Assembly (NCBI GenBank): GCA_028869095.1
Contig: JAGWTE010000004.1
Coordinates: 1-36,103 of the forward strand
Reading direction: 5' to 3'
Source of the DNA: Burkholderiales bacterium
GTDB taxonomy: Bacteria > Pseudomonadota > Gammaproteobacteria > Burkholderiales > Burkholderiaceae_C
DNA length: 36,103 bases
Shown here: positions 1 to 36,103 of the stretch, piece after piece
How the letters are laid out: each line of letters begins with the position of its first letter
Numbering within the stretch: the first letter of the stretch is position 1
Translations under genes and position numbers: made by a program
Notes under the pieces: model-generated
Database searches by the model: none
The model's input: only the letters and a program-made list of their open reading frames with translations
What the model was told of the DNA's origin: nothing

Positions 1-27
1 AAGCAGTGCATGGCGGCGGCAACATGA
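1..27 (+). CDS. C-terminal end of an upstream gene, probably an ECF sigma factor (partial)
   Basis: Frame 1 reads KQCMAAAT and then stops at TGA 25-27. This stop overlaps the ATG of the next gene in an ATGA junction. The next gene is an RskA-type anti-sigma factor, and sigK/rskA-type pairs are usually translationally coupled in this way. ECF sigma factors of this kind often end in a short basic tail with a cysteine. Only eight codons are visible, so the identity rests almost entirely on context. Confidence 0.55.
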   Translation, partial: KQCMAAAT

Positions 28-809
28 AGACTTACTGGCATCAACACCCTGAGACGGTGGAACGTCTGGCAGCCGAATACGCGCTCGGCACCCTGCCCGC
101 TGCGGCCCGCCGACGGCTGGAAACCCTGATGCGGGATCGGCAGGACATCGCCCAGGCGGTCTGGTCCTGGCATGACACCTTGTCGGGCGCGCTTGTGTCT
201 CAAGCCCCGCTGCCGGTCGACCTCAAGCAATGGCATCGGCTGGAGTCCCGCTTGTTTGCGCCTGCGGCTGCGTCAACGGCCCAGACTGCACAGCGCGCGC
301 CATGGTGGTTTCGCTGGTTCGCCCCCCTGCCGTCCGGCATGCTGGCCTTGGGCCTGACCCTGGGCTTGGCCCTGCCCACCCTTTTGCCCACCTTGTCCCG
401 CACCTGGCAAAGCGAAACGCAGTCCACGCAACCATCCACGCAATTGCCCGAAAGCTATGTGGGTGTGTTGGCCACGCGCGATGGGCAAGCTGGATTGATC
501 GTGTCAAGCTTGCGCAAGGGGCTGCAGGTCGACATCAAGCAGCAAACCCCGGTTGAGGTTCCCAAGGGCCAGACGCTGTACCTGTGGCTGATCGACAAGG
601 CTGGCCAAGCTCATGCTGTGGCCCCGATCCCAAACGGGCGCTTCGTCAGCCTGCGCTTGAACGATCCGGCTGAAACGACCTTCCAGGCGGCGGTGGAGTT
701 GGCCGTGTCACTGGAACCCCAAGGCGGGGCGCCGACCCAAGCCAGTGGCGCGTTTGTCTATCGCGGGCTGTGCGGCAAGATCTGGAAGCCGCCTCTGGCG
801 CCCCGGTAA
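24..809 (+). CDS. Anti-sigma factor, RskA/anti-sigma-K family
   Basis: A 261-aa membrane protein expected to hold an ECF sigma factor inactive at the inner membrane. The N-terminal ~80 residues (AAEYALGTLPAAARRR, then a WxWHD segment) resemble the zinc-less anti-sigma domain. One hydrophobic helix follows at about residues 100-125 (MLALGLTLGLALPTLL). The rest is an RskA C-terminal-type periplasmic domain with the typical LYLWLIDKAGQ stretch. I chose ATG 24 over the GTG at 6 because ATG 24 forms an ATGA overlap with the upstream stop, which implies an operon with the sigma gene. The sensed signal cannot be read from the sequence. Confidence 0.85.
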   Translation: MKTYWHQHPETVERLAAEYALGTLPAAARRRLETLMRDRQDIAQAVWSWHDTLSGALVSQAPLPVDLKQWHRLESRLFAPAAASTAQTAQRAPWWFRWFAPLPSGMLALGLTLGLALPTLLPTLSRTWQSETQSTQPSTQLPESYVGVLATRDGQAGLIVSSLRKGLQVDIKQQTPVEVPKGQTLYLWLIDKAGQAHAVAPIPNGRFVSLRLNDPAETTFQAAVELAVSLEPQGGAPTQASGAFVYRGLCGKIWKPPLAPR

Positions 810-813
810 ATCA

Positions 814-1092
814 TCAAGCCAAGGTTTTGGGCTGCCCTTCGGGACCAGGTGGCCCGCCCCGGTGCGATTTGCTCCAGCTGTAATCGGCGGGCAACTCATC
901 GCTGACGCCGGGCTTGCTCACGCAATCGCCCAACTCTGAGTTGGTGACGATGTGGGTGTGCAGAGGCTTGCCATCGGCATCCTTCTCCTTGCGCTTGGCT
1001 TCAGAGAAGGCCAAAGCCGCCAGAAGTTGGTCGTCCGCAAAGGACTCGACAAAGGGGCGACCCTGGGTCAGCCAATACACGACGATGCTCAT
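814..1092 (-). CDS. Small conserved-looking hypothetical protein
   Basis: A 92-aa ORF convergent with the anti-sigma gene, with only 4 bp between the two stops. It begins MSIVVYWLTQGRPFVESFADD, is rich in charged residues in the middle (SEAKRKEKDADGK), and ends in a Gly/Pro-rich tail after YSWSKSHRGG. There are no membrane segments or signal peptide. The amino-acid composition is that of a real soluble protein rather than of an antisense shadow, and no better ORF occupies the region. I do not recognise a named family. No clear Shine-Dalgarno precedes ATG 1092. Confidence 0.6.
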   Translation of the reverse strand: MSIVVYWLTQGRPFVESFADDQLLAALAFSEAKRKEKDADGKPLHTHIVTNSELGDCVSKPGVSDELPADYSWSKSHRGGPPGPEGQPKTLA

Positions 1093-1217
1093 GAAGGACT
1101 CAGAAAAGATGCCGGTGAGCCATCATAAGCGGGCGAGGTGCGCGGCCCACGCTGTGAACTGTCCTTCGCCCGCAGAAACCCATCAAATCAGCCTGATACC
1201 CATTGCAGGACACCGTC

Positions 1218-2027
1218 ATGAACAAAGCCCCCGTCTTCTTCATCTCTCACGGCGCCCCCACCTTTGCGCTGGAGCCCGGCCAACTCGGCCCTCGCCTGCA
1301 GGCGCTGGGCCAGGCCCTGTCCGACGTGAAGGCCGTGCTGGTGGTCTCGCCGCACTGGCAAACCCATCAGGCCGTGGCGATGACCACCGCCAGCCCGGCG
1401 ACGGTGCACGACTTTGGGGGTTTTGCCCCAGAGCTGTACACCCTGCAATACCCCGCCCAGGGCCACCCTCAACTGGCGCTGGAAGCCGCCCGCTTGCTCA
1501 GCCGCGCGGGCTTTGAAGCCGGGGTGGATGATCAACGTGGCCTGGATCACGGCGCCTGGGTGCCCATGCGCTATGTGCGACCTGAGGCAGACCTGCCTGT
1601 GTTCCAGGTGTCCATGCCCATCAGCCTCAACACGGCCAGCGCCGTGCGGCTGGGGCAGGCCCTCGCCCCTTTGCGCGAGCAAGGTGTGCTGATCGTGGCA
1701 TCCGGCAGCCTGACGCACAACCTCTATGAGTTCCGAGGCCCCACGACGCAGGTGGCGCCCTATGCCGTCGAGTTTGTCGACTGGACGCGCCAGGCCGTCA
1801 TCGACCACGATGTGGAACGCTTGGTCTCCTATCGCCAATTGGCACCGCACGCCGCGCGCGCACATCCCAGCGAAGAGCATTACCTGCCCTTGCTGGTGGC
1901 CATGGGCGCCCGCACGGATGACGAACCCGCCCAAGTCATCGAAGGCGGAATCCTCTATGGCATGTTGTCGATGGAGTCTTATGTTTGGGGGTTGCCGAAC
2001 GGCCCAACATCCGCCAACATCGCGTGA
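1218..2027 (+). CDS. Extradiol ring-cleavage dioxygenase, LigB/4,5-DOPA dioxygenase (YgiD) type
   Basis: A 269-aa cytosolic enzyme of the class III extradiol dioxygenase (LigB) superfamily, which cleaves catechol-type rings with a non-haem metal. Family hallmarks are in order: ISHGAP near the N-terminus, VSPHW around residue 50, DHGAWVPM in the middle and GSLTHNL near residue 165. These supply the histidines known to bind metal and substrate in the DODA/YgiD group. The length matches YgiD (about 260-270 aa). The track starts at TTG 1203, but ATG 1218 gives the expected family N-terminus (MNKAPVFFISHG). The real substrate is unknown, since most bacterial members are annotated by homology only. 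An unknown protein follows 23 bp downstream and may be co-transcribed. Confidence 0.88.
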   Translation: MNKAPVFFISHGAPTFALEPGQLGPRLQALGQALSDVKAVLVVSPHWQTHQAVAMTTASPATVHDFGGFAPELYTLQYPAQGHPQLALEAARLLSRAGFEAGVDDQRGLDHGAWVPMRYVRPEADLPVFQVSMPISLNTASAVRLGQALAPLREQGVLIVASGSLTHNLYEFRGPTTQVAPYAVEFVDWTRQAVIDHDVERLVSYRQLAPHAARAHPSEEHYLPLLVAMGARTDDEPAQVIEGGILYGMLSMESYVWGLPNGPTSANIA

Positions 2028-2050
2028 CCGCAGTCCACCAGGAGCTGACG

Positions 2051-2548
2051 ATGCACGATCTAGCCGTCCTTCACATCGGTGCAGAGCAAACCGTGGTCAT
2101 GCACGGCGGCGAGGTGGTGCCGCAAGCGGTGTTGACGCTGCCCATTGGTGCCCGCCAAACGGCCGCAGCGTATTTCCGCAGCCCGCGAGCCCGGCCCCTG
2201 GACATCGAGCGCGCCATCGCCGCGGTGGAAGACGAGGTCATGAAGCTGCGAGCCCTGATTCCAGACGACACCAAGCTGTGCACGACGGATGCGGCCATCG
2301 CCGAAATCGCGGTGCTGGCCGGTGCGCGCAAGGCGCCGCTGATGCACATGAGCCTGGATGCCATGGAGCAGGTGTTTGACCGCTGGACCGCCGTGGCCAT
2401 GGGTCGCCCCGTGTCGCAAGATGAGGTGCCCACCTCGCCCCCCTTTGCTGCCACGCTCTTGATCTTGCGCGAGTTCATGCACCACTTGCAGTTTGGCGAG
2501 ATCACCATCGTGGACCAATGCACGCCGGACGGGCCAACTGGTGCCTGA
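2051..2548 (+). CDS. Hypothetical protein, 165 aa
   Basis: ATG 2051 is preceded by CAGGAG at a good distance, so this start is preferred over the ORF-track start at 1985, which lies inside the dioxygenase gene. The protein is soluble with no signal peptide. It has a beta-rich start (LHIGAEQTVVMHGGEVV), then a helical segment IERAIAAVEDEVMKLR, a second helix around LMHMSLDAMEQVFDRW, and a C-terminal FAATLLILREFMHHLQF. I do not recognise the family and assign no function. It lies in the same direction between the DODA-type dioxygenase (23 bp upstream) and the SDR (about 60 bp downstream), so a small operon is likely. Confidence 0.75.
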   Translation: MHDLAVLHIGAEQTVVMHGGEVVPQAVLTLPIGARQTAAAYFRSPRARPLDIERAIAAVEDEVMKLRALIPDDTKLCTTDAAIAEIAVLAGARKAPLMHMSLDAMEQVFDRWTAVAMGRPVSQDEVPTSPPFAATLLILREFMHHLQFGEITIVDQCTPDGPTGA

Positions 2549-2608
2549 AACAGGCGGCTGACGGTTTTACGGGAGAATGCCCGGACCCCATTCATGGAGC
2601 CCGAGCGA

Positions 2609-3439
2609 ATGAAGCCCATCGTCTTGATCACCGGTTGCGCCTCCGGCATTGGCAAAGCCTTGGCCCTGGCCTTTCACCAGCAGGGGCACAAGGTGTGCGC
2701 CACCGCGCGGCGTTTGGATGCCTTGGGCGATCTGGCAGCGCAGGGCATCCAGACCCAGCAACTCGATGTGACGGATGCAGCGGGGGTGCAAGCGGTTTTG
2801 CAGGCCCTTGAACAACAAGGCCAATGGGTCGAGACCCTGGTGAACAACGCAGGCTACGGCGCCATGGGGCCCCTCATGGATGTGTCACCTGAAGAAATGC
2901 AACGGCAGTTCGAGGTGAACGTCTTGGCGCCGATGGCGCTGTGCCGGGCGGTGCTACCCGGGATGGTGGCGCGGCGGGCCGGCCGCATCGTCAACATCAG
3001 CAGCGTGTCGGGCGTCATGCCCACGCCCTTTGCCGGGGCCTATTGCGCCAGCAAGGCCGCGCTCAATGCCCTGTCAGATGCCTTGCGCATGGAAGTGGCG
3101 CCCTTGGGCATCCAGGTCACCACCGTGCAACCCGGAGGCATCGAGTCCGGCTTTGGCGAAGCGGCGGGGCGCACGGTCATGCTCCAGTCGGGGTCCCCTT
3201 ATGAACCCGTTCGCGATGCCATCATCGGCCGCGCGCAAGAAAGCCAGAAAGACGCCACACCCGCTGCCGTGTTTGCCGCGCAGATGGTGCGGGCGGTGAT
3301 GCGCCCGGAGGCGCCTGCCGTCTTGCGCATCGGCAAGAAAAGCAGCTTGATGCCGGCTTTGAAAACCTGCTTGCCTGACCGCGTGCTGGACCGCCTCTTG
3401 CGCCGCAAGTTCGGACTGGAGCGGCTGCGCAACCCTTGA
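2609..3439 (+). CDS. SDR-family NAD(P)-dependent oxidoreductase
   Basis: A 276-aa classical short-chain dehydrogenase/reductase. It has the Rossmann cofactor motif TGCASGIG near residue 10, NNAG around residue 85, the catalytic serine region (NISSVSG) and YCASK (YxxxK) around residue 150. An aromatic- and glycine-poor C-terminal extension follows, as in SDRs acting on lipophilic or steroid-like substrates. ATG 2609 is preferred because GGAG lies 8 bases upstream; ATG 2594 is the alternative. The basic residue pattern after the first strand (TARR) suggests NADP preference. The substrate is not predictable. A compact stem-loop follows the stop. Confidence 0.9.
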   Translation: MKPIVLITGCASGIGKALALAFHQQGHKVCATARRLDALGDLAAQGIQTQQLDVTDAAGVQAVLQALEQQGQWVETLVNNAGYGAMGPLMDVSPEEMQRQFEVNVLAPMALCRAVLPGMVARRAGRIVNISSVSGVMPTPFAGAYCASKAALNALSDALRMEVAPLGIQVTTVQPGGIESGFGEAAGRTVMLQSGSPYEPVRDAIIGRAQESQKDATPAAVFAAQMVRAVMRPEAPAVLRIGKKSSLMPALKTCLPDRVLDRLLRRKFGLERLRNP

Positions 3440-3444
3440 CCCGA

Positions 3445-3459
3445 TGGCGCAGGGCGCCA
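3445..3459. terminator. Stem-loop between convergent genes
   Basis: TGGCGC-AGG-GCGCCA is a perfect 6-bp stem with a 3-nt loop. It lies between the stop of the SDR gene and the stop of the opposing NIT-ANTAR gene. The position suits a bidirectional terminator, but there is no U-run on either side. Confidence 0.4.
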
Positions 3460-3465
3460 CCCGAC

Positions 3466-4785
3466 TCACTTCTGGTTCGCGCCCCCCTGACTGGTGAAGA
3501 AGAAGTCCGGCAGCGACAAGGTGGCCTCGGCCACATCCAGCAGACGCCGGTTGTGGTCCATCGATGCCTTTTGCAGCGAGCGAAAGGCAGCCTCTTCGGT
3601 CAGACCCAGGCGCGACATCAAAGCGCCCTTGGCCCGCTCGATCACCTTGCGTTCATGCAAGGCCCGCCGTGCGGCATCCAATTCGACTTCCATGCTGGCC
3701 AGACGCGCGGACTGCGTCTGCAGCAGATCGGCCAATGAGGAGGCCTTGGCGCTGTCCTCGCCCACCTGGCTGCCCCCCGCACCGTCCGACAGGGTCGGCA
3801 AAACCGGGACCGCATCGGGCTGCTCGGACGCATTGAAGAACCGGTCCACGGCATGGGTGTGCGGCGGTGGGTTCTCGCGCAAACGTTTGATCAGGCCTTC
3901 TGAATCTTGCAGATCCTGTTGGGTGACTTGCAACTGGGCCTGGCAAGCTTGGCGCAGGCATTGCACCAAGTCGACCTGACGGCGCCCCAACTCGGAGATG
4001 CGCGCACTGGACACCTCAAACCAGCTGTCACTCAGGCCGGTGTCCAGGGCCGCGCCGGGCCGCGCGGTACACAGGGTGCGGCGCAGGCGCTCCAGTTGGG
4101 CCACATGGGGGGTCAACTGGTACTGCTGCCAGCTGGTGCGCAAGGCGGGTTCGGCAAACTCTTCGAACACCTGCAGGCTGCGCTCTTGCGCATCGATCAG
4201 GTGCATGACGCGTTGCTGCTCGGCCTCGTCACTGGCCCCCGACGCAAAGAGTTGGGCGCCCACAGCGCGCTCTTGTCCTGCCGCTTCTTTGCCCTGAACC
4301 AGGTGCAGAAATGCCACCAGCAGGCGCGAGATGCCTGGATACGAAGCCGCATCGGCCACATGAAAAATCAACTCGACCAGGCCCGCGATCACGCGGCTGA
4401 ACGCCGCCACGGCCTCATGCGCAGTGGGCGTGCGTTGGTCGATCTGCACCCGTAAATCAGCCAGGGCATCCAGGTCCAGCAGCACCCAGGCCATCAGCGA
4501 GAACATGCGCGCCGTGGCGCCGTGCTCTGGCACCAGCTGTTCGGCAAACAGCGTGCGCAATTCAGCCTCGATGGGTTTGGCCTTGTCCAGGGCCGATTGC
4601 CGTTCAAGCGCAAAGCGCTGGCCGCTGGAAGCCAGGTAAATGCTGGTCGCGCCCCGTTCACGCTGCAGCGCGTGGATGAGCTGGCCAATGACGTCCACCA
4701 GCTCGACCCGCCCGGCCAGATGCCTCACAGCATCAAGCTCCAGTTGTTTGGCGCGCAAAACGAGATGAGAAACAGACAGGGACAT
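3466..4785 (-). CDS. Nitrate/nitrite-sensing NIT-ANTAR transcription antiterminator (NasR-like)
   Basis: A 439-aa cytosolic RNA-binding regulator. The N-terminal ~300 residues carry a NIT domain (VIGQLIHALQRERGATSIY near residue 35), which in Klebsiella NasR binds nitrate/nitrite. A short coiled coil (QTSARLASMEVELDAAR-like) leads into a C-terminal ANTAR domain (ERAKGALMSRLGLTEEAAFR...). ANTAR domains bind paired hairpins in leader RNA and prevent termination. ATG 4785 is preferred to the TTG at 4800; its Shine-Dalgarno is weak. The gene lies downstream of nirB-nirD on the same strand, separated by 120 bp that contain a stem-loop. The nirB leader has the matching two-hairpin target, so nirBD is the likely regulon. 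The size and domain order agree with NasR. Confidence 0.9.
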   Translation of the reverse strand: MSLSVSHLVLRAKQLELDAVRHLAGRVELVDVIGQLIHALQRERGATSIYLASSGQRFALERQSALDKAKPIEAELRTLFAEQLVPEHGATARMFSLMAWVLLDLDALADLRVQIDQRTPTAHEAVAAFSRVIAGLVELIFHVADAASYPGISRLLVAFLHLVQGKEAAGQERAVGAQLFASGASDEAEQQRVMHLIDAQERSLQVFEEFAEPALRTSWQQYQLTPHVAQLERLRRTLCTARPGAALDTGLSDSWFEVSSARISELGRRQVDLVQCLRQACQAQLQVTQQDLQDSEGLIKRLRENPPPHTHAVDRFFNASEQPDAVPVLPTLSDGAGGSQVGEDSAKASSLADLLQTQSARLASMEVELDAARRALHERKVIERAKGALMSRLGLTEEAAFRSLQKASMDHNRRLLDVAEATLSLPDFFFTSQGGANQK

Positions 4786-4858
4786 GGAGATTGAGATCAA
4801 GGGGTCACAAGCAAAGACCCGATTGTCCGCAATTTATGCGCGCCTGTGTTGGCCGGCA

Positions 4859-4881
4859 GGCTGGGCCTGGTGGCCACAGCC
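4859..4881 (-). terminator. Stem-loop after nirD
   Basis: On the minus strand GGCTG-T-GGCC-ACCA-GGCC-CAGCC gives a 9-bp stem with one bulged U and a tetraloop, starting about 25 bases after the nirD stop. There is no U-tract, so it may be an RNA-stabilising or partial terminator hairpin separating nirBD from the NIT-ANTAR gene. Confidence 0.4.
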
Positions 4882-4905
4882 CCTGTCCCGCAGGTGCGGC
4901 TCGCC

Positions 4906-5244
4906 TCAGTGAGCGGCGACCAGCACCCGGCCACTGTCAACGCGCACCTCGTGAGCGCGCACCGACAGGTCGGGCGATTCCAGACACTCGCCTGTCTTCA
5001 GGTCGAAGTGATGTTTGTACAGCGGCGAGGCCACCACGATCTTGTCGCCCAGGCTGCCGATCAGCCCGCGTGACAACACGCTGGCGCCGTTTTTGGGGTC
5101 GACGTTGTCGATGGCGAAACACTGATCCTGGCCCACGCGGAAGACAGCCACGTGGCGGTCTTCCACCAGCGCGCACACGCCGGTGTTGGGCAGGATGTCG
5201 TCAAAGGCGCAAATGGCCGTCCAGTTCAAAGTCGTGGTGCTCAT
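4906..5244 (-). CDS. nirD: Assimilatory nitrite reductase small subunit NirD
   Basis: A 112-aa protein with a Rieske-like fold and no cluster ligands. The CxH/CxxH pairs of true Rieske proteins are absent (the loop reads PLYKHHFDLKTGECL), as is normal for NirD. It partners NirB in NADH-dependent reduction of nitrite to ammonium in the cytoplasm. ATG 5244 has an excellent AGGAAGG ribosome site; the longer ORF-track start at 5313 would run into nirB. It follows nirB by 22 bp in the same operon. Confidence 0.95.
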   Translation of the reverse strand: MSTTTLNWTAICAFDDILPNTGVCALVEDRHVAVFRVGQDQCFAIDNVDPKNGASVLSRGLIGSLGDKIVVASPLYKHHFDLKTGECLESPDLSVRAHEVRVDSGRVLVAAH

Positions 5245-5266
5245 GTCATTAGTCCTTCCTGGTCGA

Positions 5267-7798
5267 TCAAGCCTGGGTCGCGTCGATGGCGGCATCGGCA
5301 CGTTCTTCAACACGGGCCGGACGGATCTGGCCGCGTTCCTTGATGAACATGATTTGCTCGTCCTTCTTGTCGCTGTTGACGAAAGAGCGGAAGCGCTTGC
5401 GGGTTTCAGGATCGTTGACGGCGGTCTTCCATTCGCACTGATAGGTGTCGACCACGTGTTGCATCTGGGCTTCCAGCTCGGCGTTCAGGCCCAGGCTGTC
5501 CTTGAGGATCACGTCCTTGAGGTAGTCCAGGCCCCCCTCCAGGTTTTCGCGCCAGGTGCTGGTGCGTTGCAGGCGGTCGGCGGTGCGCACGTAGAACATC
5601 AGGAAGCGATCGACCAGCTTGATCAGATCGGCCTTGGTCAGGTCAGAGGCGATCAGCTCGGCATGGCGAGGCTTCATGCCGCCGTTGCCGCACACGTACA
5701 GGTTCCAGCCCTTGTCGGTGGCGATGATGCCCACGTCCTTGCCTTGGGCTTCTGCGCATTCACGGGTGCAGCCCGAGACACCGAACTTGATCTTGTGCGG
5801 GGCACGCAGGCCCTTGTAGCGGTTTTCCAGCTCCACAGCCAGGCCCACCGAATCATCGACGCCGTAACGGCACCAGGTCGAGCCCACGCAGCTCTTGACC
5901 GTGCGCAGCGACTTGCCATAGGCGTGGCCGGACTCGAAGCCGGCGTCGATCAACTCTTCCCAGATCGAGGGCAGTTGTTCCACACGGGCACCGAACAAGT
6001 CCACACGCTGACCACCGGTGATCTTGGTGTACAGGCCGTACTTCTTGGCCACTTGACCCACGGCGATCAAGCCATCAGGCGTGACTTCACCACCGGCCAT
6101 GCGAGGCACGACCGAGTAGGTGCCATCCTTTTGGATGTTGCCCAGGAAGTAGTCGTTGCTGTCTTGCAGACCAGCCAGGTCCTTCTTGAGGACGAAGTCG
6201 TTCCAGCACGACGCCAGGATGCTGGCAGCGGTGGGCTTGCAGATGTCGCAGCCCAGGCCCTTGCCATGCTTGGCCAGCAGTTCGTCGAAGCTGCGGATGT
6301 TGCCCACACGGATCATGTGGAACAGCTCTTGGCGCGAGTAAGCGAAGTGTTCGCACAGGTGGTTGTTCACCGCCATGCCTTGCTTCTTCATCTCCACCTT
6401 CATCACTTGCGTGACCAGGGGGACACAGCCGCCGCAAGTGGCACCGGCTTTGGTGCAGGCCTTGATCTCGCTGATGGAGGTGGCGCCTTCCGACACCGCC
6501 TTGCAGATCTGGCCCTTGGTGACGTTGTTGCACGAGCACAGTTGCGCACCATCGGGCAGCGCATCGGGGCCCAGGCCAGGCTTGGCCTTGCCATCGCTGG
6601 AAGGCAGGATCAGGAACTCGGGATCAGCCGGCAAGGTCAGGCCGTTGAGCGCCATTTGCAGCAGCGTGCCGTACTCGGTCGCATCGCCCACCAGCACGGC
6701 GCCCAGCAGCTTCTTGCCGTCTTCGCTCACCACGATCTTCTTGTAGATCTGGCGCAGCTCATCGGTGTAGTGGAAGGTGCGGGCGTTCGGGCTCTTGCCT
6801 TGGGCGTCGCCAATGCTGGCCACGTCCACGCCCATCAGCTTGAGCTTGGTGCTCATGTCAGCGCCCACAAAGGCCACGTCGTCCAGACCGGCAATGTGGC
6901 GGGCAGCCACGCGGGCCATGTCGTAGCCTGGGGCCACCAGGCCAAAGGTTTGGTCGTTCCAGGACGCGCACTCGCCGATGGCGTAGATGTTGTGGTCGCT
7001 GGTGCGGCATTCGCTGTCGATGACCACGCCACCCCGTGGGCCGATGGCCAGCACGCATTGGCGAGCCAGTTCATCACGTGGGCGGATGCCGGCGGAGAAC
7101 ACGATCATGTCGGTTTCCAGATAGCTGCCGTCTTCAAACACCATGCGGTGCAGGTGCTCGGCGCCATCGGTGATCTTCACGGTGCTGCGGCTGGTGTGAA
7201 CATGCAGGCCCAGCGCTTCGATCTTGTTGCGCAGGACACGGCCACCGCCTTCGTCCACTTGCGCAGCCATCAGGCGCGGTGCGAACTCCACCACATTGGT
7301 GTCCAGCCCCATGTCGCGCAAGGCCTTGGCGCATTCCAGGCCCAGCAAGCCGCCACCGACCACGACGCCGTTCTTGGACTTGGCACCGGCGGCCTTCATC
7401 GCATCCAGGTCTTCGATGGTGCGGTAGACAAAGCACTTGGCACGGTCACGGCCAGGCACAGGCGGCACGAAGGGCACCGAGCCGGTAGCCAGCACGAGTT
7501 TGTCGTAGTGCAGTTCTTCGCCGTCTGCGGTGGTCACCGTGTTGGTGCGGCGCTCAATGGCCACAGCCTTGGCAGCCAGGCGCAGGGTGAAACCGGTGCG
7601 CTCGAAGAAGCCGGGCTCGACCAGGGACAAGTCCTCAGCCGTCTTGCCGGAGAAGTATTCAGACAGGTGAACCCGGTCGTAAGCGGCACGGGGCTCTTCG
7701 CAAAGGACCGTGACTTCGGCGTCCTTGATGCCCGACTCAGCCAGGCTTTCCAGGAATTTGTGGCCAACCATGCCATGACCAACGACGACGATCTTCAT
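5267..7798 (-). CDS. nirB: Assimilatory nitrite reductase [NAD(P)H] large subunit NirB
   Basis: An 843-aa cytosolic flavo-iron-sulfur-sirohaem enzyme that reduces nitrite to ammonium with NAD(P)H. The N-terminal FAD/NAD module starts MKIVVVGHGMVGHKF and has a second dinucleotide site (VVVGGGLLGLE). It is followed by a BFD-like [2Fe-2S] domain with CSCNN and CGGC. The sirohaem/[4Fe-4S] part has the cysteine pattern CVGSTWC (about 637/643) and CTREC (677/681). The full expected length is present and no ligand is missing. ATG 7798 is preceded by AGGAG; the ORF-track start at 7894 lies in the leader. Upstream are a sigma-54 promoter, an NtrC site and a two-hairpin ANTAR target, so expression is predicted to need both nitrogen limitation and nitrate/nitrite. 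Confidence 0.96.
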   Translation of the reverse strand: MKIVVVGHGMVGHKFLESLAESGIKDAEVTVLCEEPRAAYDRVHLSEYFSGKTAEDLSLVEPGFFERTGFTLRLAAKAVAIERRTNTVTTADGEELHYDKLVLATGSVPFVPPVPGRDRAKCFVYRTIEDLDAMKAAGAKSKNGVVVGGGLLGLECAKALRDMGLDTNVVEFAPRLMAAQVDEGGGRVLRNKIEALGLHVHTSRSTVKITDGAEHLHRMVFEDGSYLETDMIVFSAGIRPRDELARQCVLAIGPRGGVVIDSECRTSDHNIYAIGECASWNDQTFGLVAPGYDMARVAARHIAGLDDVAFVGADMSTKLKLMGVDVASIGDAQGKSPNARTFHYTDELRQIYKKIVVSEDGKKLLGAVLVGDATEYGTLLQMALNGLTLPADPEFLILPSSDGKAKPGLGPDALPDGAQLCSCNNVTKGQICKAVSEGATSISEIKACTKAGATCGGCVPLVTQVMKVEMKKQGMAVNNHLCEHFAYSRQELFHMIRVGNIRSFDELLAKHGKGLGCDICKPTAASILASCWNDFVLKKDLAGLQDSNDYFLGNIQKDGTYSVVPRMAGGEVTPDGLIAVGQVAKKYGLYTKITGGQRVDLFGARVEQLPSIWEELIDAGFESGHAYGKSLRTVKSCVGSTWCRYGVDDSVGLAVELENRYKGLRAPHKIKFGVSGCTRECAEAQGKDVGIIATDKGWNLYVCGNGGMKPRHAELIASDLTKADLIKLVDRFLMFYVRTADRLQRTSTWRENLEGGLDYLKDVILKDSLGLNAELEAQMQHVVDTYQCEWKTAVNDPETRKRFRSFVNSDKKDEQIMFIKERGQIRPARVEERADAAIDATQA

Positions 7799-7863
7799 AT
7801 GTGCTCCTGCGACGGAAGAGGGGCGGCACTGTGCCGAAACCCAATTGAGGGGAAAGGACAGCC

Positions 7864-7891
7864 AGATGCCCAAGCCGTACGGATGGGATCT
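7864..7891 (-). terminator. Candidate attenuator hairpin in the nirB leader
   Basis: Read on the minus strand, AGAU and CCCA pair with UGGG and AUCU (one bulged C) around an inner CCGUACGG. This gives an imperfect hairpin located 8 nt after the second ANTAR-type hairpin and about 65 nt before the nirB start. The following sequence is pyrimidine-rich (GUCCUUUCCCC) but is not a true U-tract. Its role as the terminator controlled by the NIT-ANTAR protein is inferred from position. Confidence 0.45.
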
Positions 7892-7899
7892 CACTGTTT

Positions 7900-7958
7900 T
7901 CCGCCGTCGTTAGCGGAGACCTGAACCTGTGCACGCAAGCGACGATACCGGCGGGCAC
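7900..7958 (-). promoter_or_regulatory. Two-hairpin ANTAR antitermination motif in the nirB leader RNA
   Basis: On the minus strand, hairpin P1 (7958-7929) pairs GTGCCCGCCGGT with GCTTGCGTGCAC (10 of 12 positions, counting GU; two C/U mismatches) around the hexaloop AUCGUC. Hairpin P2 (7917-7900) pairs UCCGCU with GGCGGA around the hexaloop AACGAC. Both loops have A at position 1 and G at position 4, the established signature of ANTAR-protein targets, and the linker is about 11 nt. P1 begins within a base or two of the start site predicted from the sigma-54 promoter. The operon's downstream neighbour encodes a NIT-ANTAR protein. Confidence 0.78.
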
Positions 7959-7969
7959 GTCTCTACCTA

Positions 7970-7985
7970 TGCAATCGGCGTGCCA
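7970..7985 (-). promoter_or_regulatory. Sigma-54 (RpoN) promoter for nirBD
   Basis: The minus strand reads TGGCACGCCGATTGCA, an exact match to the -24/-12 consensus TGGCACG-N4-TTGCW, with the preferred pyrimidine before it. It predicts transcription start near 7959, giving a leader of about 160 nt before nirB. An NtrC-type enhancer lies upstream at the usual distance. Confidence 0.88.
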
Positions 7986-8059
7986 GCTCAAATCACGGGC
8001 CAAACCACAGGCCCAACACAGGAAACGCACCACATCTGGGGTGCGCCCAAAGCCAAGTC

Positions 8060-8074
8060 GCACCAAGGCGGTGC
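8060..8074. promoter_or_regulatory. NtrC-binding site (enhancer) for nirBD
   Basis: GCACC-AAGGC-GGTGC matches the NtrC dyad GCACC-N5-GGTGC at all ten conserved bases. Its centre lies about 108 bp upstream of the start site predicted from the sigma-54 promoter, a typical enhancer distance. It sits just after the phhB stop codon. Confidence 0.72.
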
Positions 8075-8094
8075 AACGCACCCAGCCAGCGTGC

Positions 8095-8391
8095 TCAGGT
8101 GTTCCCCCCTCGGGCCATCGCATTCATGCGCTGTGCCAGGGTGAAGTCGAGTTCGGTCAGGCCGCCCACATCATGGGTGCTCAGATCGACCTGGACCACG
8201 TTGTAGACATTGGACCAATTGGGGTGGTGATTCATCCGCTCGGCCACCAGGGCGCACGCGGTCATGAACCCGAAGGCCTCGGCGAAATCGGCAAATTTGA
8301 AAACCTTGTGCAAGGCGCCATCGAGCACGCCCCACCCCGCGACCGTGGTCAAGCGCGCTTGCACCTCGTCTTCACTCAGCTTGTGCGACAT
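8095..8391 (-). CDS. phhB: 4a-hydroxytetrahydrobiopterin dehydratase (pterin-4-alpha-carbinolamine dehydratase)
   Basis: A 98-aa cytosolic enzyme that dehydrates the 4a-carbinolamine formed by aromatic amino acid hydroxylases and so recycles the pterin cofactor. The family signature [12 protein letters not shown] is followed by [12 protein letters not shown], with the conserved catalytic histidines. Full length for the family. ATG 8391 (MSHKLS) is preceded by GGAAGGAG; the ORF-track start at 8484 adds an unrelated N-terminus. No phenylalanine hydroxylase gene is adjacent. Its 3' end abuts the nirB regulatory region, but the promoter there should isolate nirB from it. Confidence 0.93.
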
Positions 8392-8513
8392 ATCAAGGCC
8401 ACTCCTTCCAGGCAAGGGGTCGAATGGCAGCGGGCTGTGACAACTTGATGACGTCACTCCCTTCATGAGACGGGCAGACCGCACCTGTTTTCACACTGCT
8501 CAAAACCACCCAG

Positions 8514-10709
8514 ATGACGATACTCGCAATGCGACTCTTTGTGTATCCCATCACGCTTATGTCTCACTACCTTCCCGCAGTCACTTCCCGGCGCCTGGTG
8601 CTGGCGATCGCCGCGCTGCTGGCATTGCTGTTGAGCACGGCCGGCGCATCGCTGTTGAAAGAACAGAGGATCGCGGCCCTGATCACCCAACAGGCTCAGG
8701 ACAATCAGGAGCGCACCGAGCTGTTTGCCGACATCAACGACAACGCCTTCGAGAGCACCCGCAAACTCATCATCTTGCTGACGGCACCGCGCGAAGTCCG
8801 GATGTATGCCCAAGAGGAAATCAACGCCGCCATCCGTCGGCTCGACAGCTCGATGAAGCTCTTGCCCCGCTACATCGACCAGGGCGATCACAACCCGGGC
8901 TTCGTCCTGATCGCCGATTGCCTGCGTCGCTACCAACAGTCTTCGACCCACACGGCCGCGCGCGTCAAGGCCGGCGACATGGCGGGAGCCCATCGCATGA
9001 TGCTCGAGACCACGGAATTTGACCTCTCCAGCCTGATTGGCGCCATCCAAAGCCTGCAGCACGCGGAACAACAACAGCAGGCCCAACGCGTGACCGCCAT
9101 GACGCAGCAACTGGATCGCTACAAGCAGTGGCTGCTGGTACTCAGCGCGACCGGCTTGCTGATCTCGATGGGCTTGTCTTGGTGGATCATCGCCGGCATT
9201 GCCGCACCGCTGCGCGCCGCAGCCAGTGCGGTGCGCAGCCTGGCCAAAGGGGATTACTCCAATCGCTGGACAGTGCAAAGCGGCGGAGAAGTCGGCGAAA
9301 TCGCCACCGCCTTCAACCACCTGGCCGACGAGGTGCAACGCCGCGAACAAGCCCTGCGCGATCTGATCGACATCGATCTGCTGACGGGTCTGGCGCAGCG
9401 CAATCGCTTCTTGTCCGACCATGCGGCCTTGGCCGATGCGGCCCGCCATGATGGCCCCCGCGTGGCCCTGTTCTGCTTCGACATCGAACGCCTGAAATCC
9501 ATCAACGCGGTGCTGGGCTTTGATGCCGGGGATGAGGTCATCGTCCAGGCCGCGCATCGCGCCAGCCAGTTGATTGGCGGCCCCAGCAAACTGGCCCGTC
9601 TGGGCGGTGGCACCTTGGCTGGCGTCATGACCCTGCACGCCGATGAAACCCCCATCGAGCGCGGCCACGCCTTCCAGCGTGCCATGGAGCATCGCATCCG
9701 CTGGCGGGAACACGATCTGGACATCGCCGTCACGGTGGGCCTTGCCTCAGGCCCGGAGCACGGCGCCAGTTTGCATGACCTGCTTCGCCGCGCCGAACAA
9801 GCCCTGTTCGATGCCAAGCGCCAGCGGCGCTCGCTGGTGACCTACAGCCCCTCGATCGAGGCCGCGCGCCTGTCCCACCTGAGCATGGTGTCAGAACTGC
9901 ACCAGGCCATTGAGCAAGGCCACCTGCGCCCCTTCCTGCAGGCCAAGCTGTGTCTGGCCACCAACCGCATCGTGGGTGCCGAAGCGCTGGTACGCTGGCA
10001 CCATCCCGAGCGCGGCATGATCCCGCCGGCCGAATTCATCCCGTTTGCAGAAAGCACCGGGCGGATTGTGGCCATCACCAACTACATGCTCGAACAGTGC
10101 ATTGCGCTGATGCAAAAGCGGTTGCCCGGCATGACAGTCGCCGTCAACGTGTCGACATACGATCTGCGTGACACCACCTTCCCGATGCGCTTGAAGGCAA
10201 CCCTGGAGCGGTATGGCGTTCCCGCCGAGCGCCTTCAGATCGAGATCACGGAAAGCGGCCTGCTGGACAGCGGCGATGTCCCGATTGCCTGCCTGAACGC
10301 CATACGCGAACTGGGCGTCAAAATCGCCATTGACGATTTTGGCACCGGCCAGTCGTCGCTGGCCTATCTGCAGAAACTGCCCGCGCAAGAATTGAAAATC
10401 GACCGTAGCTTCGTCGACCGATCGGATGCCGACCCGCAGCGGCGTGCCTTGCTGCAATCCATCGTGCGTCTGGGCCATGGCCTGGGCATGGTGGTCACCG
10501 CAGAGGGGGTCGAGACCCCGGGCGAGCTGGCCATGTTGCGCGAAGCCGGCTGCAACCTGGCTCAGGGTTACCTCATCGCCAAACCGATGGCCGTGGATGA
10601 CTTTTTAAAGCAGTTTGATCAGTTCAACGCGAGGGGCGCCGACGACAGCTTGGCCAACCTCGCCAGGAGATCTGCGGGGACCTCTTGCACCGTGTTGACC
10701 ACCCCTTGA
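8514..10709 (+). CDS. Membrane HAMP-GGDEF-EAL protein, predicted cyclic-di-GMP phosphodiesterase
   Basis: About 731 aa. There is a TM helix near residues 28-48, a four-helix-bundle-like periplasmic region, a second TM near 203-225, then HAMP (to ~275), GGDEF (~280-440) and EAL (~455-700). The GGDEF motif is degenerate: RLGGGTLAG replaces RxGGDEF, so cyclase activity is unlikely. The EAL domain keeps its known catalytic set: EALVRW, NVS, ITES, DDFGTG, KIDRSF, AEGVE and QGY. It should therefore hydrolyse c-di-GMP, perhaps with the GGDEF as a GTP-sensing module (inference). ATG 8514, 8529 and 8559 are all possible starts and none has a strong Shine-Dalgarno. The last 30 codons overlap the 3' end of the opposing PPDK-like gene. 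Confidence 0.9.
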   Translation: MTILAMRLFVYPITLMSHYLPAVTSRRLVLAIAALLALLLSTAGASLLKEQRIAALITQQAQDNQERTELFADINDNAFESTRKLIILLTAPREVRMYAQEEINAAIRRLDSSMKLLPRYIDQGDHNPGFVLIADCLRRYQQSSTHTAARVKAGDMAGAHRMMLETTEFDLSSLIGAIQSLQHAEQQQQAQRVTAMTQQLDRYKQWLLVLSATGLLISMGLSWWIIAGIAAPLRAAASAVRSLAKGDYSNRWTVQSGGEVGEIATAFNHLADEVQRREQALRDLIDIDLLTGLAQRNRFLSDHAALADAARHDGPRVALFCFDIERLKSINAVLGFDAGDEVIVQAAHRASQLIGGPSKLARLGGGTLAGVMTLHADETPIERGHAFQRAMEHRIRWREHDLDIAVTVGLASGPEHGASLHDLLRRAEQALFDAKRQRRSLVTYSPSIEAARLSHLSMVSELHQAIEQGHLRPFLQAKLCLATNRIVGAEALVRWHHPERGMIPPAEFIPFAESTGRIVAITNYMLEQCIALMQKRLPGMTVAVNVSTYDLRDTTFPMRLKATLERYGVPAERLQIEITESGLLDSGDVPIACLNAIRELGVKIAIDDFGTGQSSLAYLQKLPAQELKIDRSFVDRSDADPQRRALLQSIVRLGHGLGMVVTAEGVETPGELAMLREAGCNLAQGYLIAKPMAVDDFLKQFDQFNARGADDSLANLARRSAGTSCTVLTTP

Positions 10710-12238
10710 TAGATGGCGCCAGCATTGCCATCCAAGGTCATTGTGTCCCCTTCTTGCAGCACCGTGTCGCCAATGCGAATGCTGCGACCTGATTCATCCA
10801 GCTGCAACTCGCCACAGCCCACCAGGCAGACCTTGCCCAACTGGCGCGCCACCACCGAGGCATGTGAGGTACGGGCACCACGCTGCGTCAGCAAGCCTTG
10901 AGCCGATTCCAGGGCCGCGATGTCGCTGGTTTCGGCATCCCGCCTGACCAGAATGAATGCAGCACCGTCGGCCTGGCGAGCTTTGGCGCGCTCCTGGTCC
11001 AACACGATCTCGCCAATGGCCACACCGGTGCAGGCTGTGGCCGCATGGGCGAGCGGGGTCAAGGGCTCGCCATCGGGTGACACGACGCGCCGAGACGCCA
11101 GCACGCCGGCATCAAGCCCCTCGGTGCGCGCACGTGCCACCTCCGGGGTGATCAAGCCTTCGTCCAGCATGTCCAAGGCAATGCGCGCGGCCGCCTGGGG
11201 CGTGCGTTTGCCATGGCGGGTCTGCAGCATGTACAGCTGCCCCTCTTGCACCGTGAACTCGATGTCTTGCATGTCCATCAAGGCGTGCTCCAGCTGCCGG
11301 GCCGCGTCTTGCAGGGCTTGCCAGGCTGCGGGCAAGACGGTCGCCAACTCGTCACTGCCGTGGGCACTGCGGCGACCTGACACCACGTCCTCGCCTTGCG
11401 CATTGAACAAAAAGTCCACCCACAGTCGCGGCTCGCCCGTTGCGGGGTCGCGCGTGAACCCCACCCCGGCCCCAGAGCGCCCGCCTGCATTGCCAAACAC
11501 CATGGTCTGCACGGTCACCGCTGTCCCCATCGAATCAGACAGCTGATTGACCCGGCGATACTCGCAGGCCTTGTCCGACTGCCAGGACGCCATCACCGCC
11601 TGGATGGCTTGCACCAGTTGCCGATGCGGATCCTGCGGAAAGGCGTGCCCCGCCCCTTGCTCATACACGGCCAGATACCGGCGCGTGAGCTCCCGCAGTT
11701 CCGAAAAATCCAAGTCCCGTTCATCCCGGCCTGCGGCCAGGGCCAGGGTTTCCGCCTCGAACACCTGGGCATCCAGCCCCGCCACCACTTCGCCATAACT
11801 GGCCACCAGACGGCGGTAGGAGTCCCACACCAAGCGGGGGTTGCCGGTTTGCCTCAAAAAGCCCGGCACAGTGGCATCGCACAGACCGATGTTGAGCAAG
11901 GTTTCCATCATGCCGGGCATGGACACCGGGGCCCCCGATCGCACCGACAGCAACAAGGGACGACGCGGGTCTCCCAGGGTCTGCCCCTGCCGGGTCTGCA
12001 AGGCAGCCAGACCTGCCTGCCAGGTGTCGAGGTGGCTGGCCCGCTCGCGACTGGTTTCATCTGCGCACCAGGCCGTGCCCAACACAAAGGCCGGTGGCAC
12101 GGGCAAGCCGAGGTCCGCCATGCGCAACAGGTTATAGGCCTTGAAGCCCATGCCCTGGGACGTGACCTGGCCTTGCTGTGCAGATCGTTGCTCTGGCGAG
12201 CCACATCCGATGAAGTAGAGCGAGTCGAGCGTGTTCAT
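10619..12238 (-). CDS. Two-domain PPDK-like protein (nucleotide-binding and phosphohistidine domains only)
   Basis: A 539-aa protein closely resembling the first two thirds of pyruvate phosphate dikinase. The ATP-grasp part has SVRSGAPVSMPGMMETLL, then GVGFTRDPATGE and NAQGEDVVSG, then DIEFTVQEGQLYMLQTR. The swivelling phosphohistidine domain has ARTSHASVVARQLG with the catalytic His near 459. It ends about 80 residues later. The PEP/pyruvate TIM barrel of full PPDK (~880 aa) is absent, and no remnant follows, because the gene runs into the opposite-strand EAL gene. It could autophosphorylate on His and pass phosphate elsewhere, but it cannot be a complete PPDK. Its ATG overlaps the upstream stop (ATGA), so it is coupled to the PhoU/DUF47-like protein gene. 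Confidence 0.88.
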   Translation of the reverse strand: MNTLDSLYFIGCGSPEQRSAQQGQVTSQGMGFKAYNLLRMADLGLPVPPAFVLGTAWCADETSRERASHLDTWQAGLAALQTRQGQTLGDPRRPLLLSVRSGAPVSMPGMMETLLNIGLCDATVPGFLRQTGNPRLVWDSYRRLVASYGEVVAGLDAQVFEAETLALAAGRDERDLDFSELRELTRRYLAVYEQGAGHAFPQDPHRQLVQAIQAVMASWQSDKACEYRRVNQLSDSMGTAVTVQTMVFGNAGGRSGAGVGFTRDPATGEPRLWVDFLFNAQGEDVVSGRRSAHGSDELATVLPAAWQALQDAARQLEHALMDMQDIEFTVQEGQLYMLQTRHGKRTPQAAARIALDMLDEGLITPEVARARTEGLDAGVLASRRVVSPDGEPLTPLAHAATACTGVAIGEIVLDQERAKARQADGAAFILVRRDAETSDIAALESAQGLLTQRGARTSHASVVARQLGKVCLVGCGELQLDESGRSIRIGDTVLQEGDTMTLDGNAGAIYQGVVNTVQEVPADLLARLAKLSSAPLALN

Positions 12239-14181
12239 GAGGTGATGCCCGTTTGGGTGAAGACCAATTCGCGCAGGCGGTAACCCGCGACCAACAATCG
12301 ATCAGAGGCCAATTCCAAAGTCTGAGCCAGGTCATTGACCAGCATCAGCGAGGGCGCATCGTCCACCACACGCAAGATGGTGCGGCGAGCGTGGCGCAGC
12401 AATTCATCACACTGACGCTCGGCATGCAAGACCGCCCACAAGGCGTCCAGGAAGGCATCGTTGTCTGCCGCATCACTGCCCGCCCCCAAGGTGCGCGCAA
12501 TGGTCAAGGCCTTGACATGATCCTGTGTCGACTGCAGCACGGTCTGGGCCAGCCGGGACAAGGCCTGCCGCACATCGCCATTCCAGCCCTTTTGATGGTG
12601 ATCGGCGATCAAGCTGATCAGGAAGGCGGCCTCTTCCAGTGCGTCCGCCACATCGTCAGACAGCCCCATCAGTTGCGCGGCCGGTTGCCAACGCGGTTGG
12701 CGTGCCGCCTCGTCACGCGCCTGCATGACCAAGTGATCAGCGCGACGCTCCCACACCTTGGCGCGTGCAGCCAGGTCCTGCGCCACATCGCGCAAGCCAT
12801 CGTGGCGGTGCGACAGCGCGTCGCTGACGGCTTGAGCCAGGGTCTGACAATAAGCGGCATGCTCATCGAGCAGGTCAAACTCCGCACCCCGCTTTTGCAC
12901 CTGCCGCGTCAGCAACATGCGGGTCTCGTCAGCCACCAAGGCCAGGGGTTGTCCGTTCAACAGGGCCTTGCAAGACAGACGCATCACGTCCAGCAAGAAG
13001 GCTTGCGCATTGGCCTCGCCCAAGACGGCATCCAGCCGATCACCGATTCGGAAGGCGCCCTCGCCCGCGGCCTCCATCGCACGATAGATGAGCTGCTCCC
13101 CCCCGGCCTTCAACCACGCCATGTGGCCGATCTCCAGCCGAGCCGCTTCCGTGAGCACCGCAATGGCGGGGGACTTGCCGATGAACGCCTGCAAGCGCTT
13201 GCGAGCACGGTTCCAGTCAATCAGGAAAACGATGCGAGCGCCGATGCCTTCCAGCGCGGTCGCCACCCCTTCGTCATCCGGACAGTCAAAGGTGGCGGTG
13301 CCCACGGTGTAGGCCACGCCCTGGTTCAAATCAGCGGACACGCGCGACTCGGGCGTCGACCAGCGCGCCCCCAGCGACGTGAGTTGCGCCTGAAAGAAAG
13401 CAAACCGGCTGCGATGCAGATCTGAATAGGTCAAGGTGATGGCCAGGTTCTGAACCTGGATCACCAGCACATGCGCATCGTTGGTGCCAATGTCATTTTG
13501 AAGCATCAGGCGGTCACCGTCGCGCGTGGCGGCGGTATCCAGGCCGGGGTGATCGAGCTTGAGCATCGCCGTGCGGTGCAGCCCTCGCATGAAGGCACTG
13601 ACCAATGGACGGTCTTCGTCGTGGAGCAGCCAGACATGCGCCCCATCCACTTCTTCGCTGGCCAGGTCCGCCGCCAAGCGGTTGATCTGTTTGTGCAGAT
13701 CCATGATCAAGATGTGAAGGCTGTCGCCGTCGGCGCGCTTGCCATGCGTCAGGCTGCGAAGTTGCGCCACATCAAGCTGCTCGCCCTTCAACGCGGCCAG
13801 CCAGTCCAGCCAATGCCGCACGCGCAGGTGGGGCTCTGCATCGTTGGTTGTGGACTCCAGCACCGGCCGCGCCATGATGACCAGGTCATCGTGCAGACAC
13901 TGAAGCAGGCGTTCCAGATCGGGTACCAACAGCGCATCGTCAATGCGACTGGCCCCCGCCACCAACTCCAGCAACCAAGACCCTGAGGTGATGCCCGCCG
14001 CCGCCAGCTCGCGCGACAAGTCCATGACCCCTTGGTGCGCATGTTCTGCGTGCACACAAGCCGCTTGCAACACCGTCAGGTACAGCTTGAGGCGATCATT
14101 GGCCAACAAAGCGGCCTTGACCCACACAGGCAACAACAACCCTCGCTGTCCCAGCGATACCAAGGCCTGATTCTTGTTCAT
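12235..14181 (-). CDS. Unknown 648-aa protein with a PhoU/DUF47-like helical C-terminus
   Basis: Predicted to be soluble and mostly helical, with no signal peptide. The N-terminal ~150 residues are helical, and residues ~150-330 look alpha/beta (HVLVIQVQNLAITLTY). The C-terminal ~250 residues are long helices with spaced acidic/aspartate motifs (VWERRADHLVMQAR, DDVADALEEAAFLI, LELASDRLLVAGYRLREL) that resemble the metal-binding helices of PhoU/DUF47 proteins. That resemblance is my inference by eye. ATG 14181 follows GGGAG at a good distance and is preferred to the start at 14196. The gene is coupled by ATGA to the PPDK-like gene and is divergent from the CHAD gene, which suggests a phosphate- or polyphosphate-linked role. 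I do not know a named family for the whole protein. Confidence 0.8.
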   Translation of the reverse strand: MNKNQALVSLGQRGLLLPVWVKAALLANDRLKLYLTVLQAACVHAEHAHQGVMDLSRELAAAGITSGSWLLELVAGASRIDDALLVPDLERLLQCLHDDLVIMARPVLESTTNDAEPHLRVRHWLDWLAALKGEQLDVAQLRSLTHGKRADGDSLHILIMDLHKQINRLAADLASEEVDGAHVWLLHDEDRPLVSAFMRGLHRTAMLKLDHPGLDTAATRDGDRLMLQNDIGTNDAHVLVIQVQNLAITLTYSDLHRSRFAFFQAQLTSLGARWSTPESRVSADLNQGVAYTVGTATFDCPDDEGVATALEGIGARIVFLIDWNRARKRLQAFIGKSPAIAVLTEAARLEIGHMAWLKAGGEQLIYRAMEAAGEGAFRIGDRLDAVLGEANAQAFLLDVMRLSCKALLNGQPLALVADETRMLLTRQVQKRGAEFDLLDEHAAYCQTLAQAVSDALSHRHDGLRDVAQDLAARAKVWERRADHLVMQARDEAARQPRWQPAAQLMGLSDDVADALEEAAFLISLIADHHQKGWNGDVRQALSRLAQTVLQSTQDHVKALTIARTLGAGSDAADNDAFLDALWAVLHAERQCDELLRHARRTILRVVDDAPSLMLVNDLAQTLELASDRLLVAGYRLRELVFTQTGITS

Positions 14182-14395
14182 GGTGAATGCTCCCAATGCT
14201 TGCCGATTTCAGTCTGGGTCGCTTGTGTGACGGCGAAGTGAAAGGCGCCTCAAGCTGACAAGCGCGCCTGCACAGGCTTGTTTCAGATCAAATGGCAAAA
14301 CGCCAAGCCCAACCCGCTCGCACGCCCGGCTCAATCAGGCGCAAAATGGTTTCAACGCCAAACAGGGCGAGCACGGCCCGGCTGGAGTGATGCAC
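14182..14395. other. Divergent intergenic region between the PhoU-like and CHAD genes
   Basis: This 214-bp spacer should hold both promoters. The clearest structure is an inverted repeat ACAAGC...GCTTGT (14258-14281) with inner CTG/CAG pairing. I found no confident -35/-10 pair and no Pho-box-like 7-bp direct repeats by eye. Confidence 0.4.
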
Positions 14396-15259
14396 ATGGC
14401 CTTGATCGGATGGGACTGTCAGATTGCCCCGGGCGCAGACACCGACCTCGCCCTGCGCCAGATGGTCGCTGCCTGCCTGCGGCAGATCGTGCCCAACGCC
14501 CAGGCCATCGCTGCAGGCGTGGCCAACCCAGAGCACTTGCACCAACTTCGCATTGGGCTGCGCGGGCTCCGCAGCGCCCTGCATGTGTTCAGTGACTGGT
14601 CCAGCGCAGTGGCCCCCGACTGGCAGCCTCGATTGGGCGAGGTGTTCATCCAACTGGGCCGCACACGGGATCGCGACATGCTGCAAGCCTCCGTGCTGCC
14701 TGATTTGCGGGCTGTCCATGCCCCGCTGGCTGAGTTGCCACCGGCTCCGCCACGCGACCTCCTCGCCAGGGACGTGCTGAACCACCCGGATTGCACCCAG
14801 TTGTTTCGTGATCTGATCGCCTTCGCCGACGGTTCGCTGCTGCCCTCTCGCACCTCGCCCAAGCAGTCAAGAAAGAGGCTGAGGCAGGCAGCGGGTGCGC
14901 GCTTCGCGCATCTTCATCGTCAACTTTTAAGAGATGCCAAGGCCTACCCGCAACTCAATGAAGTCCAGCGACACCGCGTTCGCAAGCGCCTCAAACGGCT
15001 GCGCTATGGCGTGGAGTTGTTGGCCTCGGTGTTCCCGAAAGGCGCCGTCAAGCCCTATCTGGCGCACTTGCAGCCAGCGCAGGCGATCCTCGGTCAGTAC
15101 AACGATCTGGTGGTGGCTGAACAGGTGTTCAAGCAACAGCTGCCAGCCGATCCACGCGCGTGGTTTGCGCTGGGCTGGATCGCAGCCCGGCAGGCCGCAT
15201 TGCGACAAGACGCGAGCCGCGCCCTGATCCGATTGGCCCGGGCGCCCACGTTCTGGTGA
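14396..15259 (+). CDS. CHAD domain-containing protein
   Basis: About 287 aa and all-helical. It shows the conserved-histidine alpha-helical domain: an N-terminal repeat with HQLRIGLRGLRSAL (about residue 45) and a second with RHRVRKRLKRLRYGVELL (about residue 195), followed by LQPAQAILGQYNDL. CHAD domains are known to bind inorganic polyphosphate through basic surfaces. The CYTH (triphosphatase) domain found in YgiF-type fusions is absent. ATG 14396 is favoured because GGAG lies 8 bases upstream; ATG 14390 is the alternative. The gene is divergent from the PhoU-like/PPDK-like pair, which suggests a shared phosphate theme, and is convergent with the DUF2894 gene. Confidence 0.9.
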   Translation: MALIGWDCQIAPGADTDLALRQMVAACLRQIVPNAQAIAAGVANPEHLHQLRIGLRGLRSALHVFSDWSSAVAPDWQPRLGEVFIQLGRTRDRDMLQASVLPDLRAVHAPLAELPPAPPRDLLARDVLNHPDCTQLFRDLIAFADGSLLPSRTSPKQSRKRLRQAAGARFAHLHRQLLRDAKAYPQLNEVQRHRVRKRLKRLRYGVELLASVFPKGAVKPYLAHLQPAQAILGQYNDLVVAEQVFKQQLPADPRAWFALGWIAARQAALRQDASRALIRLARAPTFW

Positions 15260-15295
15260 CCGGCCTCGGCGGTGGGTGATCTCGTCTGAAGCCGG

Positions 15296-15916
15296 CTACT
15301 TCTTGGCCCGGCCACGTCGCACCGGCTTGGCACCGCTCAATGCATGCTGCTGGTTGAGTTGCTCCAACCACAGCAAAGATTCTGCCTGAGACAGAAACCG
15401 CCGCAGGTAGTCGGGAGACAGGCCGCGCATCAAGCTCAGCGAACGCAGCATCAGCATGTGCGAATTGAGCGGGCCGGCGTTTTCAGGCCCGCGCCCTATG
15501 GCTTGATCCACCTGCTGTTCTGCCGCGATCTTGGACCACACCTCACTGAAGCCGCGCACGCTCTTCAACTCTGGCCGGCCCACACTGGCCCCACCGACTG
15601 CGCCCTCGCTGCTGTCGTGCGTGCGGCTGTGGATGTAGCGATTCAAATCGGCCAAGGGGGTGCTGCCAGCCTTGGGCAGTCTGGCCACGACGCGATGGGC
15701 GTCTTCCACGCGTTCTGGGCCACCGGATTGTGCCCATCGGCCGGTGTACGCCGTCAAGGCGTCTTGCAGCTTGCCCGCCAAGATCTGCCGCACCGCTTCA
15801 GGCTGGGCCTGCATGCGCTGAGCCAGCACCTGCATGTAATGAAAGCGAGCCGGGTCCAGACGATCGGCCCCCTCGCTTTGCAAGGCCTGCAGCGATGCCA
15901 GCAAGGACTCACTCAT
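15296..15916 (-). CDS. DUF2894 family protein
   Basis: About 206 aa, soluble. It starts MSESLLASLQALQSEGADRLD and has a helical N-terminal ~75 residues, a variable middle, and a C-terminal helical block (LMRGLSPDYLRRFLSQAESLLWLEQLN) with a basic RRGRAKK tail. I recognise it as the DUF2894 protein that accompanies DUF802, OmpA and DUF3348 genes in Burkholderiales. Function is unknown. Its ATG overlaps the OmpA-family stop by 8 nt (ATGAGTGA), so it is the last gene of a coupled four-gene operon. The ORF-track start at 15964 would extend deep into the OmpA gene and is rejected. Confidence 0.85.
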   Translation of the reverse strand: MSESLLASLQALQSEGADRLDPARFHYMQVLAQRMQAQPEAVRQILAGKLQDALTAYTGRWAQSGGPERVEDAHRVVARLPKAGSTPLADLNRYIHSRTHDSSEGAVGGASVGRPELKSVRGFSEVWSKIAAEQQVDQAIGRGPENAGPLNSHMLMLRSLSLMRGLSPDYLRRFLSQAESLLWLEQLNQQHALSGAKPVRRGRAKK

Positions 15917-16565
15917 GGGCGTCAGGCTGGGTGTTGGCAGACCGCGGCACCGGCGCCATCTCAACGCGGCGATTCAGCGCCCGCCCCTTTTCATCGCTGT
16001 TGGAGGCCACTGGCTGCTCCGCCCCAAAGGCCGCAGCAAACACCTGATTTGAAGGCATGCCTTCTTCGATCAAAGCACGGGTCACCGTCAGGGCGCGCTG
16101 GGCCGACAGCTCCAGGTTGTCGGCAAAGCGACGGTCTTTGCCATCACGCAGGCGCTTGTCATCGGTGAAGCCGCTGACCATCAACATCTCATTGCGCTCG
16201 CCCAGATAGACCCGCAGGGGATTCACCAGGCTCTTCAGAATCTGCCGGCCATCAGGACGCAATTCATCCGAATTCACCGGGAACAACACGCTGCCGCTGA
16301 TGCCAATGCGGCCATTGTTCAAGGTGACGCGCCCCGTTTGCAAGGGGATGGCCAAGGCCTTTTCCAAGGCCATGCGGCGCTGCTCTTCCGCGCGGCGTTT
16401 TTCGATCTCGGCATTCAGGTTGGACACCAGGTCCAGCTGGACCACCAGCACCCCCACCAGGATCAGCACGAAAGCCCCCAGCAAACCCGCCATCAGGTCA
16501 CCGAAGACGGCCCAGACCGGCGCCGTCTGCTCGATGGCATCGTCCTGTTCGTCCACATCAATCAT
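15909..16565 (-). CDS. OmpA-family, MotB/ZorB-like inner-membrane protein
   Basis: A 218-aa protein with a short cytosolic N-terminus, one TM helix (residues ~18-43) and a C-terminal OmpA peptidoglycan-binding domain. The TM begins WAVFGDLMAGLLGAFVLI, where an Asp (about residue 23) sits exactly where MotB, ExbD and ZorB carry the ion-binding Asp (compare YADFMTAMMAFF of MotB). The OmpA part has VSGFTDD, LSAQRALTVTRAL and ALNRRVE, keeping the Asp and Arg known to bind diaminopimelate. A short helical linker (EIEKRRAEEQRR) follows the TM. The start overlaps the DUF802 stop (ATGA). It is the predicted stator/plug partner of the DUF802 protein. Confidence 0.88.
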   Translation of the reverse strand: MIDVDEQDDAIEQTAPVWAVFGDLMAGLLGAFVLILVGVLVVQLDLVSNLNAEIEKRRAEEQRRMALEKALAIPLQTGRVTLNNGRIGISGSVLFPVNSDELRPDGRQILKSLVNPLRVYLGERNEMLMVSGFTDDKRLRDGKDRRFADNLELSAQRALTVTRALIEEGMPSNQVFAAAFGAEQPVASNSDEKGRALNRRVEMAPVPRSANTQPDAHE

Positions 16566-18733
16566 CGAGCGCCACCCACGGCTTGCATGGCCGGCTTGCT
16601 GTGCAGGCGGCGCATGTCTTCCACGATGCCTTGTTGCGAGCTGATGCTCAGGTCAATCACCTCGCGCGCCTGGGCCACGTAGTAGGCCAGCTGTTCGTCG
16701 CTGCGCGTCATCGATTGCTGGATGGCGCCTTCCATGCGCTGCAGGCTGTCGATCAGCTTCTCGTTGGTCGCGTTGAACAGCTGGACGCCATGGCTGAAGG
16801 ACTCGCCCAGGCTGGCCAACTCCACGGCGCTGCTGGTCACGTGCGCGGCCACGTCGGCCACCTTGCCGGCTTGTGCGCTCAGCGATTCAGACAACTGGCT
16901 GCCCGCCTTGTCCAGCACCTGGGCAGCCGAGTTGACCATCGATTCAATCATCGCCTGCTGCTGGCCCGAAGCCTGGTTGATGGTCTGCAGCAAGGCACTC
17001 ATCTGCGCCATCATCGCCGTGCGCTCTTCCAGCGCGAGGTTGTCACGCGTGGTCAGCTGGCTCATTTCCTGGCGCAATTGCGTGATCACGGCCGCCGCAG
17101 CTTGGGGCACCTCGGCGGCGGTCTGCAGCAAGCGGGTCAAGGGGGTTTCCAGGGCCGATCCCAAGGCTGCCAAATGGCCCGCCACGGCGGCTTGCAACTC
17201 ATCCAATCGGTTCACGGCAGCCTGGCCCCGTGCGGCCTCCTCGTCTCGCAGCGCATTCAGTTCGGTACGCCACACGCTGGCCAGTTGGTCCATACGCTCG
17301 CCTTGGGATTGAATCCACGCGGACTCGGTCTCCATGCGCGAACGAATCAAGGCCTCAGACTGGTTCACCAATTGGGTCACGTCGCTCAAGGTCTGGCTGA
17401 CGTGTTCGCTGGCTTGTTCTGTGATCTGGCCGGCGGTGCTCTCCAAGGTCTGGCAGATCGCTTGCTGTTGCGCCATGGTCTGTGCACCCACTTGCTGCCA
17501 CTCCGTCGACAGCTGGGCGGCCATCTCACGCAGGGACTGCGTCCAGGCTGCCATGCGCTGGCGATCCGCCTCGGCCTGATCGGTTTGCGATCGGTTCGCG
17601 GTCTCGTTGATCGATGCCAACACCGCGTTGGAGCGCTGCTCGAACACCTCGGTGAACGACTTCAAGGCACGCTCGACCCCGTCCACCAATTGGGTGCTGC
17701 TTTGCGTGTGGGTCTGCAGCGCCGTCATCCACGTGTCGGACACCGTGCGTGCGGTGGACTCAAACTGCGACGACAAGCCCGTCAATTGGGTTTGCGTGGT
17801 GTCGATCAGGCGCTGGTGGCTGCGTTGCGACTCTTGCGCGATCTCGACCATCGCCGACGCCACCACGGGCTGGATGCTCTCACCCGCTGCTTTGGCGCTG
17901 GCGGTCAGGCTGTCTTTCAAAGACTTCCCAACCGTGTCAGACAGCTCGGTATAAGCCACCGACACATCGCGGTGGAACTGCGCTTGCTGCCCCAGCAACT
18001 GCTGATTCAACTGATCGCTGCGGCGCTCCAGCCCATCCATCATGGCCTGCAGCTTGTTGACGACCTCGGGCAGGGCATGGGCTTGCTGTTGCAGCGCCTT
18101 GAAGGTCTCCTGGCGTTGATGGGTCAGGGACAAGGGGCGGAACACCGTGGCAATGCGGGTGTCCAGCTGACGGGCCACATCCACCCGCTCACGGCGGCTG
18201 ATGGCCGAGATCAAACCCAGCATGGCGGACGCGGCCACACCGGCCACCGAGGTGCCAAACGACAAGCCCAAGCCTTTGATAGGCGCGGCCAAGGCCGAGC
18301 GAATGGCTTGCAGATCCGACGAGCCTTCCAGCGCGAACACCGCGCCCTTGAAGGTCACCACCATGCCCAAGAAAGTGCCCAGCATGCCCAGCATGACCAA
18401 GAGCCCCACCAGGTAGGGCGTCAACGCCGGACCGGGCAAAGCCACGCGCTCCCCCTCAATGCGCAGCCGCACCGGATTTTGCAATGAAGGATGCAAGCGC
18501 TGCAACCAGGTGCCGAATTCGGTCAAGGGCTGCGGGATGTCGGCCAGCGCATCCACCAAGGTCGCGGTGGCCGCACGAAACTGCTTGAGCTCCAAGGCAC
18601 CCAGCAAGTAGACAGCGGCGATCAGCGCCGTCATGGTCAAGGCCAACCAGCTGACGCCGACAAAGCCCACGCCCACCCAAACCACGGCCAACAAGCCCAT
18701 CGCAAAGGCCACAGCAAAAACGATTCTGTTCAT
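16562..18733 (-). CDS. DUF802 protein: MotA/TolQ/ZorA-like membrane part with a long coiled-coil tail
   Basis: 723 aa. There are two N-terminal TM helices (~1-22 and ~25-47), a cytosolic loop, then TM3 (~105-128, MLGMLGTFLGMVVTF) and TM4 (~152-178, GLSFGTSVAGVAASAMLGL). This is the arrangement and glycine/threonine pattern of MotA, TolQ and ExbB. The remaining ~530 residues form a Gln/Ser/Ala-rich helical coiled-coil tail that resembles methyl-accepting proteins but lacks their signalling hairpin. DUF802 repeats fall in this tail. Zorya ZorA has the same layout of a MotA-like base with a long tail. The start overlaps the DUF3348 stop and the stop overlaps the OmpA-gene start, both as ATGA. 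No methylesterase or chemotaxis gene is near. Confidence 0.85.
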   Translation of the reverse strand: MNRIVFAVAFAMGLLAVVWVGVGFVGVSWLALTMTALIAAVYLLGALELKQFRAATATLVDALADIPQPLTEFGTWLQRLHPSLQNPVRLRIEGERVALPGPALTPYLVGLLVMLGMLGTFLGMVVTFKGAVFALEGSSDLQAIRSALAAPIKGLGLSFGTSVAGVAASAMLGLISAISRRERVDVARQLDTRIATVFRPLSLTHQRQETFKALQQQAHALPEVVNKLQAMMDGLERRSDQLNQQLLGQQAQFHRDVSVAYTELSDTVGKSLKDSLTASAKAAGESIQPVVASAMVEIAQESQRSHQRLIDTTQTQLTGLSSQFESTARTVSDTWMTALQTHTQSSTQLVDGVERALKSFTEVFEQRSNAVLASINETANRSQTDQAEADRQRMAAWTQSLREMAAQLSTEWQQVGAQTMAQQQAICQTLESTAGQITEQASEHVSQTLSDVTQLVNQSEALIRSRMETESAWIQSQGERMDQLASVWRTELNALRDEEAARGQAAVNRLDELQAAVAGHLAALGSALETPLTRLLQTAAEVPQAAAAVITQLRQEMSQLTTRDNLALEERTAMMAQMSALLQTINQASGQQQAMIESMVNSAAQVLDKAGSQLSESLSAQAGKVADVAAHVTSSAVELASLGESFSHGVQLFNATNEKLIDSLQRMEGAIQQSMTRSDEQLAYYVAQAREVIDLSISSQQGIVEDMRRLHSKPAMQAVGGAR

Positions 18734-19407
18734 GGGTGCTTCTTAACCTCGTTGCTCAATGCCTCGATCAACCCCAAGACGGGTTGCAATCGAACGTCCA
18801 CTTCTGCCACCAACATCCCCTGCCACTCCTTGCGAAAGGTGTCCAACCAGCCAGGCTGGTCCGCCTTGCGCAAGGCCTCAAACCGCCGCTCCAGGAACAC
18901 CGGCACGGAGGCCATCAGCTTTTGCTCACGCGCGCCCAACATCTGCTCCATCAAGGCGTCCAGTGCGGCCAGTTGCCGCAACGGCGTCGAGACCCGAGAC
19001 AGCACTTGCCGAACCTGGGACCGCAGTGGCGCCACCTTCGATTCGATCTGGCGCTGCTGCTCCTGATGGCGCTGGTAGTACGCCGCGTACTCGGCCGCTC
19101 TTTCACCATCTGGTTCAGTGGGCATCAAGGGCAGACTGGCCTTGACGGTCTTCACCAGGCCGGATCGCACATGCTGAAATTCAGCCTCCACCGCCGCCAA
19201 GTTGGCTGACAGTCCCTGCCCAGGTCGTTGCGGCGCAAACGTCTGGATGGACTGCAAGGCCGCATCCAGGCGGACGGTGCCGACGGCGTCCAGCCACAAG
19301 CCCAATCGCTCCGCCACGTCCTGTTTGGAGGACTCCACCTCGACGCTGGTCAAATCACTGAGCAAACGGACAAGTTTTGAACGGCTGATGTTCCGGTGCA
19401 GATTCAT
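18730..19407 (-). CDS. DUF3348 family protein
   Basis: 225 aa, soluble and mostly helical with no signal peptide. It begins MNLHRNISRSKLVRLLSDL, has a segment with AAEYAAYYQRHQEQQRQIE, and a C-terminal region with PVFLERRFEALR and GWLDTFRKEWQGML. I recognise it as DUF3348, a family of unknown role tied to DUF802 operons in Burkholderiales. It is the first gene of the four-gene operon and overlaps DUF802 by ATGA. There is no Shine-Dalgarno; instead a stem-loop ends five bases before the ATG. It follows regA by 56 bp on the same strand, so read-through from the cyo-reg operon is possible. Confidence 0.85.
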   Translation of the reverse strand: MNLHRNISRSKLVRLLSDLTSVEVESSKQDVAERLGLWLDAVGTVRLDAALQSIQTFAPQRPGQGLSANLAAVEAEFQHVRSGLVKTVKASLPLMPTEPDGERAAEYAAYYQRHQEQQRQIESKVAPLRSQVRQVLSRVSTPLRQLAALDALMEQMLGAREQKLMASVPVFLERRFEALRKADQPGWLDTFRKEWQGMLVAEVDVRLQPVLGLIEALSNEVKKHP

Positions 19408-19412
19408 GAAAT

Positions 19413-19431
19413 GGGGCCGACAAGGGGCCCC
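19413..19431 (-). terminator. Stem-loop between regA and the DUF3348 gene
   Basis: On the minus strand GGGGCC-CCTTGTC-GGCCCC forms a 6-bp GC stem followed by ATTTC and then the DUF3348 ATG. It could terminate the cyo-reg transcript, or, if transcribed, hide the ribosome site of DUF3348. The T-run is too short to decide. Confidence 0.45.
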
Positions 19432-19463
19432 GATTCTATCAACCTGCCGTCAGCCCCCGCCCC

Positions 19464-20000
19464 TCACTTCACCCGCTGCTTTTCCAGCTTGCGGGCCAGG
19501 GTCCGGCGGTGCATGCCCAGGCGCCGGGCGGTCTCGGAGATGTTGAAGCCCGTCTCGGCCAAGGTTTCGTGGATGCGCTCCCACTCCAGGGTCTTGATGG
19601 AGGTGGTCCGCTCGGTCAACTCCACATCCGTGTCGCCCTCCACTTTGGAGAACGCCTCTTCGATGTCGTCCGTGTTGGCGGGCTTGGCCAGGTAATGGCG
19701 CGCCCCCAGTTTGATCGCTTCGACCGCCGTGGAGATGCTGGCATAGCCCGTCAGCACCACGATCACCATGTGCGGGTCGTGCGCATGCAAGTCTTGCACG
19801 CAGGCCAAGCCCGAATCGCCCCCCGCCAGCTTCAAGTCCACCACGGCATAGCCCGGCCGGTGCGTTTGCAGCAGCGCTTTGACCTCGGCCAGGCTGGCCG
19901 CCCGCAGCACGGCGTAGCCGCGGCGTTCGAACGAGCGCGACAGGGTGCGAGCAAAGGCCTCGTCGTCTTCGACAATGAGCAATTGGCGTGGGGCTTCCAT
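19464..20000 (-). CDS. regA: Redox response regulator, RegA/PrrA/ActR family
   Basis: A 178-aa two-domain regulator. The receiver has acidic EDD at 11-13, the phospho-acceptor Asp55 (YAVVDLKL), and the LAKPAN lysine. A short linker leads to a Fis-type helix-turn-helix (ISETARRLGMHRRTLARKL) that is nearly invariant in RegA/PrrA/ActR/RoxR proteins. It is the cognate partner of RegB, whose gene lies 6 bp upstream, and probably controls respiratory and redox genes. Its presence at the end of the cyo operon suggests feedback on the oxidase. Full length; no missing residues. Confidence 0.92.
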   Translation of the reverse strand: MEAPRQLLIVEDDEAFARTLSRSFERRGYAVLRAASLAEVKALLQTHRPGYAVVDLKLAGGDSGLACVQDLHAHDPHMVIVVLTGYASISTAVEAIKLGARHYLAKPANTDDIEEAFSKVEGDTDVELTERTTSIKTLEWERIHETLAETGFNISETARRLGMHRRTLARKLEKQRVK

Positions 20001-20006
20001 GGGTCG

Positions 20007-21338
20007 CTATTCTGAGGTCATCAAAGAAGCTAGGGGCAAGGTGATGACCACTTCCGCACCGCCATAGGGCCGGTTCATGGCTTCAATGCGCCCGCCCAAG
20101 GTCCGCGCCACGTTCACCGACAAGAACAGGCCCAAGCCACCACCGGTTCGTCCCTTGCTGGACTCATACGGCTTGCCAAACCGCTGCAACATCTCAGGTG
20201 TGAAGCCCGGCCCTTCGTCCTGCACACGCAGCGTCAGCGTGTCGTCCTGGCAGCTGGCAATGATGCGCACCCGCCCTTGCGGCGAGGCCTCCAGCGCGTT
20301 GTCCAGCACGTTGTCGATCATTTGCTTGAGGGCGGTGTCAGAAATGAAGGGCACATCGGCCAGGTGTTCGCGATCAAACTCCAAGACCTTGACCGGGCGC
20401 GTCTGGCGCCAGTTGTCCACCAAGTCATCCAGGAAGTCGTGCAGCGTGGTGACCTCGGGGGCCTCGCCCCGGGTTTCGCCCGCCGATTGCAAGATGCCGG
20501 TGACGATGGCCTTGCAGCGGCTGACCTGCACCTGCATTTGCTCGATCTCTTCACGCAATTCGGGCTCGGCCGCAAAGGGCGTCATGCGGGCCCAGTCACC
20601 CAGGATCACCGACAAGGTCGCCAAGGGCGTGCCCAACTCGTGAGCCGCCCCCGAGGCCAGCAAGCCCATGCGGACGATGTGTTCTTCTTCTGCCGCGCGC
20701 TGGCGCAGGTCGGCCAGCCGCGCATCACGTTGGCGCAGGTTGCGGCCAATGCGCCCGATGAAAATCACCAGCAAGGACGCGTTGATCAGGAAGCAGGCCA
20801 GCAGCCCTCCCACATAGTGCGCCGATGGCGTGGGGCCGACCGCCTCGGGCAAGGCCAGCGGGTGATGCCATTGCGTGAGCGCCACGAAGCACAGGCTGGT
20901 CACCACCACCATGGCCCAGGTGTAGCGGGGCACCAGCAAGACCGAGCCCACGGCCACCTGCAAGAGGTAGAGGTAAATGAAGGGGTTGGCGCTGCCACCC
21001 GAGTAGTAAAGCTGCCCCGTCAGCACGGCCACATCCACCAGCAGGCCGGCAAACAACTCGCCATTGCTGACCGGCAAGGCCAGTCGGTAGCGCAGCCAGC
21101 TCGCCACGTTGAACACCGCCAGCACTGCCAACAAGGTGACCATTTCAACCAGCGGCAGGGGCACGTCCAGCAAGAACTCGACGATCAGGATCGTGAGCAA
21201 TTGGCCCCCCACCGCCAACCAGCGCATCTGGATCAACTGCAGCAGGTTGTTGCTGTGCGCCAGGCGCTCGGGCACCAGGGCGACCTCGCCCAAAGGATGG
21301 AGCTGAGCGCCAGGATCAGTGTCGCGCTGGCTCGGCAT
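20007..21338 (-). CDS. regB: Redox sensor histidine kinase, RegB/PrrB family
   Basis: 443 aa from ATG 21338. Six TM helices fill the first ~210 residues, with the GGSANPF heptapeptide matching the known ubiquinone-binding GGxxNPF of RegB. The H-box is GLLASGAAHELGTPLATL, and about 42 residues later SRCKAI supplies the cysteine that matches the redox-active Cys265 of Rhodobacter RegB. The ATPase domain has N and G boxes (DNVLDNALEAS, DEGPGF, GGGLGLFLS). ATG 21338 is preferred over the start at 21404, which lies in the SURF1 gene; it still overlaps that gene by 23 bp. The kinase thus reads the quinone pool used by the ubiquinol oxidase encoded upstream in the same operon. Confidence 0.92.
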   Translation of the reverse strand: MPSQRDTDPGAQLHPLGEVALVPERLAHSNNLLQLIQMRWLAVGGQLLTILIVEFLLDVPLPLVEMVTLLAVLAVFNVASWLRYRLALPVSNGELFAGLLVDVAVLTGQLYYSGGSANPFIYLYLLQVAVGSVLLVPRYTWAMVVVTSLCFVALTQWHHPLALPEAVGPTPSAHYVGGLLACFLINASLLVIFIGRIGRNLRQRDARLADLRQRAAEEEHIVRMGLLASGAAHELGTPLATLSVILGDWARMTPFAAEPELREEIEQMQVQVSRCKAIVTGILQSAGETRGEAPEVTTLHDFLDDLVDNWRQTRPVKVLEFDREHLADVPFISDTALKQMIDNVLDNALEASPQGRVRIIASCQDDTLTLRVQDEGPGFTPEMLQRFGKPYESSKGRTGGGLGLFLSVNVARTLGGRIEAMNRPYGGAEVVITLPLASLMTSE

Positions 21339-22137
21339 GGCTTGCGCGTTTGTCAGCAAGGCGACGCAGACGCCGCTCGTCGGCCACCACATAACCCAGC
21401 GCACCGGCCGTCATCGCGGCCAAGGCGAACCAGGTCAGGGCATAGACCAGATGGTTGTTCGTGAAACGCAGAACCGTCAGGCCCGGCCGAGGCCATGTGG
21501 GGGTCACAGTGGAAGCAGGACGGGACGCCGGCTGATCGGGCGCGGCCACATCGATGAAATAAGGCGCCACCGGCTGGCCGGCCAGGCCTTGTGCCGCCGC
21601 CATGGCCAGCACATCGCGCGAATACCAACGGCCCTGTGTGCCGTCGTTCTTTTGCAAGGCACTGCCACCGGGCTCGGACCAGCGCAGCAGGCCAACCACG
21701 GTCTGCTCACCCGTGGGCTCCGTGGCGCGCCGTTTGGATGGCTCGCGCCATTCGGGCGGCACAAAGCCCCGATTGACCCACACCCAAAAACCTTGCTCGG
21801 TGCGCAGCGGTGTCAGCACCCAGTAGCCCCCCCCCAGTTCGGTACTGGCCCGCACCAGGGTTTCCTGATCATGCGCGAACTGGCCACGCACGCTCAGGCG
21901 CCGGTATTCGTCGGCCTCGCGTTTCAGCGACATCCACGCCGCCGGCCCGGGCCCCATCGCGGGGGCGCCATGCACATTGCGTTCGACCTGCGCGATGAGC
22001 GCTTCCTTCCAGGCCAGGCGCTTGACTTGCCAGATGCCCAAGGACGTGAAAGCCGCAAAAGCCGCAGCGGCCGCGATGAACATCGCGGCCAGCGTGCGGC
22101 TAGAACGAGGGGTGTGCGGGTGTGTGGTCAGGGTCAA
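21316..22137 (-). CDS. SURF1 family protein (oxidase assembly factor)
   Basis: About 273 aa with an N-terminal TM (AAMFIAAAAAFAAFTSLGIW), then the SURF1 signature QVKRLAWKEALI, a periplasmic domain with EYRRLSVRG and VWVNRGFVPP, and a C-terminal TM (YALTWFALAAMTAGALGYVV). SURF1 proteins aid haem insertion or assembly of haem-copper oxidases. The ORF-track start is a TTG whose TTGA overlaps the cyoD stop, consistent with translational coupling; ATG 22083 is the next choice and would trim the N-terminus to the TM. It stands where cyoE often follows cyoD, and no cyoE is visible here. Confidence 0.9.
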   Translation of the reverse strand: MTLTTHPHTPRSSRTLAAMFIAAAAAFAAFTSLGIWQVKRLAWKEALIAQVERNVHGAPAMGPGPAAWMSLKREADEYRRLSVRGQFAHDQETLVRASTELGGGYWVLTPLRTEQGFWVWVNRGFVPPEWREPSKRRATEPTGEQTVVGLLRWSEPGGSALQKNDGTQGRWYSRDVLAMAAAQGLAGQPVAPYFIDVAAPDQPASRPASTVTPTWPRPGLTVLRFTNNHLVYALTWFALAAMTAGALGYVVADERRLRRLADKRASHAEPARH

Positions 22138-22508
22138 GGCATGTTGCGCATGGCCTGAGGATCCATGCTGGGCATCATGTTGGTGTTGAGATGGTAGAGC
22201 ACCCAGATCGAACCCGACAACATGATCACCACCAGCGCCGTGGTGAAGACCATGGCCAGCAGCGACCAGCCACCTTCCACCTTGGCATTCAAGTGCAGGA
22301 AGTAGACCATGTGCACCACCATCTGCACGGCAGCAAAGCCCAGGATCACAAAGGCCGTCAGTTTTGACGAAGGCAAGACCTTGCCCATCACCAACCAGAA
22401 GGGAATGGCCGTCAGGACCACGGACAGGATGAAACCGGTCAAATAGCCCTTGTAAGAGGCGTGGTAGCCGCCCTCTTCTTCGTGGTGATTGTGTTGATCG
22501 TGACTCAT
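22134..22508 (-). CDS. cyoD: Cytochrome o ubiquinol oxidase subunit IV
   Basis: 124 aa with a His-rich N-terminus ([16 protein letters not shown]) and three TM helices ([56 protein letters not shown]). The [14 protein letters not shown] segment and HxxYFLHL are typical of CyoD. Its ATG overlaps the cyoC stop (ATGA). The ORF-track entry to 23036 is simply an upstream in-frame extension through cyoC. Subunit IV is non-catalytic and helps assemble the oxidase. Confidence 0.95.
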
Positions 22509-23143
22509 GGCAAAACGCCCATCAGGTAGACAAAAGTGAACACACCGATCCAGACCAGATCGAGGAAGTGCCAGAACATGGACAGGCACATCAGGCGGCG
22601 TTTGTTTTCTGCGGTCAAGCCCAGCTTGGAGACCTGCAACATCAACGTGATCAGCCAGATCGAGCCAAAGGTGACGTGCAGGCCGTGCGTGCCGACCAGG
22701 GTGAAGAAGGCCGACAGGAAGCCGCTGCGCCAAGGGCCGGCACCTTCGTGGATCAGGTGTGCAAACTCGGTCAATTCCAGGCTCAAAAAACCCAGGCCGA
22801 ACAAGCCGGTGATGGCCAGCCAGCCCAGCACGCCCTTTTTGCTGCCGTTTTGCATCGCGATCATGGCAAAGCCATAGGTGATCGACGAGAACAGCAGCAA
22901 GGCCGTGTTGACCGCCACGATGGGCAGCTCGAACAAATCCGCCCCCGAAGGGCCGGCCGCGTAGCTGCGACCCAGCACGGCGTACACGGCAAAGAGCACC
23001 GCGAACATCAGGCAGTCGCTCATCAGGTAGAGCCAAAAGCCCAGGAGCGTGCCTTGTTGTGGATGATGGTCGCCGTTGTCAAAGAAGACCGGCGCACCGT
23101 TGGCGGACGTGAAGGCCGCAGTGTGTGTAGAAGCGTTAGCCAT
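22505..23143 (-). CDS. cyoC: Cytochrome o ubiquinol oxidase subunit III
   Basis: 212 aa, five TM helices. Characteristic stretches are [20 protein letters not shown] in the first [21 protein letters not shown], and [14 protein letters not shown] near the fourth TM, followed by [22 protein letters not shown] 23143 (MANAST) is preferred over the TTG at 23155. It starts 24 bp after cyoB and overlaps cyoD by 4 nt. Confidence 0.95.
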
Positions 23144-23167
23144 GATGTTTACCAAAACCTCCGACGA

Positions 23168-25168
23168 TCAGGCTGCCGTAGCCAGGTGCGACGGGTCGCG
23201 AGCGTGCTCGCTGCGCGCCACCTCGTCTGCCGGGATGTAGAAGTCACGGTCGTAGTTGAACGTGTGCACGATGACGGCGATCACGACGGCCGCAAAGCCC
23301 AGTGCCGAGAACAACCACATGTGCCAGATCAGCGCAAAGCCCATGGCCGTGGCCAGCATCGCGATCACGAAACCAGCAGCCGTGTTTTTGGGCATGTGGA
23401 TGGGCTTGAAGCCCACCATCGGGCGCTGCGCGCCGCGTTGCTTCATGTCGTGCCAGGCATCGTTGTCATGCACGATGGGCGTGAACGCGAAGTTGTAGTC
23501 AGGTGGCGGCGAAGCGGTGGACCACTCCAGCGTACGGCCATTCCAGATGTCGCCCGTTTCGTCACGCAGTTGATCACGCTTGAGGTAGCTGACCAGCAAC
23601 TGCACGCCAAAGGCGGCAATGCCCAAAGCCACGATGCCCGCGCCCACCGCCGCGATCTGGAACCAGATCTGCAAAGAAGGATCGTCAAAGTGGTTCATGC
23701 GACGGGTGATGCCCATCAAGCCCAGCACATACAGCGGTGTGAAGGCCACCCAGAAGCCGATGAACCAGCACCAGAACGAGACCTTGCCCCAGAAGGCGTC
23801 CAGGCGATAGCCGAAGGCCTTGGGGAACCAGAAGTTGATGCCGGCAAACAGGCCAAACACCACGCCCCCAATGATCACATTGTGGAAGTGAGCGATCAGG
23901 AACAGGCTGTTGTGCAGCACGAAGTCCGCAGCCGGCACAGCCAGCAGCACGCCGGTCATACCACCGATGGCGAAGGTCACCATGAAGCCCACGGTCCACA
24001 GCATCGGCACTTCAAACTTGATGCGGCCACGGTACATCGTGAACAGCCAGTTGAAGATCTTGGCGCCGGTCGGGATCGAGATGATCATCGTCGTGATGCC
24101 GAAGAAGGAGTTGACGCTGGCGCCTGACCCCATGGTGAAGAAATGGTGCAGCCACACCAGGTAGGACAAGATCGTGATCACGACCGTGGCATAAACCATC
24201 GAGGCATACCCAAACAGCTTCTTGCCGCTGAACGTGGAGACCACTTCAGAAAAGATGCCAAACACGGGCAGCACCAGGATGTAGACCTCAGGGTGGCCCC
24301 AGATCCAGATCAGGTTCACGTACAACATGGGGTTGCCGCCCAGGTCGTTGGTGAAGAAGTTGGTGCCCAGGTAACGGTCTGCCGTCAACAGGGCCAGGGT
24401 CGCGGCCAGCACAGGGAAGGTCGCGACGATCAGCACGTTGGTGCACAGCGAGGTCCAGGTGAAGACGGGCATCTTCATCATGGTCATGCCCGGCGCACGC
24501 ATCTTGATGATGGTGGCGATCAGGTTGATGCCCGACAGCGTGGTCCCCACCCCCGCTATCTGCAGCGACCACAGGTAGTAGTCCACCCCCACATCCGGGC
24601 TTTGCATCAAGCCCGACAGCGGTGGGTAAGCCAGCCAGCCGGTCTTGGCGAATTCGCCGATGAACAGGGACACCATCACCAGGCCGGCGCCACCCGCCGT
24701 CATCCAGAAGCTGAAGTTGTTCAGGAAGGGAAAGGCCACGTCGCGCGCGCCGATCTGCAGCGGCACCACGTAGTTCATGAAGCCCGTCACCAAAGGCATG
24801 GCGACGAAGAAGATCATGATCACGCCGTGGGCGGTGAAGACCTGGTCAAAGTGATGCGGCGGCAAAAAGCCGGCGTTGTCGCCAAAGGCCATGGCTTGCT
24901 GGGCACGCATCATCACCGCGTCAGCAAAGCCGCGCAGCAACATGACCAGACCCATCACGATGTACATGATGCCGATCTTCTTGTGGTCGATGCTGCAGAT
25001 CCAGTCGCGCCACAGGGGGCCCCACAGGCGCATCTTGGTGAGCAAGGCCAACAAGCCTGCGCCACCCAGTGCCACTGCGGCAAAGGTGGCGACCAGGATC
25101 GGCTCGTGGTACGGGATCGCCTCAAGGCTGAGGCGTCCGAAGATCAATTGACTGAGTTCGGGGGACAT
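23168..25168 (-). CDS. cyoB: Cytochrome o ubiquinol oxidase subunit I
   Basis: The 666-aa catalytic subunit of the quinol-oxidising haem-copper (bo-type) terminal oxidase, pumping protons in the inner membrane. Visible hallmarks: AHGVIMIFF (low-spin haem His), [12 protein letters not shown] (Cu ligand His and crosslinked Tyr), LHHFFTMG (two Cu-B histidines) and [10 protein letters not shown] (haem ligands). [12 protein letters not shown] supplies the Arg/Asp linked to ubiquinol binding in E. coli CyoB, and the CuA-site partner subunit lacks copper ligands, confirming a quinol rather than cytochrome c oxidase. Length matches E. coli (663 aa). It lies 58 bp after cyoA. Confidence 0.97.
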
Positions 25169-25226
25169 CTTCGATCTCGTAAAGGCGTGATGCGCGACCC
25201 AAGCGGGTCACGCGGGATTCGTTGGA

Positions 25227-26312
25227 TCAGGGCTGGGCGACCACTGCGGCAGCGGGTGTCATGGCCAAGGCTTTGCCGGTCGGGTTGACTGGCGTGCACA
25301 AAGAAGCCACCACGGTGCGTTGCTGCATGCCATCAGCGGTGCGCCACGATTGCTGGGTCAGACCGCTCACGCCGCCCTTGCCCAGGCCACCACGGGCATC
25401 AATGGCCATCATCTGGTTCATGCACATCTTGCTGGCGTCGACGCAGCGATTGAGGATGGCGCCATACAGGTCGGCATCGACGCTGGCGTAGCGGCGCACG
25501 CCGTCACGCTGGCTGGGTTGTTCCAGCTTGAGGTAGCCGGCGCGATCCAGCTTCAGGCCATCGGCTTTGTTGCTGGCCACCCAGCGCTCAAAGTCCTCAG
25601 GGCTCAGACCGTGGAACTTGAAGCGCATGTCCGAGAAGCCGCCACCGCTGTAGTTGGCCGACAGGCCTTGGTAGACACCCGCCTTGTTGATGACCGCGTG
25701 CAGCTTGGTCTCCATGCCCGGCATCGCGTAGACCATGCCGGCCAGCTCGGGGATGTAGAAGGCGTTCATCACGGTCGACGCGGTGATCTTGAACTCGATG
25801 GGGCGGTCCACCGGCGCGGCCAGTTCATTGACCGTGGCCATGCCTTGCTCGGGGTAGACGAACAACCACTTCCAGTCCAGGGCAACCACTTCGACCACCA
25901 GAGGCTTGACATCGGCCGGCACGGTGCGCTGCGCGTCAATGCGGTCCAGAGGACGATAGGGGTCGAGCTTGTGGGTGCTGATCCAGGTGATGGCACCCAG
26001 CACGATGATGATCAGCAGCGGTGCGCCCCAGATCATCAGCTCCAGACGGGTGGAGTGATCCCACTCAGGCGTGTAGGTGGCCTCGGTATTGGATTCGCGG
26101 TATCGCCATGCGAAAAACAACGTCAACACGATCACCGGCACGATGATCAGCAGCATCAGCAAGGTCGACGTGACGATCAAGTCAGCCTGCTGCTGGGCGA
26201 TGTCGCCATGGGGCTTCATCACGACCCAATTGCAGCCCGACAGCGCGGCGGCCAGGCCAATCAGCCCCAAAAGGGGCAAAATTCTACGGGTTAAACGGGA
26301 AATGAGGTACAT
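25227..26312 (-). CDS. cyoA: Cytochrome o ubiquinol oxidase subunit II
   Basis: 361 aa from ATG 26312. It begins with a lipoprotein signal (ILPLLGLIGLAAALSGC, lipobox LSGC), followed by two TM helices (LLMLLIIVPVIVLTLFFAW and LELMIWGAPLLIIIVLGAITW) and a cupredoxin-like periplasmic domain (LDWKWLFVYPEQGMATVNEL, VMNAFYIPELAGMVYAMPGM). The cysteine/histidine CuA ligands are missing, as expected for a quinol oxidase. The long ORF-track N-terminus (to 26660) is read-through of the divergent promoter and the MFS gene and is rejected. It is the first gene of the cyoABCD-surf1-regBA operon. The leader carries three inverted repeats. Confidence 0.95.
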   Translation of the reverse strand: MYLISRLTRRILPLLGLIGLAAALSGCNWVVMKPHGDIAQQQADLIVTSTLLMLLIIVPVIVLTLFFAWRYRESNTEATYTPEWDHSTRLELMIWGAPLLIIIVLGAITWISTHKLDPYRPLDRIDAQRTVPADVKPLVVEVVALDWKWLFVYPEQGMATVNELAAPVDRPIEFKITASTVMNAFYIPELAGMVYAMPGMETKLHAVINKAGVYQGLSANYSGGGFSDMRFKFHGLSPEDFERWVASNKADGLKLDRAGYLKLEQPSQRDGVRRYASVDADLYGAILNRCVDASKMCMNQMMAIDARGGLGKGGVSGLTQQSWRTADGMQQRTVVASLCTPVNPTGKALAMTPAAAVVAQP

Positions 26313-26342
26313 CTGGGTTACCCGTGAAGGGGAAAACGAGAG

Positions 26343-26359
26343 TTGCGCGACGGGCGCAA
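26343..26359. promoter_or_regulatory. Inverted repeat in the cyoA leader/promoter
   Basis: TTGCGC-GACGG-GCGCAA is a perfect dyad with 6-bp arms and 5-bp spacer, 31 bp upstream of the cyoA ATG. The GCG...CGC core is reminiscent of RegA-type boxes, which would fit the regBA genes in the operon, but this is inference. It could also fold as an RNA hairpin. Confidence 0.45.
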
Positions 26360-26370
26360 ATGTATCTTGA

Positions 26371-26384
26371 TTGAGCCAGATCAA
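26371..26384. promoter_or_regulatory. FNR/ANR box between cyoA and the MFS gene
   Basis: TTGAG-CCAG-ATCAA matches the FNR/ANR consensus TTGAT-N4-ATCAA at 9 of 10 positions. A possible cyoA -10 (GATACA, minus strand, 26366-26361) lies just beside it, so binding would overlap the promoter, consistent with the known anaerobic repression of cyo operons by FNR. Confidence 0.65.
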
Positions 26385-26387
26385 CCA

Positions 26388-26404
26388 TTGGACATTTTGT
26401 CCAA
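26388..26404. promoter_or_regulatory. Perfect inverted repeat upstream of the MFS gene
   Basis: TTGGACA-TTT-TGTCCAA has 7-bp arms and a 3-bp spacer. It is 18 bp ahead of the MFS start codon and next to the FNR box. It is likely an operator for a dimeric regulator; I cannot name the protein. Confidence 0.5.
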
Positions 26405-26422
26405 GGCAAGGAGTACGCTCAC

Positions 26423-27754
26423 ATGACCGTCGCCGGCACCCATGCTCTTCACTCCCTGAAAACCACTCCCAACGCCCATCAAACGGACCCCGTTTCAGTC
26501 GCCCCCGGCGACATCGCTGTCGGCGTCGTGATCGGGCGCGCATCGGAATACTTCGACTTCTTTGTCTACGGGATCGCCTCGGTGCTGGTCTTCCCGGCTC
26601 TGTTCTTCCCCTTCGTCGACCGCTTGCAGGGCACCTTGTACGCCTTCGCCCTGCTCGCACTGGCCTTTGTGGTGCGCCCCTTGGGGACCTTGGTGGGCAT
26701 GGCCATGCAACGGCAGTGGGACCGGGGCACCAAATTGACGGCCGCCCTGTTTTTGCTGGGCAGCTCCACCGTGGGCATGGCGCTGCTGCCCAGCTCCTCC
26801 ACGGTCGGCGCCTGGACGGCCATCACGCTGCTCACGCTGTGCCGCATCGGCCAAGGCCTGGCGCTGGGCGCCTCGTGGGATGGCCTGCCCTCTTTGCTGG
26901 CCCTGAATGCGCCTGAGAGCCGCCGCGGCTGGTATGCCATGCTGGGCCAGTTGGGCGCGCCGCTGGGCTTCATCCTTGCTTGCGGCTTGTTTGCTTATTT
27001 GTGGGGCAGCCTGTCGGCAGAAGACTTCTTGAGCTGGGGCTGGCGCTACCCCTTCTTCGCGGCCTTCGCGATGAACGTGGTGGGGCTGTTTGCGCGCCTG
27101 CGTCTGGTCGTGACCCATGAATACGAGCGCGAACTCGAACTGCATGAACTCGATCCCTGCAACCCCAAGGAGTTGTTTGAGCAGCAAGGCCTCAATGTGG
27201 TCATCGGCGCCTTTGCCGCGCTGGCCAGCTATGCGCTGTTCCACCTGGTGACGGTGTTCCCGCTGTCGTGGATCACGCTGTATTCGCAGCAGGCGATCGG
27301 GCAGTTCCTGTCGGTCGAGCTGGCAGGCGCGGTTCTGTGCGCCGCCGCCATGCCGGTGTCGGGCCTGATGGCCGACCGCATCGGGCGCCGCCGCACCTTG
27401 GGGACGCTGGCCATCTTGATTGCCGCCTTCAGCGTGGTCACGCCGTGGCTGCTGGGCGGCGGCTCAGTGGGTCAAGATGCTTTCATCCTCATCGGCTTCT
27501 TGCTGTTGGGGCTGTCGTATGGGCAATCGGCTGGCTCGGTGACGTCCAACTTCTTGCCTCGCTTCCGTTACACCGGCGCAGCCCTGACGGCGGATCTGGC
27601 CTGGTTGATCGGGGCGGCCTTTGCGCCCTTGATCGCCCTGGGCCTGTCAGCGCGGTTTGGCCTGGTGGCTGTCAGCGTCTACCTCTTGACCGGCGCGCTG
27701 TGCACCTTGCTGGCCTTGCGTGTCAACCGCGCCTTGTACGCCGTGCGTGACTGA
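26423..27754 (+). CDS. MFS transporter, metabolite:H+ symporter-like
   Basis: 443 aa, about 12 TM helices. IGRASEYFDFFVYGIAS in TM1 and the signature loop GLMADRIGRRRTLG between TM6-8 place it with the metabolite:H+ symporter group (ProP/ShiA/KgtP-like). DRGTKLTAALFLLG stands in for the first loop motif. ATG 26423 has AAGGAG upstream. Substrate unknown; members carry organic acids, osmolytes or shikimate. It diverges from cyoA, sharing 110 bp with an FNR box, so oxygen-dependent control is possible. It converges on the GAF gene with only 4 bp between stops. Confidence 0.9.
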   Translation: MTVAGTHALHSLKTTPNAHQTDPVSVAPGDIAVGVVIGRASEYFDFFVYGIASVLVFPALFFPFVDRLQGTLYAFALLALAFVVRPLGTLVGMAMQRQWDRGTKLTAALFLLGSSTVGMALLPSSSTVGAWTAITLLTLCRIGQGLALGASWDGLPSLLALNAPESRRGWYAMLGQLGAPLGFILACGLFAYLWGSLSAEDFLSWGWRYPFFAAFAMNVVGLFARLRLVVTHEYERELELHELDPCNPKELFEQQGLNVVIGAFAALASYALFHLVTVFPLSWITLYSQQAIGQFLSVELAGAVLCAAAMPVSGLMADRIGRRRTLGTLAILIAAFSVVTPWLLGGGSVGQDAFILIGFLLLGLSYGQSAGSVTSNFLPRFRYTGAALTADLAWLIGAAFAPLIALGLSARFGLVAVSVYLLTGALCTLLALRVNRALYAVRD

Positions 27755-27758
27755 TGAA

Positions 27759-28289
27759 TCAGGGTCCCGTGACCGCATTGGCGACATCGGGACCCGACAA
27801 GACCTCAGAGATCTGGTGGGATGTGCCGTTGACCCAACGGATGTCGGCATCGCTGAACGGCTGGTCCCTGTGCTCCATGCAACTGAAGTTGAAGGTGCCC
27901 CACACTTTGCTCTCATGAAAAATGGGGGCGCTGATGTAGGCCTCTAGCGGCAAGGTTTCGTACAGCGGATGAAGCCGAAGTCCGCGGACCCCGTCAATTT
28001 CCGTCAGCGCGATGGTGACCTTTCTCTCATACACGGCGCGGCAATAGGTGTTCATCAAGGGGAACACTTCTCCGGCCACAAACACCCCGGTGCGCGACGA
28101 GACGGCCACGATTTCATATCGGTCGCCCTCGATGCGGCTCACGATGCCCATGGACATGGACAGGCGTTGACGCCCTTCCTCCAACCACGCCTGACTCAGC
28201 GTCTTCAGTTTTTGCAAATTCACAGCACACCCATTTTTTTTGTCGACAAGCAAACCACTCAGGCCACGCAGTGCCCTCGGCGCGAACAT
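27759..28289 (-). CDS. Stand-alone GAF domain protein
   Basis: 176 aa, soluble. After a short N-terminal helix (LQKLKTLSQAWLEEGRQRL), a single GAF domain fills residues ~40-165: SMGIVSRIEGDRYEIVAV, PLMNTYCRAVYERK, YISAPIFHESKVWGTFNF. No catalytic or DNA-binding domain is attached. GAF domains bind small ligands or cofactors; the Cys in NTYC and FSCME could be redox-active, but this is only a guess. ATG 28289 is preceded by AGGGAT. The gene is divergent from a peroxiredoxin gene, 80 bp apart. Similar domains occur as sensor modules of kinases. Confidence 0.82.
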   Translation of the reverse strand: MFAPRALRGLSGLLVDKKNGCAVNLQKLKTLSQAWLEEGRQRLSMSMGIVSRIEGDRYEIVAVSSRTGVFVAGEVFPLMNTYCRAVYERKVTIALTEIDGVRGLRLHPLYETLPLEAYISAPIFHESKVWGTFNFSCMEHRDQPFSDADIRWVNGTSHQISEVLSGPDVANAVTGP

Positions 28290-28318
28290 GACTATCCCTG
28301 GTCAAGTATTGGATGGGC

Positions 28319-28333
28319 TGACATAGTCTGTCA
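28319..28333. promoter_or_regulatory. Inverted repeat in the GAF/peroxiredoxin divergent region
   Basis: TGACA-TAGTC-TGTCA, 5-bp arms, 5-bp spacer, 37 bp ahead of the peroxiredoxin ATG. Candidate operator of an unknown regulator; short enough to be chance. Confidence 0.3.
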
Positions 28334-28369
28334 AACTCGTTGACGAACCACAACTCGGAGGTATCCACC

Positions 28370-29023
28370 ATGGCTTTGCGCATCAACGACCTTGTCCCGA
28401 ACTTCACGGCTGACACCGACCAGGGGTCCATTCAGTTTCATGACTGGATCGGTTCGGGCTGGGCCATTTTGTTTTCGCACCCCAAAGACTTCACCCCCGT
28501 TTGCACCACCGAGTTCGGCGCCGTAGCCCAACTGTCGGCAGAGTGGGCCAAGCGCGGCACCAAGGTCATCGGCGTGTCCGTCGATGGCGTGGAAGCGCAC
28601 AAGAAGTGGAAGAGCGACATCGAAGCCTTCGGTGGCGCCAATGCGGGCTTCCCCATCATTGCGGACGAAGGCTTGGCCGTGTCCAAGGCTTTCGACATGC
28701 TGCCGGCCGAGGCTTACCTGCCCGATGGCCGCACGGCCAATGACACGGCCACCGTGCGCTCGGTGTTCATCATCGGCCCGGACAAGAAGCTCAAGCTGTC
28801 GATGACCTACCCCATGTCGGTGGGCCGCAACTTTGCCGAGGTGCTGCGCGCCCTGGACGCCTTGCAGCTGACTTACAACGTGCCGCTGGCCACTCCCGCC
28901 AACTGGACCGTGGGCCAAGATGTGATCGTCGCCTTGTCGCTCAACGACGACCAGGCCCGTGAGAAGTTTGGCAGCATCGACATCAAGCTGCCTTATCTGC
29001 GCACCACCAAGGCGCCCAAGTAA
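28370..29023 (+). CDS. 1-Cys (Prx6-type) peroxiredoxin
   Basis: A 217-aa thiol peroxidase that reduces H2O2 or organic peroxides. It has the thioredoxin fold and the peroxidatic Cys in FTPVCTTEFG (about residue 48), the conserved SHPKDF just before it, and a C-terminal Prx6-like arm (TPANWTVGQDVIV) that builds the dimer. No resolving Cys is apparent. ATG 28370 follows CGGAGG at a good distance and is preferred over 28340. It diverges from the GAF gene. A strong inverted repeat follows its stop. Most likely constitutive or stress-induced; no OxyR site was recognised. Confidence 0.93.
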   Translation: MALRINDLVPNFTADTDQGSIQFHDWIGSGWAILFSHPKDFTPVCTTEFGAVAQLSAEWAKRGTKVIGVSVDGVEAHKKWKSDIEAFGGANAGFPIIADEGLAVSKAFDMLPAEAYLPDGRTANDTATVRSVFIIGPDKKLKLSMTYPMSVGRNFAEVLRALDALQLTYNVPLATPANWTVGQDVIVALSLNDDQAREKFGSIDIKLPYLRTTKAPK

Positions 29024-29035
29024 TAGCTGGATCTC

Positions 29036-29076
29036 GGCGCCTGATGCCTCAAGCGAGGGGCAGGTCAGGCGCCTTG
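29036..29076 (+). terminator. Stem-loop downstream of the peroxiredoxin gene
   Basis: GGCGCCTGA...TCAGGCGCC is a perfect 9-bp stem with further TGCC/GGCA pairing inside, followed by TTGT on the plus strand. It lies just past the prx stop (29023) and overlaps the last codons of the opposing methyltransferase gene (stop at 29049), as terminators between convergent genes often do. Confidence 0.65.
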
Positions 29077-29981
29077 TAAACCAGCACCTTGAGCGAGCGG
29101 TCGCTGGACACATCGCCAAAGACCGCCGGGTTCTGCACCCGCTCCACAAAGCTCAACTGCGGTGCTTGCGCTTGCATGAGGTCTCGCAAGAAGGCCACGC
29201 CCAGTTTGGGCGAGTTCAAACACAGCAAGGCGTGCCCACCTGGTTTCAGCAGATCAGGCAGACGGCGCATCAAGCGGGCGTAGTCCTTCTCGGCAATGAA
29301 GCTGCCCTTTTGATACGAGGGCGGATCCGAGATGATCAAGTCATAGGGCCCACTGCGGGTGATCTTGCCCCACGAACTGAAGACGTCATGGGGCATGAAA
29401 CTGGCTCCGGCCGTGAGCCCGTTGAGCTGGTGGTTTTGCTTGCCGATCCCCAAGGCGCCCCCGCTCATGTCCATGTTGATCACTTGCCTGGCACCGGCCT
29501 GCAAGGCCACCACCGAGAACGCACAGGTGTAGGCAAACAGGTTGAGCACCTTCAGCCCAGGGCGGGCGGCCACATGCTCGCGCACCCAGCGTCGGCCCTC
29601 GGCCATGTCGACAAAGAAGCCATGGTTCTGGCCCCTGAGCACATGCACCCGATAGCGCGCGCCCTGCTCGGTGACCACATGGGGATCGGGCACGCTGCCG
29701 GCCATCAGCCTCGTGTCAGCTTGCGCTTCGTGTCGATGCTGGAAGACCCAGTTCAACGGCTGGTCGGGAGCCAACTGCTGCCAACGTTCAGCCAGAGCTG
29801 CGCCAATGGTGGCCAGTTCATCGTCGGTCGCCGGCAGGAAGCTGGTCAACACCCACACGGGTGGAAAACAATCCAGCGTCCATTGTTCGCAGCCTGGGTG
29901 CAGGCCACCGCGTCCATGGAACACCCGCTGGGCATCAGAGGGCAGGCTCATCTGGGCGATGGCGTCGAGCAAAGCTTGCAT
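29049..29981 (-). CDS. Class I SAM-dependent methyltransferase, RlmI-like
   Basis: A 310-aa cytosolic enzyme. The Rossmann SAM site is LNLFAYTCAFSV (about residue 155), preceded by a PUA-less N-terminal part with FHGRGGLHPG and TLDCFPPV. The catalytic motif ISDPPSYQKG (about residue 230) is typical of RNA m5C/RlmI-K type (COG1092) enzymes, so a large-subunit rRNA base is the probable target. The C-terminus is VYKAPDLPLA. It is shorter than E. coli RlmI (396 aa) and lacks the PUA domain. It diverges from the flavodoxin-like gene with 31 bp between starts, and its 3' end overlaps the prx stem-loop. Confidence 0.88.
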   Translation of the reverse strand: MQALLDAIAQMSLPSDAQRVFHGRGGLHPGCEQWTLDCFPPVWVLTSFLPATDDELATIGAALAERWQQLAPDQPLNWVFQHRHEAQADTRLMAGSVPDPHVVTEQGARYRVHVLRGQNHGFFVDMAEGRRWVREHVAARPGLKVLNLFAYTCAFSVVALQAGARQVINMDMSGGALGIGKQNHQLNGLTAGASFMPHDVFSSWGKITRSGPYDLIISDPPSYQKGSFIAEKDYARLMRRLPDLLKPGGHALLCLNSPKLGVAFLRDLMQAQAPQLSFVERVQNPAVFGDVSSDRSLKVLVYKAPDLPLA

Positions 29982-30012
29982 GGGGTCGGTGTCGCTGGTC
30001 TATGCTGAGAGC

Positions 30013-30513
30013 ATGAAAAGCCGAAAGTCTATCTTGATCGTCTATCACTCCATGACGGGCGGCACGCGCCAGATGGCGGAAGCGGCACGCGCGGGCGCTC
30101 AAGCGGAGCCAGGTGTGGAGGTCAAGCTGCTGCACGCCTCGCAGGCGGGACCCGATGAGGTGTTGGCCGCAGACGGGTTCATCTTCGCCACACCCGAAAA
30201 CCTGGCCGCCATCAGCGGGCAACTCAAGGACTTTTTTGACCGCTGCTATTACCCTGTGCTCGACCGCATCCAGGGCCGCCCTTATGCCAGCCTGATCTGC
30301 GCGGGCAGCGATGGACACAATGCAGCCCGCCAGATTGATCGCATCGCCACGGGCTGGCGCCTCAAGCCCATCGCCGAGGCCTTGATCGTCTGCACGCACG
30401 CGCAAACGACAGAGGCCATTCTGGCGCCCAAGCACCTTGGCGCCGATGAACTGGAGGGCTGCCAGGCTTTGGGCGAAGCCCTGGCAACGGGACTGGTGCT
30501 GGGCGTGTTTTGA
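30013..30513 (+). CDS. Flavodoxin-like/NADPH-dependent FMN-binding protein
   Basis: 166 aa, cytosolic, flavodoxin fold. The FMN phosphate loop is YHSMTGGTRQMAEA near residue 12; strand ends show FATPENLAAISGQLKDFFDR and CAGSDGHNAARQ, which resemble NAD(P)H-quinone or flavin reductase-like proteins. ATG 30013 is the natural start; the ORF-track start at 29671 lies in the methyltransferase gene. Partner and substrate unknown. MltB-type gene follows 84 bp later. Confidence 0.85.
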   Translation: MKSRKSILIVYHSMTGGTRQMAEAARAGAQAEPGVEVKLLHASQAGPDEVLAADGFIFATPENLAAISGQLKDFFDRCYYPVLDRIQGRPYASLICAGSDGHNAARQIDRIATGWRLKPIAEALIVCTHAQTTEAILAPKHLGADELEGCQALGEALATGLVLGVF

Positions 30514-30597
30514 CACGGCATGCCCTCGACGACTGGAAGGTGGCACGGCACCGTGATCCGTGGCAGCATCGGTGCTGCACCGACTTTTGATGTGTCC

Positions 30598-31953
30598 ATG
30601 CCCTCTCGCGTCTCTCACCGCCCCGCCCTGCCGATTCAATCGACGCTTCTCGCTGCGCTGCTCTCGCTGACGGTTCTGGCAGGCTGCGCCTCGGCGCCCA
30701 CTGGGTCCGTGCACACGCCGCAGCAGGCCGCATTGGCATCCAATCCAGCATCCAATCCGGCCTCTATGCCGGCCTCCGCACTGGACGGCACACCGCCCCC
30801 GGTTCAGTCTGGCAACGACGCGCAAGTCGAACAGCGGTTTGCACAATGGGTGGCCCGCTTCCAAGACACCGCGCGTGCGGCGGGCATTGACGAGGCCACG
30901 CTGCATGCGGCCTTTGACCACGTGCGCTTGCGCCCCCGCCTGGTCGAACAAGACCGCGCCCAACCCGAGTTCACCCGCACCTTGTGGGACTACCTGGAAG
31001 CCGTGGTCTCGCCACAGCGCATCGCCACCGGGCAGCAAAAACTGCTGCAGTTCCGCACCGAGGCCGATGCGGCCACCACACGCTACGGCGTGCCCGGCCC
31101 GATCCTGGCTGCGGTCTGGGGCATGGAGAGCAATTACGGCCGCAACTACGGCGATGTCCCTGTCATCGATGCCTTGGCCACACTGGGCTTTGAAGGACGG
31201 CGCGAGAGTTGGGCCAAGGGCGAGTTGCTGGCGGCGCTGAAGATCTTGCAACGCGGTGACATCGACCGCGATCACATGATCGGATCCTGGGCGGGTGCCA
31301 TGGGCCAGACCCAGTTCATGCCCTCGTCCTTCCTGTCGTATGCGGTGGACGCCGATGGCGATGGGCGCCGTGACATCTGGGGCAGCATGGCCGATGTGCT
31401 GGCGTCAACCGCCAACTTCCTGGCCCGCTCGGGTTGGCAGGCCGACGAGACCTGGGGGGCCGAGGTCCAGGTGCCCACCGGCTTTGATCCCGCCCGCGCC
31501 GACCCGGCTGTGCGGCAAGCCTCGGCCCAATGGGCTCTTGATGGCGTGCGCAGTCTGGACGGTGCACCCCTGCCCAATTTGGCCGACGCGGCGATCTTGC
31601 AACCTGCGGGCGCGCGTGGGCCGTCCTTCATCGTGGGACGCAACTACCGCACCATCTTGCGCTACAACAACTCGACCAGTTACGCGCTGACCGTGTGCAT
31701 GTTGGCGCAACGCATTGCAGGCGGCCCTGCCGTGCAAGCGGCCTGGCCTCGCGATTTGCGCGCGCTGACCCGCAGCGACATGCTGGCTCTGCAAACCGCC
31801 TTGAACCGACGTGGTTTTGACAGCGGCACACCAGATGGCCAGATGGGCCCGGCCACACGCCGTGCCTTGCAACAGTTCCAGCGCAGCAAGGGCCTGCCAG
31901 CAGACGGCTACCCCACCGCTGAACTGCTGGAGCTGTTACAGCAAGATCAGTAG
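30598..31953 (+). CDS. MltB-type lytic murein transglycosylase with peptidoglycan-binding domain
   Basis: 451 aa lipoprotein. A signal peptide ends in the lipobox TVLAGC (about residue 30), then a Ser/Pro/Ala-rich linker with the repeat ASNPASNPASMPAS. The catalytic domain spans ~75-385 with the glutamate in GMESNYGRNYG and supporting AGAMGQTQFMPSSFL. A C-terminal peptidoglycan-binding (PGB_1) domain (LQTALNRRGFDSG, GPATRRALQQFQRSKGL) follows. It cleaves murein glycan strands to 1,6-anhydromuramyl products and acts from the outer membrane in the periplasm. ATG 30598 gives a clean lipoprotein signal; 30520 would add 26 non-signal residues. It converges on the MBL-rhodanese gene (7 bp). Confidence 0.92.
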   Translation: MPSRVSHRPALPIQSTLLAALLSLTVLAGCASAPTGSVHTPQQAALASNPASNPASMPASALDGTPPPVQSGNDAQVEQRFAQWVARFQDTARAAGIDEATLHAAFDHVRLRPRLVEQDRAQPEFTRTLWDYLEAVVSPQRIATGQQKLLQFRTEADAATTRYGVPGPILAAVWGMESNYGRNYGDVPVIDALATLGFEGRRESWAKGELLAALKILQRGDIDRDHMIGSWAGAMGQTQFMPSSFLSYAVDADGDGRRDIWGSMADVLASTANFLARSGWQADETWGAEVQVPTGFDPARADPAVRQASAQWALDGVRSLDGAPLPNLADAAILQPAGARGPSFIVGRNYRTILRYNNSTSYALTVCMLAQRIAGGPAVQAAWPRDLRALTRSDMLALQTALNRRGFDSGTPDGQMGPATRRALQQFQRSKGLPADGYPTAELLELLQQDQ

Positions 31954-31960
31954 CCCGAGC

Positions 31961-33049
31961 TCAAAGCCCGGCACGGCGCTCGACGGGCAGGCCCATTTGA
32001 TTCCAGGTCAGCATGCCGCCGCGCATATTGGCCAAGCGTGTGAAGCCGCCTTGCCGCAGCAGCACCGTGGCCTGGCCGGAGCGCATGCCGGCGTGGCACA
32101 CCGTGATCACTGGTCGGTCTTGCGGCACCTCGGCCATGCGATCTTTCAATTCGTTCAAGGGCAAGATTTGCGCCCCTTTGATGCGGCCCAGACGCTCGTC
32201 CATCTCCTCAGACTGGCGCACATCCAGCACCCAGACTTCATCCAGGTGCTCAGACACCCAATCGGGGTCGATCTCGTGCAGCCCGGCATAGGTCTGGCGC
32301 ACAGGGCCCCAGTCAGCCAGTTGCGGCACCTTGGCGTCGACCGGCTGACCGCAACGCAAGTTGGCCGGCAAGGCCACGGCCAGTTGCTTGGGGTGCGGCA
32401 AGTGCAGGTTCTCCATGAAGCCCACGAAGTCGCGCTCGTCCGCATGGCCGCCAATGCGCGGGTTGTGCGCCCGCTCTTCGGCCACGGATGACATGGTGCG
32501 CCCGCTGTAGTCGTGTCCCGGGAAGATCAAACAGTCATCCGGCAAGCTGAAGATCTGCTCGGTGATCGAGTGGTAGAGCGTGCGTGCATTGCCTTGTTGG
32601 AAGTCGCAGCGCCCTGCCCCGCGGATCAACAAGCAGTCCCCCGTGAAGGCCATGCGGTGGTCGTCACTCACGTAGGTGATGCAGCCATCGGTATGCCCCG
32701 GTGTGGCGCGCACTTCCAGGTGATGTTGGCCGAAGGTGACGCGATCGCCATGGTCCAGCAACAGGTCCGCGCCCTGCATGTCGGTGCCATAGCGCCTGGA
32801 GATGCCAATGCGGCAGCCCGTGGCCTGCTGCATCAGCCAGGCACCGGTCACATGATCGGCATGGCAATGCGTGTCCAGCGTGGCCACCAGTTTGAGGCCC
32901 AACTCGTCGATCAGGGCATGATCACGCAGGTGCTGTTCGTACACCGGGTCGATGATCACAGCCTGACGGGTGGCCGCGCAGCCCAACAAGTAGGTGTAGG
33001 TCGATGACGCAGCATCGAACAATTGACGGAAGATCAAATCACCGAACAT
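31961..33049 (-). CDS. Persulfide dioxygenase-rhodanese fusion (ETHE1-like)
   Basis: A 362-aa cytosolic fusion. The N-terminal metallo-beta-lactamase fold has THCHADH, TPGHTDG, TGDCLLIRGAGRCDFQQG and FPGHDYSG, supplying the single-iron 2-His-1-Asp site and glutathione persulfide pocket known from ETHE1. The C-terminal rhodanese domain (about 260-355) has WVLDVRQSEE and the active cysteine in CHAGMRSGQ. Such fusions oxidise glutathione persulfide to sulfite and transfer sulfur to thiosulfate, so it detoxifies sulfide. Not a beta-lactamase. ATG 33049 follows GGAGTGAGCG. A sigma-70-like promoter with a flanking inverted repeat lies upstream. Confidence 0.93.
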   Translation of the reverse strand: MFGDLIFRQLFDAASSTYTYLLGCAATRQAVIIDPVYEQHLRDHALIDELGLKLVATLDTHCHADHVTGAWLMQQATGCRIGISRRYGTDMQGADLLLDHGDRVTFGQHHLEVRATPGHTDGCITYVSDDHRMAFTGDCLLIRGAGRCDFQQGNARTLYHSITEQIFSLPDDCLIFPGHDYSGRTMSSVAEERAHNPRIGGHADERDFVGFMENLHLPHPKQLAVALPANLRCGQPVDAKVPQLADWGPVRQTYAGLHEIDPDWVSEHLDEVWVLDVRQSEEMDERLGRIKGAQILPLNELKDRMAEVPQDRPVITVCHAGMRSGQATVLLRQGGFTRLANMRGGMLTWNQMGLPVERRAGL

Positions 33050-33065
33050 CGCTCACTCCGTTTGC

Positions 33066-33103
33066 CTGACACCATTATGCGGACCCGACCGGCGCCGTGT
33101 CAG
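33066..33103 (-). promoter_or_regulatory. Sigma-70-like promoter with flanking inverted repeat for the persulfide dioxygenase gene
   Basis: On the minus strand CTGACA (33103-33098), 18 bp and CATAAT (33079-33074) each match the -35/-10 consensus at 5 of 6 bases. CTGACAC and GTGTCAG (33103-33097 and 33072-33066) form a perfect 7-bp inverted repeat that spans the -35 and the start-site region, a plausible operator. Confidence 0.6.
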
Positions 33104-33113
33104 CACATCAGGA

Positions 33114-34172
33114 TCAAACGCCGCAGGTGTCCAAGGCCACGGCTGACTCTGCCTCTGGTGCAGAAGGCGCTTCGTGACGCGATTTGCCTGCTGCGACCTG
33201 AGTGGGTTCGTTCAGGCGGACGCCGTTTTTCACCGCCACCACTTCAGCCAGGATGGACAGCGCGATCTCGGCCGGGGTCTTGCTGCCGATGTACAGCCCG
33301 GCTGGCCCATGCAGCGATTGCAGGGCCGACTCGGGCACATCGAAGTGCGTACGCAGCCGCTCGCGGCGGTGCATGCTGTTGCGACGCGAGCCGATGGCGC
33401 CCACATAAAACGCCTCGGACTGCAGGGCATCGATCAAGGCCAGGTCATCCAGCTTGGGGTCATGCGTCAAGGCCACCACGGCCGTGCGGGCATCGGGCTG
33501 CAAGCGCTGGATCAGGTCGTCCGGCATCTCATGGCACACGGTCACCCCGGCCAAACGCCAATTGGCCCGGTGTTCTTCGCGCGGGTCGCAGACGATGACC
33601 TCAAAGCCCACACTCAGCGCCATCTCGCTCAGGTAACGGGACAAGTCACCCGCACCGATGACGATGAGGCGGGCTTTGGGGCCCAGATAGGTCGTCAGGT
33701 GATGTTCATCCATGCGCGGCACGCCGTCACGCTGGCCTTCATGCAGGTCGACACGGCCCGTGCGCAAGTCCAGCACCCGCTCGGTGCTGCGTCGCTGCTG
33801 GCAGGCCTGTAGCAGCTCGTCCAGGCGACTGTGCTGGGACACGGGCTCCAGCACCAACTCGACCGTGCCGCCACAAGGCAGGCCAAAGCGATGCGCTTCG
33901 TCTGCCGAGATGCCATAGCGCAGCACCGTGGGCGTCGAACTGGCGCAAGCGGCCTGCACGCCCCCTTCACGAATGCGGTGGATGAGGTCGTCTTCGATGC
34001 AACCGCCGGACACCGAACCCACGGTCTCGCCCCGCTCATTGATGGCCATGAGCGAGCCCGGTGGACGAGGGGACGAACCCCAGGTCCGCGCCACGGTAAC
34101 CAGCACCACCGGCTGGCCGGCTTGGTGCCAACTCAGCGCGGTGCGCAAGACCAGGGTGTCCAGGTCTTCCAT
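33114..34172 (-). CDS. XdhC/CoxI family molybdenum-enzyme maturation protein
   Basis: 352 aa, cytosolic. The N-terminal XdhC domain has LVTVARTWGSSPRPPG and VGSVSGGCIEDDLI, with the CGGTVELVLEP stretch; the C-terminal Rossmann domain has LIVIGAGDLSRYL, VALTHDPKLDD and VGAIGSRRN. XdhC proteins insert sulfurated molybdenum cofactor into xanthine dehydrogenase-family enzymes. ATG 34172 lies 2 bp past the upstream stop (TGATCATG); the track's TTG at 34178 is less likely. It directly follows the molybdopterin subunit it probably serves, so it is its dedicated chaperone. Confidence 0.9.
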   Translation of the reverse strand: MEDLDTLVLRTALSWHQAGQPVVLVTVARTWGSSPRPPGSLMAINERGETVGSVSGGCIEDDLIHRIREGGVQAACASSTPTVLRYGISADEAHRFGLPCGGTVELVLEPVSQHSRLDELLQACQQRRSTERVLDLRTGRVDLHEGQRDGVPRMDEHHLTTYLGPKARLIVIGAGDLSRYLSEMALSVGFEVIVCDPREEHRANWRLAGVTVCHEMPDDLIQRLQPDARTAVVALTHDPKLDDLALIDALQSEAFYVGAIGSRRNSMHRRERLRTHFDVPESALQSLHGPAGLYIGSKTPAEIALSILAEVVAVKNGVRLNEPTQVAAGKSRHEAPSAPEAESAVALDTCGV

Positions 34173-34174
34173 GA

Positions 34175-36103
34175 TCAAGCCAGCTTGAATGGCAGCTCAC
34201 GCACGGGCTTGCCGGTCAAGCGGGTGATGGCGTTGGCAAACGCTGGGGCCAGCGGCGGCAGGCCCGGCTCGCCCATGCCGGTAGGCGGGTCGGCACTGGG
34301 CACCACATGCACGGCAAATTCAGGCATGTCGGTGATGCGTGGCACCACGAAATCCCCGAAGTTGCTCTGCTGCACCTCGCCATCCTTGAGTGTGATGGCA
34401 GCCCCCGGCAGACACATGGACAAGCCCATCAGGGCCGCACCTTGGATCTGCGCTTCAATCGTGCGCGGGTTCACGGCCAAATTGCAATGCACACCGGCTG
34501 TCACGCGGTGCAGCACCGCGCTGCCCTTTTTGACCGACGCCTCGACCACATAGGCCACCACGGTTTCAAAGGACTCGTGCACCGCCACGCCCCAGGCGTG
34601 TCCCGCGGGCAAGCGCTTCTTGCCATAGCCACTTTGGTCCACCGCCAATTGCAGCGCTGCGCTGTGGCGCGGATGCTTGTCGCCAAACATCTGCATGCGA
34701 TAGGCCACCGGGTCTTGCTTGGTGGCCCGCGCGATTTCGTCGACCAGGGTCTCCATCACAAACGCGTTGTGGGTAGAGCCCACGCTGCGCCACCACAGCA
34801 CCGGCACGTTCACCTTGGGGTGATGCACCGTCAAACGCATGGGGAAGGGATAGGGCTCCAGCATGCCTTCCGGCCCCGTGGCATCGATGCCGTTCTTGAC
34901 CATGCTGCCTTCAAACGGCGTGCCCATGGTGATGGACTGCCCAACGATGACATGGTCCCAGGCCAGCACCTTGCCTTTCGCGTCAAAACCAATGCGCGCC
35001 TGGTGCAAGTGCATGGGACGGTAGTAGCCGCCACGGATGTCATCCTCACGGCTCCAGACCATGCGAACGGGCGCAGTCAAGCCGGCCGCGCGTGCGGCCT
35101 TGGCAATCTGGCAAGCCTCGACCACATAGTCGCTGCTGCCCACGGCCCGTCGGCCAAAGCCACCACCGGCCATTTGCACATGCACGGCCACTTGCTCGGG
35201 CTTGAGCCCCAGCACCCTGGCGGCCGCACCGCCATCCAGGCCGGGCATCTGAGAACCCACCCACAACTCGGCCTTGCCTTCCGAGAGTTGCACCGTGCAG
35301 TTCAAGGGCTCCATGGGCGCGTGGGCCAGGTAAGGGAACATGAACTCGGCCTCGATGTGTCGCGGTGCACTGGTCATGGGCGCCATGTCGGCATCGAAGC
35401 GGCGAGGGCCAGGCTGCTTGGCCAGCTCGCGGTACTGGGCCAGTTGCTTGGCGCTGTCGACCTTCTCGACCTTGGACGTGTCCCATTGCAGCTTCAAGGC
35501 ATCGCGCCCCTGCTTGGCGGGCCAATAGCCATCGGCCACCACGGCCACGCTCTCGCCGCCACGATCCGCCGGCACACGCAGCACCGCCTTCACGCCTTTG
35601 ATGGCACGGGCTGCACTGTCGTCCACCGAAGTCAGGCGGGCACCGAACACGGGCGGGTGGGCCACCACCGCCGTCAACTGACCCGGCAAGTGCATGTCAA
35701 TGCCAAAGCTCTGCCGCCCACTGCTCTTGGCCTTCGCATCCAAACGGTTGGTGGGTTGGCCAATGAGGCGGAAGGTTTTGGGGTCCTTCAACGCCACCTT
35801 CTCAGGCACGGGCTGCGCCATCGCGGCCTCGGCCAGTTCGCCATAGCTGGCCTTCAGCCCGCCGGGGCCCAAGACGGCACCCGACTGCGTGCGCAAAGAG
35901 CTCACGTCCACCTTCCAGCGCGCGGCCGCAGCGCCCAACAACATGGCACGGGCACGCGCACCCAGCTCACGGTATTGCGTGAAGCTGTGCTTGACCGAGT
36001 TAGAGCCCCCGGTCAGGTGCATGCCCCACAGCGGGTCCACATAAGCCGGGTCGTTCGAGCCGTGCTGACTGCGCACCAGGCTCCAGTCGGCATCCAACTC
36101 TTC
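34175..36103 (-). CDS. Molybdopterin-binding subunit of a xanthine dehydrogenase-family oxidoreductase, IorB-like (5' partial)
   Basis: The visible 643 codons are the C-terminal part of a protein that normally has about 740 residues; the frame stays open to the window edge (EELDADWSL...), so its start lies beyond. It has MAGGGFGRRAVGSSDYVVEA (molybdopterin contact), VPVLWWRSVGSTHNAFVMET, and near the C-terminus MGEPGLPPLAPAFANAI with the catalytic glutamate. These features, together with GGYYRPMHLHQAR, resemble IorB (isoquinoline 1-oxidoreductase beta) more than XdhB or CoxL. It is probably periplasmic, acting with a [2Fe-2S] IorA-type subunit encoded outside the window. The hydroxylated substrate (aldehyde or N-heterocycle) is unknown. 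XdhC follows. Confidence 0.9.
   Translation of the reverse strand, partial: EELDADWSLVRSQHGSNDPAYVDPLWGMHLTGGSNSVKHSFTQYRELGARARAMLLGAAAARWKVDVSSLRTQSGAVLGPGGLKASYGELAEAAMAQPVPEKVALKDPKTFRLIGQPTNRLDAKAKSSGRQSFGIDMHLPGQLTAVVAHPPVFGARLTSVDDSAARAIKGVKAVLRVPADRGGESVAVVADGYWPAKQGRDALKLQWDTSKVEKVDSAKQLAQYRELAKQPGPRRFDADMAPMTSAPRHIEAEFMFPYLAHAPMEPLNCTVQLSEGKAELWVGSQMPGLDGGAAARVLGLKPEQVAVHVQMAGGGFGRRAVGSSDYVVEACQIAKAARAAGLTAPVRMVWSREDDIRGGYYRPMHLHQARIGFDAKGKVLAWDHVIVGQSITMGTPFEGSMVKNGIDATGPEGMLEPYPFPMRLTVHHPKVNVPVLWWRSVGSTHNAFVMETLVDEIARATKQDPVAYRMQMFGDKHPRHSAALQLAVDQSGYGKKRLPAGHAWGVAVHESFETVVAYVVEASVKKGSAVLHRVTAGVHCNLAVNPRTIEAQIQGAALMGLSMCLPGAAITLKDGEVQQSNFGDFVVPRITDMPEFAVHVVPSADPPTGMGEPGLPPLAPAFANAITRLTGKPVRELPFKLA

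Follow-up and report, generated by a model that had tools for sequence, protein, structure and literature searches.

A barrel-less PPDK homologue and its PhoU/DUF47-containing partner form a conserved pair that looks like a two-protein phosphate-transfer system, apparently induced at low oxygen

The window analyzed here is a stretch of 36,103 nucleotides from an Aquabacterium-related Burkholderiales MAG that is 72% complete. It carries two overlapping genes on the minus strand, which we call PHU and PPDKf, a CHAD gene that runs divergently from them, and an FNR/Anr-type box (TTGATCTGAAACAA) that sits midway between PHU and CHAD (Table 1). The sequence-only reading of this DNA had joined the PPDK-like gene to a 648-aa protein by an ATGA overlap, and the open reading frames are indeed arranged in this way, the junction reading tcATGAac. 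An alternative TTG start at 14196 would give a PHU of 653 aa. At its other end, PPDKf overlaps a convergent GGDEF-EAL gene tail to tail by 91 bp (window 10619-10709).

Table 1. Features of the PHU-PPDKf locus, with positions in the window
Feature	Position	Strand	Description
PPDKf, 539-aa barrel-less PPDK homologue	10619-12238	minus	ATP-grasp PPDK_N and swivelling phosphohistidine domain; catalytic His459 in TSHASVVAR
ATGA overlap	12235-12238	minus	PHU stop/PPDKf start (translational coupling)
PHU, 648-aa partner (from ATG)	12235-14181	minus	Residues 1-425 without known fold match; about 430-648 PhoU/DUF47 (PhoU_div)
FNR/Anr-type box TTGATCTGAAACAA	14278-14291	minus	9/10 fixed bases; 110 bp upstream of PHU ATG, 96 bp upstream of CHAD start
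CHAD-domain protein, 290 aa, GTG start	14387-15259	plus, divergent	Pfam CHAD E=4.7e-38; recurrent accessory neighbor

PPDK is taught as an enzyme of carbon metabolism. The PPDK-like gene in the window had been described as retaining the ATP-grasp and phosphohistidine motifs and ending where the barrel should begin, and Pfam, the NCBIfam model TIGR01828 and a residue alignment agree with that description. PPDKf matches PPDK_N (E=5e-37) and the PEP-utilizers mobile domain PF00391 (E=3.5e-18), and the Pfam profile search found no PEP-utilizers_C in it. The PPDK model TIGR01828 covers the protein at model positions 16-514 of 865 only, and the alignment to Clostridium symbiosum PPDK (42% identity over residues 30-518) ends at residue 514 of 874. 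Residues K22, R92, E323, Q335, R337, T453 and H455 of the C. symbiosum enzyme are all retained in PPDKf proteins, and D321 is retained in 13 of 14 PPDKf sequences; H455, which is invariant, corresponds to His459 of PPDKf. Thus PPDKf shares with PPDK (EC 2.7.9.1) all of the ATP-site residues and the catalytic histidine, but it has no PEP/pyruvate barrel and is accompanied by an obligate partner, PHU. Because the catalytic residues are intact and VadK (Rv1127c), a barrel-less PPDK of Mycobacterium tuberculosis, autophosphorylates on His422 (PMC13400623), the ATP-grasp and His domains of PPDKf should yield phosphohistidine from ATP.

We searched 101 relatives once with each protein. Both PHU and PPDKf were present in 18 sequence-complete genomes and neither occurred alone in any; the sole exceptions to co-occurrence among the 101 relatives (G009 and G032) are contig ends. 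A scan of GTDB species genomes gave 265 loci with a PHU relative, of which we analyzed the best 80; these are the closest by similarity rather than a random sample, and their hosts include Aquabacterium, Paraburkholderia, Cupriavidus, Thauera, Azotobacter, Halomonas and Mesorhizobium, among others. Among these best 80, PPDKf lies directly downstream of PHU in all 78 loci with readable sequence, and the exact 4-bp overlap occurs in 46 of approximately 65 loci. Across 61 loci, pairwise identity in PHU tracks that in PPDKf (r=0.91). A class-wide sample contained only one other genome with PHU, where PPDKf again adjoins it, and no PHU-PPDKf fusion protein was seen. Co-occurrence is perfect across Beta-, Gamma- and Alphaproteobacteria, and the pair is found in the model organisms Azotobacter vinelandii and Paraburkholderia xenovorans LB400. 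In other words, PHU and PPDKf are an invariant, co-conserved unit.

Database labels such as 'phosphate transport regulator / DUF47' and 'PEP/pyruvate-binding protein' hide the link between the two proteins. For example, a Methylocella plasmid encodes the pair, annotated as a DUF47 family protein and a PEP/pyruvate-binding protein. Within the literature collection searched, no paper joined DUF47 with pyruvate phosphate dikinase, and a broader query also returned no relevant paper.

The truncation of PPDKf is genuine and uniform across loci. In 76 of 78 loci the frame stops 0-23 aa past the conserved region that ends with the His domain, and the remaining two are split frames. In a phylogenetic tree the PPDKf proteins form a single clade (support 100/100) that excludes full-length PPDKs as well as other barrel-less PPDKs. 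The missing barrel might be taken to mean that PPDKf is a decayed PPDK lying beside an unrelated regulator, with no joint function. We find this hardly credible, as it is contradicted by conservation: the catalytic residues are intact, the proteins are monophyletic and end just after the His domain, and the overlap and the co-occurrence are maintained across three classes.

A barrel acting in trans, which would restore PPDK, was also sought. Near-complete relatives encode no stand-alone PEP barrel, PF02896 being found in them only in frames of approximately 625 aa, which is the size of PtsI, and of 820-890 aa, the size of PEP synthase; the window's own genome, given its completeness, is not decisive. 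The suggestion in the sequence-only reading that this is something other than a PPDK is supported.

The C-terminal 215 or so residues of PHU form a PhoU/DUF47 domain according to both profile and structure searches, which confirms a resemblance proposed in the sequence-only reading. The window copy taken alone matches Pfam PhoU_div weakly (E=0.008, below the cut-off), but 56 of 65 family members match at E<=0.01, the best at 8.5e-10, and two relatives examined singly pass the cut-off (E=5e-8). Using the AlphaFold model of PHU (pLDDT 87), Foldseek retrieved the PhoU-like structures 3l39 (E=2.6e-4) as well as 2iiu and 2olt (TM-scores of up to 0.82 by target length). E/DxxxD motifs are metal-binding in PhoU, and four of them (E478-D482, D509-D513, E588-D592 and E623-D627) are invariant across 65 PHU sequences. 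PHU therefore resembles the PhoU/DUF47 (PhoU_div) proteins SO_3770 and BT4638 in fold and motifs, but its domain stands behind a 425-aa novel domain and is apparently coupled to a predicted kinase instead of a Pit or Pst transporter. In our general neighbor survey, Pit was outside the 25 commonest neighbor families of either half-set.

Residues 1-425 of PHU are predicted with high confidence (pLDDT 91, pTM 0.80). They have no Pfam or NCBIfam match, their model has no PDB fold match at E<0.001, and a viral fold library gave no significant match; the N-terminal domain would count as a new protein domain without known fold match. It contains the most conserved stretch of PHU (residues 151-270, conservation 0.78). 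Invariant residues include H156, D161, H163, D190, H211, Q228, N229, D230, D235 and H237, and further along Y252, H256, R259, D322, W323, N324, R327, K328 and H353; conservation of these polar positions suggests a binding or catalytic site. Foldseek links to YbjN/AmyR (probability approximately 0.6), histidine-kinase and McsB folds were weak (E>0.04) and were set aside.

Since PHU and PPDKf are strictly paired and PPDK is the closest profile to PPDKf, one could suppose that PHU takes over the role of the barrel, leaving the pair able to convert pyruvate and PEP into each other. A GTND sequence in the N-terminal domain resembles a barrel motif, and we considered whether the domain is a PPDK/PtsI barrel; this was ruled out, because the predicted structure contains no TIM barrel and no sequence, profile or fold search links it to the PPDK/PtsI barrel. 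A split PPDK is thus very improbable.

We consider it probable, with moderate confidence, that PHU and PPDKf make up a low-oxygen two-protein phosphohistidine dikinase in which the partner replaces the PEP barrel. The obligate pairing, the coupling, the intact catalytic residues, the loss of the barrel, the domain make-up, the operator motif and the neighbors described below are all directly supported. PPDKf would transfer the beta-phosphoryl group from ATP to His459 in its swivelling domain, converting ATP to AMP as PPDK does; the precedent of VadK makes such autophosphorylation likely. The phosphorylated swivelling domain would then visit PHU rather than a PEP/pyruvate barrel, and the phosphoryl group would be received by PHU or pass through it. 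In PHU, the N-terminal domain may bind the phosphoryl acceptor or may itself be the receiver, a role to which its conserved residues point, while the PhoU/DUF47 domain would most likely make this transfer sensitive to phosphate or metal status. Induction of the operon at low oxygen would come from an FNR/Anr/FixK-type regulator, and the operon would serve a low-oxygen program centered on acetyl phosphate (Pta-AckA) and PHB and, in many lineages, also on CHAD proteins, which bind polyphosphate. Dikinases of this type use a third domain to present the acceptor, and PHU is a natural candidate for this third piece because it is obligate and translationally coupled. A DUF47 protein would thereby gain a concrete, testable biochemical role.

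Pieces of PEPS/PPDK-type dikinases lie on two proteins in HpeHI, CreHI and PpsAB (PMC12167813). In these systems, as proposed for PHU, phosphohistidine chemistry is split over two proteins and the partner provides the acceptor site. However, they are divided at a different point, with the ATP-grasp domain alone on one protein and the swivel together with the acceptor domain on the other, whereas PPDKf holds ATP-grasp and swivel in one protein; this counts against the proposed mechanism, as do the failure to find a PHU-PPDKf fusion, the missing fold match of the PHU N-terminal domain and the weakness or absence of the FNR box, described below, at about half of the loci. PHU also differs from them in having no match to the rifampin-phosphotransferase fold: Pfam, PDB sequence and fold searches detected no acceptor domain of that type in it. 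As a more specific and tentative proposal, which we hold less firmly, the pair may be a split dikinase of a new type. A novel fold would replace the PEP barrel, the pair would phosphorylate an acceptor or draw phosphate from it, with polyphosphate or an acyl-phosphate-linked metabolite as candidates, and the activity would belong to a Proteobacterial low-oxygen response.

The main rival to the split dikinase is a regulatory, VadK-like role. Autophosphorylated PPDKf would regulate enzymes of its neighborhood (Pta, AckA, PhaC and others) by binding or phosphotransfer, PHU would be a phosphate- or metal-sensing regulator or scaffold, and there would be no small-molecule product. The two proteins have features in common, as both keep the ATP-grasp and phosphohistidine domains of PPDK, have lost the barrel and have a dedicated operon partner. 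Furthermore, VadK not only autophosphorylates but also binds enzymes of the methylcitrate cycle (PMC13400623). Domains of the DUF47/PhoU type are typical regulatory modules, and the neighbors of the pair are enzymes of central metabolism. Against this, the large additional domain of PHU is the more conserved one, and its many invariant polar residues go beyond the needs of a scaffold. The neighbors vary while PHU-PPDKf is invariant, so that no fixed protein client is visible. The partner of VadK has approximately 200 aa and is not a DUF47 protein, and its context is the methylcitrate cycle rather than pta, ackA, phaC or CHAD. Sampled VadK-like plasmid proteins (from Rhodococcus, Novosphingobium and Paraburkholderia), which likewise have a partner of approximately 200 aa, fall outside the 100/100 PHU-linked clade in a tree that does not include M. 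tuberculosis VadK itself. We regard the VadK-like role as unlikely, although it carries appreciable weight. The pair represents another lineage, separate from the sampled VadK-like proteins, in which the ATP and phosphohistidine half of PPDK was freed and given a new partner.

Other truncated PPDKs were encountered during the survey. Three loci (L139 at 1706-6494, from Rhodococcus sp. 008 pR8L1, together with L140 and L141) encode barrel-less or odd PPDKs alongside a small stand-alone His-domain protein of the PEP-utiliser type and a protein of approximately 200 aa, whose gene is reminiscent of Rv1126c, VadK's partner in its operon; the Rhodococcus set also includes a DUF7065 protein. On the Skermanella mucosa plasmid pSM-2 (L148, 1084-2790), a 569-aa barrel-less PPDK overlaps the end of a pyruvate kinase gene, and it represents a separate truncated PPDK with a different partner. 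In a phage collection, 33 Vibrio phage records contain PPDK-like sequence matching the query at <60% identity.

The divergent gene had been read as encoding a CHAD protein, and its Pfam match bears this out. Joint conservation of all three genes, which the sequence-only reading had named as a check, held for PHU and PPDKf in the 18 complete genomes and 78 of 78 loci but not for CHAD, which lies near the pair in 14 of 80 loci. This is nevertheless far above the approximately 0.2 expected, a figure based on about 109 CHAD matches in 150 genomes of the order, 0.90 Mb of flanks and an assumed mean genome of approximately 3.8 Mb. Among the 233 genes lying no more than three genes away from the pair, as called by a simple codon-usage script, CHAD was the commonest Pfam family with 12, ahead of MaoC (9), Pta (8), FabI-type reductases (7), PhaC (5) and AckA (3); profile searches of 91 loci gave 15 for CHAD, 20 for PhaC, 17 each for FabI and MaoC-Pta, and 6 for AckA. 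The CHAD neighbors are often CYTH-CHAD. On the PHU tree the CHAD label changes 10 times, at least 8 of these forced by well-supported branches; the link has therefore been gained or lost repeatedly, and it is therefore a functional hint rather than a core part of the system.

A polyphosphate role for the pair is possible and stays alive because CHAD is enriched nearby, but it is a minor rival. Here PHU would pass phosphate from or to CHAD-held polyphosphate, and PPDKf would link this to AMP and ATP, for instance by making ATP from AMP under oxygen limitation. PPDK chemistry is reversible, CHAD domains bind polyphosphate (PMC6537752), and CHAD is the most frequent neighbor with its 8-10 label changes. 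Yet over 80% of loci lack a nearby CHAD gene, making CHAD an accessory neighbor of a minority of pairs, and the ppk, ppx and PPK2 families are absent from the 25 most frequent neighbor families. We consider such a module improbable.

In Herbaspirillum, phaC2 forms an operon with pta-ackA and is up in high phosphate (PMC8222739), an independent hint that acetyl phosphate, PHB and phosphate are connected through this neighborhood. Together with the FNR-type operator, the pta-ackA-fabI-phaC neighbors implicate carbon and energy metabolism at low oxygen no less than phosphate; the sequence-only reading included neither of these, nor the novel N-terminal domain of PHU.

Beyond the CHAD gene, the minus strand of the window (15296-19407) encodes DUF2894, OmpA (PRK09040), MotA/DUF802 and DUF3348 proteins in a row, an uncharacterized motor-like cluster whose MotA/DUF802 protein has a weak ZorA-like match (E=7e-9, below the cut-off). 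These genes were rejected as part of the system, as they are not carried along in relatives with the pair.

An FNR/Anr-type palindrome (TTGATnnnnATCAA) is found upstream of PHU. Of 73 loci, 18 match it at 9 or more of its 10 fixed bases, where first-order Markov resampling predicts 0.95, and 41 match at 8 or more, where it predicts 6.6. The boxes mostly lie 73-128 bp before the PHU start, and control regions were clean, with 0 of 75 in the coding region and 1 of 67 in a distal region. Because the position is conserved and the controls are clean, a chance origin is unlikely, although the loci share ancestry and the counts cannot be treated as independent; about half of the loci have a weak box or none. 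The operon is apparently induced at low oxygen, and the pair would be a conserved and so far unstudied addition to the FNR-type response to low oxygen, beside genes for acetate, PHB and polyphosphate.

Farther along the window (19464-26660, minus strand) lies a redox two-component pair of the RegA/RegB(ActS/PrrB) type, followed by the cytochrome bo oxidase genes cyoB and cyoA. Homologues of this RegA/RegB and cytochrome bo oxidase set also flank the PHU-PPDKf pair in two other loci, L039 and L084.
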